This document shows positions 1-64,000 of a stretch of 64,000 bases of DNA, in pieces; position 1 is the first letter of the stretch; each line of letters starts with the position of its first letter. Source of the stretch: Pseudosulfitobacter pseudonitzschiae (GTDB lineage Bacteria; Pseudomonadota; Alphaproteobacteria; Rhodobacterales; Rhodobacteraceae); assembly GCF_900129395.1 (NCBI RefSeq), contig NZ_FQVP01000001.1, forward strand, positions 806,001 to 870,000, read 5' to 3'. The translations under genes were made by a program, and so were the position numbers. The notes beneath the pieces are model-generated. The model was not told where the DNA came from. It saw nothing but the letters and a program-made list of their open reading frames with translations, and did no database searches.

Positions 1-79
1 TGCTTTTGCCTGCGCCCGAGGGCGACGACAGGATCATCAGCAGGCCCCGGCGGTCGTTCTTGCGGCGTTCGATTGTCAT
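1..79 (-). CDS. gmk: Guanylate kinase, N-terminal fragment (window edge)
   Basis: The reverse strand reads an ATG at 79 followed by 26 residues ending in LSSPSGAGKS, the P-loop that opens guanylate kinase (GMP + ATP to GDP + ADP, cytoplasmic nucleotide metabolism). The rest of the gene lies beyond the left edge. It begins 6 bp after the yicC stop, and yicC-gmk is a common bacterial gene order, which supports the call. The frame has no stop inside the window, so it is open only because it is cut. The fragment is too short to exclude another P-loop kinase, but motif plus position make gmk likely. Confidence 0.8.
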   Translation of the reverse strand, partial: MTIERRKNDRRGLLMILSSPSGAGKS

Positions 80-85
80 TGGCGG

Positions 86-1000
86 TTACTCCACATTCTG
101 CACTTGTTCACGCATCTGGTCGATCAGCGCCTTCAACGCCAGCCCCACCCGCGTCAGTTCGGTATTCTGCGCCTTCGAGCACAGTGTATTGGCCTCGCGG
201 TTGAACTCCTGCATCAGGAAATCCAGTTTCCGACCGACAGGACCGGCCGCGTCAATCAGATCACGCGCGGCTGTGACATGGGCACCCAGCCGGTCGATTT
301 CCTCGGTGATGTCGGATTTGACCGCAAGCAACGCCAGCTCCTGCGCGACACGCGCGGCATCCAGACCATCGGCGTTTTCCACGATGCGCGCCAAATTGCG
401 GCGCAGGTTTTCGGCCACCTCGTCCTTGCGGGCCTCGGCCACGCGGGCGGCCTCGGCGGTCAGCGCGGCGACCTCGTCCAGTTGGGCGTGCAACACGTGG
501 GCCAGCGCCCTGCCCTCGCTGGCGCGCATCTGTACGAAATCCTGCACCAACGCCGTCACATCAGCCTCGATCGCCGCCTTCAGCGGGCCGGTGTCCTGAT
601 CGACGCTGGTCTGGTCCAGCACGCCGCGCATCACCGCAATGTCGGTGGCCTTGGAGGGGGCAAGCGACAGGCCAAGGTCCATGGCCTGCGCCTCGATTTC
701 GGTCAGGGCGGTCAGCACGGCGGACAATTGCGCATTGTTGACCTGCACCATGCCGCCAGCATCCTCGCGGGTGACACGCACGTTCAGCGTGATGTTGCCC
801 CGCGCCACATGGGCTGCCACAAGCGCGCGCAGGGCGACCTCAAGCCCCTCGACCCAATCGGGCACGCGCAGGCGGATATCCAGCCCCTTGCCATTGACGC
901 TGCGCAACTCGCAGCTCCAGCGATAGGCACCGCTTTCCCCCGCAGAGGTGGCAAAGGCGGTCATGGAATGAAGGGCGGGGTTTGGGGCTGATTTGGTCAT
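86..1000 (-). CDS. yicC: YicC family endoribonuclease-like protein
   Basis: 304-residue cytoplasmic protein of the YicC family. It opens with MTAFATSAGESG-type sequence (YicC N-terminal domain) and ends in the DUF1732 region, with the characteristic GRKLDFLMQEFNREANT stretch and the closing helix ALKALIDQMREQVQNVE. E. coli YicC acts as an endoribonuclease involved in small-RNA turnover; the role here is inferred from family. The open frame extends 30 codons further upstream, but that extension is cysteine-rich and unlike the family, so the ATG at 1000 is chosen; an ATG at 964 (MTAFATS) would also fit. It is followed 6 bp later by gmk, suggesting one transcript. Confidence 0.9.
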   Translation of the reverse strand: MTKSAPNPALHSMTAFATSAGESGAYRWSCELRSVNGKGLDIRLRVPDWVEGLEVALRALVAAHVARGNITLNVRVTREDAGGMVQVNNAQLSAVLTALTEIEAQAMDLGLSLAPSKATDIAVMRGVLDQTSVDQDTGPLKAAIEADVTALVQDFVQMRASEGRALAHVLHAQLDEVAALTAEAARVAEARKDEVAENLRRNLARIVENADGLDAARVAQELALLAVKSDITEEIDRLGAHVTAARDLIDAAGPVGRKLDFLMQEFNREANTLCSKAQNTELTRVGLALKALIDQMREQVQNVE

Positions 1001-1099
1001 GACATTGCAATAGGGCCTTTGGGGTGCAGTGGGCAACCCACAGCGGCGGTTCCCGCAAAGGCAGAAATCCGCGAACAGGTTACACGGCACCGGACGCTG

Positions 1100-1161
1100 T
1101 TAACCAACTCTTAAGATTTCAGACCGATGAAGGAAGTGTTCGGTTATTAATGGTTTGGTAA
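1100..1161. promoter_or_regulatory. Two CtrA-like boxes in a divergent promoter region
   Basis: Between yicC and the PAS gene, 1100-1114 reads TTAACCAACTCTTAA, an exact match to the full CtrA consensus TTAA-N7-TTAA. A second copy with one mismatch, TTAA-N7-GTAA, lies at 1147-1161. CtrA is the cell-cycle and motility master regulator of alphaproteobacteria. The downstream box ends 47 bp before the PAS gene start. Control of the PAS gene, of yicC or of both is inference; no clear -10 element was identified. Confidence 0.5.
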
Positions 1162-1207
1162 CGATGTGGCAGACCTTTCTGCTCAATAAGGCTAAGGTAG
1201 GCATGTA

Positions 1208-1909
1208 ATGGATTTCTTCGAACGCAACCCGCAGAACGTGGTGGCTATGACAGATTTTCAGGCAGATTCCGGCTTTTCCGCCCTCTCGCAGGTCGAAGGC
1301 TATTGGGATGCGCTGCGCCGTTCGCGTTTGATGCCGAAACGATCCGAGATCGATCCGCGCGGAATCGAATCCGCGCTGGAATTCACCTTTATCCTGGAAC
1401 GCATCGCCCCCGGCATGGCCCGGCTGCGCATCGCGGGCAGCCACCTGGGCGACCTTATGGGCATGGAGGTGCGCGGGATGCCGCTGACCGCGCTGATTGC
1501 GCCCGACGGGCGGCGGCAGGTTTGCGACGCATTGGAAGAAGTGTTCCAGCGCCCGGCCGTTTGCGAGGTACATCTCAACGCGCCTGCGGCATTTGACAAA
1601 CCGGCACTGGAAGCCCGCATGGTGCTGTTGCCGTTGAAAAGCGATCTGGGGGATGTCAGCCGCGCATTGGGCTGTTTCGTGGCGCGCGGCACCATCGGAC
1701 GCAAGCCGCGCCGTTTCGACGTCATTTCGGTGACCAGCCGCGCAATCACCGCACCCGCGACAACATCGGCGCCGACCGAACCCTCGCCAGGGCAGAACCC
1801 GACACGCCAGTCCGGCATGGCAGAAGACGCCAAGCCCTTTGTCAAAGGCCGGCGCTCCGGCGATGTGCCCTATCTGCGGCTGATCAAGACCGACACCAAG
1901 ACAGACTGA
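1208..1909 (+). CDS. PAS domain-containing protein (PAS_5/DUF1332-like)
   Basis: 233-residue soluble protein. Residues about 20-165 resemble the alphaproteobacterial PAS_5 family: a YWDALR..R.MPKRSEIDPRGIE opening, then FILERIAPGMARLRIAGSHLGDL and MPLTALIAP. The last 60 residues are low in structure (rich in Thr, Pro and Ser) and end in a basic tail. There is no output domain, so it is probably a one-domain sensor or an adaptor; ligand and partner are unknown. The ATG at 1208 is used; an internal ATG at 1247 (MTDFQ) is possible. The gene is monocistronic and its upstream region carries two CtrA-like boxes. Confidence 0.7.
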   Translation: MDFFERNPQNVVAMTDFQADSGFSALSQVEGYWDALRRSRLMPKRSEIDPRGIESALEFTFILERIAPGMARLRIAGSHLGDLMGMEVRGMPLTALIAPDGRRQVCDALEEVFQRPAVCEVHLNAPAAFDKPALEARMVLLPLKSDLGDVSRALGCFVARGTIGRKPRRFDVISVTSRAITAPATTSAPTEPSPGQNPTRQSGMAEDAKPFVKGRRSGDVPYLRLIKTDTKTD

Positions 1910-1972
1910 AGTGAGGTTCTTCCGACGGGAAAGCCGCAAGGATTCCCCGCAGAAAATCCTTGCGCCATGTCA

Positions 1973-3346
1973 TCAGCCGACGTGCTGCTGGCTGATTTGC
2001 GTGTTGCGCCGTGCCGTCAGTTCCTCGGCCACTAGGAATGCCAGTTCCAGCGACTGGCTGGCGTTCAGGCGCGGGTCACATGCGGTGTGATAGCGATCTG
2101 ACAGGTCTTCGTCGCTGACGGCCCGTACACCACCGGTGCACTCGGTCACGTCTTGCCCGGTCATCTCGAAATGCACGCCACCCGGGACTGTGCCCTCGGC
2201 CTGGTGCACCGCAAAGAACTCGCGCACTTCGCGCAGGACACTTTCGAACGGACGTGTCTTGTAGCCCGAGGACGACTTGATCGTGTTGCCGTGCATTGCG
2301 TCACAGGTCCACAGCACATTGGCGCCCTCTTCCTGCACCGCCTTGATCAGACGCGGCAGGTGATCGCCCACGCTGCCCGCGCCAAAGCGTGCGATCAGCG
2401 TCAAACGACCCGCCTCGTTTTCGGGGTTCAGCTTGGACATCAAGACCTTGAGGTCATCCGCCGTGGTCGTCGGGCCACATTTCAGACCGATCGGGTTCTG
2501 GACACCACGTGCATATTCCACATGCGCGCCATCCGGCTGGCGGGTGCGATCGCCGATCCAGATCATATGCCCCGACCCGGCCAGCCATTTGCCCGAAGTC
2601 GTATCGATCCGCGTCAGCGCCTCTTCATACTCCAGCAACAGGCTTTCATGGCTGGTGTAGAATTCGACCGTCGAAAACTCATGCGTGGTTTTCGAGTTGA
2701 TGCCAGCGGCCCCCATGAAATCGATGGTGTCCTGAATCCGGTTGGCGATCTCGGCGTATTTGGCTGCGTCCTCGGTATCGGTAAAGCCCAGCGTCCAGGA
2801 ATGGACCCGGTTCATATCGGCAAAACCCCCGGTCGAAAAAGCCCGCAACAGGTTCAGCGTGGCTGCCGCCTGTGTGTAGGCTTGCAACATCTTTGCCGGA
2901 TCGGGAATGCGCGCCTCGGGCGTGAACTCCAGACCGTTGATGATGTCACCGCGGTAGCTGGGCAGCTCGACGCCGTCGATGACCTCGGTGGGGGCGCTGC
3001 GCGGCTTGGCGAACTGGCCTGCCATGCGGCCGACCTTGATCACAGGAACCTTGGCGCCGAATGTCAGCACCATTGCCATTTGCAGCATCACCTTGAACGT
3101 GTCGCGAATGCTGTCGGCGCTGAACTGGTCAAAAGCCTCGGCGCAATCGCCGCCCTGCAACAGGAACGCCTCGCCCCGGCTGGCCGCACCCAGATGCGCC
3201 TTGAGCCTGCGCGCTTCGCCCGCAAAGACAAGCGGCGGATACTTCGACAGCTGGGCGGTGACCGCCTCCAGTGCAGCTGTGTCTGTATAGTCAGGCATCT
3301 GGATCCGTGGCTTGCTGCGCCAATCCGATTTCGACCATTCGCTCAT
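1973..3346 (-). CDS. aroG: Class II 3-deoxy-7-phosphoheptulonate (DAHP) synthase
   Basis: 457 residues, the normal size for the plant/mycobacterial type II enzyme. It condenses phosphoenolpyruvate with erythrose 4-phosphate, the first step of the shikimate pathway to aromatic amino acids. Diagnostic stretches are [16 protein letters not shown], the [11 protein letters not shown] block near residue 65, [13 protein letters not shown], and near the C-terminus [18 protein letters not shown], which contributes metal and substrate ligands. The start is ATG at 3346 with GGAGAG 5-6 bases upstream. It stands alone, divergent from the GlxA-type regulator across 214 bp that contain an inverted repeat. 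Confidence 0.95.
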
Positions 3347-3423
3347 AGTGTCTCTCCGTGTTCAGGCTGTCATCCAGCCACCCTAGTGGAGGGCTTATAC
3401 AAAAGCGTGCTATAACTGGCCAT

Positions 3424-3447
3424 ACGTCAATTGCGACCTCTTGACGT
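3424..3447. promoter_or_regulatory. Inverted repeat, candidate operator
   Basis: ACGTCAA at 3424-3430 and TTGACGT at 3441-3447 form a perfect 7-bp inverted repeat with a 10-bp spacer. It sits between divergent promoters, 78 bp from the DAHP synthase start and 114 bp from the GlxA-type regulator start. The geometry (arms one helical turn and a half apart) suits a dimeric regulator. Autoregulation by the adjacent AraC-family protein is one guess; the factor is unknown. Confidence 0.4.
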
Positions 3448-3560
3448 CGCGGCTCATGCGTGGGCAGAGTCCCCGCCATGGCCAGGAAAGGCCCGGTGAA
3501 TAAGATGTCTGAGAGCAGGTATCGGGTCTTCGTCGAAACTGTATTTATAAGGACGCCGCG

Positions 3561-4565
3561 ATGTCGCAGACGCGCTCAGCCACCAACCGGTCTGTTTCCC
3601 CCGACAAACCCCGCCGCTATGTCTTTGTCCTTTTGAACAATTTCACATTGCTGTGCTTTTCCGCTGCTTTGGAAAGCCTGCGCATTGCCAACCGCATGGC
3701 CGGCCGTGACCTGTACGAATGGCGCATCATTGGTGAAGGCGGCGAAACGGCTGTCTGCTCGGCCGGCACTGCGTTCAAGCTGGACGGTGATCTGGAAGAA
3801 CTCAATCGCGATGACACGGTCATGGTCTGTGGCGGTATCGACGTCCAGGACGCGACCAGCAAACGTCTGCTGGGCTGGCTGCGCCGCGAAGCGCGCAAGG
3901 GGCTGCAAATGGGGGGGCTGTGCACCGCTGCCTATTCTCTGGCGCGCGCCGGTCTGCTGGATGGCAAAAAGGCGACGATTCACTGGGAAAACCAGGACAG
4001 CTTTGCCGAAGAATTCGAAGAGGTGAACCTGACCAAATCCGTCTTTGTCGTGGATGGTCAACGGATCACCACGGCGGGCGGCACGTCGTCAATCGACCTG
4101 ATGCTGAAGCTGATCGCCGATGACCACGGCGAGGATATGGCCAATGCAGTGGCCGACCAGTTGATCTATTCGTCGATCCGCACCGATCAGGACACCCAGC
4201 GTCTGTCCGTGCCCACCCGAATCGGCGTGCGGCACCCGAAGCTGTCTCAGGTTATCCAGATCATGGAAACCAACGTCGAAGAGCCGATCAGCCCGTCGAT
4301 CCTGGCCAAGGATGTGGGCATGTCCACCCGCCAACTCGAACGCTTGTTCCGCCGCTATCTCAGCCGTTCGCCCAAGCGGTATTACATGGAATTGCGCCTG
4401 CAAAAGGCACGCAACCTGTTGATGCAGACGGATATGAGCGTGATCAACGTGGCGCTGGCCTGCGGCTTTGCCTCGCCCTCGCATTTCTCGAAATGCTACC
4501 GCGCGCATTACGACACCACGCCCTACCGCGAGCGGGGATCGCACGCGGCAAAGCTGAGCATCTGA
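3561..4565 (+). CDS. GlxA family (DJ-1/AraC) transcriptional regulator
   Basis: 334 residues in two domains. Residues about 18-190 form a DJ-1/PfpI-like sensor domain, with Cys121 in the nucleophile-elbow sequence GGLCTAAYSLARAGLLDG. Residues about 225-325 are an AraC-type double helix-turn-helix (AKDVGMSTRQLERLFRRYL, then VALACGFASPSHFSKCYR). The family includes GbdR and CdhR, regulators of betaine and carnitine metabolism in pseudomonads; which ligand applies here cannot be told. The start is ATG at 3561 behind AAGGA. Its stop codon abuts that of the convergent sugar dehydrogenase with no intergenic base. Confidence 0.88.
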   Translation: MSQTRSATNRSVSPDKPRRYVFVLLNNFTLLCFSAALESLRIANRMAGRDLYEWRIIGEGGETAVCSAGTAFKLDGDLEELNRDDTVMVCGGIDVQDATSKRLLGWLRREARKGLQMGGLCTAAYSLARAGLLDGKKATIHWENQDSFAEEFEEVNLTKSVFVVDGQRITTAGGTSSIDLMLKLIADDHGEDMANAVADQLIYSSIRTDQDTQRLSVPTRIGVRHPKLSQVIQIMETNVEEPISPSILAKDVGMSTRQLERLFRRYLSRSPKRYYMELRLQKARNLLMQTDMSVINVALACGFASPSHFSKCYRAHYDTTPYRERGSHAAKLSI

Positions 4566-5681
4566 TCAAAGCGCCATCCGGTACAGTGTGCCGTCCGTGA
4601 CAGACAGGAACCAGATGCTGCCGTCCGGGGCAGTCTGGATGTCACGAACGCGGGCTGTTTCAGGCGCCTTGATCTGCTCGACCTCTTGCGCGGCGTCGCC
4701 GTCGATCTGCAGGCGGCTGATATAGTTGAACTTTAGCGCGCCCACGAACAGATTGCCCTTCCAGTCGGGAAACATGTCACCGTCATAGAACATCGCGCCC
4801 GATGGCGCGATGGACGGGTCCCAATAATGCGCAGGTTGCTGCATCCCGTCTTTTTCTGTCCCTTCGCCGATTTTCGTCCCGTTGTAGTTGCGGCCATAGC
4901 TGATGACCGGCCAGCCATAGTTGACCCCTTTGACCGTCAGGTTCACTTCGTCGCCGCCCTTGGCACCGTGTTCGACCACCCACAGGCGGCCATCGGCATC
5001 CAGCGCTGCGCCCTGCGTATTGCGGTGACCAAATGACCAGATGTCAGGCAGCGCATCCGACTGTGCCGCAAATGGATTGTCCGATGGCACCGACCCGTCG
5101 CGCATCACCCGCACCACCTTGCCGTTGTGCTGGCTCAGATCCTGCGCCAGCGGTCCCTTGCCACGGTCGCCCATGGTGACAAACAGCGTGCCATCCGCCC
5201 CCTCGACCACGCGGCTGCCGAAATGCCTGCCGCCCTGGTTGCCCGGCTTCATCTCGAACAGCACCTGCACATCGCCCAGCGACGACCCGTCCGCCGACAG
5301 CACGCCTGCGGCCAGCGCGGTCCCTGCACCACCGCCATCCTGTGGCTTGGCATAGGTCAGCAGAACCGTACGGCTGTCGGCAAAGTCGCGCGGCAGGGTT
5401 ACGTCCAGCAATCCGCCCTGCCCGCTGGCCGCGACCTCGGGCACCCCCGTCACAGCGACGCGCGATCCGTCGGGCCGGACATGCCACAGCGTCCCGGCCC
5501 GCTCAGTGACCAGAATTCCGCCTTCTGGCAGAAAGTCAAAGGCCCAGGGCGTATCCAGATCCTGCACCTGTGCGGAAAAGGTGACCGGCCCCGCCGAAGT
5601 CTCCTGTGCCTGAGCCTGTGGCACCCCTGAAACCGTCCCAAATCCCCACAAGACACATAGAATCGTGAACAGTCGCATCAT
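4566..5681 (-). CDS. PQQ-dependent soluble aldose sugar dehydrogenase, secreted
   Basis: 371 residues with a Sec signal peptide (MMRLFTILCVLWGFGT..., cleavage near AQAQE). The mature part is a six-bladed propeller of the YliI/Asd soluble glucose-sorbosone dehydrogenase family: WAFDFLPEGGILVTERAG, GQGGLLDV, HNGKVVRV, SFGHRNTQG and WVVEHGAKGGDEVN are family blocks that line the PQQ/Ca site. It would oxidise aldoses in the periplasm. GGAGG lies 5 bases before the chosen ATG; the next ATG codon (5678) is equally possible. It is convergent with the GlxA-type regulator. PQQ synthesis genes are not in this window. Confidence 0.9.
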   Translation of the reverse strand: MMRLFTILCVLWGFGTVSGVPQAQAQETSAGPVTFSAQVQDLDTPWAFDFLPEGGILVTERAGTLWHVRPDGSRVAVTGVPEVAASGQGGLLDVTLPRDFADSRTVLLTYAKPQDGGGAGTALAAGVLSADGSSLGDVQVLFEMKPGNQGGRHFGSRVVEGADGTLFVTMGDRGKGPLAQDLSQHNGKVVRVMRDGSVPSDNPFAAQSDALPDIWSFGHRNTQGAALDADGRLWVVEHGAKGGDEVNLTVKGVNYGWPVISYGRNYNGTKIGEGTEKDGMQQPAHYWDPSIAPSGAMFYDGDMFPDWKGNLFVGALKFNYISRLQIDGDAAQEVEQIKAPETARVRDIQTAPDGSIWFLSVTDGTLYRMAL

Positions 5682-5862
5682 TGCATCCTCCCTGGCGCGC
5701 GGACCGGCACCGTAAATTTGTTTCGAAAATACAGATAGGTCGAAAATCCTGACTTTCCAAAGGAGTTGGCCAAGAACAAGGGCATCTTAAATCGCTTTTC
5801 TTTTCAGAACGACGTGCGTAGGCTCGCGCCAGAACGAAAAGTTCCAATAAGGGAGTTACCAC

Positions 5863-7059
5863 ATGAAAAAGTTTCTGATGGCCACAGCGGCCACCGCATT
5901 GATGACCGGTACGGCCTTTGCCGATGCCCACGCCAAGGAAGTGAAAATCGGCGTGATCCTGGGCTTTACCGGCCCGCTGGAATCGATCACCCCCGCAATG
6001 GGTGCCGGTGCAGAACTGGCGATGGCCGAAGTCACGGACAGCGGTGCGCTGCTGGATGGTGCCAAAGTCGTCTCGATCCGCGGCGACAGCACATGCATCG
6101 ACGCCGGTGCCGCCACCTCGGCCGCCGAACGTCTGATCACTTCGGACAAGGTTTCGGCCATCATGGGTGCAGACTGCTCGGGCGTGACCGGTGCGATACT
6201 GCAAAACGCGGCACGTCCCAACGGCATCGTCATGATCTCGCCGTCGGCCACATCGCCCGGCCTGTCGACTGCCGAAGATGACGGCCTGTTCTTCCGCACC
6301 GCTCCGTCGGACGCGCGTCAGGGTGTGATCATGACCGAGATCCTGCAGGACCGCGGCGTCAAAGAGGTCGCGCTGACCTATACCAACAACGACTATGGCA
6401 AGGGTCTGGCGGATGCCTTCCAGGCAGCGTTTGAAGAAGCTGGCGGCACTGTCACCATCGCGACCGCGCACGAAGACGGCAAAGCCGACTATTCGGCAGA
6501 GGTCGGCGCGCTGGCCTCGGCGGGCGGTGAAGCGCTTGTTGTTGCCGGATACGTTGACCAGGGCGGCTCGGGCATTGTCCGTTCCTCCATCGACTCGGGT
6601 GCGTTTGACACGTTCTATTTCCCCGACGGTATGGTTGGTGAAAAACTGAACGAAAACTTTGGTGCGGAACTGAATGGTTCGTTCGGCGCCTACCCCGGCA
6701 CCGACAGCGAAGGCGCTGCCAAGTTCCTGGAACTGGCCACAGCGGCCGGATTTGATGGCACCGGCGCATTTGCACCGGAAAGCTATGACGCAGCGGCGCT
6801 GATCATGCTGGCGATGCAAGCGGCAAACTCGATGGACTCGGCTGACTTTAAAGACAAGGTCATGGACGTGGCCAACGCACCCGGCGAGAAAATCTATCCC
6901 GGCGAACTGGCCAAGGCGCTTGAGCTGATCAAAAACGGCGAAGATGTCGACTATGAAGGCGCTTCCGCTGTTGAACTGATCGGACCCGGTGAATCGGCTG
7001 GCAACTACCAGGAAATCGAATTCGCTGACGGCAAGTATTCCACAATCAAATACCGCTGA
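5863..7059 (+). CDS. Branched-chain amino acid-type ABC transporter substrate-binding protein
   Basis: 398 residues: signal peptide MKKFLMATAATALMTGTAFA, then a type I periplasmic-binding fold (VKIGVILGFTGPLESITPAMGAG, ISPSATSPGLS, TYTNNDYGKGLADAF). It captures a substrate in the periplasm for the LivH/M/G/F-type importer encoded just downstream. The LIV family also carries amides, urea and aromatic or polar amino acids, so the substrate is not assigned. AAGGGAG sits 8 bases before the ATG. A strong hairpin follows the stop, so this gene can be expressed in excess over the membrane components, as is usual for binding proteins. Confidence 0.92.
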   Translation: MKKFLMATAATALMTGTAFADAHAKEVKIGVILGFTGPLESITPAMGAGAELAMAEVTDSGALLDGAKVVSIRGDSTCIDAGAATSAAERLITSDKVSAIMGADCSGVTGAILQNAARPNGIVMISPSATSPGLSTAEDDGLFFRTAPSDARQGVIMTEILQDRGVKEVALTYTNNDYGKGLADAFQAAFEEAGGTVTIATAHEDGKADYSAEVGALASAGGEALVVAGYVDQGGSGIVRSSIDSGAFDTFYFPDGMVGEKLNENFGAELNGSFGAYPGTDSEGAAKFLELATAAGFDGTGAFAPESYDAAALIMLAMQAANSMDSADFKDKVMDVANAPGEKIYPGELAKALELIKNGEDVDYEGASAVELIGPGESAGNYQEIEFADGKYSTIKYR

Positions 7060-7080
7060 TGCGCGTTTAACATTTCAAGA

Positions 7081-7107
7081 CGGCCCGAAGTCACATTCGG
7101 GCCGTTT
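7081..7107 (+). terminator. Rho-independent terminator or attenuator after binding-protein gene
   Basis: CGGCCCGAA (7081-7089) pairs perfectly with TTCGGGCCG (7096-7104) across a 6-base loop and is followed by TTT. The T run is short, so partial read-through into the ABC ATPase and permease genes is likely. Confidence 0.7.
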
Positions 7108-7165
7108 CCAGTATAAAGCGAACCCCGTTTAATGAGGGTCGCGTACACACAGGGGATGAAAGCCA

Positions 7166-7948
7166 ATGATCGTCGTCGACGACATTCACAAACATTTTGG
7201 CGGCTTTCACGCCGTAGACGGCGCCAGCCTGTCGATCAAACCAGGATCGATTACCGGGCTGATTGGTCCGAATGGCGCAGGAAAAACCACTCTTTTCAAC
7301 GTGATCGCAGGGGTTCTTAAGCCAACCTCGGGCCGTGTCACCATGAACGGAGAGGACATCACCGGACTTCCGCCGCACACGCTGTTCCACAAGGGGCTGT
7401 TGCGTACGTTCCAGATCGCCCATGAATTCTCCTCGATGACCTGCCGCGAGAACCTGATGATGGTGCCGGGCAACCAGTCGGGCGAAACCCTGTGGAACAC
7501 CTGGTTTGGCCGCAAACGCATCGCCGACGAGGAACGCGCCCTGCGCGCAAAGGCGGACGAGGTTCTTGAGTTCCTGACGGTCGAGCATCTGGCCGATCAC
7601 AAGGCGGGCCAGATCTCGGGTGGGCAGAAAAAGCTGCTGGAGCTGGGGCGCACCATGATGGTCGACGCCAAGATCGTGTTTCTGGACGAGGTTGGTGCAG
7701 GTGTGAACCGCACGCTGCTGAACACCATCGGCGACGCGATCCTGCGCCTGAACCAAGAACGCAATTACACATTTGTCGTGATCGAACACGACATGGATTT
7801 CATCGGCAAGATTTGCGACCCCGTGATCTGCATGGCCGAGGGCAAGGTTCTGGCCGAGGGCACGCTGGACGAGATCAAGGCCAACGAGCACGTGATCGAG
7901 GCCTATCTGGGCACCGGCCTGAAAAACAAAGAGCAGGTGGGCGCATGA
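7166..7948 (+). CDS. ABC transporter ATP-binding protein, LivG type
   Basis: 260 residues. It carries a Walker A motif GPNGAGKTT (about 34-42), the signature ISGGQKKLLELGR, Walker B IVFLDEVGAGV and the LivG-type C-terminus ending GTGLKNKEQVGA. It powers import at the inner face of the membrane as half of an ATPase pair with the next gene. In Walker B the usual DEP is DEV, seen in some LivG proteins. ATG at 7166; the gene ends in an ATGA overlap with the LivF-type gene, so translation is probably coupled. Confidence 0.92.
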   Translation: MIVVDDIHKHFGGFHAVDGASLSIKPGSITGLIGPNGAGKTTLFNVIAGVLKPTSGRVTMNGEDITGLPPHTLFHKGLLRTFQIAHEFSSMTCRENLMMVPGNQSGETLWNTWFGRKRIADEERALRAKADEVLEFLTVEHLADHKAGQISGGQKKLLELGRTMMVDAKIVFLDEVGAGVNRTLLNTIGDAILRLNQERNYTFVVIEHDMDFIGKICDPVICMAEGKVLAEGTLDEIKANEHVIEAYLGTGLKNKEQVGA

Positions 7949-8769
7949 GCGGTAATCCATATTCAGACGGACGCGGCAACAAGGACGCGTCGATCGCCAA
8001 CCCCAAGGGTGTCGGCACCCTGTCCGCCCACCCCGGCACGGGTGCTGCGATGAACACGCGCAATGCGTTTCTGATCGGTGACAGCATGACCGGCGGCTAT
8101 GGCAGCGGCCCCGACATCCTGCACGACTGCACCGTGGCCGTGGACGCAGGCGAGATTGCCGTGATCGTCGGCCCCAACGGTGCGGGCAAATCCACCGCGA
8201 TGAAGGCGGTGTTCGGGATGCTGGACGTGCGCCAGGGCTCGGTCCGGCTGGACGGCGAGGATATCACCGACCTCAGCCCGCAGGACCGCGTGGCCAAGGG
8301 CATGGGGTTTGTCCCGCAAACCTCGAACATCTTCACCTCGATGACCGTCGAGGAAAACCTGGAAATGGGCGCTTTTATCCGGCGCGACGATTTCCGCGAT
8401 ACGATGGCGCAGGTCTATGATCTGTTTCCCATCCTCAAGGAAAAGCGCCGTCAGGCGGCGGGCGAACTGTCGGGCGGTCAACGCCAGCAGGTCGCCGTTG
8501 GCCGCGCGCTGATGACACGGCCCAAGGTTCTGATGCTGGACGAACCCACGGCGGGCGTCAGCCCCATCGTCATGGACGAGCTGTTCGACCGCATCATCGA
8601 GGTCGCCCGCACGGGCATCCCGATCCTGATGGTGGAACAGAACGCCCGTCAGGCGCTTGAGATTGCCGACAAAGGCTATGTCTTGGTGCAAGGGGCGAAT
8701 GCGTTCACCGGCACCGGCAAAGAACTGCTGGCCGATCCCGAAGTCCGCAAATCGTTCTTGGGGGGCTGA
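7945..8769 (+). CDS. ABC transporter ATP-binding protein, LivF type
   Basis: 274 residues. It has Walker A GPNGAGKST, signature LSGGQRQQVAVGRAL and Walker B LMLDEPTAGVS, with the compact LivF layout. The start is the ATG overlapping the livG-type stop (ATGA, 7945-7948), even though the frame is open 44 codons further up. This start gives an unusual hydrophilic N-terminal extension of about 45 residues (Asn/Lys/Gly rich) before the ATPase fold; an internal ATG at 8050 (MNTRNAFLIG) would give normal length. Because the overlap is so tight, the longer form is preferred. Confidence 0.88.
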   Translation: MSGNPYSDGRGNKDASIANPKGVGTLSAHPGTGAAMNTRNAFLIGDSMTGGYGSGPDILHDCTVAVDAGEIAVIVGPNGAGKSTAMKAVFGMLDVRQGSVRLDGEDITDLSPQDRVAKGMGFVPQTSNIFTSMTVEENLEMGAFIRRDDFRDTMAQVYDLFPILKEKRRQAAGELSGGQRQQVAVGRALMTRPKVLMLDEPTAGVSPIVMDELFDRIIEVARTGIPILMVEQNARQALEIADKGYVLVQGANAFTGTGKELLADPEVRKSFLGG

Positions 8770-8841
8770 GGATATGCATCACGCTTCAACACCCCGCATC
8801 CACAGCCCGCTGGGCACCAACCCGACCGGAGGCTGTGCATA

Positions 8842-9852
8842 ATGGATCTTCTCAACGCCTTTGTGGCGCTTTCCAACTTTGTTCTGATCCCTGCGATTGC
8901 CTATGGCAGCCAGCTTGCGCTGGGGGCGCTGGGGGTCACGCTGATCTATGGCATCCTGCGGTTTTCCAACTTTGCCCATGGCGATACGATGGCCTTCGGC
9001 ACAATGGTGACCATCCTGTTCACCTGGCTGTTCCAAAGCTGGGGCATTTCGCTGGGGCCGGTGCCCACGGCGCTGCTGGCCCTGCCTTTTGGCATTCTGG
9101 GCTGTATGGCGCTGCTGCTGTTCACCGACCGTGTGGTCTATAAATTCTACCGCGAACAAAAGGCCAAGCCGGTGATCCTTGTGATCGTGTCGCTTGGCGT
9201 GATGTTCATCATGAACGGTTTGGTGCGCTTCATCATTGGGCCAGACGACCAGCGTTTTGCCGATGGCGAACGGTTTATCGTGTCGGTGCGCACGTTCAAG
9301 GACATGACCGGCCTTGAGGAAGGGTTGGCGATCAAGACCACCCAAGGGATCACGGTGATCACAGCCGTGATCGTGGTGGCGGCGCTGTTCTGGTTCCTGA
9401 ACCGCACCCGCACCGGCAAATCCATGCGCGCCTATTCCGACAACGAGGATCTGGCGCTGTTGTCAGGCATCAACCCCGAGCGTGTGGTGATGATCACTTG
9501 GATGATCGTCGCGGCTCTCGCGACCGTGGCGGGGGTCCTGTACGGGCTGGACAAGTCGTTCAAGCCCTTCACCTATTTCCAGCTGCTGCTGCCGATCTTT
9601 GCCAGCGCCATCGTTGGCGGTCTGGGCAGTCCGCTGGGAGCCATCGCGGGCGGGTTCACCATCGCCTTTTCCGAAGTCATGGTCACCTATGCGTGGAAAA
9701 AAGTTGCAGGCTATGCCCTGCCCGAAAGCCTGGCGCCCGACGGTTTGGCCCAGCTTCTGAGCACCGACTATAAATTCGCCGTCAGCTTCGTGATCCTGTT
9801 GATCGTCTTGCTGTTCCGGCCCACCGGATTGTTTGCGGGGAAATCGGTATGA
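8842..9852 (+). CDS. Branched-chain amino acid-type ABC transporter permease, LivH type
   Basis: 336 residues, integral inner-membrane protein with about eight hydrophobic segments. Family marks are QLALGALGVTLIYGILRFSNFAHGD at the N-terminus and the cytoplasmic EAA-like loop LLSGINPERVVMITWMIVAALATVAGVLYG. It forms the translocation path with the LivM-type protein. Seventy-two bp separate it from the livF-type gene, and a good ribosome site (GGAGG) precedes the ATG. It ends in an ATGA overlap with the next gene. Confidence 0.92.
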   Translation: MDLLNAFVALSNFVLIPAIAYGSQLALGALGVTLIYGILRFSNFAHGDTMAFGTMVTILFTWLFQSWGISLGPVPTALLALPFGILGCMALLLFTDRVVYKFYREQKAKPVILVIVSLGVMFIMNGLVRFIIGPDDQRFADGERFIVSVRTFKDMTGLEEGLAIKTTQGITVITAVIVVAALFWFLNRTRTGKSMRAYSDNEDLALLSGINPERVVMITWMIVAALATVAGVLYGLDKSFKPFTYFQLLLPIFASAIVGGLGSPLGAIAGGFTIAFSEVMVTYAWKKVAGYALPESLAPDGLAQLLSTDYKFAVSFVILLIVLLFRPTGLFAGKSV

Positions 9853-11174
9853 ACGAGACAGTTAAAAACACCGCGCTGTTCGCGCTGGTTGCCGTGCTGA
9901 TCATCGGCACGGGATTTCTGCAAAGTTGGAACTCGGCGCTGTTCATCCTGAATTTTGGTCTGATCAGCGCGATCATGGCCTTGGGCGTCAACCTGCAATG
10001 GGGATTCGCGGGTCTGTTTAACGTGGGCATCATGGGCTTTGTCGCCTTGGGCGGTCTGGCCACGGTTCTGGTGTCCATGCCCCCCACCACCGAAGCCTGG
10101 GCCGCAGGCGGTGGTGGTGTAATCGTGGCGTTGCTGATGGGGGCCGCGACGATTGTGGTCACCGCATTGGTGATCAAACGGATGTCCGCAGGCTGGCTGC
10201 GCACGGTTGTGGTTCTGGTGCTGCTGATTGGCGGGTTCTTCGTGTACCGCGCGCTGTTTGACCCGTCGGTCGCACGGATCGAGGCGATTGATCCTGCATC
10301 GACCGGCTATCTGGGCGGCCTTAACCCCGGCGGGGCGGCATGGGGCTGGATGACCTTGGTGGCCTGGCCTGTTGGTGGTTTGCTGGCGGCTGGTGTCGCC
10401 TGGATCATCGGCAAGACCGCCCTTGGCCTGCGCAGCGACTATCTGGCCATTGCCACGCTGGGCATCGCCGAGATCATCATTGCCGTGATGAAAAACGAGG
10501 ACTGGCTGAGCCGTGGCGTGAAAAACGTGATCGGCCTGCCCCGGCCTGCCCCCTACGAGATCGAGTTGCAAAGCGATCCTGCGTTTCTGGAACGGGCTGC
10601 AAGTCTGGGGATGGACCCCGTCACCGCGTCCACGATCTGGGTCAAGCTGGTCTATGCGGGTCTGTTCGCCGTGGTTCTGGTGATCCTGTTCGTGCTGGCA
10701 CAGCGCGCGCTGCACAGTCCGTGGGGCCGCATGATGCGCGCCATCCGCGACAACGAAAACGCGTCCGAAGCGATGGGCAAGGACGTGACCGCGCGGCATT
10801 TGCAGGTGTTCATCCTGGGCAGTGCGATCTGCGGGATTGCCGGTGCGATGATGACAACGCTGGACGGGCAGCTGACACCGGGCACCTACCAGCCGCTGCG
10901 CTTTACCTTTCTGATCTGGGTGATGGTGATCGTCGGCGGGTCGGGCAACAACCTGGGTGCTGTGCTGGGCGGATTCCTGATCTGGTTCCTGTGGGTTCAG
11001 GTCGAACCGATGGGGCTGTTGCTGATGCAGGCCATCACCTCGGGCATGACCGACGGATCGCCGCTCAAGGTGCACCTGATCGAAAGCGCCGCGCATATGC
11101 GGTTGTTGACGATGGGATTGGTTCTGCTGTTGGTCCTGCGGTTCAGCCCGCGCGGTTTGATCCCCGAGCGGTGA
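9849..11174 (+). CDS. Branched-chain amino acid-type ABC transporter permease, LivM type
   Basis: 441 residues, inner-membrane permease of LivM type, rather long because of an inserted loop and extra hydrophobic segments around residues 80-170. The blocks LQWGFAGLFNVGIMGFVALGG, LGLRSDYLAIATLGIAEII and RAIRDNENASEAMGKDVTARHLQVFILGSAICGIAGA are typical. The start overlaps the livH-type stop (ATGA, 9849-9852). It is the last gene of the importer operon and is followed by a terminator. Confidence 0.92.
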   Translation: MNETVKNTALFALVAVLIIGTGFLQSWNSALFILNFGLISAIMALGVNLQWGFAGLFNVGIMGFVALGGLATVLVSMPPTTEAWAAGGGGVIVALLMGAATIVVTALVIKRMSAGWLRTVVVLVLLIGGFFVYRALFDPSVARIEAIDPASTGYLGGLNPGGAAWGWMTLVAWPVGGLLAAGVAWIIGKTALGLRSDYLAIATLGIAEIIIAVMKNEDWLSRGVKNVIGLPRPAPYEIELQSDPAFLERAASLGMDPVTASTIWVKLVYAGLFAVVLVILFVLAQRALHSPWGRMMRAIRDNENASEAMGKDVTARHLQVFILGSAICGIAGAMMTTLDGQLTPGTYQPLRFTFLIWVMVIVGGSGNNLGAVLGGFLIWFLWVQVEPMGLLLMQAITSGMTDGSPLKVHLIESAAHMRLLTMGLVLLLVLRFSPRGLIPER

Positions 11175-11195
11175 TGGACCATCCATTCAAATGAA

Positions 11196-11226
11196 AGAAG
11201 GCCCGTGCATCCCGCGCGGGCCTTTT
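11196..11226 (+). terminator. Rho-independent terminator of the LIV-type operon
   Basis: AAGGCCCG (11198-11205) pairs with CGGGCCTT (11217-11224), followed by further T residues. It lies 20 bp after the LivM-type stop. Confidence 0.75.
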
Positions 11227-11279
11227 GGGTTTCAATCGGAACGCAAGGACAGCAACATAGCCGGCGCGCAGCAAGGCTG

Positions 11280-12824
11280 TTAGCGTCCCTTGAACAACCC
11301 GCCCAGGATGCCGCGCACGATGCGGCGGCCCATGGTTCCGGTCAGTTCCTTGACCACCATCTTGGTCATCTGATCGCCAAAGCTGGTGCTGCTGCGGGTG
11401 GAGCGTGACGTTGACCGCGTCACCCGCGTACCGGAATAACGTCGCCCTGCATTGAAATCGCGCGCGGCGGGTTCTTCGGCCTCTTCGGCTTTTTCCTCGG
11501 CGCGCGCAGCTTCGGCGGCTGCCTTTGCCGCGCGGTCCTTGAGAATTTCAAAAGCCGATGTGCGGTCCAGCAGCGTGTCATATTTCCCCGCCATGGGCGA
11601 TGCGGCCATGACCCCTGCCCGTTCGTCCGGCGTGATCGGCCCCAGTTGTGACGACGGCGGACGGATCAGGGTGCGTTCGACAATCCCCGGCACCCCTTTT
11701 TTCTGCAACATCGAGGTCACGGCCTCGCCCACGCCGACCTCGCGGATCGCGGTTTCGGTGTCAAAGGCGGGATTCTCGCGGTAGGTTTCCGCCGCCATGC
11801 GCAGTTCCTTGCGGTCCTTGGCGGTAAAGGCACGCAGGGCGTGCTGCACGCGGTTGCCAAGCTGTCCCAGAATATCCTCGGGCACGTCTGCCGGGTTCTG
11901 GGTGATGAAATAGACGCCAACCCCCTTGGACCGGATCAGCCGCGCCACCTGTTCGACCTTGTTGATCAGCGCCTTCGGCGCGTCGTCGAACAGCAGGTGC
12001 GCCTCGTCAAAGAAAAAGACCAGCTTGGGCTTGTCCGGGTCGCCCACCTCGGGCAGTTCCTCGAACAGCTCGCTCAGCAGCCACAACAGGAACGTCGCAT
12101 AAAGCTTGGGCGAGGCCATCAGCTGATCCGCGGCCAGGATGTTCACCATCCCGCGCCCGTCCGCATCACAGCGCATCAGGTCGGAGAGTGCCAAAGCCGG
12201 TTCGCCAAACAGTTTGGCCCCACCCTGGTTTTCCAATACCAGCAACCGGCGCTGGATTGCACCCACCGACGCGGAAGAAACATTGCCATAGCGGAGCGAA
12301 ATATCCTTGGCGTTTTCTCCGATCCAGACAAGCAATGCCTGCAAATCCTTCAGGTCCAGCAGCGGCAGCCCCTCTTCATCCGCCAGACGGAAGGCGATGT
12401 TCAAAATCCCCTCCTGCGCCTCGCTCAGCTCCAAAAGCTGGCTCAGCAACAGCGGTCCCATTTCGGACAAAGTGGTGCGCACCGGATGGCCCTGTTGGCC
12501 GAACATGTCCCAGAAGGTCACCGGAAATGCGGCATAGGCATAATCGGTAAACCCGATCTTGGCCGCACGCTCGGTGAAAGGTTCGTGCAGCTTGGCCGCA
12601 GCGCTCCCCGCCTTGGCAAGGCCCGACAGGTCGCCCTTCACGTCGGCCATGAACACCGGCACGCCGGCGGCAGAAAACCCTTCGGCCAGAATCTGCAATG
12701 TCACTGTCTTGCCGGTGCCCGTGGCCCCCGCGATCAAACCGTGCCGGTTGGCGTATTTCAGGCTCAGCCCCTGTTGAACCCCATACTCCGGCCCGCCACC
12801 CCCTACAAAAACTGCGTCTTCCAT
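11280..12824 (-). CDS. HerA-like ATPase (DUF853, YjgR family)
   Basis: 514 residues. Walker A GATGTGKT is at 33-40, and Walker B is in [13 protein letters not shown]. The family sequence [21 protein letters not shown] and the C-terminal helicase-HerA-like region are present, followed by a Lys/Glu/Ala-rich linker and a Ser/Thr/Arg patch near 470-490. Members are FtsK/HerA-type ATPases; the role of YjgR-type proteins is not established, and no NurA partner is nearby. Start ATG at 12824. It is monocistronic, convergent with the LIV operon, with 488 gene-free bases upstream. Confidence 0.88.
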
Positions 12825-12914
12825 CTGCCTGTCCCGTTACTCGCTGGCCTCGCATCGCGCAAAACCTGTTCTGCCGACCATACAAACTTAACCTTTCAGG
12901 GCCATAGTGATTTT

Positions 12915-12996
12915 CATTCGACACCGTCTAGTCCTTCCGGTGTGGAATGACTTCCTCCCTGTCAGACTGGCCGTGCCTTCGGGCGCGGCTTTTTTT
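12915..12996 (+). ncRNA. Candidate small RNA 1 (two hairpins, terminator)
   Basis: No reading frame explains this stretch. CATTC-G-ACACCG (12915-12926) pairs with CGGTGT-G-GAATG (12938-12949), giving 11 pairs and one internal mismatch around an 11-base loop. A single-stranded linker contains TTCCTCCCTGTC. A GC-rich hairpin with a TTCG tetraloop (12970-12989) follows, then seven T residues (12990-12996), a textbook terminator. The nearest upstream gene on this strand ends at 11174 behind its own terminator, so this is likely an independent transcript. No convincing promoter was found; CATAGT at 12903-12908 is a weak -10. Confidence 0.45.
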
Positions 12997-13079
12997 GCTG
13001 AAATTTCAGGCGGCTTTTGGCTGAGCACGGAAATTTTTCTTGTGATTTCCGCATTCTCGACCCGCCTTCAGATTTGCAG

Positions 13080-13108
13080 TTGACCGTCTATGTGTCATTG
13101 CCTAATCT
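13080..13108 (+). promoter_or_regulatory. Sigma-70 type promoter for candidate small RNA 2
   Basis: TTGACC (13080-13085) and TAATCT (13103-13108) are separated by exactly 17 bases. The expected transcript start, about 13115, leads straight into a structured stretch that ends in a terminator. Confidence 0.45.
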
Positions 13109-13114
13109 CTCTTT

Positions 13115-13186
13115 AAAATAAGTCGGCCAGTCCGACGGGGAGATATCATTTGAAAAGAGGGTCCAATCGGGTCCTCTTTTCTTTTT
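13115..13186 (+). ncRNA. Candidate small RNA 2 (about 70 nt)
   Basis: Downstream of a 17-bp-spaced promoter, GTCGG/CCGAC (13122-13126 with 13132-13136) makes a short hairpin. GGGGAGATATC then forms a linker, and GAAAAGAGG (13152-13160) pairs with CCTCTTTTC (13173-13181) before TTTTT (13182-13186). Promoter, structure and terminator within about 110 bp and no reading frame suggest a short regulatory RNA. The alternative, an attenuated leader of the ialB-type gene that starts 127 bp later, cannot be excluded. I do not recognise the family. Confidence 0.45.
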
Positions 13187-13312
13187 GTGCCCGCAGACGT
13201 TGAAAAACGGCATAAAACTGCCGGATCGCCCCAGATTTCAATGCACTGGCCCCTGACAGTGCTGCGCTTGCGTGCTAACTGAATCGCAAAGCAATCAAGT
13301 CTGGAAGTTAAG

Positions 13313-13993
13313 ATGTCATATTCGATCAAAACACTGATGCTGACGGCCGCGCTGGCATTGACCGCGCCCCATGCTGTTCTGGCACAAGAGACAACCACAA
13401 CGCCCGAGACGACCACACCCGACACAAGCGCGCCCGAGACCGCAGAGACAGGTGATAAACCCGTTGAAACACAGTCCGGCACCGCAGCCGAGATTGAATC
13501 GCAACTGAGCATGGGCAACGACCCCGACGCCGATCCGGAACTGGGCAAGCCCTATACTGCCGAAACCGTCGGTGCGTTCGAAATCCGTTGCATCAAGACC
13601 GAAGAAGAAAAAGACCCCTGTCAGATGTATCAGCTGCTGGATGACGGTCAGGGTTCGCCCGTCGCCGAGTTTTCGCTGTTCCGCCTGCCCGAAGGCGGCA
13701 AGGCCGTGGCCGGTGCGACCATCATCGTGCCGTTGGAAACCTCCCTGCCCGCGCAGCTGAAGCTCGCTGTCGATGGCGGCAACGCGCGCACATATCCTTA
13801 CGCGTTCTGTAACCCGGTCGGTTGCTATGCCCGTATCGGTCTGGTGGCCGAAGATGTGGCCGCATTCAAACGCGGTGCCAACGCCACGCTCACGATCGTG
13901 CCTGCACTGGCCCCCGATCAGAAGGTCGAACTGACAATGTCGCTGAAAGGCTTTACCGACAGCTTCGGAAAATCCTCGGTGATCGAGCAATAA
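13313..13993 (+). CDS. Invasion-associated locus B (IalB) family secreted protein
   Basis: 226 residues. A Sec signal peptide (MSYSIKTLMLTAALALTAPHAVLAQ) is followed by a 60-residue Thr/Pro/Glu-rich spacer, then the IalB domain (about 85-220), with WEIRC-like VGAFEIRCIKTEEEKDPCQMYQLL, the conserved PLETSLP and the paired cysteines in YAFCNPVGCYARIGL. The family is periplasmic or surface-linked, named from Bartonella, and common in free-living alphaproteobacteria; its molecular function is unknown. It is monocistronic and ends in a strong bidirectional terminator. Confidence 0.88.
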   Translation: MSYSIKTLMLTAALALTAPHAVLAQETTTTPETTTPDTSAPETAETGDKPVETQSGTAAEIESQLSMGNDPDADPELGKPYTAETVGAFEIRCIKTEEEKDPCQMYQLLDDGQGSPVAEFSLFRLPEGGKAVAGATIIVPLETSLPAQLKLAVDGGNARTYPYAFCNPVGCYARIGLVAEDVAAFKRGANATLTIVPALAPDQKVELTMSLKGFTDSFGKSSVIEQ

Positions 13994-14012
13994 CGCAAGC
14001 CGTCACGGTTCA

Positions 14013-14049
14013 AAAAAGGCCGCGCCCCACATCGGGGCGCGGCCTTTTT
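14013..14049. terminator. Bidirectional terminator between convergent genes
   Basis: A 16-bp perfect stem joins 14013-14028 and 14034-14049 across a 5-base loop. It begins with A5 and ends with T5, so it works in both directions. It serves the ialB-type gene on the plus strand and the ketosynthase gene on the minus strand. Confidence 0.9.
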
Positions 14050-14067
14050 CGTGGGCGGTCGGCGCGA

Positions 14068-15279
14068 TCAGGCGAATTTGCGCAAGGCCAGCACCGCATT
14101 CATGCCGCCAAAGGCAAAGGCATTGGACAACACCACATCGACCGACGCATCACGCGCTTCGTTGGGCACCACGTCCAGCGCGCATTCGGGATCGGGTTCC
14201 TCATAACCGATGGTGGGCGCAATCACCCCGTCGCGCAGGGCCATGATACAGGCCAAAAGCTCGACCGCACCGGTGCCGCCGATCAGGTGGCCGTGCATCG
14301 ACTTGGTCGAGGAAATCATCAGCTTGTCCGCGTGTTGGCCGAACACATCCGCCACGGCGGCGCATTCGGTCTTGTCGTTGGCAGCCGTTCCGGTGCCATG
14401 GGCATTGATATAGCCGACCTCGCCGGCGTTTACCTGTGCATCGGCCAGGGCACCCGCCATCGCGCGCGCGGCACCGTTCTTGGACGGCATGACGATGTCA
14501 CTGGCGTCCGACGACATGGCAAAGCCTGCCACTTCGCATAGAATCTCGGCCCCGCGCTTGCGTGCATGTTCCATTTCCTCGAACACGAAAATACCCGCGC
14601 CCTCGCCCTGAACCATCCCGTTGCGGTTGGCCGAAAACGGACGGCACGCATCACGTGACATCACCCGCAAGCCTTCCCAGGCCTTGACCCCGCCAAAGCA
14701 CAGCATGGATTCAGAGCCACCCGTGACCATCGCGGGTGCCATGCCCGAGCGCACCATCTGAAACGCCTGCGCCATCGCGTGATTGGACGACGCACAGGCG
14801 GTCGATACGGTGAACGACGGTCCCTTGAGGTTATATTCCATGCTGACGTGGCTGGCCGCGGCGTTGTTCATCAGCTTGGGCACGACAAAGGGGTGAACGC
14901 GGTTCTTGCCCTCTTCGTAGACACTGCGATAATTCGCATCCCACGTGCTGACCCCGCCACCGGCGGTGCCCAGCACCACGCCCGATTTGGCGGATAATGT
15001 CCCGCTGAAGATCAGGCCGGACTGCGCAATAGCCTCTTTGGCAGCGGCCAGCGTGAATTGGGTGAATCGATCATACAGGCTCATCTGCTGGCGGTTGTAC
15101 AAACCCTCGGCCTCAAAGCCGCGCACCTGGCCACCAATGCGGATGGCCAACCGGTCCACGTCCTGAAATTCAAGCGGACCGATACCGCAGCGGCCTTCGC
15201 GCATGGCCTCAAGCGTATCGGCCACGTTGTGCCCCAGCGCGTTCACAGTGCCCGCGCCGGTAATCACCACCCGTTTCAT
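14068..15279 (-). CDS. Beta-ketoacyl-ACP synthase (FabF-like), lipid A cluster
   Basis: 403 residues with the condensing-enzyme triad: Cys162 in VSTACASSNHA, His294 in NAHGTGTAANDKTE and His331 in KSMHGHLIGGTG. It extends acyl chains on acyl carrier protein. It starts inside the stop of the dedicated ACP gene (TGATG-type overlap) and lies in the same run as lpxD, so it probably builds a special acyl chain for lipid A rather than serving bulk fatty acid synthesis. In rhizobia a similar ACP/ketosynthase group makes the very-long-chain acyl group of lipid A; equivalence here is inference. The normal FabF Thr is replaced by His329 in KSMHGH. Confidence 0.88.
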   Translation of the reverse strand: MKRVVITGAGTVNALGHNVADTLEAMREGRCGIGPLEFQDVDRLAIRIGGQVRGFEAEGLYNRQQMSLYDRFTQFTLAAAKEAIAQSGLIFSGTLSAKSGVVLGTAGGGVSTWDANYRSVYEEGKNRVHPFVVPKLMNNAAASHVSMEYNLKGPSFTVSTACASSNHAMAQAFQMVRSGMAPAMVTGGSESMLCFGGVKAWEGLRVMSRDACRPFSANRNGMVQGEGAGIFVFEEMEHARKRGAEILCEVAGFAMSSDASDIVMPSKNGAARAMAGALADAQVNAGEVGYINAHGTGTAANDKTECAAVADVFGQHADKLMISSTKSMHGHLIGGTGAVELLACIMALRDGVIAPTIGYEEPDPECALDVVPNEARDASVDVVLSNAFAFGGMNAVLALRKFA

Positions 15280-15542
15280 ACGGTGTCCTTTTGCTCCGCC
15301 ATCAGCTTTTCGATGCCGGCAACAATCGACGCCACCGTAGAGATGTCGAAATCGCTTTCGCTGGGATCGTTGGCGTTGAAGGGTACGGAAATGTCGAACT
15401 CTTCCTCGATTGCGAAAATGCTTTCGACCAGTCCCAGGCTGTCGATTCCGAGGCTTTCCAGCGTGCTGTCCATCGTCACATCGGACGGCTCCAGCACGGC
15501 TTGTTCAGCGATAATTGCGATAACCTTGTCCTTGACGCTCAT
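15276..15542 (-). CDS. Dedicated acyl carrier protein
   Basis: 88 residues, acidic and helical. The phosphopantetheine site is Ser35 in LGIDSLGLVESIFAIEEEF. The start is the ATG at 15542 (MSVKDKV); the open frame continues 8 codons upstream without family similarity. It lies between lpxD (39 bp upstream) and the ketosynthase gene (4-bp overlap). The IFAIEEEFDI stretch resembles AcpXL-type carriers more than housekeeping AcpP, in line with a special role in lipid A acylation; that assignment is inferred. Confidence 0.88.
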   Translation of the reverse strand: MSVKDKVIAIIAEQAVLEPSDVTMDSTLESLGIDSLGLVESIFAIEEEFDISVPFNANDPSESDFDISTVASIVAGIEKLMAEQKDTV

Positions 15543-15581
15543 ATGGTCGTCCCCCACTTGGTCCACGGTTCGCGCAAAGAC

Positions 15582-16673
15582 TTAGTCACTGTTGTCCGAC
15601 TTGAAAACTGTTTTCTGCAAGGCCGCGACATCGCGGAACAGGCGCGGCAGTCGGCGCAGGGCCTTGTAGGTTTCCAGCTGCGTTTCCATCTTTGTTGCGG
15701 GATAGCCCAGCATGACGCGGCCCGCAGGCACCGACGACAAAACCTTGGTGCCGCCGCCGCAAATGACGCGATCTCCGATGGTCAGATTGTCGCCTACGCC
15801 GGTCATCCCGCCAAGGACGACGTTGTTGCCCACAACGGTCGATCCGGCCACGCCAACGCCTGCGCACAGCAGCGTGTCGTTGCCGATGACGCAGTTGTGG
15901 CCAACCTGCACCTGGTTGTCGATCTTGGTGCCGTCGCCGATGCGGGTGGCGCGGATCGTGCCGTTGTCGATGGTCGAATTCGCGCCCAGCTCGACATCAT
16001 CCCCGATGATCACCGCCCCCAGCGAATGGATGCGCGCATAGGCCTGCGGCTTGGCGTCGTTGTCCGCACCCAGCGAGGCGCGGGCCTGCTCGGCTCCCGA
16101 TACCTCGGGGGTGACAAAGGAAAACCCGTCAGGCCCCACACGTCCGCCCGGCTGCGCGATAAAGCGGTCTCCGATCTGGCAATAGGCGCCGATGCTGACC
16201 TGTTCGCGCAGGTATGCCTCGGCCCCCAGCACCGCCTGTGTGCCGATGAAACACTGCGGCCCGACGATTGAACCGGCTCCGATCCGCGCGCCGGCCATCA
16301 CCACGCACAGCGGGCCGATGCTGACGTCACTGCCGATCTCTGCCGTGGGATCAATCACCGCCGTGGGGTGAATACCTGTGCCGAACCCCTGCCCGCGGTC
16401 CATCATCCGCGTCAGACCGGACATTGCAAAACGGGGCCGCGCGGGCACAATCGCTGCCTCCAGCCCCAGCGCCTGCCAGTCGGCGCCCTGCCACAGCACG
16501 GCGGCGCGCGCCGCACCTTGTGACAGGCTCTCGGCGTATTTGGCAGAGGTCGCCATCGCCAGCTGGTCGGCTGCGGCCAAGGCGGGTTCGTTCACGCCCG
16601 TGATCAAAAGGTCAACGGCGCCAAAGGCCTCCGCCCCCAGCGCCGCTGCAATCTCTTTCACCGTATAAGACAT
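15582..16673 (-). CDS. lpxD: UDP-3-O-(3-hydroxyacyl)glucosamine N-acyltransferase LpxD
   Basis: 363 residues. An N-terminal uridine-binding domain (1-95) precedes a left-handed beta-helix of hexapeptide repeats (100-320: IHPTAVIDPTAEIGSDVSIGP and so on). The catalytic His is likely His259 in NQVQVGHNCVIGND. LpxD adds the second 3-hydroxyacyl chain during lipid A synthesis in the cytoplasm. ATG at 16673 behind AAGGGG. It is followed by the ACP and ketosynthase genes. The usual neighbours lpxA, fabZ and bamA are absent. A small hairpin (GGGGAC/GTCCCC, 16690-16705) lies just upstream. Confidence 0.93.
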   Translation of the reverse strand: MSYTVKEIAAALGAEAFGAVDLLITGVNEPALAAADQLAMATSAKYAESLSQGAARAAVLWQGADWQALGLEAAIVPARPRFAMSGLTRMMDRGQGFGTGIHPTAVIDPTAEIGSDVSIGPLCVVMAGARIGAGSIVGPQCFIGTQAVLGAEAYLREQVSIGAYCQIGDRFIAQPGGRVGPDGFSFVTPEVSGAEQARASLGADNDAKPQAYARIHSLGAVIIGDDVELGANSTIDNGTIRATRIGDGTKIDNQVQVGHNCVIGNDTLLCAGVGVAGSTVVGNNVVLGGMTGVGDNLTIGDRVICGGGTKVLSSVPAGRVMLGYPATKMETQLETYKALRRLPRLFRDVAALQKTVFKSDNSD

Positions 16674-16719
16674 ATGCGTACCCCTTTACGGGGACCACTG
16701 TCCCCTGTTGGGGTCCGAA

Positions 16720-18327
16720 TTACCCCTGAACCGCGCGCAAGGCCACCCCTGCCTGCGACAGGGCCTCCCAGATCTTGGCGTCACGACCATAGACATCGCG
16801 GCGGTACTGGGTGTGCCCCTTGGGCGTGGTGAAGGCTGTGCGATAGATCAGGTGCACGGGCACCGGCTCTTTCAGCATCACGGTCTGTTCGGCGCCGGTG
16901 GCCAGCTTTGCCTGGAAGAAACCCTTGGGGTCGCTCGTCTGTCTGGCCAGCAGCGTATAGGCAAAATCGAACGGATCGGCCAAACGCACACACCCGTGGC
17001 TGAACGCGCGGGATTCGCGGTCGAACAGGTTCTTGGACGGCGTGTCGTGCAGGTAGATGTTGTACTGGTTCGGGAACATGAATTTCACCAGACCCAGTGC
17101 GTTGCCCTTGCTGGGCGGCTGGCGCATGGAAAAGGGGAAGGTCCGCGCAGTGTACTGGCTGAAATTCACGGCACCACGGTTGATCTTGCGGCCCCTGCTG
17201 TCGGTGATCTCGATGTGGCTGACCGCATTGGGGTTGCGCTGCAACGCGGGCAGATATTCCTTGGTCACGATCGAGCGCGGGACATACCAGCTGGGATTGA
17301 TGACCATGAATTCCATCACGTCCGAAAACTCGGGCGTCGGACGATCGGAATTGTTGGCCCCCACAACCGAACGGGTTTCAAAGGTGACCTTGCCGTTGTC
17401 GACAACCTTGGCGGTGAAATCGGGGATGTTCACCAGAATATGACGGCGGCCGCGTTCCTGGTTCACCCAGCGTTCACGCTCCATCGCCACGATGATGGAT
17501 TGCAGACGTTCCTGCACCGAGCGGTTCATTTCAACGATGGTGGTCTGTCCGGCCACACCATCGGCGGCCAGCCCGTGCGCCAGTTGGAACTGCTGCACCG
17601 CTGCGGTCATTTTCGCGTCATAGGTCTGCGACGCCGTGCGGTCCAGAAAGCCCATTGCCATCAGACGGTTGCGCATGATCACGACAGCATTGCCCGACTG
17701 TCCCGGCTTCAGCGCGGAGGCAGGCACTTTCTGACCCCAGCCACCTTTGGCCAACAGACGCTCCATCCCCAGCTTTTCCTTCATCAGGGCTGTGTATTCC
17801 TGGGTTTTCGGCGGCAGTGCCTTGAAAAATCCCGAGGGAGAGGATTTTACGAAATTCACCAGATAGGACGTACGGTCGCGGTAAGGGATCTGACGCACGA
17901 TGCGGCTGTCGATGCGCGACGGCACCAGAACGCCGGTTTGCACATCGCGGGCGTATTGCAGGAACACACGGCTGATTTCGACCTCGACCAGACCCAGATC
18001 GCGGGGCGACCTTGCGGCTTTCATCTTGGCCAAAAGCCCGTCGGGATCATAGCGCGAGACCGGCAGGCCGTGATCGTCTGCGCTGTTCAGCGCCTTGATC
18101 AACTCGGCGCGACGCTTGCGTTCGCGGCCCGAGTTGCCGGTCCAGATGCTTTCATATCCGTTGGCCTGGTAGAAGGCCGCGATATCCTTGTCGCGCGCGG
18201 CCCCTTCGGCCACGGCCTGCTTGAACGCAGTAACCTGCGCGTTTGCGGGCGCAGGAACGCTCCACAGTGTGATGATGGCGGCCAATGCAGCGAAGACCGC
18301 CAAGAACCTGTTGCCTGTAAGCGTCAT
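16720..18327 (-). CDS. L,D-transpeptidase (YcbB/LdtD-like)
   Basis: 535 residues. A Sec signal peptide at 1-30 (MTLTGNRFLAVFAALAAII...ANA) is followed by a scaffold region, a peptidoglycan-binding domain at about 205-270 (GNAVVIMRNRLMAMGFL, HGLAADGVAGQTT) and a YkuD catalytic domain at about 295-480. The catalytic set is His427, His444 and Cys446 in AFSHGCVRLADP. It would form 3-3 cross-links in peptidoglycan or attach proteins to it, in the periplasm. The open frame extends 48 codons further, but GGGGGA just before the ATG at 18327 and the signal peptide fix the start. It lies 46 bp upstream of lpxD and may be co-transcribed. Confidence 0.92.
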   Translation of the reverse strand: MTLTGNRFLAVFAALAAIITLWSVPAPANAQVTAFKQAVAEGAARDKDIAAFYQANGYESIWTGNSGRERKRRAELIKALNSADDHGLPVSRYDPDGLLAKMKAARSPRDLGLVEVEISRVFLQYARDVQTGVLVPSRIDSRIVRQIPYRDRTSYLVNFVKSSPSGFFKALPPKTQEYTALMKEKLGMERLLAKGGWGQKVPASALKPGQSGNAVVIMRNRLMAMGFLDRTASQTYDAKMTAAVQQFQLAHGLAADGVAGQTTIVEMNRSVQERLQSIIVAMERERWVNQERGRRHILVNIPDFTAKVVDNGKVTFETRSVVGANNSDRPTPEFSDVMEFMVINPSWYVPRSIVTKEYLPALQRNPNAVSHIEITDSRGRKINRGAVNFSQYTARTFPFSMRQPPSKGNALGLVKFMFPNQYNIYLHDTPSKNLFDRESRAFSHGCVRLADPFDFAYTLLARQTSDPKGFFQAKLATGAEQTVMLKEPVPVHLIYRTAFTTPKGHTQYRRDVYGRDAKIWEALSQAGVALRAVQG

Positions 18328-18643
18328 ATTTCCCCCATTTGGTATGGTGTCGGACTGTTGAAGACGGTTTTCATACGACAACAATAGGGCTGTCCACTCA
18401 CATTTACGCGGGAAAATGGATAAGTTTCTCCCCTGCGACCGGCTTGCATCGCTCATGGGCCAAAAAAGCACATATGCCCAAATATGCGCAAAAATTCGCC
18501 TAAAACTCTTGATAGATGGAACCGATGGGATTCAGCGCTTGGTTAACGATTCTTGCTATGCAATACAGATCCCACATCTGGGGATGAGATGAAATTGGCG
18601 GTGTAACATCACGGTCAGGCAGAACTACGGGACGCGCAGAATC

Positions 18644-19213
18644 ATGAATGACAATCGCTCTACGGGTATGACCCGCCGCGCTCTATTGGGCGCATTTGCG
18701 GCAACCACTGTTGTTGCGGCACCCACTTTCGCAAACGCAGCCGGCTTCTTGCGCGGCGCTGGCGACATCCGACGCATCAGAATGTATTCGGGCCGCACCG
18801 GCGAACGCCTGGACATGATTTATTGGATCGAAGGCGAATATATCAGCGATGCCTTCAAGGAACTGAACCACTTCATGCGCGACTGGCGTACCGACGACGT
18901 GGTCAAGATGGACCTGCGGACCGTGGATATCATGGCCGCCGCCCACAACCTGATGGACGTCAACGAACCCTATATGCTTCTTTCGGGATACCGTTCGCCG
19001 AAAACCAACGCCATGCTGCGCGCGCGCAGTGGCGGTGTGGCGAAAAACTCCTTGCACATGAAGGGTCAGGCCGCTGACCTTCGACTGGCGTCGCGGTCGG
19101 TCAACCAGATTGCCAAGGCCGCAGCGGCCTGCCATGGCGGTGGCGTCGGACGCTATTCCGGTTCGAACTTTGTTCACATGGATTGTGGTGCCGTGCGCAC
19201 TTGGGGCGGCTGA
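18644..19213 (+). CDS. Tat-exported DUF882/YcbK-like M15 peptidase
   Basis: 189 residues. The N-terminus has a twin-arginine signal (TRRALLGAF at 10-18, hydrophobic stretch, ANA cleavage near 32). The DUF882 domain keeps the zinc ligands expected of M15A peptidases: His138 and Asp145 in NSLHMKGQAADL, and His178 in NFVHMDCG. It is probably a periplasmic murein endopeptidase, acting with the divergent L,D-transpeptidase on the same wall polymer. Tat rather than Sec export suggests folding and metal loading in the cytoplasm. Its 316-bp upstream region contains no gene and only a weak promoter. Confidence 0.88.
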   Translation: MNDNRSTGMTRRALLGAFAATTVVAAPTFANAAGFLRGAGDIRRIRMYSGRTGERLDMIYWIEGEYISDAFKELNHFMRDWRTDDVVKMDLRTVDIMAAAHNLMDVNEPYMLLSGYRSPKTNAMLRARSGGVAKNSLHMKGQAADLRLASRSVNQIAKAAAACHGGGVGRYSGSNFVHMDCGAVRTWGG

Positions 19214-19238
19214 ACAGCTACCCGAATGCAACGTTGCG

Positions 19239-19267
19239 AAAAAGGGCGCCGGGTCGGCGCCCTTTTT
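19239..19267. terminator. Bidirectional-looking terminator
   Basis: AAAAAGGGCGCC (19239-19250) pairs perfectly with GGCGCCCTTTTT (19256-19267) over a 5-base loop, 25 bp after the DUF882 gene. The next 150 bp before the leftward ABC ATPase gene hold nothing recognisable. Confidence 0.9.
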
Positions 19268-19417
19268 GCTGCGCGGGTGCGGGACTGCAAAAACTCGGGG
19301 GATGAGAGGCAGTGCCGCGCAGGTACAAAAAGAACGCCGCATCCCGAAGAAGGTTCCAGCGATGCAACATCTTTTTCGCGCAGGCACACGCGTCGGGTTA
19401 CCCCCTGCCCGTCCGCA

Positions 19418-21079
19418 TCAGACCAAAGCGAGTGACCGCGCCCTCTCTTTGCCTTTCGCGGCCCCGATCCGGTCGATGCGCGGCACCGCCGACAGCAGCA
19501 CTTGGGTATAGGGATGCTGCGGATCATTCAGCACGCGGTCGGTTGGACCAGTCTCGACAATCCGCCCGTTCAGCATCACCGCAATCCGGTGGCTGACCCG
19601 TTCGACGACGGCAATATCGTGGCTGATGAACAGCATCGACACCCCGTCGCGCTTCTGGATATCCGCCATCAGGTCGGTGATCCGCCGCGCGTTCGACACA
19701 TCCAGCGCCGACACCGCCTCGTCCGCCACGATGATTTGCGGGCGCACCGACAGGGCGCGGGCAATGCAGATGCGCTGACGCTGACCGCCCGAGAACTGGT
19801 GCGGATAAAGATCAACCGCGTCGCGCGGCAGTGCGACCCGCTCCAACAGCTCGATCGCCATCGCCCTGCGGTCCGCAGCGGCGACCATACCGTGCAGGAA
19901 CGCAGGTTCGGTCACCACGTCGCGGATCGACATGCGCGGATTGAGTGAGGCGTAGGGATCCTGGAACACCATCTGGATATGTGCCCGGTGCGCTTTCAAC
20001 GCCGCGCGTGACAATCCGTCGATGCGGGTGTCCAACAGCGTGATCTGCCCCGCCGTGGGTTCCACCAGCCGCATGATCGACCGCGCGAGCGTGGATTTCC
20101 CGCAACCGGATTCGCCCACCAGCCCCAGCGTTTCGCCGCGTCCCAGCGTGATCGACACATCGCGCACCGCCGGTTTGACTCTGCCCATTGAAAACAGGCC
20201 ACCGCCATAGGTCGTGGTCAACCCGCGCACCTGCAACACCGGCTCGGGATCGGCCAGCGGTTCCGGCGCGCCCTCGCCCAGACGCGGCGAGGCGGCCATC
20301 AGCTCCTTGGTATAATCAGCGCGCGGATTGGCAAAGAGATCGGCCGTATGGCCTTCCTCGATCTTTTCCCCGTCCTTCATCACGACCACGCGGTCGGCAA
20401 TCTGCGACACCACGCCAAGGTCATGGGTGATGAACAGCACCGCCATCCCCATCTCGCGTTGCAACGACGCGATCAGACGCAGGATTTCGGCCTGCGTGGT
20501 CACATCCAGCGCGGTCGTGGGTTCATCCGCAATCAGCACCTCGGGCTCGCAGCTCAGCGCCATGGCGATCATCACACGCTGGCGCAGCCCGCCGGACAGT
20601 TCGTGCGGGTATTGATCCAGTCGCTGTGCGGGATCGGGCACTTTGACCCGTTCCAACGCCGCCCGCGCAGCTTCGCGCGCAGCAGCGCCTCGCAGACCAC
20701 GGTGCAGTGTCAGCGTTTCACAGATCTGCGCGCCGATTGTCATCACCGGATTAAGCGAGGTCATCGGTTCCTGAAACACCATCGCCACACGGTCCCCACG
20801 CAGCGCGCGCAGTTCAGAGGCGCACAGTCTGGTGATATCGGTCAAACAATCGCCAGCCAGCCGGATACTGCCCCCCACGATCCGCCCGCCTTCGCGTTCG
20901 ATCAGCCGCAGGATCGACAGCGCCGTGGCACTCTTGCCAGAGCCGCTTTCACCAACCAGCGCCAGCGTTTCGCCACGGTGGATGTCAAAGGACAGCCCGT
21001 GGACCGCCTCGTTGTGACCAAAAGCCACGCGCAAATCGCGGACCGACAGGACGGGCGGATTGGGAGGTACCAGTGTCAT
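19418..21079 (-). CDS. Dipeptide-type ABC transporter, fused double ATPase (DppD-DppF)
   Basis: 553 residues holding two complete ATPase modules in tandem. The first (about 10-265) has [10 protein letters not shown] and a [15 protein letters not shown] signature; the second (about 285-535) has GESGCGKST and [15 protein letters not shown]. It is equivalent to DppD plus DppF in one chain, as in GsiA/YejF-type systems. It energises uptake through the permease pair of this operon. The start is the ATG overlapping the metallophosphoesterase stop (ATGA, 21076-21079); the frame runs 45 codons further up without similarity. It is the last gene of the operon. Confidence 0.92.
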
Positions 21080-21921
21080 TCCGCCGCCAGCTTTGACAGG
21101 AAGGGTTGCAATGGCGCGGTCCAGCGTTGGTTGGTCGGGGTCAGCCGCGCCTCGAACGGGTCGTCGCCAAAGACCTGCCAATGCACCGTCTTGCCCAGCT
21201 CCAGCATCCCCCACGCGCGGGCGGGTTCACCGGCGGTGGTAAAGCTTTCGGTCAGGCTTTGCTGGGTGATGTGCGGTGTGCCGTCTACGGTGGTGACCGT
21301 GTTCCAGTGCACATGCCCCGCGATGCAGACCAGCGGCACACGCGCCTGCGCCAGCACCTCGCGCACGCGGTCGGCTTGCGGGTATGTGGACAGGCTTTCG
21401 TTGCGCTGGAAATAATAGTTGCCGATCTGGCTGTGACCCGAGCATGGCACATGGCTGGCAATCAACGTCGGTTTTGTCGCGCGTTGCAGCGCGTAGGACA
21501 GCCACAACAGGTCCGCCTCGGGCAGGTCAAAGCCGATGCGCGGAGCGGACCGGTGAATTTTTGCATCGGCCCGCCACAGGACCAACTGCCAGTCGCCAAG
21601 GTCGATCACCCGGTTATTCAGATCGACGCCCAGGATCTCTTCGTTTTGGGCCACGGTCAGGTGGTCGCGGTCATGGTTGCCACAGATGTGGTAAACGGGT
21701 GCGTCCAGACGCGCGAACACGTCGGCCACTTCGCCTTCCAGACGCAGGTCGGTCTGGGTGTCAATGTCGGAAATCCGGTCGCCCAGATCCAGAACCAGAT
21801 CGGGCTTTTGTGCGTTGGACCAGTCGGCGAACTGGCACAGCAGGTCCAGCGCGGTATCGCCCCGTTTGGTGTGCGACGGTGCGCCGTGGTGAATGTCGGT
21901 GACGATGGCAATGCGGGTCAT
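21076..21921 (-). CDS. Calcineurin-like metallophosphoesterase
   Basis: 281 residues, cytoplasmic, with every dimetal motif in order: DIHHG near the N-terminus (D-x-H), LDLGDRISD, ICGNHDRD, ASHVPCSG and AGHVHWN. The layout fits the class III/GpdQ-CpdA group that hydrolyses phosphodiesters or phosphomonoesters. It starts at ATG 21921, 9 bases after AGGAG; a GTG three codons earlier is too close to that site. Lying between the binding-protein and ATPase genes of the importer, it probably processes the imported molecule. No secretion signal, so the substrate must enter the cell first. Confidence 0.88.
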   Translation of the reverse strand: MTRIAIVTDIHHGAPSHTKRGDTALDLLCQFADWSNAQKPDLVLDLGDRISDIDTQTDLRLEGEVADVFARLDAPVYHICGNHDRDHLTVAQNEEILGVDLNNRVIDLGDWQLVLWRADAKIHRSAPRIGFDLPEADLLWLSYALQRATKPTLIASHVPCSGHSQIGNYYFQRNESLSTYPQADRVREVLAQARVPLVCIAGHVHWNTVTTVDGTPHITQQSLTESFTTAGEPARAWGMLELGKTVHWQVFGDDPFEARLTPTNQRWTAPLQPFLSKLAAE

Positions 21922-21993
21922 GCAAAGCACTCCTGTAACGATGGCGGATCAGGGTGGCGGACCGGGCGCAACACGCGCCCGGCCCTGATGGCG

Positions 21994-23544
21994 TCAGCTT
22001 CCGGCCAGCGTGATGCTGCCTGCGCGGAAATCCAGAACGTAAGGGATATGCCCCGGCATCGGCGCCCAGTTGATCGCGGTTTTCATGCCCCAGCTTTCAA
22101 ACGGACGGTACAGCGGCAGAACGGCTGGATCTTCCTTGACCCGTTCCATCAGCTCGGCATAGGCCGCCTTGCGCACGGCGACATCGGTCGAATAGCGGAA
22201 GCGGTCCCATGTCTCGGCATAGGCTTCGTCGGTGTTGAACCGGCCCTCGCTTTGCGACGGGCCATCGGGAGCCCACATCACGCCGAACGAACCGAAGGGG
22301 TCCGCGAAATACATCGGGTTCGACCAGTTGCGCGCCATCAGGTCCGGCGAGTTACCGGTCCATTTGTCGCCGACAACGATCTTGCCGTTGATGCCGACAG
22401 CGGCCCACATCTCCATGATGGCCTGCGCGGCCAGAACGCCGTTGGTGTAATAGCTGGGCGCGGTGTCGTAGGTAATCTCGAACCCGTCATAGCCCGCTTC
22501 AGCCAACAACTCCTTGGCGCGCTCGGGATCATATTCGAAGGTCACCAGATCGGGTTGGTGCAGTTCGCCCATTTCCGCCATCGTATGCGTGGACGGCACA
22601 ATCGCCTTGCCCAGCCACAACGCCTCGTTCAGCGCATCGCGGTCGATGGCCAGGCTCATCGCTTGACGGATGCGCGGGTCTTTCAGTTTCGGGTGGTTCT
22701 GGTTCATGATCATCACATGAAACAGCGCCGTCGCCGACCCTGCGGTTTTCAGCGCCGGGTCATTGTCGATCAGCGACAGCTGGTCGGGGGCGATGTTGGT
22801 GATGATGTCCGCCTCGCCGGTTTTCAGCGCGGTCACGCGGCTGGCGGTTTCCGAGATCTGCACAACGTTCACACGCTCCAGCGGTGCCTTTTCGCCCCAG
22901 AAATCGTCGAAACGGGTCCAGACCAGTTTTTCCCCCGGCTGAAAGCTTTCGATCTTGTAGGGGCCGGTGCCGACGGGGGCCAAGGCAAAGGCTTCGAAAT
23001 CGCTGTCTTCTGCCACGTCGGGGTCGCCGGTCAGCGCCTTGGTATAGGCTTCGGGGATGATCATGACCTGTTGCAGCGAGATCAGCGTTTCCCACAGCGG
23101 TTCCTCGCGGTTGGCGTGGATACGGATGGTGTTCTCGTCCACCTTCTCGGCTTCGGGGAAGTTGGCCAGACGGTCCTTGGCGCGCACCACATAGGGTGGG
23201 AACGTGGCCTGCATCATCCGGTTCAGCGAAAAGATCACGTCGTCAGCGGTCATCGGGTCGCCGTTGTGAAATTTGACACCATCGCGCAGCTTCAGCTCCA
23301 TCACGGTGGGGCTGATCAGCTCCCATGATGTGGCCAGCGCGGGCACCCACTCGGGCTCCAGCTTGGTGTGGTCGCGGTCGATCAGCGTGTCAAAGCTGTT
23401 GTAATAGAACTGTGATCCCACGTTCGAATGGTCGCGGCCGGGATCAAGGTACGGGGCCATATTCGCGGCACCCACGGTGATTTCCTGTGCGGTGGCAGCC
23501 AGCGGCAGCACGGCAAGGGCGGTTGTCAGCATCAATCGGAACAT
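21994..23544 (-). CDS. Dipeptide-type ABC transporter substrate-binding protein (family 5)
   Basis: 516 residues. A signal peptide (MFRLMLTTALAVLPLAATAQ) is followed by an SBP family 5 body (LATSWELISPTVMELKLRDGVKFHNGDPMTADDVIFSLNR, PVGTGPYKIESF, IRQAMSLAIDRDALNEAL). It delivers a ligand to the DppB/C-type permease. Two adjacent ATG codons exist; 23544 lies 6 bases after GGAG and is chosen over 23547. The family carries peptides, nickel, opines, sugars and glycerophospho compounds, so the name says little about substrate; the two phosphatases in this operon point to a phosphorylated ligand. Confidence 0.92.
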   Translation of the reverse strand: MFRLMLTTALAVLPLAATAQEITVGAANMAPYLDPGRDHSNVGSQFYYNSFDTLIDRDHTKLEPEWVPALATSWELISPTVMELKLRDGVKFHNGDPMTADDVIFSLNRMMQATFPPYVVRAKDRLANFPEAEKVDENTIRIHANREEPLWETLISLQQVMIIPEAYTKALTGDPDVAEDSDFEAFALAPVGTGPYKIESFQPGEKLVWTRFDDFWGEKAPLERVNVVQISETASRVTALKTGEADIITNIAPDQLSLIDNDPALKTAGSATALFHVMIMNQNHPKLKDPRIRQAMSLAIDRDALNEALWLGKAIVPSTHTMAEMGELHQPDLVTFEYDPERAKELLAEAGYDGFEITYDTAPSYYTNGVLAAQAIMEMWAAVGINGKIVVGDKWTGNSPDLMARNWSNPMYFADPFGSFGVMWAPDGPSQSEGRFNTDEAYAETWDRFRYSTDVAVRKAAYAELMERVKEDPAVLPLYRPFESWGMKTAINWAPMPGHIPYVLDFRAGSITLAGS

Positions 23545-23608
23545 CATGTTCTCCAGGGTTCGGTTGCAATCTGAGTTCGGCCGCTTGGGACGCGGCTCTT
23601 CGGGGTTG

Positions 23609-24481
23609 TTATCGGTCGCGCAGACGGACATCGGCGCGGTCGCGCAGCCAGTCGCCCATGATCTGCACGGAAAAGGTCAGCGCCACGATCAGCGCGGCAG
23701 GCACCAGCACGATCCACGGCGCGGTCGGCATATAGTCGCGCCCCAGCCCCACCATCGACCCAAGCGACGGCTGCGGCGGCTGCACGCCAAGGCCCAAAAA
23801 GCTAAGCGTGCTTTCCAGGATCACGATGTTGGACAGCGCCAGCGTGAACTGCACCACAAGCGGCGAGACGAGGTTGGGCAGCACATGGCGGCAAGCGATG
23901 TAGACCGGCCCTGCCCCGGCGGTCCACGCCGCCTCGATGAACGGCAGCGCCGACAGGCGGCGCACCTCGGCGCGCACGATGCGGGCGTATTGTTCCCATC
24001 CGGCGATGCCCAGAACCAGCACCAGCACGGTCAGGTTCGACCCCAGCAGCGACAGGATCAACAGCGCCACCAGCGTAAAGGGAATGGCGATCTGCATGTC
24101 GACCAGCGCCATGATCCCGTCCTCAACCCAGCCACGGCGCAGTCCGGCCACCAGCCCCAGCGTGCCGCCGATCAGCAACCCGATCAGCGCACCGGCAAAG
24201 GCCAGCGTCAGCGTCAGCCGCATCCCGTACAAGCTGCGCGACAGCACATCGCGGCCCAGCTCGTCTGTGCCCGCGTAATGGCCCGCAGCGAACCGTTCGA
24301 ACCCCAGCGGCGGCCGCAGGCGGCTCAGCAGGCTTTGATCCAGCGGGCCAAAGGGCACGATCCACGGCGCAAACACCGCCAGCGCGAACAGCAGGATGGC
24401 AATGCCGATGGCAATCTTCTGGATGAAATCGGTGCTGCCTTTGCGGCGCGGGGCGATGACGGGATCTGCGAGCGTTGTCAT
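23609..24481 (-). CDS. Dipeptide-type ABC transporter permease, DppC type
   Basis: 290 residues with about six membrane segments, an N-terminal DppC/OppC domain (FAPWIVPFGPLDQSLL) and the cytoplasmic coupling loop EAAWTAGAGPVYIACRHVLPNLVSPLVVQ. GTDELGRDVLSRSLYGMRLTL is characteristic. It pairs with the DppB-type protein encoded 12 bp upstream and is followed by the binding-protein gene after 64 bp. Confidence 0.93.
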   Translation of the reverse strand: MTTLADPVIAPRRKGSTDFIQKIAIGIAILLFALAVFAPWIVPFGPLDQSLLSRLRPPLGFERFAAGHYAGTDELGRDVLSRSLYGMRLTLTLAFAGALIGLLIGGTLGLVAGLRRGWVEDGIMALVDMQIAIPFTLVALLILSLLGSNLTVLVLVLGIAGWEQYARIVRAEVRRLSALPFIEAAWTAGAGPVYIACRHVLPNLVSPLVVQFTLALSNIVILESTLSFLGLGVQPPQPSLGSMVGLGRDYMPTAPWIVLVPAALIVALTFSVQIMGDWLRDRADVRLRDR

Positions 24482-24493
24482 GATACGGGCTCC

Positions 24494-25420
24494 TTAACTG
24501 CGGGCCAGTCGGATGCGCGGGTCAGCCAGCGCATAGGACACGTCCGTTAGGGCGTTGATGGCGACGACAGCGACGGCCACGGTGATCACGCCGAACTGCA
24601 AGACGGGGTAGTCCCGCACCAGCGCCGCGTTCACCAAAAGCTGTCCGATGCCCGGCCAGGAAAAGATGCTTTCGACCACCACGCTGCCCGCCGCCGCCAG
24701 CCCCGCAACTTGCAGGCCGATCACCGAAATGACGGTGACACCGGCGTTGCCCAGCCCATGGCGCAGCACCACGCGTGCCTCGCCCAGCCCCTTGGCCCGT
24801 GCGGTGCGGATGAAATCCTGCCCCAGCACGTCCAGCATGGCGTTGCGGGTAAACCGCGTCAGTGCGGCAATCAGCACGCCGGACATGGCGATGGTCGGCA
24901 TGATGAAATGGGCAAAACTGCCGTTGCCCACCACCGGCAACCAGTTCAGCCAGTAGGAAAAGACCAGCACCATCACGATGGCCAGAATGAACGACGGCAC
25001 CGCATAGCCTGCAAAGGCCACCATCATAACCGCTGAGCCGATCCAGCTTTTGCGATAGATCGCGCCCAGTATCCCCAGCGGGATCGCCACCAGCAAGGTG
25101 AACGCGACCGAGGCCAGCAACAACTGCCCCGAAGCCCACAGCCGGTCGCTGACCACTTCGGTCACGGGGCGCCGGTCGACAAAGCTTAGTCCGAACTCGC
25201 CGGATACGGCACCGCGCATAAAGGCCAGGTATTGCTGCCACAACGAACCATCCAGCTGGAAATACCGGATCAGCTCGGCGCGGCCCTCTTCGGTCAGCCC
25301 GTCGCCCAGAAAGGTGTCGATCGGGTTGCCAGACAGGCGGGTGGCGATAAAGGTGATCGTGGCGATGGCAAATAGCGTCACCACCGATTTCACCGCGACA
25401 CGGATCAGATAGGGGATCAT
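24494..25420 (-). CDS. Dipeptide-type ABC transporter permease, DppB type
   Basis: 308 residues, starting MIPYLIRVAVKSVVTLFAIATITF. FLGDGLTEEGRAELIRYF and the loop TRFTRNAMLDVLGQDFIRTARAKGLGEARVVLRHGLGNAGVTV mark the DppB family. The ATG at 25420 overlaps the HAD gene stop (ATGA), which makes it the natural start although the frame is open 56 codons further. Second gene of the operon. Confidence 0.93.
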   Translation of the reverse strand: MIPYLIRVAVKSVVTLFAIATITFIATRLSGNPIDTFLGDGLTEEGRAELIRYFQLDGSLWQQYLAFMRGAVSGEFGLSFVDRRPVTEVVSDRLWASGQLLLASVAFTLLVAIPLGILGAIYRKSWIGSAVMMVAFAGYAVPSFILAIVMVLVFSYWLNWLPVVGNGSFAHFIMPTIAMSGVLIAALTRFTRNAMLDVLGQDFIRTARAKGLGEARVVLRHGLGNAGVTVISVIGLQVAGLAAAGSVVVESIFSWPGIGQLLVNAALVRDYPVLQFGVITVAVAVVAINALTDVSYALADPRIRLARS

Positions 25421-26172
25421 TGGATGATGCTCCTTTGGATGTGGACAAAGGGCATGTTCAGGGCTGCGGCGGCGGCCCCGTCGGTCAGGACATTGTCCCC
25501 GACAAAGACAGCGTCCTGCGCGGACACACCGCTGCGCGTCAGTGCCATGGTCAGCATCATCGGGTCGGGTTTGCCCAGACTGCGCCATTCCAATTCCGGT
25601 TGGATCGCCCGCAATGCCGCCAGCAATGCGCCGGTTTCCGCGACGGGCTGGGTGTCATGTCCGGGGTGCGACAGGTCTTCGTTCGACACCCACAGCGGTG
25701 CGCCCTGCCCGACCTGCGTCAGGATCGGCCCCATGGTCTCCACCGTCACACCGGCGTCGCGGCACAGTAGCACCGCCTGCGGTGCGTCGGCTGCGGGGTC
25801 GATGCCCAGCTCAACTGCGCGGGCGATCAACGCGGCGCTGGCAAACACACGGGCGCGGCGGATGCCTTCGACATGGGCCAGATGTTCCAGCATCGTCTCG
25901 CCGGCCAGCAAGATGCGCGCTGCCGGTACCGCAATGCCGAAACCCGCCAGTTGCCGCGACATCGCGCGCGCGGTGCTGTCCGAGGCGTTCGACACGATCC
26001 ATAGACGGTCGCCGCAGGCCGCCACGAATTCCGCCGTTTCGGCAAACGGGCGTCCTTGGGCAATCAAGCAACCGTCCAGATCGCACAGCACCAGACGCGC
26101 ATCCGCAACGGCGCGCGCGTCCAGTCGTGTGTACCGATGGGCCACCGGATAATGTGTCGTCGCAACGTCCAA
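25417..26172 (-). CDS. HAD-IIA family phosphatase (NagD-like)
   Basis: 251 residues. HAD motif I is LCDLDGCLI (nucleophile Asp in DLDG), motif II lies in LWIVSNASDS, and motif III/IV in LGKPDPMMLTMALTRSGV followed by VGDNVLTDGAAAAALNM. This is the NagD/PGP type (cap C2), which dephosphorylates small sugar or glycerol phosphates and nucleotides. The start is a TTG at 26172 with GGGAG 8 bases upstream; no suitable ATG exists nearby. It is the first gene of the six-gene operon and is coupled to the permease by an ATGA overlap. Confidence 0.85.
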   Translation of the reverse strand: MDVATTHYPVAHRYTRLDARAVADARLVLCDLDGCLIAQGRPFAETAEFVAACGDRLWIVSNASDSTARAMSRQLAGFGIAVPAARILLAGETMLEHLAHVEGIRRARVFASAALIARAVELGIDPAADAPQAVLLCRDAGVTVETMGPILTQVGQGAPLWVSNEDLSHPGHDTQPVAETGALLAALRAIQPELEWRSLGKPDPMMLTMALTRSGVSAQDAVFVGDNVLTDGAAAAALNMPFVHIQRSIIQ

Positions 26173-26258
26173 GGGGCTGTCTCCCGTCTTGTGCGGGGCA
26201 CCTGCCGCGCATCTGCGGCGACCTTTGACGGGGTTGTGTGATGTTCCTGTAACAAAGC

Positions 26259-26276
26259 AAACCTAGGCTAAGGTTT
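26259..26276. promoter_or_regulatory. LysR-type operator candidate
   Basis: AAACCT (26259-26264) and AGGTTT (26271-26276) form a perfect inverted repeat with a 6-bp spacer, in the 134-bp gap between the divergent HAD-led operon and lysR gene. LysR proteins commonly bind imperfect dyads of this size at such positions. Confidence 0.45.
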
Positions 26277-26306
26277 AAGCAAACCCACAGTATGGAATCG
26301 TGAAAA

Positions 26307-27194
26307 ATGAGCCTCAGCACCGCCCGTCTGAACGCCATCCGGGCCGTGGCCGAAGGCGGATCTTACGCAGCCGCTGCCCGTCTTTTGGGCGTGACACAGC
26401 CCAATATCTCTGCCCAAGTGCGTGCTTTGGAAGCAGAATTCGGCCTGCGCCTGTTCTTGCGGGAATCAGGGCAGCTGCGCCCGACGGCGCTGTGCCTGAA
26501 ACTGTGCGATCTGGCCGAACGCGCCGCCGAAGCGCAGGACGAGGCAGAGCGTTTGTTGCGCAGCCGGTCATCCTTGCGCGAAGGGCGCATTGCCATCGGC
26601 TTGGGCAATGCGATGCCGGGCATGGCAGTGATTGCCGCCTTTCACCGCGCCTTTCCGGGGGTGACGCTGGATGTGGAAACCGGATCACACCAGAAAATCG
26701 CGCGCGCCGTGCTGACCCATGAATGCGACATCGGCGTGCTGCCGGATGTCCCGGCCGATCCCCGCTTTCGCCGTGAACATCTGGCCTCTTCCGAAGTGAT
26801 CGCCATCGCGCCCGCCGATCATCCGCTGGCGCAGGCGTCCGAAGTGACCGCCGCCGATCTGTCGCGCGTGCCGCTGATCTTTCGCGCCAGCGGTTCATCC
26901 ACGCAGCGGGCGGTGGAGCGGATGTTTGCCCGTGCCAACCTGACCCCGCAACCGTTCCTGACGCTGGACGCCCGCGACGGGTTGTACGAAGCTGTCGTGA
27001 ATGGGCTGGGCGTGGGGTTCATGTGGCGTGCCAGCACCGGCCGCAGCGATGGTGTGGCGCGGCTGCCCATTGTCGAGATGCGCGGTCTGGCCACCCATGA
27101 AACGGTGTTCAGCCTGAAGGACACCCAGAACCAGATCGTTGACGCCTTTTACGGCATCGCCAAAGCGCACGAGGTCGCAACGCGCGACGGCTAG
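26307..27194 (+). CDS. LysR family transcriptional regulator
   Basis: 295 residues. The winged helix-turn-helix at 1-60 (LNAIRAVAEGGSYAAAARLLGVTQPNISAQVRALE) is followed by the LysR effector-binding domain at about 88-290. It is divergent from the phosphatase/ABC operon, the classic arrangement for a LysR activator of its neighbour. It has some resemblance, from memory only, to the group of LysR proteins linked with aminoethylphosphonate catabolism; this would fit the phosphatase genes but needs a profile comparison. Confidence 0.9.
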   Translation: MSLSTARLNAIRAVAEGGSYAAAARLLGVTQPNISAQVRALEAEFGLRLFLRESGQLRPTALCLKLCDLAERAAEAQDEAERLLRSRSSLREGRIAIGLGNAMPGMAVIAAFHRAFPGVTLDVETGSHQKIARAVLTHECDIGVLPDVPADPRFRREHLASSEVIAIAPADHPLAQASEVTAADLSRVPLIFRASGSSTQRAVERMFARANLTPQPFLTLDARDGLYEAVVNGLGVGFMWRASTGRSDGVARLPIVEMRGLATHETVFSLKDTQNQIVDAFYGIAKAHEVATRDG

Positions 27195-27199
27195 GTGGG

Positions 27200-29512
<2,313 letters not shown>

Positions 29513-29734
29513 GTCGGGGAATCCTCTGAGTGTCGGACGCCTGTGATAGCGCCACGCGCCTCCGCCGCCAAGCCACGCTGGCGGTTTTGCGCTGTGACTT
29601 GGCTGGATGAACGGCGCGGCAAATGACGGATCAAAAAGGCCACCGCCTTTGTCAGATTTCAAAGGTGCGCGCCAGCAAGGCACCATTGCGGCCTGACACC
29701 GGCAGGCCGACGATCAAAGGCATAGATCCTGCGC

Positions 29735-31408
29735 CTACCCACCCAAATCCACGGGACCGTGTTCGGCATAGGCGTCTCCGGGTCCGGGATTGGAAGGATG
29801 CGAATGACCACCCAGATGGGTCATCACGCCCCAGACTGCATTCAGGGCCGTTTGCACCGCCCCTTCGACCCAGGCGGGCGTCCAGCTGATGCCGTCGCCC
29901 GCGAGGAACAGGCCGCGTTGTTCGGGTGGCATCCCGGATTGCTCGAAATGCCCGTACATGCGGTAGTTATAGCGGTAATGCCCCGGCAGCGCGCCCTTGA
30001 ACGCGCCGAGGAAATTCTCGTCGCTTTCCCAGCTGACCGTAATGGGGTTGCCGATGATATGCTGGGTGATGTCCACCTTGGGATAGATCTTGCGCAGCGC
30101 GTCCAGCGCCAGATCGACCCGCTTCTCAACCGGCAGCGGTTCCATCTTCAGCGCGTCTGACATCCACGAATAGGTCAGGCACATCACCGCAGGCGCGTTT
30201 GGCCCATCTTCGAACAGATAGGTGCCACGGGTCATACGGTCGGTCAGTGTCACGCTCATCACCTCGCGTCCCGTCTCGGGATCGCGGTCGCGCCAGAACG
30301 GGCGGTCAACCATCACGAAAGTTTTCGACGACTGCATGTAACGGGTGCGGTCCAGCGCCATCCACATATCCTGCGCCAGCAGCCGTTCCTCGAAATCCAT
30401 CGACGTGGTCATCAGCCAGCTTTGGCAGGTGCTGATCAGCGCGTCGAATGTCTCGACACGGCCCCAGCGGTCGGTCACTTCGAATGGGCCATCGTCACCC
30501 TGCTTGCGCACTTTCACCACGCCCGGCCGGGTCGATCCGCCGTGCAGTTTCTCCAGCGTCATGCCCTCGGGCCAGTGGACCATCTTCTCGGGGCTGCGGG
30601 TCCACAGGCCGCGCGGCACCTGTTCGACGCCGCCAACCATATAGTGTTGATCGTCGTCCAGCCCCAGCAAGTTCACCCGCAGGATTTCCAGCATCGAGTT
30701 CGGAAAATCGCTGTCCCATCCGCCGGTGCCGAACCCGACCTGCCCAAAAACTTCGCGGTGCCGGAAGGACAGCTTTTTGAACGCATCCGACGAGGCGATG
30801 AAATCGTAAAAGCTGCGGTCGTCCCAGGCCTGTGCGATAGGGTTCCACAGTTCCTTGACCAGCGCGGCATCGCGGGCCTTGATCGCCGCTTGCAAGGCGC
30901 CGAACTGGGCGTGATCCTCCAGCGCCTGCTGATAGGCGGCCCCGACCTCGCGGAACAGCGGCGGCAGATCGTCGATGGTTTCGGCATAAAGCGTCTCGCC
31001 CGCCAGGTCGATCACGGTTGATCCTGCGGCCTTCGTCAGCGGGTTCGGAAAGGGGCGCGTTTCGATCCCCAGCATATCGACATAGTGATAAAAGGCAGTG
31101 GACGAGAGCGGAAAGCGCATCCCGCCCAGTTCGGCGATGGCATTGGTGGTGCCCTCAAAGCTTTGGCTGCGCAGCCGTCCGCCGAATTGGCCGGATTCAA
31201 AGACGACGGGGCGCAGGCCCAGCTTCATCAGCTCATAGGCGCAAATGACCCCTGAAATGCCGGCACCGATGATCCCCACCGTGCGCCCGTGGCTTTCGGC
31301 GGGCACCGCACCCAAGCCTGCGGGATTGGTGATCCAGTCGTCAAAGGCAAAGGTAAAGTCGGGGCCAAAGGCGGTGACATAGGGTTGGGGTCTGGGGTCA
31401 GATGTCAT
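29735..31408 (-). CDS. davB: L-lysine 2-monooxygenase (flavin amine oxidase)
   Basis: 557 residues, FAD enzyme converting L-lysine plus O2 to 5-aminovaleramide, CO2 and water. The dinucleotide motif GIIGAGISGVICAYELMKLGLRPVVFES starts near residue 42. ELGGMRFP, FGQVGFGTGGWDSDFPNSMLEI, WMALDRTRYMQSSKTFVMVDRPFW and FLGAFKGALPGHYRYN closely match Pseudomonas putida DavB as I recall it. It overlaps the davA stop by 11 bp. The near relative tryptophan 2-monooxygenase (IaaM) is the main alternative, but the davA-type partner and the length favour lysine. The 220 bp downstream before tex hold nothing recognisable. Confidence 0.85.
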   Translation of the reverse strand: MTSDPRPQPYVTAFGPDFTFAFDDWITNPAGLGAVPAESHGRTVGIIGAGISGVICAYELMKLGLRPVVFESGQFGGRLRSQSFEGTTNAIAELGGMRFPLSSTAFYHYVDMLGIETRPFPNPLTKAAGSTVIDLAGETLYAETIDDLPPLFREVGAAYQQALEDHAQFGALQAAIKARDAALVKELWNPIAQAWDDRSFYDFIASSDAFKKLSFRHREVFGQVGFGTGGWDSDFPNSMLEILRVNLLGLDDDQHYMVGGVEQVPRGLWTRSPEKMVHWPEGMTLEKLHGGSTRPGVVKVRKQGDDGPFEVTDRWGRVETFDALISTCQSWLMTTSMDFEERLLAQDMWMALDRTRYMQSSKTFVMVDRPFWRDRDPETGREVMSVTLTDRMTRGTYLFEDGPNAPAVMCLTYSWMSDALKMEPLPVEKRVDLALDALRKIYPKVDITQHIIGNPITVSWESDENFLGAFKGALPGHYRYNYRMYGHFEQSGMPPEQRGLFLAGDGISWTPAWVEGAVQTALNAVWGVMTHLGGHSHPSNPGPGDAYAEHGPVDLGG

Positions 31409-32213
31409 CGCGGGCAGTTCCAATCTTGGTGTAAATCTCGGGGCGACGGTCGTGCAGATAGCGCACGGCTTGGCGCGTGCGCGCAATCTCGGCCCGGTCA
31501 AGATCGGCCACGATCAGCCCCGGCCCGCGCCCTGCCCGCGCAACATCGCGGCCATCGGGCGCGCAAACGCAGGACAGGCCGCAATAGTCGAAATCACCTT
31601 CGCTGCCGCAATAGTTGGCATAGACCACGAAAAGCCCGTTTTCCTCGGCCCGTGCGGGGACCAGCCGCGTGGCGACACTGTCATATGGGATCATGTTGGC
31701 GGTGGGTGTCAGCACCAAATCGGCCCCGTCCAGCGCATAGGCGCGGGTCAATTCGGGAAACTCTATGTCGTAACAAATTGCCAGTGCGATCCGCCAGCCG
31801 TTCCACGCCACCACCGGCGCGCGGGCATGGCCCGCCTGAAACTGCGCGCGGTCCACATCGCCGTAAAGATGGGTCTTGCGGTAGTGCGCGATGCGCGCCC
31901 CCGCCGCGTCGATCATTTGCACGGCGTTAAAAGGGGCACCACCCCGTGGGTCAGCCTGCGGGTAGCCATAGAGGATCGCCAGCCCGTGACGGCGGGCAAT
32001 GTCTGCCACCTGTGCGGCGTCGGGTCCATCGGCTGGCTGCGCCAGTTCCAGAACACGGGCTGCGCCGATGTTATAGCCGGTCAGATACATCTCGGGCGTG
32101 ACAAGCAGATCGCAACCTGCAGACCTGGCCTGTGCTGCGTAACCGTCCAATTGCTCAAGACAATGCGCCACGCCCGACGATGCCGGAGCAATTTGCATAC
32201 ATGCTATTTTCAC
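31398..32213 (-). CDS. davA: 5-aminopentanamidase (nitrilase superfamily)
   Basis: 271 residues. The nitrilase triad is complete: Glu41 in TPEMYLTGYNIG, Lys113 in YRKTHLYGD and Cys147 in ALAICYDIEFPE. It hydrolyses 5-aminovaleramide, the DavB product, to 5-aminovalerate and ammonia. The sequences around PTANMIPYD and VYANYCGSE match P. putida DavA as I recall it. The start is GTG at 32213 with an ideal AGGAGG 5 bases upstream. Only 46 bp separate it from the M81 peptidase gene, so both dav genes could be the end of the long peptide-uptake operon. Confidence 0.87.
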   Translation of the reverse strand: MKIACMQIAPASSGVAHCLEQLDGYAAQARSAGCDLLVTPEMYLTGYNIGAARVLELAQPADGPDAAQVADIARRHGLAILYGYPQADPRGGAPFNAVQMIDAAGARIAHYRKTHLYGDVDRAQFQAGHARAPVVAWNGWRIALAICYDIEFPELTRAYALDGADLVLTPTANMIPYDSVATRLVPARAEENGLFVVYANYCGSEGDFDYCGLSCVCAPDGRDVARAGRGPGLIVADLDRAEIARTRQAVRYLHDRRPEIYTKIGTARDDI

Positions 32214-32259
32214 CCAAGCCTCCTGTGTCTGCCCTGCCCTGCGGGCTCACCAAGTTCTG

Positions 32260-33765
32260 CTACATTCGTGCCTCTGCATCCAGCGGCCAAATGGGGCGGC
32301 GCACCTTGACGTAGGGGCGTCGGCTCATCTGCGGCGTGGACAGCGCGCCGCTGTCGCACACAATCACCTTGCCCGCAATCGGCTCGAACGCGGCGCGAAA
32401 GTGCTGCATGGACTTCACCGCAACGACCGACTTCTGCTCGGGCTGGATGCCGAATGTCTTGAACTGTTGCAGGTCCAGCATCTGATCCCGTTCCGTGGTC
32501 ACCAGAATGTCGATGCCGTCCACCCGCAGAACCGCCGTGGGGCCAAAGCTGCGGCGCAACCCGCCCAGCATCGGCCCATCGCCGGTCAGCCAGCCGTCCG
32601 AAATGTGCATGATCGTTCCCGTCAGCGTCAACGGCCCGCCGCCAAAGGCCGGATCGTTCTTGCCGCCCAAGTCCAGCGTTACCGTGTCGCCAACCGTTCG
32701 GGCGCACAGCATGGCGGCGGCGTCGGGGTCGATCATGGGGGCAAAGGTCGCGTTTTTCAGCCCGGCGTCCAGCATGGCAGCCAGCAGGTTGGTCGCATCG
32801 CCATAGGCACCCGATCCGGGGTTGTCGGCATAATCCGCGATCACCAGCGGCCCCTTGGACGTGTCGAACGACATGGCGACCGCACAGGCCTCTTCCACGC
32901 TCAGGAAATCGTTTGCAATGCTGTTACGGGCAGCCCAGATCTCGCCTGCGATCTGCTGTGAAATCGCGTGGGCGCGCGCCTCGGCACCATCGGTGTTGGC
33001 ATCATAGGTCACCAGAACGGTCGGGCCCATGTCGTGAATATCCGCATCGCTAAAGCCTGCGTTGATCGACACGCAGTGAATGCCCTTTTCAGTCTCGTGG
33101 TCCAGTGCACGCGCATATAGCGGGACAATCGGGCCGACATCGGTGCGCCCGCCGTTAGGATCGTCCAGCATCGGACAAGCCACGCGACAGGTTTTTGGGC
33201 GGCTTTTGCCCGCCATCGCGGCCTCGAGAATACGGCCCGCCTGTTGCCCGCGCTCGCGCAGGTCGATGTGCGGGTACGTCTTGTAGGACACGATGATATT
33301 GGCCAGTTCCGCCATCTGCGGGGTGACGTTGCAATGCAGGTCCAGCGTGGTGGCGATGGGCATGTCCGGCCCCACGATGTCGCGCAGGCGCTGCAACAGC
33401 TCGCCCTCGCCGTCCTCGCAGAACTCGGTGACCATGGCCCCGTGCATCGCCAGCAGGATGCCGTCCAATGTGTCCTTGTGTTGTTCTACCGCGGCGCAAA
33501 TCTTGCCTGCAACATGCTCGAATGCGTGCCGCGACACCTTGGACCCCGGCACGGCATAGGCCGAAATCACATGGGTCAGGTCCCAGCCCGCTTCGTCGGC
33601 CACATCCGTGAACCCCGACAGACCGGTGTTGCCGTCGGACAGACGCGCCAACGCCTCGTCACCTTCCATCAACGCATCAACCTCAAAGTTGTGCAGCTCG
33701 GTCAGGCCCTTTTTGAACGTGTTGCTTTCATGAAGAAATTCGGCAGTGAGGACATGGTGCGTCAT
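32260..33765 (-). CDS. M81 family metallopeptidase (MlrC-like)
   Basis: 501 residues: an N-terminal DUF1485/MlrC domain to about 290 and an MlrC C-terminal domain after it. Likely zinc ligands are Asp142 and His144 (ATTLDLHCNVTP) and His166 (KTYPHIDLRERG), with Glu9 in TAEFLHES as further active-site residue. MlrC of Sphingomonas degrades linearised microcystin and its tetrapeptide; most relatives have no known substrate. No signal peptide, so it acts on imported material. It is 3 bp from the OppF-type gene and clearly part of the transporter operon. Confidence 0.88.
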   Translation of the reverse strand: MTHHVLTAEFLHESNTFKKGLTELHNFEVDALMEGDEALARLSDGNTGLSGFTDVADEAGWDLTHVISAYAVPGSKVSRHAFEHVAGKICAAVEQHKDTLDGILLAMHGAMVTEFCEDGEGELLQRLRDIVGPDMPIATTLDLHCNVTPQMAELANIIVSYKTYPHIDLRERGQQAGRILEAAMAGKSRPKTCRVACPMLDDPNGGRTDVGPIVPLYARALDHETEKGIHCVSINAGFSDADIHDMGPTVLVTYDANTDGAEARAHAISQQIAGEIWAARNSIANDFLSVEEACAVAMSFDTSKGPLVIADYADNPGSGAYGDATNLLAAMLDAGLKNATFAPMIDPDAAAMLCARTVGDTVTLDLGGKNDPAFGGGPLTLTGTIMHISDGWLTGDGPMLGGLRRSFGPTAVLRVDGIDILVTTERDQMLDLQQFKTFGIQPEQKSVVAVKSMQHFRAAFEPIAGKVIVCDSGALSTPQMSRRPYVKVRRPIWPLDAEARM

Positions 33766-33768
33766 GGG

Positions 33769-34719
33769 TTATCCTTGGATCGGGTGAAAACAGGCGACGG
33801 GGTGCGGTCCGCGGCTCAGCACGGGAACCGTTTCGCGGCACTTGGCCGTGACATTTGGACAGCGCCCGGCAAAGGCGCAGCCGCGCGGCAGGTCGAAACC
33901 GCTGGGGATCTCGCCGGTCAGCTCGGTGGCCTCCTGACGGGCGTTTGGATTGGGGGCAAAGGTGCTGGCCATCAGCGCGCGGGTGTAAGGATGGCGCGGC
34001 GCGGCGCCGGGATCGGGCAATTCCTCGACCACTGCGCCCAGATACATCACCACGATGCGATTGCAGAAATAGCGGACCAGCCCAAGGTCATGGCTGATGA
34101 ACAGGTAAGTCAGGTCCAGATTGCGCTGCAACTCCTGGATCAACGACACGATCTGCGCCTGAATAGACACGTCCAGCGACGCCGTCGGCTCGTCCAGCAC
34201 GATAAAATCCGGGTTCAGCGCGAGGGCCCGCGCGATGCCGACCCGCTGGCGTTGCCCGCCTGACAACTGGTGCGGATAGCTTTGCGTCAATGACGCAGGC
34301 AGTCCGACCTTTTCCATCAGCGCGTCAATGCGACCGTGCGGCACCCGCTGGCCTTGCACCACAAAAGGTTCCGCCAGCGCATCTGCCACCCGATACCGCG
34401 GATCAAGCGAGGAATAAGGGTCTTGGAACACCATCGCCATCCGCTGACGCATCTTGCGCAACTCGGACCGGCTGAGCTGCGTCAGGTCGGCGCCTTCAAA
34501 GCAGACAGCACCTTCGGTCGGCTCGATCAGCCGCAACACCAGACGGGCCAGCGTGGACTTGCCACACCCGCTTTCACCGACCACGCCGACGATGTCACCA
34601 CGTGCAATCGACAGTGACACATCGCGCACTGCCAACATGCTGCGCCGTTTTTTCAGGAACCCGCCGGGGGTGTCGAACCGCTTGGACAGGGACTGGATCT
34701 TGACAAGAGGTTCAGACAT
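33769..34719 (-). CDS. Peptide-type ABC transporter ATP-binding protein, OppF type
   Basis: 316 residues. Walker [10 protein letters not shown], signature [15 protein letters not shown] and Walker [13 protein letters not shown] are followed by the OppF C-terminal region with the cysteine-rich stretch [16 protein letters not shown]. It is the second ATPase of the importer. Its start overlaps the OppD-type stop by 8 bp, and the M81 gene follows after 3 bp. Confidence 0.93.
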
Positions 34720-35677
34720 CCGGCGCTCCGTTCAGGGGATAATGGCAGGCGACCGTGCCCGCGTCGGACAGGCCACGCTGAACAGGAACCTTCGTGTCGC
34801 AACCTGCCCCCGCGCGCGGGCATCGGGGGTGAAACCGGCAGCCCGAAGGATAGGCCGTGGCCGAGGCCACGTTGCCGGGAATGCCAGTCAGCGATCCGGG
34901 TGCCATGCCCTCGCGGGGGATGCAGTCGATCAGTGCGGCTGAATAGGGATGCTGCGGGCTGGCAAACAGCGCATGCACCGGCTTTTGCTCGGCCAGCCGG
35001 CCCGCATAGAGCACCGCCACCTTGTCACAGGCCTGTGCCACGACGCCCATGTCGTGCGTGATCAGCACCAGCGACAGACCACGTTCGCGCACCAGGCGGG
35101 TCAGCAGATGGATGATCTGCGCCTGAACCGTGACATCCAGCGCCGTCGTCGGCTCGTCCGCGACGATCAGGTCGGGATCGCCTGCCAATGCCATCGCAAT
35201 GACGATGCGTTGCTTCATGCCGCCCGACAACTGGTGCGGATAGGACGAACAGATGGCGTCGGCCTGCGGAATGCGCAGTTGGGTCAACAGCGCAATGGTG
35301 CGCGCCCGCGCCGCCTTGCGGTCCAGCCCCAGGTGCGTGCGCGACACGAAATCGACCTGTGGACCAATGCGCTGCACAGGGTCCAGTGCTGTCATCGGGT
35401 TTTGGGTGATAAAGGCGATCCGGCGTCCGCGCAGGGCCCGCAGCTTGCGCTTGGGCTGGGTGACCATGTCGGTGCCGTCGAATTCAAGCGACCCTGCGGT
35501 GACGCGCCCGCCAATCAGCGGCAGCAAGCCGGTCAGCGCAAGTGCCGTCAGCGATTTGCCCGATCCGCTTTCGCCAACCAGCCCCATGATCTCGCCCTTG
35601 GCCAGATCAAAGCTGACACCTTCCAGCAGGGTCAGTGTGCCGATGCTCACCGACAGGTTTTTGACACGCAGCAACAT
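34712..35677 (-). CDS. Peptide-type ABC transporter ATP-binding protein, OppD type
   Basis: 321 residues. Walker [11 protein letters not shown], signature [15 protein letters not shown], Walker [13 protein letters not shown], and a C-terminal oligopeptide-transporter extension with [15 protein letters not shown], likely an Fe-S or structural cysteine set as known for OppD/DppD proteins. The start is the ATG sharing one base with the OppC-type stop; the frame runs 54 codons further up without similarity. Confidence 0.93.
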
Positions 35678-36540
35678 CAGCTTTCCCGCACACGCGCGCG
35701 CACGTCCAGCGCATGGATCAGCGCATCGCCGAACAGGTTGATCGCAAAGACGGTCACGGCCACGGCCACCCCCGGAATAATGATGATCCACGGCGCCTTG
35801 AACATATGTGCCGTGCCCGACGACATCAGCCCGCCCCAACTGGGCGTCGGAGGCTGCGCGCCCAGACCGAAGAACCCCAGCGTCGCTTCGAGGATGATCG
35901 CGTCACCCGTGGCCAGCATCGCGGCGACAATCACCGGTGCCAGCGCGTTCGGCAGCAGATGACGCATCAGGATATGACCGTGACTGGCCCCCAAAGACAG
36001 CGATGCCTCGACAAAAGTTTCGGATTTGATCGCCATGATCTGCGACCGCGTCAGTCGCGTGAACAGCGCCAGATAGGCAACGCCGATGGCGACCATCGCC
36101 CCCGTGACACCGGGGCCGATGATGGCCACCAGAATAAGCGCCACCAGAATTTCGGGGAACGACCACGTCAGGTCGATCACCGCAGTCACGGCCCGGTCAA
36201 ACCGCCCACCGAAGTATCCGGACGCCGCCCCCAGGCACATGCCGCAAAACACAGAGATGCCAATCGCAATCGTCGACACGCTCAGCGAGGTCCGCGCGCC
36301 ATACATGATGCGCGTCAGCATATCGCGGCCGAATTCGTCGGTGCCCAGCCAATGCGCCGCATCCGGTGCTCGGAACGCGTTGGGCAGGTCCTGAATGTCG
36401 TATTCATAAGGTGTCAGGTACGGCGCAAAGACCGCAACGAACACCACCAGTATCAGCCAGGTGCCTGCGATCACGCCCTTGGGGCGGCGCATGACGCGGC
36501 CCAATGTGGTGTCGGACAATTTCACTACAGCCACCCCCAT
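35677..36540 (-). CDS. Peptide-type ABC transporter permease, OppC type
   Basis: 287 residues with about six membrane segments. The DppC/OppC N-terminal domain (LPNAFRAPDAAHWLGTDEFGRDMLTRIMYGARTSL) and the loop SETFVEASLSLGASHGHILMRHLLPNALAPVIV are present. The ATG at 36540 shares a base with the OppB-type stop; a GTG one codon upstream is equally possible. It pairs with the OppB-type permease. Confidence 0.92.
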   Translation of the reverse strand: MGVAVVKLSDTTLGRVMRRPKGVIAGTWLILVVFVAVFAPYLTPYEYDIQDLPNAFRAPDAAHWLGTDEFGRDMLTRIMYGARTSLSVSTIAIGISVFCGMCLGAASGYFGGRFDRAVTAVIDLTWSFPEILVALILVAIIGPGVTGAMVAIGVAYLALFTRLTRSQIMAIKSETFVEASLSLGASHGHILMRHLLPNALAPVIVAAMLATGDAIILEATLGFFGLGAQPPTPSWGGLMSSGTAHMFKAPWIIIIPGVAVAVTVFAINLFGDALIHALDVRARVRES

Positions 36541-37463
36541 CACAATGCCGCCCTGACGCGCGGGTCCATGGCCGCCTGGATAAGGTCGCCCGCCAAGGTG
36601 CCCAGCATCACCGCCATCGCAAGGATCAGCAGACAGGCCTGAACCACAGGATAATCATGCTGGTTTAGTGATTTGATCAGCAGCGTGCCCAGACCGGGAC
36701 GGGCAAAGACCACCTCGACCGTGACCGCGCCGCCCAGGATCCAGCCAATGCGCAGCGACAGGATGGTGACCACAGGAATAAGCGCGTGCCGCAGCACATG
36801 GCGCAACTGGATGCGCGCGGGGCGCATCCCCTTGGCGTGCAAAAGCATTAGGAAATCGCGCTGGCCCGCCTCGACCATCGCCACGCGGGTCACCCGGGCA
36901 ACCAGTGCAGTGCCGCCCAGACCCACGGTCAGAACCGGCAGAACCATCGCCGACCAGTCGCGCGCGCCTGACACCGGGAACATGCCCAGCCAGACGGAAA
37001 ACACCAGGATCAGCAAAAGACCCAGCCAGAATCCCGGAACGGTTGAGCCAAGCAGCACAACCGTCATGATCAGCTGGTCGGGCCAACGGTCACGGGTCAG
37101 CGCCGCGATCGTGCCCAGAACAATCCCGAAAAAGGTCGAGAACGCCAGCGCACACAGTCCCAGCGCCAGAGAATGCGGCAAGGCCTGGGCGATCAGGTCG
37201 GCCACTGGCCTGCGGGCGACGATGGCCGTGCCGAGATCACCTTGAAGGACACCGCTGAGCCAGATCCAGTATTGCACCACCAGCGGCTTGTCCAAGCCAT
37301 AGCGCGCGGTCATGATCTCGCGCTGTTCGGGGCCGGCACCGATCTTCAGAAGGTTGTCGATCGGATCGCCCGGTATCAGGTGGATGATCGAAAAGATCAC
37401 CGCCGACACCGCAAGGAAAACGGGGATCAGAACCAGCACCCGCCTGATAAAATAACCCAACAT
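36540..37463 (-). CDS. Peptide-type ABC transporter permease, OppB type
   Basis: 307 residues starting MLGYFIRRVLVLIPVFLAVSAVIFSI, the typical DppB/OppB opening. LIPGDPIDNLLKIGAGPEQREIMTARYGLDKPLVVQYW and the loop TRVAMVEAGQRDFLMLLHAKGMRPARIQLRHVLRHALIPVVTI define the family. It starts 20 bp after the binding-protein gene, with no terminator hairpin in the gap. Confidence 0.93.
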   Translation of the reverse strand: MLGYFIRRVLVLIPVFLAVSAVIFSIIHLIPGDPIDNLLKIGAGPEQREIMTARYGLDKPLVVQYWIWLSGVLQGDLGTAIVARRPVADLIAQALPHSLALGLCALAFSTFFGIVLGTIAALTRDRWPDQLIMTVVLLGSTVPGFWLGLLLILVFSVWLGMFPVSGARDWSAMVLPVLTVGLGGTALVARVTRVAMVEAGQRDFLMLLHAKGMRPARIQLRHVLRHALIPVVTILSLRIGWILGGAVTVEVVFARPGLGTLLIKSLNQHDYPVVQACLLILAMAVMLGTLAGDLIQAAMDPRVRAAL

Positions 37464-37483
37464 GTCTGATCCCCGCCTGACGC

Positions 37484-39052
37484 TTATTCGACCGGAGCCA
37501 TGTCCATCAGCACGGTCGACCCGATGCCCGGCGCGTCAAACACTTCGGGCATGGAGATCCGCGAGGTGTTGTACGCGACACTGACAACAGGCTGGTAAAT
37601 CGGGGCCACCGGAAACTGCGAAAGGACGTATTCGTGATAGGCGGTAAAGTTCGCGATCCGCTCGTCCGAGCTTTTTGATCCGGTCATGGCCGCAGCGCGC
37701 AGGTCTTCGGCCTTTGGGTCGTTGAACATCGAGATGTTCGGATAGCCCAGCCGGTCACCACCAAAGAACCAGTCCACGATATCGGCGTTGTCCCAGACAT
37801 AGGACCGCACGGCGACCTGCTGTTCACCGGATTTGTACTGGTCGCGGATCATGGCGCTGTCAAAGGTGCCGATCTCGGCGCTGATGCCCACGGCTTTCAG
37901 TTGCGCCTGCACAACTTCCGACAGACGACGGAACACGCTGTCGCTTTGGGTCCACAACGACACCTTTAGCGGCTGGCCGTCCTTCATGCGCACGCCATCC
38001 GCGCCCATGGTCCAACCGGCCTCGTCCAGCAGGGCGTTGGCCTTGTCGGGGTTGAACGCGATGCGATATTCGTCGGCCACTTTCGCCTCGGGCAATGCCG
38101 AGATCAGGAAGGTGTCTGCCACCTGTCCGATACCACCATAGATGTTGTCCAGAATTTCCTGCTGGTTGATGGCAAGGGCCGCGGCCTCGCGCACCTTGAT
38201 GTCGTTGAACGGTTCTTTGACCACGTTCATGACCATGTAGACCAGCTCGCGCCCTGGAACACTGACCAGCTTCAGGTCGCTTTGTTTTTCAACCTCGGGA
38301 ACGAAATCGGCAGGGACCGACAGCAGCATATCGACACCGCCGGTTTTCAGCTCGAGAAACGCGGTCGAGGCTTCGGCGATCTCGCGGAATGTCAGGTGTT
38401 CGAACTTGGCCGGGCCTGTGTTCTTGGCCACGGGCGAGCCCCAGGTGTAATCGTCGTTGCGCACCAGAACGGTTTGCTGGCCGATGTCAAAGCTTTCCAG
38501 CTTGTAGGGCCCTGTGCCAATGGTTTCGGTCACGCCAAAATTCTCGCCCATGGCGACAAAGGATTTGGGTTCGGGCACACCCATGATGGCAAGGTTGTAC
38601 AGCAGGTTCGGTTCGGGATGTTTCATCACGAACTTCACGGTGTATTCATCCACAACCTGAATGCTGTCGATGGCCGCAGTATAATAGGCGTTGTCGGTGC
38701 CGTCATACAGCGGCAGCCAGTCCGCGATGGTTTGCGCATTGAAGGGCACACCGTTGTGGAAGGTCACCCCTTGTTTCAGGTGGAACACCCACGACATGCC
38801 GTCCTCGGCCTCTTCCCAGCTTTCGGCCAGATGCGGATGGTAGTTGCGCGCGGCGTCCACCTCGACCAGCCGGTCGAAGATAAGAAAGGCGGCGGCATTC
38901 GTCAGAATGGCTGTTACGGGGTTATAGCTTGTCAGACCGACCGTGTTGGACGGCAAAACAATCGTAGCCTCCTGCGCAAAGACGACAGGGGCCATCGCAT
39001 TCATCGACGCGATGGACACGCTTGCAGCCAGCAAATGTTTGTTGAACTTCAT
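37484..39052 (-). CDS. Peptide-type ABC transporter substrate-binding protein (family 5)
   Basis: 522 residues. Signal peptide MKFNKHLLAASVSIASMNAMAPVVFA is followed by the SBP family 5 fold (LAESWEEAEDGMSWVFHLKQGVTFHNGVPFNAQTIADWL, GTGPYKLESFDIGQQTVLVRNDDY, VREAAALAINQQEIL). It binds the ligand in the periplasm for the OppBCDF-type importer. The regulator gene lies 36 bp upstream in the same direction, so regulator, binding protein and transporter are probably one transcript. Substrate not directly readable; the catabolic genes of the cluster point to lysine- or D-residue-containing peptides. Confidence 0.92.
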   Translation of the reverse strand: MKFNKHLLAASVSIASMNAMAPVVFAQEATIVLPSNTVGLTSYNPVTAILTNAAAFLIFDRLVEVDAARNYHPHLAESWEEAEDGMSWVFHLKQGVTFHNGVPFNAQTIADWLPLYDGTDNAYYTAAIDSIQVVDEYTVKFVMKHPEPNLLYNLAIMGVPEPKSFVAMGENFGVTETIGTGPYKLESFDIGQQTVLVRNDDYTWGSPVAKNTGPAKFEHLTFREIAEASTAFLELKTGGVDMLLSVPADFVPEVEKQSDLKLVSVPGRELVYMVMNVVKEPFNDIKVREAAALAINQQEILDNIYGGIGQVADTFLISALPEAKVADEYRIAFNPDKANALLDEAGWTMGADGVRMKDGQPLKVSLWTQSDSVFRRLSEVVQAQLKAVGISAEIGTFDSAMIRDQYKSGEQQVAVRSYVWDNADIVDWFFGGDRLGYPNISMFNDPKAEDLRAAAMTGSKSSDERIANFTAYHEYVLSQFPVAPIYQPVVSVAYNTSRISMPEVFDAPGIGSTVLMDMAPVE

Positions 39053-39088
39053 GGTAATTATACCTTCCCTATGGTGGCGCTTTTTTGA

Positions 39089-39988
39089 TTATTTTTTGCT
39101 TGTGTCAGACCGCGCGCCGAGGTGGCCGACAAAGGTGTTGTAGCCTGCAGAAATCGCGGCCATCCGCTCTTCGACATCTGCGCCCAGTTCGTTGAACACA
39201 CCGTTCACCGTCAGGCTGATCAGGCTGGAAATGGGTGCCGTGTTGTCCCAGAACAGGTTCAGTTCGGTCGGCACGGCAAAGGTTTCATCCGCCAGCCCTG
39301 CGTCCCACGTGCAGTAAGGATCGGTGATCAACGACACTTTCACGCCGCGCTCCTTGGCCGCGCGGGCCAGCTTTTCGGCCATGCGGGAATATTTGCGCCC
39401 GTCGATGACGACCAGGCAGGACTGCGCAGGATCGCCCTGCAACAGCTCGGAAAACGTGCCGCCCTCTTGGTCGGCCAGCCAGACACCGGGGCGCAGGTAT
39501 TGCAATCCATTGGCCAGATACTGGGCCTGACCGCGCTCTGCCTGAAACCCTGCGACAAAGACCTGCGGCGTACGCGCCAGCCGTTTGACCATGGCTTCAA
39601 ACGGCTTGCTGCCCGCCATTTCGTAAACCGCGACAAGGGCCGCAATCTCAAGCTCCAGCGCACGACTCAACTCGGCGCCCCCACTGCGGGACCGTGCATG
39701 AAAGTCTTTCAGCCGGTCGCCGATCAACCACGCGCTGTCGCCCAGGTCGGCCTGAAGCCGCGATTTCAGCTCTTTGAAGCTGTCCAGCCCGATGCTGCGG
39801 CAATAGCGCCCGACACTGGCCTCAGACACGCCGATCTTGGTCGCGAGGGTCGAGGCAGTCTCGAAAGGAAGCGTTTTGATGTTGGTCATCATGTAGCTTG
39901 CAATGGCTTTTTCGCCTTTGGTCGCACCCTCGACGCTGTCAGCCAGCAACTGCTGAACGCTGACCGAAATATTGTCTGGATGTGCCAA
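39089..39988 (-). CDS. MurR/RpiR family transcriptional regulator
   Basis: 299 residues. An N-terminal HTH_6 domain (KGEKAIASYMMTNIKTLPFETASTLATKIGVSEASVGRYCRSIG) precedes a C-terminal SIS domain at about 125-260 that would bind a small phosphorylated or sugar-like effector. The frame is open to an ATG at 40042, but that ATG lies inside a palindrome likely to be the operator and has no ribosome site. A TTG at 39988 is preceded by AGGGGG at 7 bases and gives the usual N-terminal length, so it is preferred. It leads the transporter operon and is divergent from the racemase gene. Confidence 0.85.
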   Translation of the reverse strand: MAHPDNISVSVQQLLADSVEGATKGEKAIASYMMTNIKTLPFETASTLATKIGVSEASVGRYCRSIGLDSFKELKSRLQADLGDSAWLIGDRLKDFHARSRSGGAELSRALELEIAALVAVYEMAGSKPFEAMVKRLARTPQVFVAGFQAERGQAQYLANGLQYLRPGVWLADQEGGTFSELLQGDPAQSCLVVIDGRKYSRMAEKLARAAKERGVKVSLITDPYCTWDAGLADETFAVPTELNLFWDNTAPISSLISLTVNGVFNELGADVEERMAAISAGYNTFVGHLGARSDTSKK

Positions 39989-40025
39989 AGCGCCGCCCCC
40001 TGAAACTCTCTCTTGAGACCTCAAA

Positions 40026-40049
40026 TGACAGAAAGCTTTCATAATGTCA
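40026..40049. promoter_or_regulatory. Composite palindrome, candidate RpiR operator
   Basis: TGACA (40026-40030) and TGTCA (40045-40049) bracket a perfect 10-bp palindrome GAAAGCTTTC (40031-40040). The element lies in the divergent control region, 38 bp from the racemase-gene TTG-side counterpart and 65 bp upstream of the racemase ATG. Its position suits simultaneous control of both arms of the cluster. Confidence 0.5.
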
Positions 40050-40113
40050 ATCTTGCAATATTTATGTCTCTGAACTACAGGTGATCCAACCTAGCCAAAC
40101 CAAAGGGTTCGAC

Positions 40114-41250
40114 ATGCCGGACATTTCCAGACAGACCCGCGCGCCGCTGACGATAGACCGGGCAGAATTGCGGCTTGTCCGATTGCCGTTGTTGCAGCCT
40201 TTCGTAATCTCGACCGGCACGATGCATGACCGCATTTTCCCGCTGCTGACGCTCTATTCAGGCGATCACGAGGGATATGCCGAAGGGGTGATGGACCCCC
40301 TGCCCGACTATCTTGGCGAAACGCTGCCCGCCGCGATGGCGCTGCTCAAGGACCTGTTCCTGCCGATGATCGTCGGAAAATCCTTTGAAAACCCTGCGGC
40401 GCTGGACAAGCTTCTGGCCCCGTGGCGCGGCCATCAAATGACAAAGGCGACGGTCGACATGGCGTTTTGGGACCTGTGGGCCAAGTCGCTGAACCTGCCG
40501 CTGCAAACCGTTTTGGGCGGGACCGGAGATGCAATTGACGCAGGCGTTTCTTTGGGGATCGGCTCTATCGACGACACGGTCGCCCGCGTGGCCGATCACC
40601 ACCGGCAAGGTTACAAACGGATCAAGCTCAAGATCAAACCGGGGCACGACGTGGCGCTGGTCCGTGCGGTGCGCGCGGCCTTTCCCGATATCCGGCTGAG
40701 CGTGGACGCCAACGCCTGTTACACGCTGGCCGACGCGGGCCTGCTGCAGAAACTGGACGATCTGGCATTGGATTACATCGAACAACCGCTGGCATGGGAT
40801 GACATTCAGGACCACGCGGTGCTGCAGAAACGGCTGAAAACGCCGATCTGCCTGGACGAATGCATCAACTCGGTGCGCGCCTGCCGCCAGGCGCTTCAGG
40901 CCGACGCCGCACGGGTGATCAACATCAAGGTGGCGCGGTCGGGTGGATATTACACGGCGCTGAAAATGCACGATCTTGCGGCGGCCTTTGACGTGCCTGT
41001 CTGGTGCGGCGGCATGCTGGAATCAGGCATCGGGCGTGCGCACAACATCCACCTGTCGACCTTGCCGAACTTTACCAAACCGGGCGATGTCTCCAGCGCC
41101 AGCCGCTATTTTGCGCGTGACATCATCAACGAACCGCTCGAAGCAACCGACGGACGGATGGCGGTGCCCCAAGGCGCAGGCATCGGCGTGTCGCTGGATG
41201 AAAGTTTTCTGTCAGAAATGGCCCTTTCCAGTGAAAGCTTTTCCGCATGA
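40114..41250 (+). CDS. N-acylamino-acid (N-succinylamino-acid) racemase, enolase superfamily
   Basis: 378 residues of the MLE subgroup. The acid-base lysines are Lys173 (in KLKIKPGHD) and Lys272 (in INIKVARSGGY), with metal ligands Asp198 (SVDAN), Glu223 (YIEQPL) and Asp248 (CLDEC). WCGGMLESGIGRAHNIHLSTLPNFTKPGDVSS matches the OSBS/NAAAR C-terminus. o-Succinylbenzoate synthase is the alternative, but no menaquinone gene is near and a GNAT gene is translationally coupled, the context described for N-succinylamino-acid racemase in the D-to-L amino acid pathway. ATG at 40114 follows AAAGGG; a GTG at 40081 is less likely. Confidence 0.82.
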   Translation: MPDISRQTRAPLTIDRAELRLVRLPLLQPFVISTGTMHDRIFPLLTLYSGDHEGYAEGVMDPLPDYLGETLPAAMALLKDLFLPMIVGKSFENPAALDKLLAPWRGHQMTKATVDMAFWDLWAKSLNLPLQTVLGGTGDAIDAGVSLGIGSIDDTVARVADHHRQGYKRIKLKIKPGHDVALVRAVRAAFPDIRLSVDANACYTLADAGLLQKLDDLALDYIEQPLAWDDIQDHAVLQKRLKTPICLDECINSVRACRQALQADAARVINIKVARSGGYYTALKMHDLAAAFDVPVWCGGMLESGIGRAHNIHLSTLPNFTKPGDVSSASRYFARDIINEPLEATDGRMAVPQGAGIGVSLDESFLSEMALSSESFSA

Positions 41251-41963
41251 CACCGCCGGTGATCCGCGAATTGTCCGGCGTGGCAGAGTTCACCGCGGCT
41301 GAAGCCCTGCAACGTGCGGTCTGGGGACCGGATGATCTGGTCGATCCCTATGATCTGATGATGGTGATCCAGCATGAAGGCGGCCTTGTCGCAGGAGCGT
41401 TTTCAGACGACGAACTGGTCGGCTATGTCTTTGGCTTTCCCACGCGCGAACTGCACATCCAGCATTCGCACCGGCTTGCGGTGTTGCCCAAGATGCAGGG
41501 CATGGGACTGGGCGCGCGCCTGAAGTGGTTTCAGCGTGACTGGTGTCTGGCACGCGGCATCACCCACGTGCGCTGGACCTTTGACCCGCTGCGCGCGGCC
41601 AATGCGGCCCTGAACGTGGGCAAGCTGGGCGTGATCGTCGACACCTATATGGCCGACTATTACGGCAAAATGGTGGGTATCAACGCGGGCACCCCCTCTG
41701 ACCGGTTGATGGCAGACTGGTTTCTGGACACCGCACATGTGGCCGACCGCGCGGCACGGATTGCGCAGTCTCCCCCAGATGCAGCACGACGCGTCACCAT
41801 TCCTACGGATTTCGCCGCCCTTCTTGCGTCGGACCCGGCCAAGGCCTTGGCCGAAAGGTTGCGCGTGAGAGAGCAGATTGGCCATGCTTTGAAAGAAGGT
41901 CTTGTTATCAATGGGTTTGTCGCGGACCAGTCTTGCTATATTTTCGCGAAACCTGCTGCATGA
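41247..41963 (+). CDS. GNAT acyltransferase, probable D-amino-acid N-succinyltransferase
   Basis: 238 residues. The first 150 carry a GNAT fold like COG3375, with LVGYVFGFPTRELHIQHSHRLAVLPKMQGMGLGARLKWFQRDWCLARGITHVRWTFDPLRAANAALNVGKLG; the acyl-CoA loop is the QGMGLGARLK segment. In Geobacillus a GNAT protein succinylates D-amino acids before N-succinylamino-acid racemase acts; the ATGA overlap with the racemase gene suggests the same partnership here. The C-terminal 70 residues are helical and of unknown role. Donor (succinyl- versus acetyl-CoA) is not determinable from sequence. Confidence 0.75.
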   Translation: MTPPVIRELSGVAEFTAAEALQRAVWGPDDLVDPYDLMMVIQHEGGLVAGAFSDDELVGYVFGFPTRELHIQHSHRLAVLPKMQGMGLGARLKWFQRDWCLARGITHVRWTFDPLRAANAALNVGKLGVIVDTYMADYYGKMVGINAGTPSDRLMADWFLDTAHVADRAARIAQSPPDAARRVTIPTDFAALLASDPAKALAERLRVREQIGHALKEGLVINGFVADQSCYIFAKPAA

Positions 41964-42380
41964 CGATGCCACCCTTGCAAGGCCGGGGCATGGACGGGTG
42001 TGGCAAATCTAAATGAAATGTCACGTGGTTGGTAAGTTTTTCATTCTCTATGGCAAGGGCCGAGAACGGGAAGCTGCGTTGAGCAGCTTCTGGAACTGTC
42101 CACAACGAACAGCCTGAATATAGTCCAAGGTGCCAACGGACCTCTATACATGGGACCTCTCGCAATAGGCCCGCACCGGTCGTGGAATATGGCAACTGCG
42201 CGACATCCGTAACAGGCTTGGAACTACGGCGTTTCCTGCACCGTTCGAAAGTGCGACCTTTTGTCTGTAATGGCCAAAACGACTTAAGAATCTTGGGTTC
42301 TTGAGGTTGCTAACCTTGTGGCTGCGGGAATTTAATTCATAATCGGCAGGCTGAATTTTTCGTAGTGGGTGGGAGTTCAT
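41964..42380. other. 417-bp gene-free stretch upstream of the Mrp operon
   Basis: No credible reading frame on either strand, and the stretch is visibly more AT-rich than its surroundings. It contains a perfect hairpin (GAAGCTGC, 42070-42077, with GCAGCTTC, 42083-42090; no T run) and smaller dyads such as AAGAA-N7-TTCTT and AGGTT-GCT-AACCT near 42290-42325. It must include the Mrp operon promoter and leader, but no convincing -35/-10 pair was found. Confidence 0.5.
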
Positions 42381-45263
42381 TTGTCTCTGTTCTTTATCGT
42401 CGCTTTGCCATTCTTGGGGGCGCTGCTTCCTGGATTGATGAACTCTGCCGGACGTGCGGCCACGGCGGGCGTTACGTTCACCGTGTCACTGGCCGCTTTT
42501 GTGGGCCTTCTGACCAACCTGCCTGCTGTGCTTGCGGGCAACGTGGTGATGGCGCGGGTCGACTGGATGCCGCTGCTGGGGCTTAACTTTTCGCTGATGC
42601 TGGACGGACTGGGCTTTTTCTTTGCCTTGCTGATTCTTGGCATCGGTCTGCTGATCATCACCTACGCGCGCCACTATCTCAGCCGCGACGACAATATGGG
42701 GCAGTTCTTTACCTACCTGCTGCTGTTCCAGGGCGCGATGGTGGGCATTGTCATGAGCGACAACATCCTGCTTTTGCTGGTTTTCTGGGAGCTGACATCG
42801 CTGTCGTCCTTCCTGTTGATCGGGTATTGGAAACACCTGCCCGAAGGCCGTCAGGGCGCGCGGATGGCGTTGACCGTCACCGGCATGGGTGGGCTTGCGA
42901 TGATCGGTGGCATGTTGATGCTGGGCCAGATCGTCGGCAGCTATGACCTGAGCGTGATCTTGCAGAACCGCGAGTTGATTCAGGCTGATCCGCTGTACGT
43001 GCCTGCATTGGTGTTGATTCTGCTGGGCGCGTTCACCAAGTCGGCGCAATTCCCGTTCCACTTCTGGTTGCCGCACGCGATGGCGGCCCCCACGCCTGTG
43101 TCGGCCTACCTGCACTCGGCCACGATGGTTAAGGCGGGCATTTTCCTGATGGCGCGCATGTGGCCGGTCCTGTCGGGCACGCCTGAGTGGTTCGTGATCG
43201 TCACCACGGCGGGATTGATCACGATGGTTCTGGGGGCTGTGATTGCGTTGTTCAAACACGACCTGAAGGCGCTGCTGGCGTTTTCGACGGTCAGCCACCT
43301 GGGGCTGATCACCATGCTGCTGGGCACGGGCACCGCATTCGGCGCGATGGCCGCAGTGTTTCATATTTTGAACCACGCGACGTTCAAGGCGGCGTTGTTC
43401 ATGTCGGCGGGCATTATCGATCACGAGGCGCACACACGCGACATTCGCCGCTTGGGCGGGTTGCGCAAGTTGATGCCCTTGACCTTTGTCATTGCCAGTC
43501 TCGCCGCGCTTTCGATGGCCGGGATTCCGTTGCTGAACGGGTTCCTGTCCAAGGAAATGATGCTGGAAGAAGCGTATCACACTGTCCTGTTTGGCAGCCC
43601 CTTGCTGGTGCCCGTGTTGGCGACGGTCGGATCGTTGTTCTCTGCCGCCTATTGCTTCCGGTTGATCGGGCACGTGTTCTTTGGCCCCGTGCGCGACGAC
43701 TATCCGGCCAAGCCGCATGACCCCAACACCGGCCTTTGGCTGCCGCCTGCCTTGCTGGTTGTTCTGGTGGTGGCGATCGGCGTGGCACCGTTTCTGGCTG
43801 AACCCTTCGTGAAACTGGTGACGGCTTCGGTTCTGGGCGACGCGGCAGCGGTGCCGACGGCATATTTCAAGATCTGGCATGGGCTTGTGCCTGCGCTGTA
43901 CATGTCGCTGATCGCCATTGCCGGCGGTTTGCTGATGTTGGCGCTGTTCAAGCCTGCCCTGTTCGTCTGGGACAAGGCACCGCGCCCCGAGGCCAAGGTC
44001 ATCTTTGAAGCTATCGTCGAGGCGGTCGCGAAACTGGCGCGTGCCGTGATTCACGCGTCGCACAACGGTGCGTTTTCGCGCTATGCGGCAATTGCCCTGG
44101 TGGTCATGGTCGCTGTCGGATATCACGCATGGTCCACCGGCACGGTCGGCCCCGACACACGAACGGTGCAATATGCACCGCCCGTGTTCATCGCGGCCTG
44201 GCTGATGCTGGCGACGGCCACTGCGGGACTGGTCATATTGCACCGCAACCGGCTGTTGTCGCTGATCCTGATCGGCATCGTGGGCCTGATGGTGTCCATC
44301 GGCTTTGTGTTCTTCAGCGCGCCCGATCTGGCGATGACGCAATTCACGGTCGAAGTTGTCACGATCATCCTGTTGCTGCTGGCCCTGAACTTCCTGCCCA
44401 ATACCACCCCTGTCGAAAGCACAGTGCTGCGCCGCGTGCGTGACACAGGCGTGGCGGTGCTGGGTGGTCTTGCGACGTTTGGGCTGTCCTTTCACTATTT
44501 GCTCAGGGACGCGGTCGACACGCCGATCTCGGAATTCCACCTTGCCAATTCCTATAAGGGCGGCGGCGGCACCAATGTCGTGAACGTCATTCTTGTCGAT
44601 TTCCGCGGCTTTGACACCTATGGCGAGATCATCGTGTTGGGCATCGCTGCCCTGTTGATCTATGCGATGACCGAAACGCTTCTGGATGGACCGGTGCGGG
44701 CGCGGTTGTTGAACCGCAAACCCGATCAGGCTCGCTCTGGCAACAAGCATCCGATGATGATGGTCGTGCTGACGCGGGTCATCATGCCGGTCGTTCTTAT
44801 GGTCGGCTTCTACATCTTCTTGCGCGGTCACAACGAACCAGGTGGCGGATTTATCGCAGGCCTGATCGTTTCCATTGCCGTCGTCATGCAGTACATGGCC
44901 AGCGGCTTTGGCTGGGCGTCGGCGCGGTTGCGGTATCCCTATCACGGGGTGATCGGAGCGGGCGTTCTGATTGCCGGGCTGACCGGCATCGGATCATGGT
45001 TCTTTGGCAAACCTTTCCTGACCTCTGATTTCACCTATGTCCGCATTCCACCGTTCGAAAAATTCGAACTGGCCACTGCAGCATTGTTTGATCTGGGTGT
45101 GTTTCTGGCTGTTGTCGGCGCTGTGATGTTGTCGCTGGAAAGCTTCTCGCGGTTGGCGCGGCTGGCCGGATATCACGACAGCGACGAACCGATGGACATC
45201 GATCCCTTGCGCGACGACACAAAAGCTGCGGGTCTTGCCGCCGCCGAAAAGAAGGGAGTGTAA
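42381..45263 (+). CDS. mrpA: Na+/H+ antiporter subunit A/B fusion (MrpA-MrpB)
   Basis: 960 residues, about twenty membrane segments. Residues 1-770 are MrpA, homologous to the complex I subunit NuoL (GVHLSLFFIVALPFLGALLPG, FPFHFWLPHAMAAPTPVSAYLHSATMVKAGIFL, STVSHLGLITMLLG), and the last part is an MrpB domain (MMMVVLTRVIMPVVLMVGFYIFLRGHNEPGGGFIAGL). The fusion explains why no separate mrpB gene exists. It exports Na+ in exchange for H+ with the other subunits. TTG at 42381 lies 5 bases after GGGTGGGAG and is preferred; a GTG at 42369 lacks a ribosome site. Confidence 0.92.
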   Translation: MSLFFIVALPFLGALLPGLMNSAGRAATAGVTFTVSLAAFVGLLTNLPAVLAGNVVMARVDWMPLLGLNFSLMLDGLGFFFALLILGIGLLIITYARHYLSRDDNMGQFFTYLLLFQGAMVGIVMSDNILLLLVFWELTSLSSFLLIGYWKHLPEGRQGARMALTVTGMGGLAMIGGMLMLGQIVGSYDLSVILQNRELIQADPLYVPALVLILLGAFTKSAQFPFHFWLPHAMAAPTPVSAYLHSATMVKAGIFLMARMWPVLSGTPEWFVIVTTAGLITMVLGAVIALFKHDLKALLAFSTVSHLGLITMLLGTGTAFGAMAAVFHILNHATFKAALFMSAGIIDHEAHTRDIRRLGGLRKLMPLTFVIASLAALSMAGIPLLNGFLSKEMMLEEAYHTVLFGSPLLVPVLATVGSLFSAAYCFRLIGHVFFGPVRDDYPAKPHDPNTGLWLPPALLVVLVVAIGVAPFLAEPFVKLVTASVLGDAAAVPTAYFKIWHGLVPALYMSLIAIAGGLLMLALFKPALFVWDKAPRPEAKVIFEAIVEAVAKLARAVIHASHNGAFSRYAAIALVVMVAVGYHAWSTGTVGPDTRTVQYAPPVFIAAWLMLATATAGLVILHRNRLLSLILIGIVGLMVSIGFVFFSAPDLAMTQFTVEVVTIILLLLALNFLPNTTPVESTVLRRVRDTGVAVLGGLATFGLSFHYLLRDAVDTPISEFHLANSYKGGGGTNVVNVILVDFRGFDTYGEIIVLGIAALLIYAMTETLLDGPVRARLLNRKPDQARSGNKHPMMMVVLTRVIMPVVLMVGFYIFLRGHNEPGGGFIAGLIVSIAVVMQYMASGFGWASARLRYPYHGVIGAGVLIAGLTGIGSWFFGKPFLTSDFTYVRIPPFEKFELATAALFDLGVFLAVVGAVMLSLESFSRLARLAGYHDSDEPMDIDPLRDDTKAAGLAAAEKKGV

Positions 45264-45264
45264 C

Positions 45265-45621
45265 ATGGAGTTTCTTGTTGCATCCGCCATTGGCATACTC
45301 ACCGCCGGAGGCATCTACCTGACTTTGCGGTTGCGGACCTTTCCCGTGATCCTGGGGGTGTCGCTGCTGACTTATGCAGTGAACGTTTTCCTGTTTGCGT
45401 CGGGCCGACTGACAGTGGGGGCGCCGCCGATCCTGCGAGACGGGGTCAGCACCTATACCGACCCGCTGCCGCAGGCCTTGGTACTGACGGCGATTGTTAT
45501 TTCCTTCGGCATGACGGCCGTTGTCGTGATGATCGGCCTGGGTGCGTTTCTGGGGTCGGATGACGATCATGTCGACGACCAACCCCAAACCGATGAAGAC
45601 CGTTCGGAGGATGCATCATGA
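45265..45621 (+). CDS. mrpC: Na+/H+ antiporter subunit C (MrpC)
   Basis: 118 residues, three membrane segments, NuoK-like (MEFLVASAIGILTAGGIYLTL, FPVILGVSLLTYAVNVFLFASG, DPLPQALVLTAIVISFGMTAVVVMI). The ATG at 45265 directly follows the mrpA stop with AAGGGAG upstream. The charged tail runs into an ATGA overlap with mrpD. Confidence 0.93.
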   Translation: MEFLVASAIGILTAGGIYLTLRLRTFPVILGVSLLTYAVNVFLFASGRLTVGAPPILRDGVSTYTDPLPQALVLTAIVISFGMTAVVVMIGLGAFLGSDDDHVDDQPQTDEDRSEDAS

Positions 45622-47162
45622 ACCATTGGATCGCTGCACCCATCATCCTGCCCGCCCTTGTCGCGCCTTTCATCGTGCTGGCCGCACGCTATCACATCGG
45701 CATCCAGAGGGTTCTGTCCGTGGCGGGCGTTCTTGCCCTGATCGCCATCGCCTTCGGCCTGGCGCTGCAGGCCTTTGACGGCACCATCACACTTTATCAA
45801 ATGAGCGACTGGTCCGCCCCCTTTGGCATCGTGCTGGTCGCTGACCGCCTGTCGACCATGATGGTTCTGCTGACAGCTGTATTGGCGCTGTTTGTGCTGC
45901 TGTATGCCATCGGCTCGGGCTGGGACAATCGCGGCTGGCACTTTCACGCACTGTACCAGTTTCAGCTTATGGGCATCATGGGCGCGTTTCTGACGGGCGA
46001 TTTGTTCAACCTGTTCGTGTTTTTTGAGGTTCTGCTGATCGCGTCCTACGGTCTGATGATCCACGCAGGCGGCAATGCGCGACTGAAAGCGGGTGTGCAA
46101 TATGTGCTGTTCAACCTCATCGGCTCGACCCTGTTCCTGTTCGCCTTGGGGTCGATCTATGCCGAGACAGGCACGCTGAACATGGCCGACCTGGCAAACC
46201 GCGTGGCACAAATCGGCCCCGAGGCGACGGTGGGCATCCGGGTCGCTGCCGTGCTGCTGTTGCTGGTCTTTGCGATCAAGGCAGCGGTGGTGCCATTGCA
46301 CTTTTGGCTGCCATCCAGCTATGCTGAAGCACCTGCCCCCGTGGCCGCGCTGTTCGCGATCATGACCAAGGTGGGCGCCTATGCGATCATCCGCGTCTAT
46401 ACGATGATCTTTTCGCCTGATCTGGCGGCGACGGCGGGATTGCATGGCTATTGGCTGATGCCCGCAGCACTGGTGTCGCTGGCCATCGGGATGACCGGCG
46501 TGCTTGCCGCCAAACATCTGGACCGGCTTGTGGCGTTTTCGGTGATCGGGTCGATGGGTATGGTGATGGTGTCGATTGCGCTGTTCACCCCCGCCGGTAT
46601 CGCGGCAGCGCTGTACTATATCGTGCATTCGACGCTGGCCGGTGCCGCCCTGTTCCTGATTGTCGACCTGGTCCGCACCGGGCGAGGCAGCCTGACGCTG
46701 ACGCCACAAGCTGTTCTCGCGGGCAACGCGCTGACAGCCGCGATGTTCTTTGTCGGGGCGATTGCGATGGCCGGTCTGCCGCCACTGTCAGGCTTTCTGG
46801 GCAAGCTGCTGGTGCTGAATGCCAGCTATGACAGCCCCCAGATGGTTTGGATCTGGGCGGTTGTGCTTGGCTCAAGCCTGATCAGCATCGTCGGGTTCTC
46901 GCGCGCAGGCAGCATTCTGTTCTGGAAGGCACATTCCGTCACACCCGAGGCCGAGGCCGAGGTGATGGCGCGACCTCATGCCCTGTCCTACGTGGCGGTT
47001 GGCGGGCTTGTGACGCTGCTGGTCGCGCATACCGTCTTTGCCGGGCCTGTGCACAGCTACACCACCACGATGGCCGCGCAACTGTTCGCACCACAACCAT
47101 ATATCTCGACGGTGGTGGACACGCCCGGCAAGTTGAGCATCCCCAAAACGGGAGACCACTGA
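45618..47162 (+). CDS. mrpD: Na+/H+ antiporter subunit D (MrpD)
   Basis: 514 residues, about fourteen membrane segments, NuoM/N-like. LFNLFVFFEVLLIASYGLMIHAGG, KAAVVPLHFWLPSSYAEAPAPVAALFAIMTKVGAYAIIRVY and SGFLGKLLVL are the conserved antiporter-module blocks carrying the proton-channel Glu and Lys residues. It begins within the mrpC stop (ATGA) and forms a proposed ion path with MrpA. Confidence 0.94.
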   Translation: MNHWIAAPIILPALVAPFIVLAARYHIGIQRVLSVAGVLALIAIAFGLALQAFDGTITLYQMSDWSAPFGIVLVADRLSTMMVLLTAVLALFVLLYAIGSGWDNRGWHFHALYQFQLMGIMGAFLTGDLFNLFVFFEVLLIASYGLMIHAGGNARLKAGVQYVLFNLIGSTLFLFALGSIYAETGTLNMADLANRVAQIGPEATVGIRVAAVLLLLVFAIKAAVVPLHFWLPSSYAEAPAPVAALFAIMTKVGAYAIIRVYTMIFSPDLAATAGLHGYWLMPAALVSLAIGMTGVLAAKHLDRLVAFSVIGSMGMVMVSIALFTPAGIAAALYYIVHSTLAGAALFLIVDLVRTGRGSLTLTPQAVLAGNALTAAMFFVGAIAMAGLPPLSGFLGKLLVLNASYDSPQMVWIWAVVLGSSLISIVGFSRAGSILFWKAHSVTPEAEAEVMARPHALSYVAVGGLVTLLVAHTVFAGPVHSYTTTMAAQLFAPQPYISTVVDTPGKLSIPKTGDH

Positions 47163-47163
47163 C

Positions 47164-47664
47164 ATGACCCGCTTCTATAACTGGCTTTTGCCGCACCCGC
47201 TTTTGACGCTGTTGCTGGCGGTGGTCTGGACCCTGCTGCAAAATGACGTTTCCGCAGGAATGGTGGTGTTCGGCGTTATCCTAGGGATCATAATCCCGCG
47301 GATGACCTCGATCTGGTGGCCGGACCTGCCCAAGGGCTTTCACATCGGCAAGATGTTCAGCTATTGCCTGATTGTGATGTGGGACATTCTGGTGGCCAAC
47401 ATTCAGGTCGCATGGATCGTTCTTTCGGTCCCCAACGCCAAGCTCAAGCCTGCGTGGATCGCAATACCGCTGAAACTGCGCCAACCCGAGGCGATTACGC
47501 TGCTTGCAGGGACGATCACCCTGACCCCCGGGACCGTGTCCTGTGACCTGTCCTGCGAAGGCCACAGCCTGCTGGTGCATGTGCTGCACACCGATGACCC
47601 CGACGCCGTTCTGGAAGACATCAAAACCCGCTACGAACGTCGGCTGGAGGAGATTTTTGTATGA
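47164..47664 (+). CDS. mrpE: Na+/H+ antiporter subunit E (MrpE)
   Basis: 166 residues. Two or three N-terminal membrane segments (MTRFYNWLLPHPLLTLLLAVVW) are followed by a cytoplasmic domain with the family block LRQPEAITLLAGTITLTPGTVSCDLS. It starts one base after the mrpD stop and overlaps mrpF by 4 bp. Required for stable Mrp complex assembly in studied systems. Confidence 0.93.
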   Translation: MTRFYNWLLPHPLLTLLLAVVWTLLQNDVSAGMVVFGVILGIIIPRMTSIWWPDLPKGFHIGKMFSYCLIVMWDILVANIQVAWIVLSVPNAKLKPAWIAIPLKLRQPEAITLLAGTITLTPGTVSCDLSCEGHSLLVHVLHTDDPDAVLEDIKTRYERRLEEIFV

Positions 47665-47948
47665 TTGCTGCTGCGGATTTACTGAATTTTGCGCTGATGG
47701 TCACCTTTGTGATACTGGCCTTGGGGCAGATCCTGTCGATGGTGCGGCTGGTGATCGGCCCGACCCCGGCTGACCGCATTCTGGCGCTCGACACGATGGT
47801 TATCAACGCATTGGGGTTGGTCGTCCTGCTGGGCATCTATCAAGGTGTGCAGATTTACTTTGAGGTCGCGTTGCTGATCGCGATGCTGGGTTTTGTCTCG
47901 ACCGTGGCACTTGCGCGGTTCATTTTGCGGGGGGACATCATCGAATGA
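47661..47948 (+). CDS. mrpF: Na+/H+ antiporter subunit F (MrpF)
   Basis: 95 residues, three membrane segments (LLNFALMVTFVILALGQILSMVRLVIGPTPADRILALDTMVINALGLVVLLGIY). GPTPADRILALD is the family signature. ATGA overlaps join it to mrpE and mrpG. Confidence 0.93.
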   Translation: MIAAADLLNFALMVTFVILALGQILSMVRLVIGPTPADRILALDTMVINALGLVVLLGIYQGVQIYFEVALLIAMLGFVSTVALARFILRGDIIE

Positions 47949-48334
47949 GCTTCGAGATTATCGGTACATATGCAGTGGCGCTGCTCCTGCTGATCGGGGC
48001 GGGGTTTGTTATCGTCGGCGTGATCGGTCTGCTGAAGTTCAACGACCCGATGACACGCCTGCACGCCCCGACAAAGGTGGGCACAGTCGGCATCGGCGCA
48101 TTGCTCTTGGCGTCGATGCTCAACTCTTTCGTGCAGGGTGAAAGATCGCTGCACGAGATGCTGATCATGGCATTTTTGTTCGTAACCGCCCCGATTTCCG
48201 CGCATTTCATTGCAAAGGTGAGCATTCACATGCGGACATGCGACACCCCGCCGCCCCCGCCGCAAGATGCGACTTGGTCGACACTGGATGTTGCGGAAGA
48301 AGACCGCGAGATCGCGCCGCAAAAGCAAGACTGA
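47945..48334 (+). CDS. mrpG: Na+/H+ antiporter subunit G (MrpG)
   Basis: 129 residues, three membrane segments with the conserved GFVIVGVIGLLKFNDPMTRLHAPTKVGTVGIGALLLAS block, and a cytoplasmic tail rich in Pro and acidic residues. Last gene of the Mrp operon; its stop codon lies at the base of a large stem-loop. Confidence 0.93.
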   Translation: MSFEIIGTYAVALLLLIGAGFVIVGVIGLLKFNDPMTRLHAPTKVGTVGIGALLLASMLNSFVQGERSLHEMLIMAFLFVTAPISAHFIAKVSIHMRTCDTPPPPPQDATWSTLDVAEEDREIAPQKQD

Positions 48335-48380
48335 TCGGCTGCAGCGCCCGGCCCCGGTTCACGGGCCCGCAGCCAGATCA
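48332..48380 (+). terminator. Stem-loop at the end of the Mrp operon
   Basis: TGATC-GGCTGC (48332-48342, including the mrpG stop codon) pairs with GCAGCC-A-GATCA (48369-48380), an 11-bp stem with a one-base bulge enclosing GC-rich inner pairing. There is no T run, so it may end transcription only with Rho or protect the 3' end. Confidence 0.35.
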
Positions 48381-48562
48381 AATCGCCCGTGCTTGGCCCC
48401 TGCCAAGGGCGCGAACGCTGCGAGCGGGTTTGTGGGGACACTTGGCCTGCGTCTGTCAAGGGGAAGCACCTTGACGAAAGAAGGTTTGCCAGCACTTAGA
48501 ACGAAGAGAAACCTGACGAGAGACAGTGTCGATGACCGTTTCGGGACGGAAACGACTTCCGC

Positions 48563-48593
48563 TTGATATAAATACCAACCGGTCGGTATTTAT
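48563..48593 (+). promoter_or_regulatory. tetR promoter with embedded operator
   Basis: A near-perfect 26-bp palindrome spans 48568-48593, arms ATAAATACC and GGTATTTAT around ACCGGT, with one asymmetric position. TTGATA (48563-48568) and TATTTA (48587-48592) form a plausible -35/-10 pair 18 bases apart, so the palindrome fills the space between and over them. The tetR ATG follows at 48600, implying a leaderless or nearly leaderless message and tight autorepression. Confidence 0.6.
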
Positions 48594-48599
48594 ACACCC

Positions 48600-49265
48600 A
48601 TGCCAAGACAGACCAAACAAAATCCTGAACGCGGCGATGCCCGCACAAGGCTGCTCGAGGCCGCACGAGACGTGATCCGATCCCAAGGATTTGCCGCAAC
48701 CACAATCGACGACCTGTGCAAGACGGCCGGTGTCACAAAGGGCGCGTTCTTTCACCACTTCGAGAACAAGGAAACGTTGGGCGTCGCCGCCGCTGCCTAT
48801 TGGGCCGAGACAACCTCGGCCTTCTTCGCCGAAGCGCTCTATCACGACCACGACGATCCGCTCGACCGGCTGCTGCGCTATGTCGCCTTCCGCAAAGAGA
48901 TCATCGACGGCGATCTCGCCGCATTCACCTGCCTTGTCGGCACGATGACGCAAGAGGTCTATCTTTCGCATCCGGCGATCCGCGATGCCTGTGCCGCGAG
49001 TATCTTCGGCCATACCGCCACGCTGGAACCGGACATCGAAGCTGCGCTGAAATCTCATGAGATTGCGGCAGACTGGACACCGGCGAGCCTTGCCGCCCAC
49101 ACCCAGGCCGTGCTGCAGGGCGCGTTCATCCTGGCCAAGGCGACTGGCGACCGCACCAGCGCACACGACAGCGTCGATCATCTGCTACGCTACCTGCAGC
49201 TGCTGTTCGGGAGAACACTGGGGCGCAATGGGCCGAGGGCCTGGGGAGGACATTCACATGGCTGA
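48600..49265 (+). CDS. TetR/AcrR family transcriptional repressor
   Basis: 221 residues. The N-terminal helix-turn-helix at about 12-58 (ARTRLLEAARDVIRSQGFAATTIDDLCKTAGVTKGAFFHHFENKETL) precedes a ligand-binding helical domain with TetR_C features. Operators of this ACCGGT type are typical of repressors that sense electrophiles or aromatic compounds (NemR-like); ligand unknown. It overlaps by 8 bp the start of a gene that has since been destroyed, so its original target was probably that gene and the glutathione transferase and VOC genes behind it. Confidence 0.9.
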   Translation: MPRQTKQNPERGDARTRLLEAARDVIRSQGFAATTIDDLCKTAGVTKGAFFHHFENKETLGVAAAAYWAETTSAFFAEALYHDHDDPLDRLLRYVAFRKEIIDGDLAAFTCLVGTMTQEVYLSHPAIRDACAASIFGHTATLEPDIEAALKSHEIAADWTPASLAAHTQAVLQGAFILAKATGDRTSAHDSVDHLLRYLQLLFGRTLGRNGPRAWGGHSHG

Positions 49266-49311
49266 GACTGCAAAACGTGAAACGAAAGTGAGTTCCGGCG
49301 TTTCCACCTGA
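49258..49311 (+). pseudogene. Truncated 5' remnant of the gene coupled to tetR
   Basis: A strong GGGAGG ribosome site within the end of tetR precedes an ATG at 49258. The frame reads MAETAKRETKVSSGVST and stops at 49311. Position and spacing are those of a real second operon gene, but only 17 codons survive. The opening resembles SRPBCC/AHSA1-type proteins that often sit between tetR and VOC genes; this identity is a guess. Confidence 0.4.
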
Positions 49312-49670
49312 CAGTTTCGCCGGACGCCTGGCGCAGCACGATTGAGCCTTCAGTCATCCAGCGTGAGGATGTGCTCTACCTCGAACGAGATGAGATCTGG
49401 TTCGAACAGCGCCTAGCACCTGTCGAGACGCGCAGTCGCGGCAAGCTGACCGACCTGTCCCTCCGCCTTGGCGATGCCGATTGGCTCGATGGCGACTTAA
49501 GTGCCGGCGACCTGATGACGGTGGACGTGCTGCGCCGGTTGGGCGGCTCGGGATTGCTGGAAGACGTCCCTAATCTCTCCGCCTATGTCGCCCACGCCGA
49601 AGCACGACCTGCATTCATGCGGGCTTATGGCGCACAACGCGACTTTTTCAATAGCAGCGCTGCCGGTTGA
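49281..49670 (+). pseudogene. Glutathione S-transferase C-terminal fragment
   Basis: An open frame of about 129 codons without a plausible start. The last 100 residues (WFEQRLAPVETRSR, DADWLDGDLSAGDLMTVDVLRRLGGSGLLEDVPNLSAYVAHAEARPAFMRAYGAQRDFF) match the helical C-terminal domain of glutathione S-transferases, including the conserved Asp after the SAGDL N-capping-like segment. The thioredoxin-like glutathione-binding domain is missing, so it cannot be functional as a transferase. It overlaps the truncated 5' remnant in another frame, consistent with a deletion that joined two genes. Confidence 0.7.
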
Positions 49671-49722
49671 GTGATGCCGGACAATTACAACAACACGTCA
49701 GGATCAAGGGAGGACCCAAAAC

Positions 49723-50154
49723 ATGGAACCTGAAATCTATCTCTTCTTCAAAGGAAACTGCCTGGAGGCGATGCGCCATTATGCAAAGGTGCTTGGCGGT
49801 GAAATCACCGGTGTTTTCCGCAACGCCGATGCCCCGACCCCGGAAAGCCGGATGCCCGGTGGCGACGACATGGTGATGAACATGGCCATGAAGCTGGGCA
49901 ACGCCCTGGTCCTGGCCTCGGATAACTCCGAAGACATGTACGACAAGCCGCAGGGCTTCCGCGTCTCGATCTCGCCAAAGTCGCTGGCGGAATTCGACCG
50001 CATCTACGACGCGCTTGCCAAGGATGCGGAGCGCATCGAAATGGAACCCGACGAAACCTTCTGGGCCGAGCGCTTTGCCATGTTCACCGACAAATACGGC
50101 ACGCCCTGGATGCTGATGTTTGCCGGCAGCAAAGCGCAGGGATCATCGTCCTGA
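49723..50154 (+). CDS. VOC family (PhnB-like glyoxalase-fold) protein
   Basis: 143 residues, one vicinal-oxygen-chelate domain of PhnB/3-demethylubiquinone-methyltransferase-like type: YLFFKGNCLEAMRHYAKVLGGEI at the N-terminus, GGDDMVMNMAMKLGNALVLASDN, and FAMFTDKYGTPWMLMF at the end. Function unknown; such proteins commonly travel with TetR and GST genes. A strong GGGAGG precedes the ATG. It is intact although the genes before it are broken. Confidence 0.85.
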   Translation: MEPEIYLFFKGNCLEAMRHYAKVLGGEITGVFRNADAPTPESRMPGGDDMVMNMAMKLGNALVLASDNSEDMYDKPQGFRVSISPKSLAEFDRIYDALAKDAERIEMEPDETFWAERFAMFTDKYGTPWMLMFAGSKAQGSSS

Positions 50155-50196
50155 CGCATCGAGCGCAGGAGAAATCAGTTTTTGAGAAGGAGAAGG

Positions 50197-50273
<77 letters not shown>

Positions 50274-50283
50274 ACTAGGGGGC

Positions 50284-50312
50284 GGTATAGCTTTGAGGGT
50301 GCGGGGCTGCAA
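50284..50312 (-). promoter_or_regulatory. Promoter of tRNA-Arg
   Basis: On the reverse strand TTGCAG (50312-50307) and TATACC (50289-50284) are 17 bases apart, 10 bp upstream of the mature tRNA 5' end, followed by a GC-rich discriminator typical of stringently controlled genes. Confidence 0.6.
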
Positions 50313-50411
50313 TTGTTAAATCGCCCCGATGGTGCAGTTGTTGTGCACGGACGCAAAGCAAGACCTCCCCCGCCTGCCCCCCGGGATCGTTAGAGCCAAA
50401 AGACAACAGCC

Positions 50412-51638
50412 TCAGGCAAAAAGATCGTGGGCCAGTTCAAGCGCATCGACCAGCGCGTCGACCTCTTGCGTGGTGTTGTACATGCCAAAGGATGCGCGGC
50501 ACGTGGCGGTCAGGCCAAGGTGCTCCATCAGCGGTCCTGCGCAATGGTGGCCTGCGCGCACGGCGACGCCCTTTTTGTCCAGAATCGTCGACACATCATG
50601 GGCATGGGCTGCGCCGTCCAGCGTAAAGCTGAAGATCGCGCCCTTGTCCGGGGTGGTGCCCTGCACCTGCAACCAGTTCAGACCGCCAAGACGCTGCACC
50701 GCGTAATCGCGCAAGCTCGCCTCGTGGTCGGCAATCGCCTGCATTCCATGGCCCATCATATAGTCCAGCGCAACGCCAAGGCCGATCATCTGCACGATGC
50801 CCGGCGTGCCCGCCTCGAACTTCATCGGCGGGTCGTTATAGGTCACCGTGTCCTTGGTCACCTCGCGGATCATGTCGCCGCCGCCCATGAAAGGCTGCAT
50901 TTCCCGCATCCGGTCGGGGTGCACATAGATCGCGCCCGAGCTGGAGGGACCATACAGCTTGTGGCCGGTGATGGCGTAGAAATCGACGCCCAGGTCCTGC
51001 ACGTCCACCGGCATGTGTACGGCGGCCTGGCTGCCGTCAACCAGCACTGGCACGCCCTTGGCATGGGCACCGGCGCAGATCGCTTTCACGTCCACATGGG
51101 TGCCCAGAACGTTGGACATATGGGTGACCGCGACCAGTTTTGTCTTGGGGCCAATGGCGTCAATCACCGCCTGCGGGTCCAGCGCACCGGTGCTGTCCAC
51201 GTCAACCCATTTCAGCACCACGCCCTGCCGTTCGCGCAAAAAGTGCCAGGGCACGATATTGGCATGATGCTCCATGACGCTCAGCACGATCTCGTCGCCG
51301 GCCTGCAGGCGCGGCATGGCCCAGCCGTAGGCGACCATGTTGATCCCCTCGGTGGTGCCCGAGTTGAAGATGATGTCATCTTCGGAGCCTGCATTCAGGA
51401 ACCGCGCGATGGTGCCGCGCACCGCCTCGTATTTGTCGGTGGCAAGGTTCGACAGGTAATGCAGCCCGCGGTGCACGTTGGCATATTCGTGGGAATAGGC
51501 CTGGGTGATCGCGTCGATCACCACCTGCGGCTTTTGCGCCGACGCACCGTTGTCGAGATAAACCAGCGGCTTGCCGTTCACCTCGCGCGACAGGATCGGG
51601 AAATCGGCCCGTATTTTTGCAACATCATACATTGGCAT
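50412..51638 (-). CDS. sufS: Cysteine desulfurase SufS
   Basis: 408 residues, PLP class V aminotransferase fold. The PLP lysine is in FYAITGHKLYGPSSSG and the catalytic cysteine in RAGHHCAGPLMEHLG, the short SufS-type active-site loop. It takes sulfur from cysteine for Fe-S cluster assembly on SufBCD in the cytoplasm. The ATG at 51638 overlaps the second YIP1 gene by 14 bp; ATG 51632 (MYDVAK) is also possible. Last gene of the Suf operon; no sufA or sufT-like gene follows, only the tRNA. Confidence 0.94.
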   Translation of the reverse strand: MPMYDVAKIRADFPILSREVNGKPLVYLDNGASAQKPQVVIDAITQAYSHEYANVHRGLHYLSNLATDKYEAVRGTIARFLNAGSEDDIIFNSGTTEGINMVAYGWAMPRLQAGDEIVLSVMEHHANIVPWHFLRERQGVVLKWVDVDSTGALDPQAVIDAIGPKTKLVAVTHMSNVLGTHVDVKAICAGAHAKGVPVLVDGSQAAVHMPVDVQDLGVDFYAITGHKLYGPSSSGAIYVHPDRMREMQPFMGGGDMIREVTKDTVTYNDPPMKFEAGTPGIVQMIGLGVALDYMMGHGMQAIADHEASLRDYAVQRLGGLNWLQVQGTTPDKGAIFSFTLDGAAHAHDVSTILDKKGVAVRAGHHCAGPLMEHLGLTATCRASFGMYNTTQEVDALVDALELAHDLFA

Positions 51639-52221
51639 CCAGCCCCCAAACGCCCAGCCCCGTCACGGCCAGCAATACAATTATCCCGAAGACAAGACCG
51701 ATCATCAGGGCGACCATCAGCCCAAAGGCCTTCCAGGCGGACGAAAAGGACAGGGCCTGTGCAACGAAATTGGCCATGACCCACAGTCCGATGAACATGG
51801 CCGCCATTGCGAACATGCCCGCCAATGCAGGCGAGATCAGCGCAATCACGACCACCACTGCCTGTGCCGCCGCACGCAGGGCCTGCAACCACGTCACCAC
51901 GATTGCGACGTCTTCCAGTTCACCTTGCCCGCCGACAGCCCGACCGGCCCACAGCAGCGCGTGAACCGTCACCACCATTCCGCCCGCCAGCAGGATGAAC
52001 AGCATCAGCGGGTTCATCATGATCGACGGCAACGGCACCGGCGACGGGAACAACAGCTCGGACACACCGGCAAGAATCGCATTACAGCAACTGACCAGCG
52101 CCAGCGCCGTCCAGATCACGCCACGGGGCAATTGCCAGTTGATCAACTGTGCTGCCGCCGCGCGCGGGTTGCGCAAGGTCAGCACCGCCAGCCCGCCCCA
52201 ATCGGTATTTCCCAAGGTCAT
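51625..52221 (-). CDS. YIP1 family membrane protein (second copy)
   Basis: 198 residues with about five membrane segments (IWTALALVSCCNAILAGV, MNPLMLFILLAGGMVVTVHALLWAG, AVVVVIALISPALAGMFAMAAMFIG, FGLMVALMIGLVFGIIVLLAVTG). Yip1-type domain. The start is the ATG in an ATGA overlap with the first YIP1 gene, although the frame is open 90 codons further. Function unknown; its tight coupling to sufD and sufS suggests a link to Fe-S assembly at the membrane, but this may be mere operon tradition. Confidence 0.78.
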   Translation of the reverse strand: MTLGNTDWGGLAVLTLRNPRAAAAQLINWQLPRGVIWTALALVSCCNAILAGVSELLFPSPVPLPSIMMNPLMLFILLAGGMVVTVHALLWAGRAVGGQGELEDVAIVVTWLQALRAAAQAVVVVIALISPALAGMFAMAAMFIGLWVMANFVAQALSFSSAWKAFGLMVALMIGLVFGIIVLLAVTGLGVWGLDANV

Positions 52222-52703
52222 GCCTGTGCCCTTTCCTGAGCAAGCGAACCGCCGATCCAGAACCAGCCGAACACCGTCAGCCAGACAACGCCCACAGACG
52301 TTAGCGCGGGGCCGGCACCGATAAAGCCCGCGACCAGGCCGTGCAGCAGGATCAGCGGGCTGGAGGCCAGAACCGCCCAGAACAGCGCCAGCCGCGCGCC
52401 ATATCCGGTGCCGCGCCCGCCCAGCACGCGCCCCAGAAGCCGCGCGAAAAAGGCCAGCACATAGAGCACCAGCGGCATGATAAAGATCCACGCCAGCAGC
52501 GTGCCCCCCATCAGCATCTGGAAATCCTGCCCCGTCAGATGCGCCTCGCGCGACAGACGCGGCAGTTGTGCGACGAAGACGATCAGACAGCCCGCCATCA
52601 CATAGACCAGCGCACGATCCTCACGTGGCCCCTGCGCCAGCAGCCTGCGGATCACCGCGGCCGGCCCCCGGTAGGAGGCCACGATGTCGGTTGTGACAGC
52701 CAT
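52218..52703 (-). CDS. YIP1 family membrane protein (first copy)
   Basis: 161 residues, four to five membrane segments (ALVYVMAGCLIVFVAQL, LMGGTLLAWIFIMPLVLYVLAFFARLLGRVLGGRGTGYGARLALFWAVLASSPLILLHGLVAG, VVWLTVFGWFWIGG). It shares one base with the sufD stop and overlaps the next gene by ATGA. Distantly similar in layout to the following gene, so an old tandem duplication is possible. Confidence 0.75.
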   Translation of the reverse strand: MAVTTDIVASYRGPAAVIRRLLAQGPREDRALVYVMAGCLIVFVAQLPRLSREAHLTGQDFQMLMGGTLLAWIFIMPLVLYVLAFFARLLGRVLGGRGTGYGARLALFWAVLASSPLILLHGLVAGFIGAGPALTSVGVVWLTVFGWFWIGGSLAQERAQA

Positions 52704-53986
52704 CAGCTGCGGTGACGCTCTAGCCAGCCCGACATGCGGGTTTCGATGTCGGCGCGCAGGTCCTCGTTCTCGATCTCCTGCACAGCTTCGGCAAGAAATG
52801 CCAAGGTCAGCAGGTTGGTGGCGGCCTCTTCCGGCACGCCGCGCGAACGCAGGTAGAACAGCGCCTCTTCGTCGATCGCGCCCGAGGTCGAGCCATGCGA
52901 ACAGGCCACATCGTCGGCGTAGATCTCAAGCTCGGGCTTGGCCAGAAACTGGCTGTCACCGTCCAGCAACAGAGATTGGCTGATCTGATAACCGTCGGTT
53001 TTCTGTGCACCCGCCTTGACCAGGATCTTGCCCTGGAACACGCCTGTGGCGCCGTTGCGCAGCACCTTCTTGAACACTTGGCGGCTTTCGCAGTTCACCG
53101 CGTCATGGGTCACGAACACCGTGTCGTCATGGTGGAAATCACCGTCCCCCACACAGGCACCGGCCACATGGGCCACCGCGTCGTCGCCGGTCAGTTCCAG
53201 CACGCATTCATTGCGGGTCAGCTTGCCATTGGCCGTCAGGGTGAAGGATTTGAACGTGCTTTCCGTGCCCAGACGTCCGAACACATGGGTCGCGGCCAGC
53301 CGTTGATGATCCCGCCCCTGGGTGCGGACGTGGTGAAAGGCGGCATTGTCGGCCACGTCCACTTCCATCACCGTGCCCAGACGCGCCGCCGCCGGACCGC
53401 TTTCCAGCAGGGTCAGCGATGCGCCCTGCTCCAGCTTGACCACGTGGTGCAGCATCACATCGGCGTCGTCGCTTGTGCGATTGTAGATCACGTTCACCGG
53501 CTTGGACGGGTTGCCCGTCACGCGGATCAGCAAACCGTCAGTGGCAAAGGCCGTGACCAGCGCCGCAAGAGGCCGCGCCACGGGCGTTTGCCCAGCGGTT
53601 TCCAGCGTGCCGTGCAGCGATTGGGCCCAGTGGATGTCAGCGGAAGTATCGGCCAGACGGCTGATCTCGATCCCCTCCAGCGCCAGGTCGTCCGAGGCAT
53701 CGGCGTCGAACACGCCATCCACGAACACTGCACGCAGGCACGGTTGGCCGTCCATCAACGGTGCGTCGTCGTTGTCAAAGACCTCGGCCACGGGGGCAGA
53801 CACCTGCACCAGCGCATCGGGGCGGGTGAATTTCCAATACTCGTCCCGACGACCCGGCATGCCCATCGCCCGCAGGCGCGTCAGCGCGTCGGCACGCGAT
53901 GCCGCGGACCAGCCGTCTTGCGGCAGGTCCAGCGTGTCGATCCGCGCCTCGGTCTCGGCCGTGTTGATCTGTTTCTTGACCGCCAT
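52703..53986 (-). CDS. sufD: Fe-S cluster assembly protein SufD
   Basis: 427 residues. N-terminal helical part, then the SufB/D right-handed beta-helix with HHDDTVFVTHDAVNCESRQVFKKVLRNGATGVFQGKILV and the closing YADDVACSHGSTSGAIDEEALFYLRSRGVPEEAATNLL, the region of the conserved His and Cys at the SufB interface. It completes the SufBC2D scaffold. It shares one base with each neighbour (TAATG with sufC, TGATG with the YIP1 gene). Confidence 0.94.
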   Translation of the reverse strand: MAVKKQINTAETEARIDTLDLPQDGWSAASRADALTRLRAMGMPGRRDEYWKFTRPDALVQVSAPVAEVFDNDDAPLMDGQPCLRAVFVDGVFDADASDDLALEGIEISRLADTSADIHWAQSLHGTLETAGQTPVARPLAALVTAFATDGLLIRVTGNPSKPVNVIYNRTSDDADVMLHHVVKLEQGASLTLLESGPAAARLGTVMEVDVADNAAFHHVRTQGRDHQRLAATHVFGRLGTESTFKSFTLTANGKLTRNECVLELTGDDAVAHVAGACVGDGDFHHDDTVFVTHDAVNCESRQVFKKVLRNGATGVFQGKILVKAGAQKTDGYQISQSLLLDGDSQFLAKPELEIYADDVACSHGSTSGAIDEEALFYLRSRGVPEEAATNLLTLAFLAEAVQEIENEDLRADIETRMSGWLERHRS

Positions 53987-54741
53987 TACACCACCTCGGA
54001 CAGGATATCTGCGTAGCCGTTGTTCTCGACTTCCAGTGCCAGCTCGGGGCCGCCGGTCTTGATGATGCGGCCATCGGCCATGATGTGCACCACGTCGGGT
54101 TTGATGTGGTCCAGCAGACGCTGGTAGTGGGTGATCACAAGGAACCCGCGCCCTTCATCACGCAGCGCGTTCACACCTTCGGAAACCAGCTTCATCGCGT
54201 CAACGTCCAGACCGGAATCCGTTTCGTCCAGGATGCACATCTTGGGCTCAAGCATCGCCATCTGCAGGATTTCGTTGCGCTTTTTCTCGCCGCCCGAGAA
54301 ACCGACGTTGACGGGGCGTTTCAGCATGTCGGCGTCGATCTTCAGGGTTTTTGCCTTTTCGCGGATCACTTTCAGGAACTCGGCGGCGCTCATTTCCACT
54401 TCGCCGCGTGCCTTGCGCTGTGCGTTCACAGCGGTGCGCAGGAAGGTCATGTTGCCCACACCGGGGATTTCGACGGGGTATTGGAACGCCAGAAACAGAC
54501 CGGCGGCGGCGCGTTCTTCGGGTTCGATGTCCAGCAGGTCAACGTCACCCAGATGCGCGGTGCCTTCGGTCACTTCGTACCCCGGACGACCCGCCAGAAC
54601 ATAGGACAGCGTGGATTTGCCCGAGCCGTTGGGGCCCATGATCGCGTGCACTTTGCCCGGTTCGACCTCAAGGTTCACACCCTTCAGGATCTGCTTGTCT
54701 TCTTCTTCAAGTTGCACGTGCAAGTTATTGATTTTCAACAT
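53986..54741 (-). CDS. sufC: Fe-S cluster assembly ATPase SufC
   Basis: 251 residues, soluble ABC ATPase. Walker A GPNGSGKST, signature FSGGEKKRNEILQMAML and Walker B CILDETDSGLD. It drives conformational change of SufBD. MLKINNL at 54741 is chosen because the upstream ATG (54759) has its GGAG directly abutting it. It is separated from the polysaccharide pyruvyl transferase gene by 27 bp. Confidence 0.95.
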   Translation of the reverse strand: MLKINNLHVQLEEEDKQILKGVNLEVEPGKVHAIMGPNGSGKSTLSYVLAGRPGYEVTEGTAHLGDVDLLDIEPEERAAAGLFLAFQYPVEIPGVGNMTFLRTAVNAQRKARGEVEMSAAEFLKVIREKAKTLKIDADMLKRPVNVGFSGGEKKRNEILQMAMLEPKMCILDETDSGLDVDAMKLVSEGVNALRDEGRGFLVITHYQRLLDHIKPDVVHIMADGRIIKTGGPELALEVENNGYADILSEVV

Positions 54742-54768
54742 ATAAGTCTCTTTCTTCATCTCCGGGCG

Positions 54769-55569
54769 TCAGGCTGACGCCATATGCGGTGCGGCACGCA
54801 ACGGTGCCGGGAATGTGGTTTTCAGGGCGGCGCGGGCGCGCTTGATACCATGCGCATAGGCCTGCGGTGGCTGGGCAGAAGCGCGGTCGAAGTCAGCAAT
54901 ATCACCCATGGCGACGGGCGCAATCAGGCTGCGGCCCACGCCGGCGGCGTAGTCGTGGTATTTCAGATGGCCTTGCCCTGTGGGCGTCACCCACGTGTTC
55001 GGAACGCCATAGGCATCGGCCACGATCAGCCCATGCAGCGAAGACGCGAACACATGCGCACAGGATGCAATCTGGCGGCAGACCTCGGCGGCGTCGCCAC
55101 GCGGGTCGATCAGCAGATAGCCCAGATCGGCAGCCAACGCGGCCGCCGCGTCCACAAGCGTGTGATGCGGCACGATCCCGATGCGGTCGCTGCGTTCGGG
55201 TACATCTGTGACCACCTCGGAAATCAGCAGACCGGGGTCGCCAAAGCTGTCGGTCTCGATCTGCAACAGCGCCGCCGAAATCGGTCCGCGTACCGCCGCG
55301 ATCTGAACATGCGGCAGGAAATCGCGATTCACAGGCGCCAGCATTCCGCTGCCCCAGATCCACGGCTTCACGCCGTCGGCCCGCGCGTCTTGATGCGCAC
55401 GCCGTGCCACTTGGATGATCGAACCGATGGCGAACAAGTCAGCCTTGCCCGCACCCGCATGGGTCACGGGGCGGCCCGACACATGGGCCACCACCATGGC
55501 AGAGATCGCGTCACCGAAATTCGGCACCGCCTTCCACCAATGCAAGGCTATGGGATCACCCGCCGTCAT
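54769..55569 (-). CDS. Polysaccharide pyruvyl transferase family protein
   Basis: 266 residues. ALHWWKAVPNFGDAISAMVV at the N-terminus, WIWGSGML, AVRGPISAALLQIETDSFGDPGLLISEV and VFASSLHGLIVADAYGVP are the pyruvyl transferase signature (N-F-G-D, S-S-L-H-G). Members put ketal-linked pyruvate on sugars of exopolysaccharide or wall polymers using phosphoenolpyruvate. It lies between sufB (3 bp) and sufC (27 bp), an odd place for a sugar-modifying enzyme, and no other polysaccharide genes are near. It could modify an unknown acceptor or serve a non-polysaccharide role. Confidence 0.85.
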   Translation of the reverse strand: MTAGDPIALHWWKAVPNFGDAISAMVVAHVSGRPVTHAGAGKADLFAIGSIIQVARRAHQDARADGVKPWIWGSGMLAPVNRDFLPHVQIAAVRGPISAALLQIETDSFGDPGLLISEVVTDVPERSDRIGIVPHHTLVDAAAALAADLGYLLIDPRGDAAEVCRQIASCAHVFASSLHGLIVADAYGVPNTWVTPTGQGHLKYHDYAAGVGRSLIAPVAMGDIADFDRASAQPPQAYAHGIKRARAALKTTFPAPLRAAPHMASA

Positions 55570-55572
55570 GAA

Positions 55573-57099
55573 TCAGCCCACCGACCCTTCCAGCGAAATC
55601 GCGACAAGCGCCTGGGCTTCCATCGCAAATTCCATCGGCAGCGCCTGCAACACGTCCTTGCAGAAGCCGTTGACGACCAGCGCCACAGCCTCTTCCTCGT
55701 CCATCCCGCGCGACCGGCAATAGAACAACTGATCGTCGTCCACCTTGGAGGTTGTCGCCTCGTGCTCGACGCGGCTCGAGTTGTTCTTGACCTCGATGTA
55801 GGGCACCGTGTGCGCCCCGCATTTGTCACCGATCAGCAGGCTGTCACACTGGGTATAGTTGCGCGATTCCTTGGCCTTTGGGTGCATCGACACAAGCCCG
55901 CGATAGGTGTTCTGCGCCTTGCCCGCGCTGATCCCCTTGGACACGATCCGCGACTTGGTCCGCTTGCCCAGATGGACCATCTTGGTGCCGGTGTCGGCCT
56001 GCTGCATGTTGTTGGCGATGGCGATGGAATAAAACTCGCCCTGTGAATCGTCCCCGCGCAGAATGCACGACGGGTATTTCCACGTCACGGCAGATCCGGT
56101 TTCCACCTGGGTCCACATCACCTTGGCCCGGTCGCCCCGGCAATCGGCGCGTTTGGTCACAAAGTTATAGATGCCGCCCTTGCCGTTCTCGTCACCGGGA
56201 TACCAGTTCTGAACGGTCGAATATTTCACTTCGGCGTCTTCTTCGATGATGATCTCGACCACGGCGGCGTGCAGTTGCGCGATGTCGCGTGCGGGTGCGG
56301 TACACCCTTCCAGATAGGACACATAGCTGCCCTTGTCGGCGATGATCAGCGTGCGTTCAAACTGGCCGGTGTTTTCCGCGTTGATGCGGAAATAGGTCGA
56401 CAGCTCCATCGGGCAGCGCACGCCCGGCGGCACGTAAACGAACGAGCCGTCCGAGAACACGGCAGAGTTCAGCGTGGCATAAAAGTTGTCGCTGACAGGG
56501 ACGACCGAGCCCAGATATTTCTTCACCAGATCGGGATATTCGCGGATCGCTTCCGAGATCGAGCAGAAGATCACACCGGCCTTTTTCAACTCGGCCTGGA
56601 ACGTCGTGCCGACGGATACGGAATCAAAAACCGCATCCACAGCCACCTTGCGCCCTTCGGCGGGGGCGTTTTCCGCGCCCTCGACGCCGGCCAGGATCAT
56701 CTGTTCCTTCAGCGGAATGCCCAGCTTTGCATAGGTTTCCAGCAGCTTGGGGTCGACCTCGTCCAGCGACTTGGGCTTCACGGCCATGCTTTTGGGGCGG
56801 GCATAGTAGTACTGGTCCTGAAAGTCGATTTCGGGATAGTCGACCATCGCCCAGTCAGGCTCTTCCTTGGTCAGCCAGCGCTCATAGGCCTCCAGCCGCC
56901 ATTCGGTCATCCACGCCGGTTCTTCGTTCTTCTCGGAAATCAGCTTTACGATGTCCGGTGTCAGCCCCTTGGGCGCATAGTCCATCTCGATGTCGGTGTT
57001 CCAGCCGTGCTTGTAAGCACCGCCCACCTCGCGGACCGCGTCAACGGTCTCCTGGTCGACACCCTCTTTAACGCCGTCATTTTCCAATACTTTGTCCAA
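55573..57099 (-). CDS. sufB: Fe-S cluster assembly protein SufB
   Basis: 508 residues, full length. [46 protein letters not shown] and the C-terminal [34 protein letters not shown] are hallmark blocks; YLEGCTAP holds the cysteine that accepts sulfur. It is the main scaffold subunit. The start is TTG at 57099 (reads LDKVLEND) 6 bases after AGGAAG; the next ATG is much further in. It lies 31 bp after the nifS-like gene. Confidence 0.96.
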
Positions 57100-57130
57100 A
57101 CCAGACTTCCTTCTATTAAGGCGCCACGCA

Positions 57131-58198
57131 TCAAGCGGCGCGCGCCTCGTGTTTTCTCAGCTTGCCGGTCCATGCATCAATGAACCGCAGCACATCATCC
57201 TCTGTCGTCTCCAGCCCCAGCGACACGCGCAGCGCACTGGCAGCATCGGCGGGCACAAATCCCATCGCGGTCAGCACCCGGCTGGCGCGCACCTTGCCGC
57301 TGGAACAGGCAGACCCTGCAGACACCGCAAACCCTGCAAGGTCCATCTGCATCACTTGCGTCTCGCCCTTCCATCCGGGGGTGACGAAACAGCTGGTGTT
57401 GGGCAGCCTGTGGGGCACAGACAGCGATTCTGCGCCGCCCCTATCTTTCCCGACAAAAATAGTCTTCTTTGACGCAGCCTCAAGACCGTTTTCTAGAATA
57501 TTTCTAAGTTCCGCAACCCGGTCCCAGCGGCCCTCTGCCACATCGCGCACAGCCGCCTTGGCTGCGGCGGCAAAACCCACCATGCCGATGATGTTTTCCG
57601 TGCCTGACCGACGGCCCATTTCCTGCCCGCCGCCCTTGATCTGCGCGGGCACTTCCTGCCCCCGCCGCAAGACCAGCGCGCCGATGCCCTTTGGCCCACC
57701 CAGCTTGTGCGCCGACACCAAGGCCATGCGCGCACCCGAGGCCATGAAATCCAGCGGCATCTTGCCAAAGACCTGTGTCATGTCGCACACAGCGATCCCG
57801 GCGGGCACATTCTGGATCACACCGGTTTCGGAATTTGCCAGTTGCAACACCGACGCACCCGCATCTTCGACGGTTACGCGCCCTTGCGCATCCACCGCCA
57901 GTGCATCGCGCACCCAGGCACCGACCGCATCGTGTTCCACCGCAGCACCCGCCAGATCACGCCCCGCACAGGCCAGCCCCGCCGCCTCGGTCGCGCCCGA
58001 GGTGAAAACGATATCCGCCTCGACCGCCCCCAGCGCCTCGGCCACATCCGCGCGCGCACGCTCCATCAGCGACTTGGCCGCGCGCCCTTCGGCGTGGACG
58101 CTGGAGGGATTGCCCACAACGTCCATCGCCGCGATCATCGCCGCGCGCGCCTCGGCCCGCAAAGGGCTGGTTGCATTGTGATCCAGATAGACCCGCAT
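57131..58198 (-). CDS. Cysteine desulfurase, NifS/IscS type
   Basis: 355 residues. [21 protein letters not shown] at the start, the PLP lysine in [13 protein letters not shown], and the catalytic loop [22 protein letters not shown] with its cysteine. The longer loop marks the NifS/IscS group, so the operon holds two different desulfurases (this and SufS). Two neighbouring ATGs (58201, 58198) are possible. It follows iscR by 73 bp. An IscR-like box occurs within its coding sequence. Confidence 0.92.
57493..57507. promoter_or_regulatory. Internal IscR-like box
   Basis: CTAGAA-TAT-TTCTAA within the nifS-like gene differs by one base from the TTAGAA-N3-TTCTAA element in front of iscR. It lies about 390 bp upstream of the sufB start. 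It may be chance in a codon-constrained stretch, or a second control point inside the operon. Confidence 0.3.
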
Positions 58199-58271
58199 CA
58201 TACTTTCTCTGGTTAAATACCTCCCGTAGGGCTCCCACGGGAACAGGGGCCGCGCCCCCATAACTTCGACC

Positions 58272-58730
58272 TTATTCGTCCACCAGCGCAAACAGGTTCG
58301 GCACTGCCGGACAGGGGGCCAGTTCGTTGTCGATCACATCTGACAGCCGCGTCTGATGCAGGAACACGTAGACATGCGCGCTCAACCCCTCCCACAGGCG
58401 GTTGTTCAGCGACTGCGCCCGACTGCCCGACGTGCCACCCGACACCCCTGCCCCCTTGTGCATCGCGTCGACCTTTTCATCGACGGCCTCCAGCACATCG
58501 ACGACACGGATTTCGGACGCAGGCCGCGCAAGCCGATAGCCGCCCCCCGGACCGCGCACCGACATCACCAGCTTGGCGCGGCGCAGTTTGACAAAGAGCT
58601 GTTCCAGATAGGGCAACGACACCGACTGGCGGGTCGCAATATCCCCAAGGCTGACCAAAGTCCCCTCGGGCTGCAACGCAATGTCGGACAGCGCCACCAT
58701 CGCGTAGCGTCCTTTTGTCGACAGCTTCAT
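58272..58730 (-). CDS. iscR: Rrf2 family regulator IscR (single-cysteine type)
   Basis: 152 residues. The N-terminal winged helix is typical (MKLSTKGRYAMVALSDIAL, SVSLPYLEQLFVKLRRAKLVMSVRGPGGGYRLARP). In E. coli IscR three cysteines around 92-104 bind the Fe-S cluster; here that stretch (HKGAGVSGGTSGSRA) has none, and Cys140 near the C-terminus is the only cysteine. Rhodobacter sphaeroides IscR is reported as a new type lacking the usual cysteines, so this fits the order. ATG at 58730 behind GAGGAGG. First gene of the Suf operon. Confidence 0.93.
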   Translation of the reverse strand: MKLSTKGRYAMVALSDIALQPEGTLVSLGDIATRQSVSLPYLEQLFVKLRRAKLVMSVRGPGGGYRLARPASEIRVVDVLEAVDEKVDAMHKGAGVSGGTSGSRAQSLNNRLWEGLSAHVYVFLHQTRLSDVIDNELAPCPAVPNLFALVDE

Positions 58731-58836
58731 TCTTTGCCTCCTCAAAGTCCGCTGAACGCAGTGACAGATTGACCTCTGCGCGCCAAGGGCCTACATCAAT
58801 TCGAACCGCAAGGGACAGAGCTGTCCGTTGCTTCAT

Positions 58837-58851
58837 TTAGAACCGTTCTAA
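58837..58851. promoter_or_regulatory. IscR/iron-responsive box upstream of iscR
   Basis: TTAGAACCGTTCTAA: perfect 6-bp arms with a 3-bp spacer, 107 bp upstream of the iscR start and 61 bp upstream of the divergent hydrolase gene. It resembles, as far as I recall, the palindrome called Iron-Rhodo-box predicted before iron and Suf genes of Rhodobacterales and proposed to be an IscR site. Confidence 0.6.
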
Positions 58852-58911
58852 GGTAACTGAGCGATTTCGTCAAGAAATCCGGTCCTTGAAACGCCAAATC
58901 ACAGGATGCCC

Positions 58912-59565
58912 ATGCCCGAGGTCATTTTTCCCGGACCCGAAGGCCGCCTCGAAGGCCGCTATCACCCGCAAAAAGAACGTGACGCCCCGATTGCAATCGT
59001 TCTGCATCCCCACCCCCAGTTCGGCGGCACGATGAATCACAAGGTGGTTCACCGTATGCACTATGCGTTCTACAATATGGGTTTCACCGTTCTGCGGTTC
59101 AACTTCCGTGGCGTGGGCCGCAGCCAGGGTGAATACGATCAGGGCATCGGCGAATTGTCGGATGCCGCCTCGGCGCTCGATTACCTGCAGTCGATGAACA
59201 ACAACTCGAAGCATTGCTGGGTCGCGGGCTTTTCCTTCGGCGCGTGGATCGGGATGCAGCTGCTGATGCGCCGCCCCGAGATCACCGGCTTTATCTCGGT
59301 CTCACCGCCTGCGAACATGTACGACTTTTCGTTCCTGGCGCCCTGCCCGGCATCGGGTCTGGTGATCAACGGCACCGCCGACCGCGTGGCCCCGCCCGCC
59401 GACACAACGGCGCTGGTGAACAAGCTGCACGAGCAAAAGGGCATCACCATCACCCACACCGAGGTCGAAGGCGCCGGCCACTTCTTTGAAGAGCCGCACC
59501 TTGACACCCTGATCGGCGCCACAACCGATTATGTGAAACGCCGCCTGACGGAAAACAGCCGCTGA
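58912..59565 (+). CDS. Alpha/beta hydrolase (dienelactone-hydrolase-like)
   Basis: 217 residues, cytoplasmic. The oxyanion-forming HPHPQFGGTMNHKVVH and the nucleophile Ser in AGFSFGAWIG fit an alpha/beta hydrolase; likely acid Asp in NGTADRVAPP and His in EGAGHFFEE complete the triad. This compact form (COG2945) is widespread and uncharacterised. AGGA is 6 bases from the ATG at 58912; an ATG two codons earlier is also possible. Divergent from iscR, sharing the region with the IscR-like box, so iron control is conceivable. Its stop overlaps the next start (TGATG). Confidence 0.85.
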   Translation: MPEVIFPGPEGRLEGRYHPQKERDAPIAIVLHPHPQFGGTMNHKVVHRMHYAFYNMGFTVLRFNFRGVGRSQGEYDQGIGELSDAASALDYLQSMNNNSKHCWVAGFSFGAWIGMQLLMRRPEITGFISVSPPANMYDFSFLAPCPASGLVINGTADRVAPPADTTALVNKLHEQKGITITHTEVEGAGHFFEEPHLDTLIGATTDYVKRRLTENSR

Positions 59566-59801
59566 TGACCGATCCTTCGGTTCAGGAGATGGCCAACAAA
59601 CTGGCCGAAGAATGCATCGCCGTTCAACGCAAGATCGGCGATGACCGGCTGTTCATGAAGCTGGGCGAGGTTCTGGGCGCATCGTCGCAAACGCTGGAAG
59701 AGGCGTTTCTGACGGCGGTGCGCACCCGGCTGGCCGAACAACAGGGCCGCGCGTTTCTGGTCAAGAAACTCAAAGAGTTCCAAAGCCAAACTGACGTATA
59801 G
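59565..59801 (+). CDS. Small conserved-looking protein of unknown function
   Basis: 78 residues, predicted almost wholly helical and charged (MTDPSVQEMANKLAEECIAV, ...FLVKKLKEFQSQT). No signal peptide, membrane segment or motif that I recognise. It is translationally coupled to the hydrolase gene and is 9 bp before the HD gene, so it is probably real. Confidence 0.65.
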   Translation: MTDPSVQEMANKLAEECIAVQRKIGDDRLFMKLGEVLGASSQTLEEAFLTAVRTRLAEQQGRAFLVKKLKEFQSQTDV

Positions 59802-59810
59802 GCCAGACCG

Positions 59811-60428
59811 ATGACTGCACCTGCGCCCGCGATGGATCTGACCACCGACCAACGGGACCGGCTTGACCAGCAGATGAGCTTCCTGCGCGAGGCGGACAAG
59901 CTCAAGGGCGTGCTGCGTGCATCCAAATTGCTCGACAATTCCCGGCGCGAAAACTCGGCGGAACACTCGTGGCACATCATGCTGTATGCCACCGTTCTGG
60001 GAGAACATGCCGGGCCTGATGTCGACGTATCTCGCGTGCTGCGGATGCTGTTGATCCACGACATTGTCGAGATCGACGCAGGCGACGCGCCCATTCACGG
60101 CCATGTCGATCACGAAGCGATGGCGCTGAAAGAAGCCGCCGCCGCCTACCGGCTGTTCAACCTGCTGCCCCCCGACCAGGCCCGCGATTTCCGCGCGCTG
60201 TGGGACGAGTTCGAAGCCGCACAAAGCCCGGACGCCCAATTCGCCAAGGCCATCGACCGCACCCAGACGCCCGTGGGCAACCTGTACAGCGGTGGCGGCT
60301 CTTGGATCGAATACAACGTGACGATGGATCAGCTGGATGCCCGCGTCGGCACCCCCATCAACCGTGGCGCACCGGTCCTGTGGGCGTGGCTGCGCCCGCT
60401 GCTGGCTGGTTTTTTCGCAAAACGCTGA
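59811..60428 (+). CDS. HD domain phosphohydrolase (YfbR/HDDC2-like)
   Basis: 205 residues. The HD-domain metal set is visible: His in ENSAEHSWHI, HD in LLIHDIVEIDAGD and the later Asp in AKAIDRTQTP. The layout (FLREADKLKGVLRASKL at the N-terminus, GNLYSGGGSWIEY later) fits the 5'-deoxynucleotidase YfbR/HDDC2 group, which removes phosphate from dNMPs. Third gene of a small operon with the hydrolase and the 78-residue protein. Confidence 0.88.
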   Translation: MTAPAPAMDLTTDQRDRLDQQMSFLREADKLKGVLRASKLLDNSRRENSAEHSWHIMLYATVLGEHAGPDVDVSRVLRMLLIHDIVEIDAGDAPIHGHVDHEAMALKEAAAAYRLFNLLPPDQARDFRALWDEFEAAQSPDAQFAKAIDRTQTPVGNLYSGGGSWIEYNVTMDQLDARVGTPINRGAPVLWAWLRPLLAGFFAKR

Positions 60429-60533
60429 TTTTCTTTCAGCGCCTCTGAAACTTTCCGCGCCCTCTTACGTGACTGCTTGCAAGTGGCACGGAACGAATCC
60501 GGCTGCGCATGAACCAACATGAGGATTTTGAAG

Positions 60534-60947
60534 ATGAAAACCGCATTGATCGCACTTGCCCTTTCCGTCTCGGCCACCGGCGTGTTTGCCGCTGCACACG
60601 CGATGGCACCCTCTGTCGAAGCCGCTGACCAATCCGTTGAAAACGGGGTTGTTGCAGCTGACAAGGTCGTCGCCGGCGAAAACGGCTGGATGGTGGTGCA
60701 CCGCACCGATGCCGACATGAAGCCCGGCCCTGTCGTCGGCTATGCGCCGCTGCGCAAGGGGGACAACATGGACGTCGCGGCGATCCTTCAGGAAGAAGTG
60801 AAACCCGGCGATATGCTGATGCTGATGGTCCACGGTGAAACCGGCGGCATGAAAGCCGGCGTGTTCGAATACACACTGGGCGCCAAGGAAGACGGCCCCA
60901 TCAAGATCGAGGACAAGCTGGTGATGCAGGTCATCACGGCCAAGTAA
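60534..60947 (+). CDS. DUF7282-like secreted protein
   Basis: 137 residues. A Sec signal peptide (MKTALIALALSVSATGVFAAAHA) is followed by one beta-rich domain: ADQSVENGVVAADKVVAGENGWMVVHRTDADMKPGPVVGYAPLRKGDNMDVAAIL resembles DUF7282, first known from archaeal and bacterial surface proteins. Likely periplasmic, function unknown. The ATG at 60534 has GAGG 9 bases upstream; an ATG at 60519 would add five residues to the signal. Monocistronic, followed by a terminator. Confidence 0.78.
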   Translation: MKTALIALALSVSATGVFAAAHAMAPSVEAADQSVENGVVAADKVVAGENGWMVVHRTDADMKPGPVVGYAPLRKGDNMDVAAILQEEVKPGDMLMLMVHGETGGMKAGVFEYTLGAKEDGPIKIEDKLVMQVITAK

Positions 60948-60997
60948 ACCCTTAAGGAATGCCAAGGCGCGGTTCATCCGCGCCGATCCGGCAGGTC

Positions 60998-61032
60998 AAA
61001 CGCCGCTGTCCCCCCATGACGGCGGCGTTTTT
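60998..61032 (+). terminator. Rho-independent terminator
   Basis: AAACGCCGC (60998-61006) pairs with GCGGCGTTT (61022-61030), followed by TT; located 51 bp after the DUF7282-like gene. Confidence 0.7.
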
Positions 61033-61213
61033 CGTTTTCAGCCCTGCAAACTGCCTGCATGGACAGCACCTGCGCACCGCGCGCGGGCATCCGCCGAGGC
61101 TGTTTGAAAACAGGTGCGACAAATCGGTATACATTTGTATACACTCTTTCCGAACGCCCCCTTGTGCGCTAGACCAATGCCAACCCAAAACATCCTTTGA
61201 AAAGGAAATGCGC

Positions 61214-62428
61214 ATGAGCAAGATCAAGGTTGAGAACCCCATCGTCGAAATGGATGGCGATGAAATGACCCGCATCATCTGGGAGTTCATCAAGGAAAAG
61301 CTGATCCTGCCCTATCTGGACATCGACCTGCTGTATTACGATCTGGGCATCGAAAGCCGCGATGCGACCGACGACCAGATCACCGTGGACGCCGCCGAAA
61401 AGACCAAAGAGGTCGGCGTTGCCGTCAAATGCGCGACAATCACGCCCGACGAGGCGCGGGTCGAGGAATTTGGCCTGAAACGCATGTACCGCTCGCCCAA
61501 CGGCACCATCCGCAACATCCTGGGTGGCGTGATCTTCCGCGAACCGATCATCTGCAAGAACGTTCCGCGCCTTGTGCCCGGCTGGACCCAGCCGATTGTG
61601 GTGGGCCGCCACGCCTATGGCGACCAATACCGTGCGACCGACTTCCGCTTTCCCGGCCCCGGCAAGCTGACCATGACCTTTGTCGGTGAAGACGGGGAAA
61701 CCATCGAAAACGAAGTGTTCGATGCGCCCGCTGCCGGTGTGGCGATGGGCATGTACAACCTGGACGAGTCGATCTACGACTTTGCCCGCGCCTCGCTGAA
61801 CTACGGCCTGCAACGCGGTTTTCCGGTCTATCTGTCGACCAAGAACACCATTCTCAAGGCCTATGACGGACGCTTCAAGGACATCTTCCAAGAGGTCTAT
61901 GACGCGGAATTCGCGGACAAGTTCAAAGCCGCCAACATCTGGTACGAACACCGTCTGATTGACGACATGGTCGCCTCGGCGATGAAATGGTCGGGCGGCT
62001 ATGTCTGGGCCTGCAAGAACTATGACGGTGACGTGCAATCCGACACCGTGGCACAGGGCTTTGGCTCGCTGGGGCTGATGACATCGCTGCTGATGACCCC
62101 CGACGGCAAGATCGTCGAGGCCGAAGCCGCCCACGGCACCGTCACCCGCCACTATCGCCAGCACCAGAAGGGTGAGCAGACCTCGACCAACTCGATCGCG
62201 TCTATCTTTGCTTGGACCGGCGGGCTGAAACATCGCGGCAAGCTGGACGACAATGCGGCCCTGACCGAATTTGCCAACACGCTGGAAAAGGTCGTGGTGG
62301 ACACGGTCGAAAGCGGCTTTATGACCAAGGATCTGGCGCTGCTGGTCGGACCGGATCAGGGCTGGCTGACAACGATGGGGTTCCTTGAGAAGGTCGACGA
62401 GAACCTGAACGCCGCGTTAAAGGGCTGA
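61214..62428 (+). CDS. icd: NADP-dependent isocitrate dehydrogenase
   Basis: 404 residues, the eukaryote-like homodimeric form rather than the E. coli type. [56 protein letters not shown], the Asp ligands in [18 protein letters not shown] and [23 protein letters not shown], and [30 protein letters not shown] are defining. It converts isocitrate to 2-oxoglutarate in the TCA cycle and makes NADPH. The start is ATG at 61214 behind AAAGGA; the frame is open far upstream (to 60959) but that part spans a terminator. Confidence 0.96.
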
Positions 62429-62449
62429 TTTGCAGATCGGCGGTTTTCA

Positions 62450-62488
62450 CACACACCGGACATCCACCGCGTGAATGTCCGGTGTGTG
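62450..62488. terminator. Long hairpin between convergent genes
   Basis: CACACACCGGACAT (62450-62463) pairs perfectly with 62475-62488 over an 11-base loop, between icd and the convergent amidotransferase gene. There is no T run, so it may act as a Rho-assisted or 3'-protecting element for both messages. Confidence 0.5.
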
Positions 62489-62519
62489 AACTGCGCAGGC
62501 AGTCACAACCGCATATGCC

Positions 62520-63311
62520 TCAGGCCGCGACCCTCGCAACGTCCGCCATCGGCGTGATCTCCACGCCCGCATCCGAAAACGCCGCCAGATGCCCCGCGGG
62601 CAATTCGATCCAACCCGCCTGCCCCAGCTCCGGCGGCTCGGACACCACGAACCACCCCAGGTCATCCGCCCTACGCCGGTAATAGACCGTGGGCGCAATA
62701 TGGTCGGTCGACGTGCGCAGCACGAAAAGCCGCTGCCCGTCCATCCATGCCGCCGATGACCGCAGGTGCGGCGTGGTGCCATGGGCACGCGACATCGCCT
62801 CAAGCCTTGCATGAGCGGTGACCATCGCCACCTCGGGCGCGTCGTCCAGACCTTCGGCAATCGCGTAAAGAAACAACAACTCGCTGTCCGTCGCCCCACG
62901 CCGGTATGCATAAAGCGCATCCGAAACGCCCATATCGGCCAGCCTGCGAAACCGGTCAAACCCGCCGACCTGCCCGTTGTGCATGAAACTCCAGCGCCCG
63001 CAGGCGAAAGGATGGCAGTTGTTGCGGCTGGTGGCCGATCCGGTCGAGGCGCGCACATGCGCCATGAAGGCGTGGCTTTTGACCGTGCTGCACAGCGCCG
63101 CCAGGTTCGGATCGGACCACGCGGGGTAGACATCGCGGTACAGCCCCGGCTCTGCGCGCTCACCGTACCAGGCAACGCCCACACCGTCGCCGTTCAGCGC
63201 CGTCTTGCATTCGCTGGCCGCGCGTGACTGGTGCACCAGCGAATGGCCGGGGCTGGTCACCAACCCGTCCATAAAGATTGGTTCGCCCAGATAGGCGGCC
63301 CAACGGCACAT
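62520..63311 (-). CDS. Class II glutamine amidotransferase (YafJ/EgtC-like)
   Basis: 263 residues. The N-terminal nucleophile Cys2 (MCRWAAYLG) is exposed after Met removal; NGDGVGVAWYG, HVRASTGSATSRNNCHPF and FMHNGQVGGFDRF are glutaminase blocks, followed by ATDSELLFLYAIAEG. It hydrolyses glutamine or a related gamma-glutamyl amide. It lacks a synthase domain, as do YafJ and EgtC; no ergothioneine genes lie nearby. The DUF6356 gene ends 3 bp upstream, so both are one transcript. Confidence 0.9.
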   Translation of the reverse strand: MCRWAAYLGEPIFMDGLVTSPGHSLVHQSRAASECKTALNGDGVGVAWYGERAEPGLYRDVYPAWSDPNLAALCSTVKSHAFMAHVRASTGSATSRNNCHPFACGRWSFMHNGQVGGFDRFRRLADMGVSDALYAYRRGATDSELLFLYAIAEGLDDAPEVAMVTAHARLEAMSRAHGTTPHLRSSAAWMDGQRLFVLRTSTDHIAPTVYYRRRADDLGWFVVSEPPELGQAGWIELPAGHLAAFSDAGVEITPMADVARVAA

Positions 63312-63314
63312 CCG

Positions 63315-63521
63315 TCATTGACCCCGGTTGTGGGTCTGCGCATACATTTGCGCAATCATCCGGCTGGCGGTCTTTTCAAACAGACAAGGGATCACCGCGT
63401 GGACCAGCGCCGCACCGCCTGCCGCAAACAACCGCACCGCAAAGCGCCCTGCGAACAGCATATGTTCGAAATAGCTTTCATCGACAGTGCGCGGGTGGCT
63501 GAGGAAAATGCGTGCGATCAT
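63315..63521 (-). CDS. DUF6356 family small membrane protein
   Basis: 68 residues. MIARIFLSHPRTVDESYFEHMLFAGRF leads into one hydrophobic segment (LFAAGGAALVHAVIPCLF) and a polar end (TASRMIAQMYAQ), the DUF6356 pattern. Probably a single-pass or hairpin inner-membrane protein of unknown function. The ATG at 63521 fits the family; the frame is open 31 codons further. It is 3 bp from the amidotransferase gene and divergent from the Lrp-type gene. Confidence 0.82.
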   Translation of the reverse strand: MIARIFLSHPRTVDESYFEHMLFAGRFAVRLFAAGGAALVHAVIPCLFEKTASRMIAQMYAQTHNRGQ

Positions 63522-63635
63522 GGGTTTGCTCCTGTTTTTCTGTGCGCAATTTGCCCGTTTTCCGGCTGGAAGAGGTCCCAAATTTAAACCGTCTTGGCGG
63601 TTGCATTGGGACATTATCCAAAGTAAACGGGCGGT

Positions 63636-64000
63636 ATGTTGAATTTAGACGACATCGACCGCAATCTGCTGAGTGAACTGCAACGCGATGCAAGCCAATC
63701 ACTGGATTCGCTCAGCGATACGGTGGGCCTGTCGCGCAATGCCTGCTGGCGGCGCATCCGCCTGATGGAGGACGCAGGCATCATCACCGCGCGCGTCACC
63801 CTGGTGGACCCGGCCAAGATCGGCCTGCCGCTGATGGTGTTCATGCAAATCCGCACCGGCAGCCACGATCCCGACTGGCAGGCACGCTTTGCCGCCGCTG
63901 CCAAGGCAATCCCGGGTATCCTGAGCGTCTACCGCATGACCGGCGACCTTGATTACCTGGTGCGCGCCCGTGTGGCGGATATGGCGGGCTATGACCGTCT
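63636..64000 (+). CDS. Lrp/AsnC family transcriptional regulator (cut by window edge)
   Basis: 121 codons visible, no stop before the right edge. LDDIDRNLLSELQRDASQSLDSLSDTVGLSRNACWRRIRLMEDAGIITARVTLVDPAKIGLPLMVFM is the Lrp helix-turn-helix plus hinge. The RAM/AsnC ligand-binding domain starts at IRTGSHD and reaches MTGDLDYLVRARVADM, and continues outside. Lrp-type proteins sense amino acids. It is divergent from the DUF6356-amidotransferase pair, whose promoter it may control. Confidence 0.92.
   Translation, partial: MLNLDDIDRNLLSELQRDASQSLDSLSDTVGLSRNACWRRIRLMEDAGIITARVTLVDPAKIGLPLMVFMQIRTGSHDPDWQARFAAAAKAIPGILSVYRMTGDLDYLVRARVADMAGYDR

Follow-up and report, generated by a model that had tools for sequence, protein, structure and literature searches.

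RESULTS

Gene content of the locus

Within the window, by which we mean the whole 64-kb stretch of Pseudosulfitobacter DNA that was analyzed, eleven genes lie in two divergent arms between positions 29735 and 41963; their order, strands, and gaps are those given in the original prediction, all eleven reading frames are present, and the intergenic gaps range from -11 to +46 bp. The minus-strand arm begins with the gene for an RpiR-family regulator (listed at 39089 to 40042; HTH_6, PF01418), which scored 176 bits against a cutoff of 500 with the SapR-like model NF046014. It continues with a family 5 substrate-binding protein (SBP_bac_5; 37484 to 39052), an OppB-type permease (36540 to 37463), an OppC-type permease (35677 to 36543), an OppD-type ATPase (34712 to 35677, its start corrected to 35677), and an OppF-type ATPase (33769 to 34719), the four Opp components being identified by family profile matches. 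Beyond these are an M81 (MlrC-like) metallopeptidase (32260 to 33765; PF07364 and PF07171), a davA-like amidase of the nitrilase superfamily (31398 to 32213; PF00795, CN_hydrolase, E = 2.4e-48; best PDB amidase, 5jqn), and a davB-like FAD L-lysine oxidase/monooxygenase (29735 to 31408). The plus-strand arm consists of a predicted N-acyl(succinyl)amino acid racemase (NSAR/NAAAR; 40114 to 41250) and an adjoining GNAT acyltransferase (41247 to 41963; PF00583).

Several gene starts were revised. The start of davB is most likely the ATG at 31408 rather than 31501, which gives an 11-bp overlap with davA. The longest NSAR frame opens at 40081, but translation probably begins at the ATG at 40114, since the RefSeq homolog in P. 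pseudonitzschiae is called as a 378-aa protein; as that 378-aa frame is open, the stop codons in the P. pseudonitzschiae match must precede its start. For rpiR, 39988 or 39949 is the more probable start, since a 40-base operator-like sequence (40026 to 40065, plus strand) located between the arms covers the listed start at 40042. With the NSAR and rpiR starts so corrected, the control region would be at least about 125 bp long instead of 38 bp. A promoter and terminator scan of the window returned signals no commoner than in shuffled sequence.

The operator-like sequence occurs once in the 64-kb window. The motif is present in 55 of 58 rpiR/NSAR spacers, the same 58 spacers being the training set of the model. 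When the model was built without the window and locus L057, the site scored 34.7, against -6.3 for the next best position in the window; no score above -5.2 was reached in 20 random 20-kb controls. The motif also turned up in two records that had not been used for training, one from P. pseudonitzschiae (29.4) and one from plasmid p2 of Gemmobacter fulvus (56.4). We infer that positions 40026 to 40065 are a binding site for RpiR.

Racemase and acyltransferase

The NSAR protein scored 312 bits with TIGR01928 (cutoff, 200.65) and matched Deinococcus NAAAR (PDB 2ggg) with an E value of 1.3e-127, racemases being the closest characterized structures. Residues K182, K184, D209, E234, D259, K283, and R286 are invariant among eight aligned sequences, the window included; we take K182 and K184 (the KxK motif) and K283 to be the catalytic lysines and D209, E234, and D259 to be the metal-binding acids. 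The catalytic lysine pair of NSAR-type enzymes also appears in the available portion of PMC8142540. The protein is a predicted racemase of N-acyl amino acids. Automatic annotation would instead make it an o-succinylbenzoate synthase: TIGR01928 itself bears that name, and homologs are labeled menC in PLSDB and RefSeq records. Against this, 76 of 80 loci (the best 80 of 227 NSAR relatives) have a GNAT gene no more than 600 bp from NSAR, and MenD gave five weak matches in the genome, none over the cutoff (best, 68.9 bits versus 244.2, a threshold passed by 7 of 14 control genomes). The menC reading, dropped for want of a MenD match over the cutoff, is extremely improbable. No N-acyl-L-amino acid hydrolase of an M20-type or AstE-type family was found by Pfam between 29735 and 41963.

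Conservation of the unit

A core made up of RpiR, the binding protein, OppBCDF, and M81, with NSAR and GNAT divergent, is kept in Rhodobacterales and Hyphomicrobiales. It was found at 36 of 80 NSAR loci (the best 80 of 227 relatives), a recurrence that argues against a chance arrangement; this count scored GNAT, RpiR, the binding protein, OppB, and M81, while OppC, OppD, and OppF were seen in a separate locus listing. In a family sample of 394 genera, 9 of the 16 genera with NSAR had the core, with RpiR and the binding protein-Opp genes in 9 of 9 and M81 in 8 of 9, the ninth contig (G542) ending before the M81 position. At nine loci inspected by eye, the unit stops at M81 and the flanks beyond it differ. 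One NSAR unit (L084) is without M81, and on Sulfitobacter plasmids and in G624 and G114, NSAR-GNAT accompanies an amino acid ABC importer, with no M81 gene in the stretch seen. Such importer-type units are to be expected if M81 is needed only where the D-residue is bound. The conserved unit and the operator-like site between its arms support the claim that transporter, M81, NSAR, and GNAT form one set.

In the M81 protein, E13, H108, D142, H144, and H166 are invariant (10 aligned sequences, the window included) and were equated by eye from the alignment with E56, H150, D184, H186, and H208 of MlrC, which the part of PMC12474180 available gives as zinc and catalytic residues. The protein falls below the cutoff of the MlrC microcystinase model (207 versus 999 bits). 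An M81 homolog in Phyllobacterium (53% identity) has D-ser_dehydrat, S12, and D-amino acid dehydrogenase-like genes nearby. In a sample of the class, 21 of 34 M81 places (42 to 60% identity in all) showed none of the themes scored; eight of these 21 (49 to 56% identity), inspected by eye, had no clear D-amino acid theme apart from an alanine racemase-like gene in L170. M81 might be, in place of a peptidase, the N-acyl-L-amino acid hydrolase that closes a GNAT-NSAR acyl cycle: the unit has no other deacylase, and M81 accompanies NSAR-GNAT at the 36 loci. However, M81 also occurs with DauA-like genes where GNAT and NSAR are missing and was not found in the stretch seen of the NSAR-GNAT units with amino acid importers, and we consider a deacylase unlikely.

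Replacement of NSAR-GNAT by a DauA-like gene

In 4 of 12 related RpiR-binding protein-Opp-M81 units (G140, G084, G204, and G316), a DauA-like gene occupies the divergent position of NSAR-GNAT, and plasmid P2 of S. mediterraneus has the same layout. The products from P2 and G084 match the D-arginine dehydrogenase DauA over nearly their full length (E = 5.1e-86 and 2.6e-91, respectively); the genes of the other three units are tied to that of P2 by tblastn only. The G140 copy is partial and frameshifted, being cut by the contig end and spread over two reading frames, and OppB of G204 was matched in part only (39%). Another 4 of the 12, all from one genus (g187), adjoin neither NSAR-GNAT nor a DauA-like gene, and neither is annotated on G. 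fulvus p2. None of the five DauA-type units yielded the operator motif (best scores, -21.7 to -1.7); the g187 units gave only weak matches (-1.3 to 5.1), and the amino acid importer units scored from -10.8 to 25.5, so that the motif is absent or weak in most units of these three kinds. Because the DauA-type units are without the motif, support for the swap comes from gene layout and homology and not from a common site. A preference for basic D-amino acids, suggested by the DauA match, was not retained: the one aligned copy, in L158, lacks both side chain carboxylates of DauA, having Ser in place of E87 and of E246 (read by eye). The swap is the strongest evidence for D-residues, a reading reinforced by these D-amino acid dehydrogenase-like genes in the divergent position.

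For the binding protein, the nearest named families are nickel and opine carriers, NikA best and CntA also, all below the cutoff. Numerous peptide carriers belong to SBP_bac_5, and resemblance to NikA is not enough to fix the ligand. An opine-like or metal-binding molecule containing a D-residue, in place of a peptide, would fit these scores, and M81 homologs in Microvirga and R. leguminosarum adjoin genes of the ornithine cyclodeaminase or arginase family, an amino acid importer, and FAD oxidoreductases. No metal or opine enzymes were found in the core unit by Pfam, however, and such a ligand seems quite unlikely to us; short peptides remain the preferred substrate.

The davAB genes

DavB is closest to the Pseudomonas L-lysine oxidase/monooxygenase 3we0 (E = 6.7e-268). 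Nine lysine pocket positions, including Asp238, carried over by eye from the 3we0 alignment, are conserved; the accessible text of PMC5832979 describes residues that bind L-lysine in the pocket, Asp238 among them. The same portion of that paper reports that C254I in the AIU 813 enzyme made monooxygenase activity undetectable, residue 254 tuning oxidase versus monooxygenase activity. Position 254 is Leu in the window and Leu, Cys, Gln, or Phe among 28 aligned sequences; a clean Cys254/Leu254 split by davB context was abandoned, as the four residues are scattered on the tree. Eleven GABA-T-type matches exist in the genome, none over the TIGR00700 cutoff, a strict one passed by only 3 of 14 control genomes. 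In the DavBA route originally predicted, 5-aminovalerate as the end product is uncertain, given Leu at residue 254 and no GABA-T over the strict cutoff.

Within the genus (six genomes examined), davAB is attached in all three NSAR-bearing genomes, at two locations and once on a plasmid, whereas all 34 other named units with 1 kb or more (typically about 2 kb) visible beyond M81 are without it. Outside the genus the two halves rarely occur together, the outcome that the original prediction named as refuting it. Membership of davAB in the conserved unit was dropped on these grounds, and the single pathway spanning both halves is not supported as it was formulated; davAB is an add-on to the core, its attachment seen only in its own genus. 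At the genome level, NSAR and davB co-occurred in 3 of 394 genera versus 0.73 expected (P = 0.031), or in 2 without the genome of the window (P = 0.13), and a strong association in a 149-genus sample (3 of 4 module genomes with davB) was set aside because it is weak in the 394 genera. Near davB in 18 other loci, we found Opp genes in 4 and D-peptidases in 5, compared with 0 and 1 of 19 random controls. Most of these controls were drawn from genomes different from those of the davB loci, and L207 was left out since it contained davB by chance. Of six annotated plasmid loci with davB from other genera, only one had an Opp system near. Since davB is sometimes accompanied at other loci by Opp or D-peptidase genes, lysine could plausibly be the local product.

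The pair could also be a chance neighbor: two genes of routine L-lysine catabolism that came to lie after the conserved unit in this genus and are expressed independently of it. Its absence from the 34 other units fits this, as does the setting of davB in other genera, where the gene stands by itself, beside glutarate-type genes, or near unrelated Opp systems; the nearest relative, carried by a plasmid of Sulfitobacter sp. THAF37, sits between pca genes and an aminotransferase gene, and the gap before davA is 46 bp in the window and 73 bp in P. pseudonitzschiae. The attachment has nevertheless been kept in all three genomes despite the plasmid location in one, no operator-like site of its own was found for davAB, and no sigma-70-like promoter was found before davA on the minus strand, a weak test given a scan no better than shuffles. 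We regard a chance neighbor as rather doubtful and prefer the reading of davAB as a gained part of the operon.

DISCUSSION

On balance, our results favor an RpiR-controlled unit for eating small D-amino acid compounds, most likely short peptides, to which davAB was added in Pseudosulfitobacter. From the gene identities, the conserved linkage, the operator-like sequence located between the two arms, and the DauA-like swap, all read from sequence, we infer its reactions and substrates, its control by RpiR binding, and read-through into davAB. The Opp-type ABC transporter would import a D-amino acid-containing compound, which the M81 hydrolase would cut in the cytoplasm to free the D-amino acid. 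GNAT would N-acylate (probably N-succinylate) it, NSAR would invert the resulting N-acyl derivative, and a hydrolase encoded elsewhere would release the L-amino acid. With davAB gained by the Pseudosulfitobacter operon, L-lysine so produced might be oxidized at once by DavB to 5-aminovaleramide and converted by DavA to 5-aminovalerate; if the Leu-254 form is mainly an oxidase, the DavB product would be a keto acid.

More tentatively, and with somewhat less than even confidence, we suggest that the unit is an undescribed mobile D-residue peptide module of Alphaproteobacteria in which M81 frees D-amino acids from imported peptides, GNAT-NSAR and the DauA-like enzyme are interchangeable, and, in Pseudosulfitobacter, a dedicated pathway leads from D-lysine peptides to lysine degradation. 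If true, this would provide a natural role for M81 (MlrC-like) hydrolases. Environmental D-amino acids come from cell wall and nonribosomal peptides, and, to our knowledge, their use by marine and soil bacteria is only partly known and the natural roles of M81 and of N-acylamino acid racemases are poorly settled. The conserved unit ties both enzymes to one substrate class and makes both roles testable, and the substitution of an oxidation gene for racemization genes, with the layout unchanged, would amount to a natural experiment on pathway replacement.

Among the matches listed from open-license PMC text, titles and the opening parts of abstracts gave no description of this gene combination, which resembles several known systems in part. 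The NSAR pathway of Geobacillus kaustophilus consists of a GNAT succinyltransferase, NSAR, and a desuccinylase. The window shares NSAR beside GNAT, with conversion of D- to L-amino acids via N-acyl intermediates expected, but it couples them to Opp, M81, and RpiR in a unit without a desuccinylase. The overlapping davA-davB pair and the nine conserved pocket residues recall Pseudomonas DavBA, whereas Leu rather than Cys at position 254, attachment to a D-residue uptake unit, and the lack of a GABA-T over the strict cutoff set it apart from DavBA and the AIU 813 enzyme. Microcystin contains D-residues. The mlr system likewise uses a cytoplasmic M81 enzyme on a peptide (PMC12474180, in the part available); only M81 is common to the two, with Opp in place of MlrD and with both MlrA and MlrB missing from the unit. 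The likeness to DauA systems concerns the related units in which a DauA-like gene replaces NSAR-GNAT, not the window, and the one aligned copy differs from DauA in both side chain carboxylates. Finally, the broad-spectrum Alr of Pseudomonas putida, to which the available text of PMC6034422 assigns interconversion of L- and D-lysine and a role in amino acid catabolism, is a direct racemase, whereas the window would follow an N-acyl route.

Conservation of the core unit and attachment of davAB

All eleven genes of the predicted peptide-utilization locus were found where the original prediction had placed them, and family searches agreed with every identity that it had assigned; the intergenic gaps range from -11 to +46 bp. 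The locus is flanked by the gene for Tex (27200-29686) and, by eye, by an Mrp antiporter operon (42369 onward). Just upstream on the minus strand lies a second Opp-like ABC transporter region (19418-26172), in which Pfam recognized one permease and a HAD-type hydrolase; reading by eye added an ATPase, a binding protein, another permease, and a gene resembling metallophosphoesterases. The LysR regulator beside it (26307-27194) matched an aminoethylphosphonate-associated family without reaching the cut-off. This transporter possibly serves organophosphate uptake.

The core module, comprising RpiR, the binding protein (SBP), OppBCDF, and the MlrC-like peptidase (M81) on one arm and the N-acylamino-acid racemase (NSAR) and GNAT acyltransferase on the other, is real and conserved. 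Among 394 family genomes, one per genus, a close NSAR was found in 16; RpiR, SBP, and Opp genes adjoin it in nine, with M81 next in eight and the contig of the ninth (G542) stopping before that point. In the remaining seven, NSAR-GNAT has different surroundings; the contigs of two (G777 and G710) are cut short. In the best 80 of 227 NSAR relatives from named genomes, GNAT lies within 600 bp of NSAR at 76 loci, and the whole core unit is present at 36, in hosts including Rhodobacter, Tabrizicola, Gemmobacter, Rhizobium, Mesorhizobium, and Ciceribacter. Five further loci have Opp without M81: four are cut by a contig end, and at one (L084) M81 is truly absent. Because the genes past M81 and past GNAT differ by eye among nine loci, we take these two genes as the unit boundaries.

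The original prediction had joined this core to lysine degradation by DavBA in one system; the core stands, while davAB as a part of it does not, having been seen attached only in the window's genus. NSAR occurs in three of six genomes of that genus, with davAB behind M81 in all three; the davAB-bearing block sits between Tex and Mrp in two of them, and in P. pseudonitzschiae it is on a 428-kb plasmid. Of 37 M81-bearing named units, among them the rearranged L124, 35 show at least 1 kb past M81, and only one of these 35, L057 from the same genus, carries davAB. None of the eight other family-sample units has it (in one, M81 and the sequence after it are unseen), so that the two halves were not seen joined outside the genus in either set. 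Across the 394 genera, davB occurs in 18, NSAR in 16, and both in 3, versus 0.73 expected (P = 0.031; P = 0.13 without the window's genome); in the other two genomes with both, the genes are about 2.7 Mb apart or on separate contigs. The davAB pair is an add-on that extends the module toward lysine at the level of this genus.

DavB and its neighborhoods

The protein encoded by davB aligns almost end to end with the L-lysine oxidase/monooxygenase from Pseudomonas sp. AIU 813 (E = 6.7e-268) and, with positions equated by eye, conserves 9/9 lysine-pocket residues of the Pseudomonas enzyme given in PMC5832979. According to that paper, Ile at position 254 renders monooxygenase activity undetectable and raises oxidase activity fivefold; the window enzyme has Leu there, its closest relatives from other genera have Phe, and other sequences have Cys, Leu, or Gln. 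Since davA and davB overlap, an amide product and a role for DavA are likely, though uncertain. No GABA transaminase match exceeded the cut-off, a strict one, in the genome.

Elsewhere, Opp systems lie near davB at 4/18 other davB loci versus 0/19 random controls, and D-residue peptidases or dipeptidases (M55, S12/DAP_B, S58, and M19) at 5/18 versus 1/19, a comparison biased toward davB loci because the peptidase queries were drawn from them; 17 lone NSAR loci have neither. Of the six annotated davB loci found on plasmids outside the genus, only that of S. alexandrii has Opp nearby; there, davB follows Opp genes and a gene of the Asp/Glu racemase family. THAF37, which is nearest by identity, has davB between a class III aminotransferase gene and pca genes, and the other four showed no Opp or D-peptidase. 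Further davB genes adjoin glutarate-type genes, including a GABA transaminase above the cut-off (L045) and CoA-transferase and acyl-CoA dehydrogenase genes (L047), which fits with lysine catabolism. At another locus (L026; G046:C2), davB is downstream of Opp, YkuD, S12 D-aminopeptidase, and lysA-like decarboxylase genes, the last below the cut-off and truncated at the stretch end; this looks like murein-peptide catabolism from diaminopimelate to lysine. At L024, a single frame (7018-8568) fusing L,D-transpeptidase (YkuD) and AstE/AspA desuccinylase-type domains adjoins davB and M55.

Exchange of NSAR-GNAT with a DauA-like gene

Centering the search on M81 (149 family and 357 class genomes) yielded 12 RpiR-SBP-Opp-M81 units at ≥50% M81 identity. 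The divergent gene is the NSAR-GNAT pair in four (G000, G034, G121, and G111) and a gene resembling that for the D-arginine dehydrogenase DauA in four (G140, where it is split over two frames and the contig stops within it; G084; G204, where OppB matched only in part; and G316); the remaining four, all from one sampled genus (g187), have neither. Three of the four g187 genomes carry davB elsewhere (L207 in G415; G190; G491). A Sulfitobacter mediterraneus plasmid provides a further DauA-like unit. Its FAD enzyme and that of G084 match DauA over nearly the full length (E = 5.1e-86 and 2.6e-91), the other three genes being tied to the plasmid enzyme by tblastn only; none of 20 random control loci yielded a DauA-like gene. 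As the G084 enzyme has, by eye, Ser at both positions that bind the side chain of arginine, the match indicates a D-amino acid and not which one.

In S. mediterraneus P1, S. indolifex, G624, and G114, NSAR-GNAT accompanies an amino-acid ABC importer, and M81 was not seen in the visible stretch. Together with the DauA-like exchange, this suggests that M81 would release a D-amino acid from an imported compound, which would then be processed by NSAR-GNAT or the DauA-like enzyme. Counting against a D-residue role, none of the scored themes was found at 21 of the 34 M81 places retrieved in the class sample, and an M20 peptidase gene is nearby at six. These six homologues (L180, L187, L189, L190, L194, and L198; 42-46% identity) have the M20 gene within 4 kb, and one additionally has Opp and a DauA-like gene. 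Gemmobacter fulvus p2 carries the unit with no annotated D-amino-acid gene alongside, in an incomplete gene table. Overall, the comparison supports a putative D-residue function for the module.

Other settings were also observed. In Pseudochrobactrum algeriensis (L142) and Pseudochrobactrum sp. XF203 (L154), NSAR, with no annotated GNAT, neighbors an Opp system, a gamma-glutamyltransferase, and an M20 peptidase; these systems may take up ready-made N-acyl or gamma-glutamyl compounds. M81 homologues on Microvirga plasmids (L145 and L146) and in R. leguminosarum (L148) adjoin ornithine-cyclodeaminase-family or arginase-family genes, FAD oxidoreductases, and amino-acid importer genes.

A candidate operator

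A 40-base sequence (consensus TGACAGAAAACTTTCATTCGGTCAATCTTGCAAGAAAACT) lies between rpiR and NSAR in 55/58 spacers (57 named loci and the window), which also trained the motif model; individual 8-mers are common to up to 32/58 spacers versus at most 7 in 20 shuffles. The single window copy (40026-40065) scored 34.7 with a model built without the window and its closest relative, versus -6.3 for the runner-up in the 64 kb and -5.2 for the best of 20 random controls. Two records that did not serve for training, P. pseudonitzschiae (29.4) and Gemmobacter fulvus p2 (56.4), also have the site, located between the arms or ahead of rpiR. The scan did not find it in any of the five DauA-type units (-21.7 to -1.7) and gave weak scores in the four g187 units (-1.3 to 5.1); scores for five NSAR units that have amino-acid importers spread from -10.8 to 25.5. 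In the window, no copy was found before davA. From its position and conservation, we infer a candidate RpiR operator.

No description of this gene combination was found in open-licence PMC text (titles and abstract starts, among the matches listed). What is new is the M81-Opp-NSAR-GNAT unit, along with the DauA-like exchange, and not the link to davAB.
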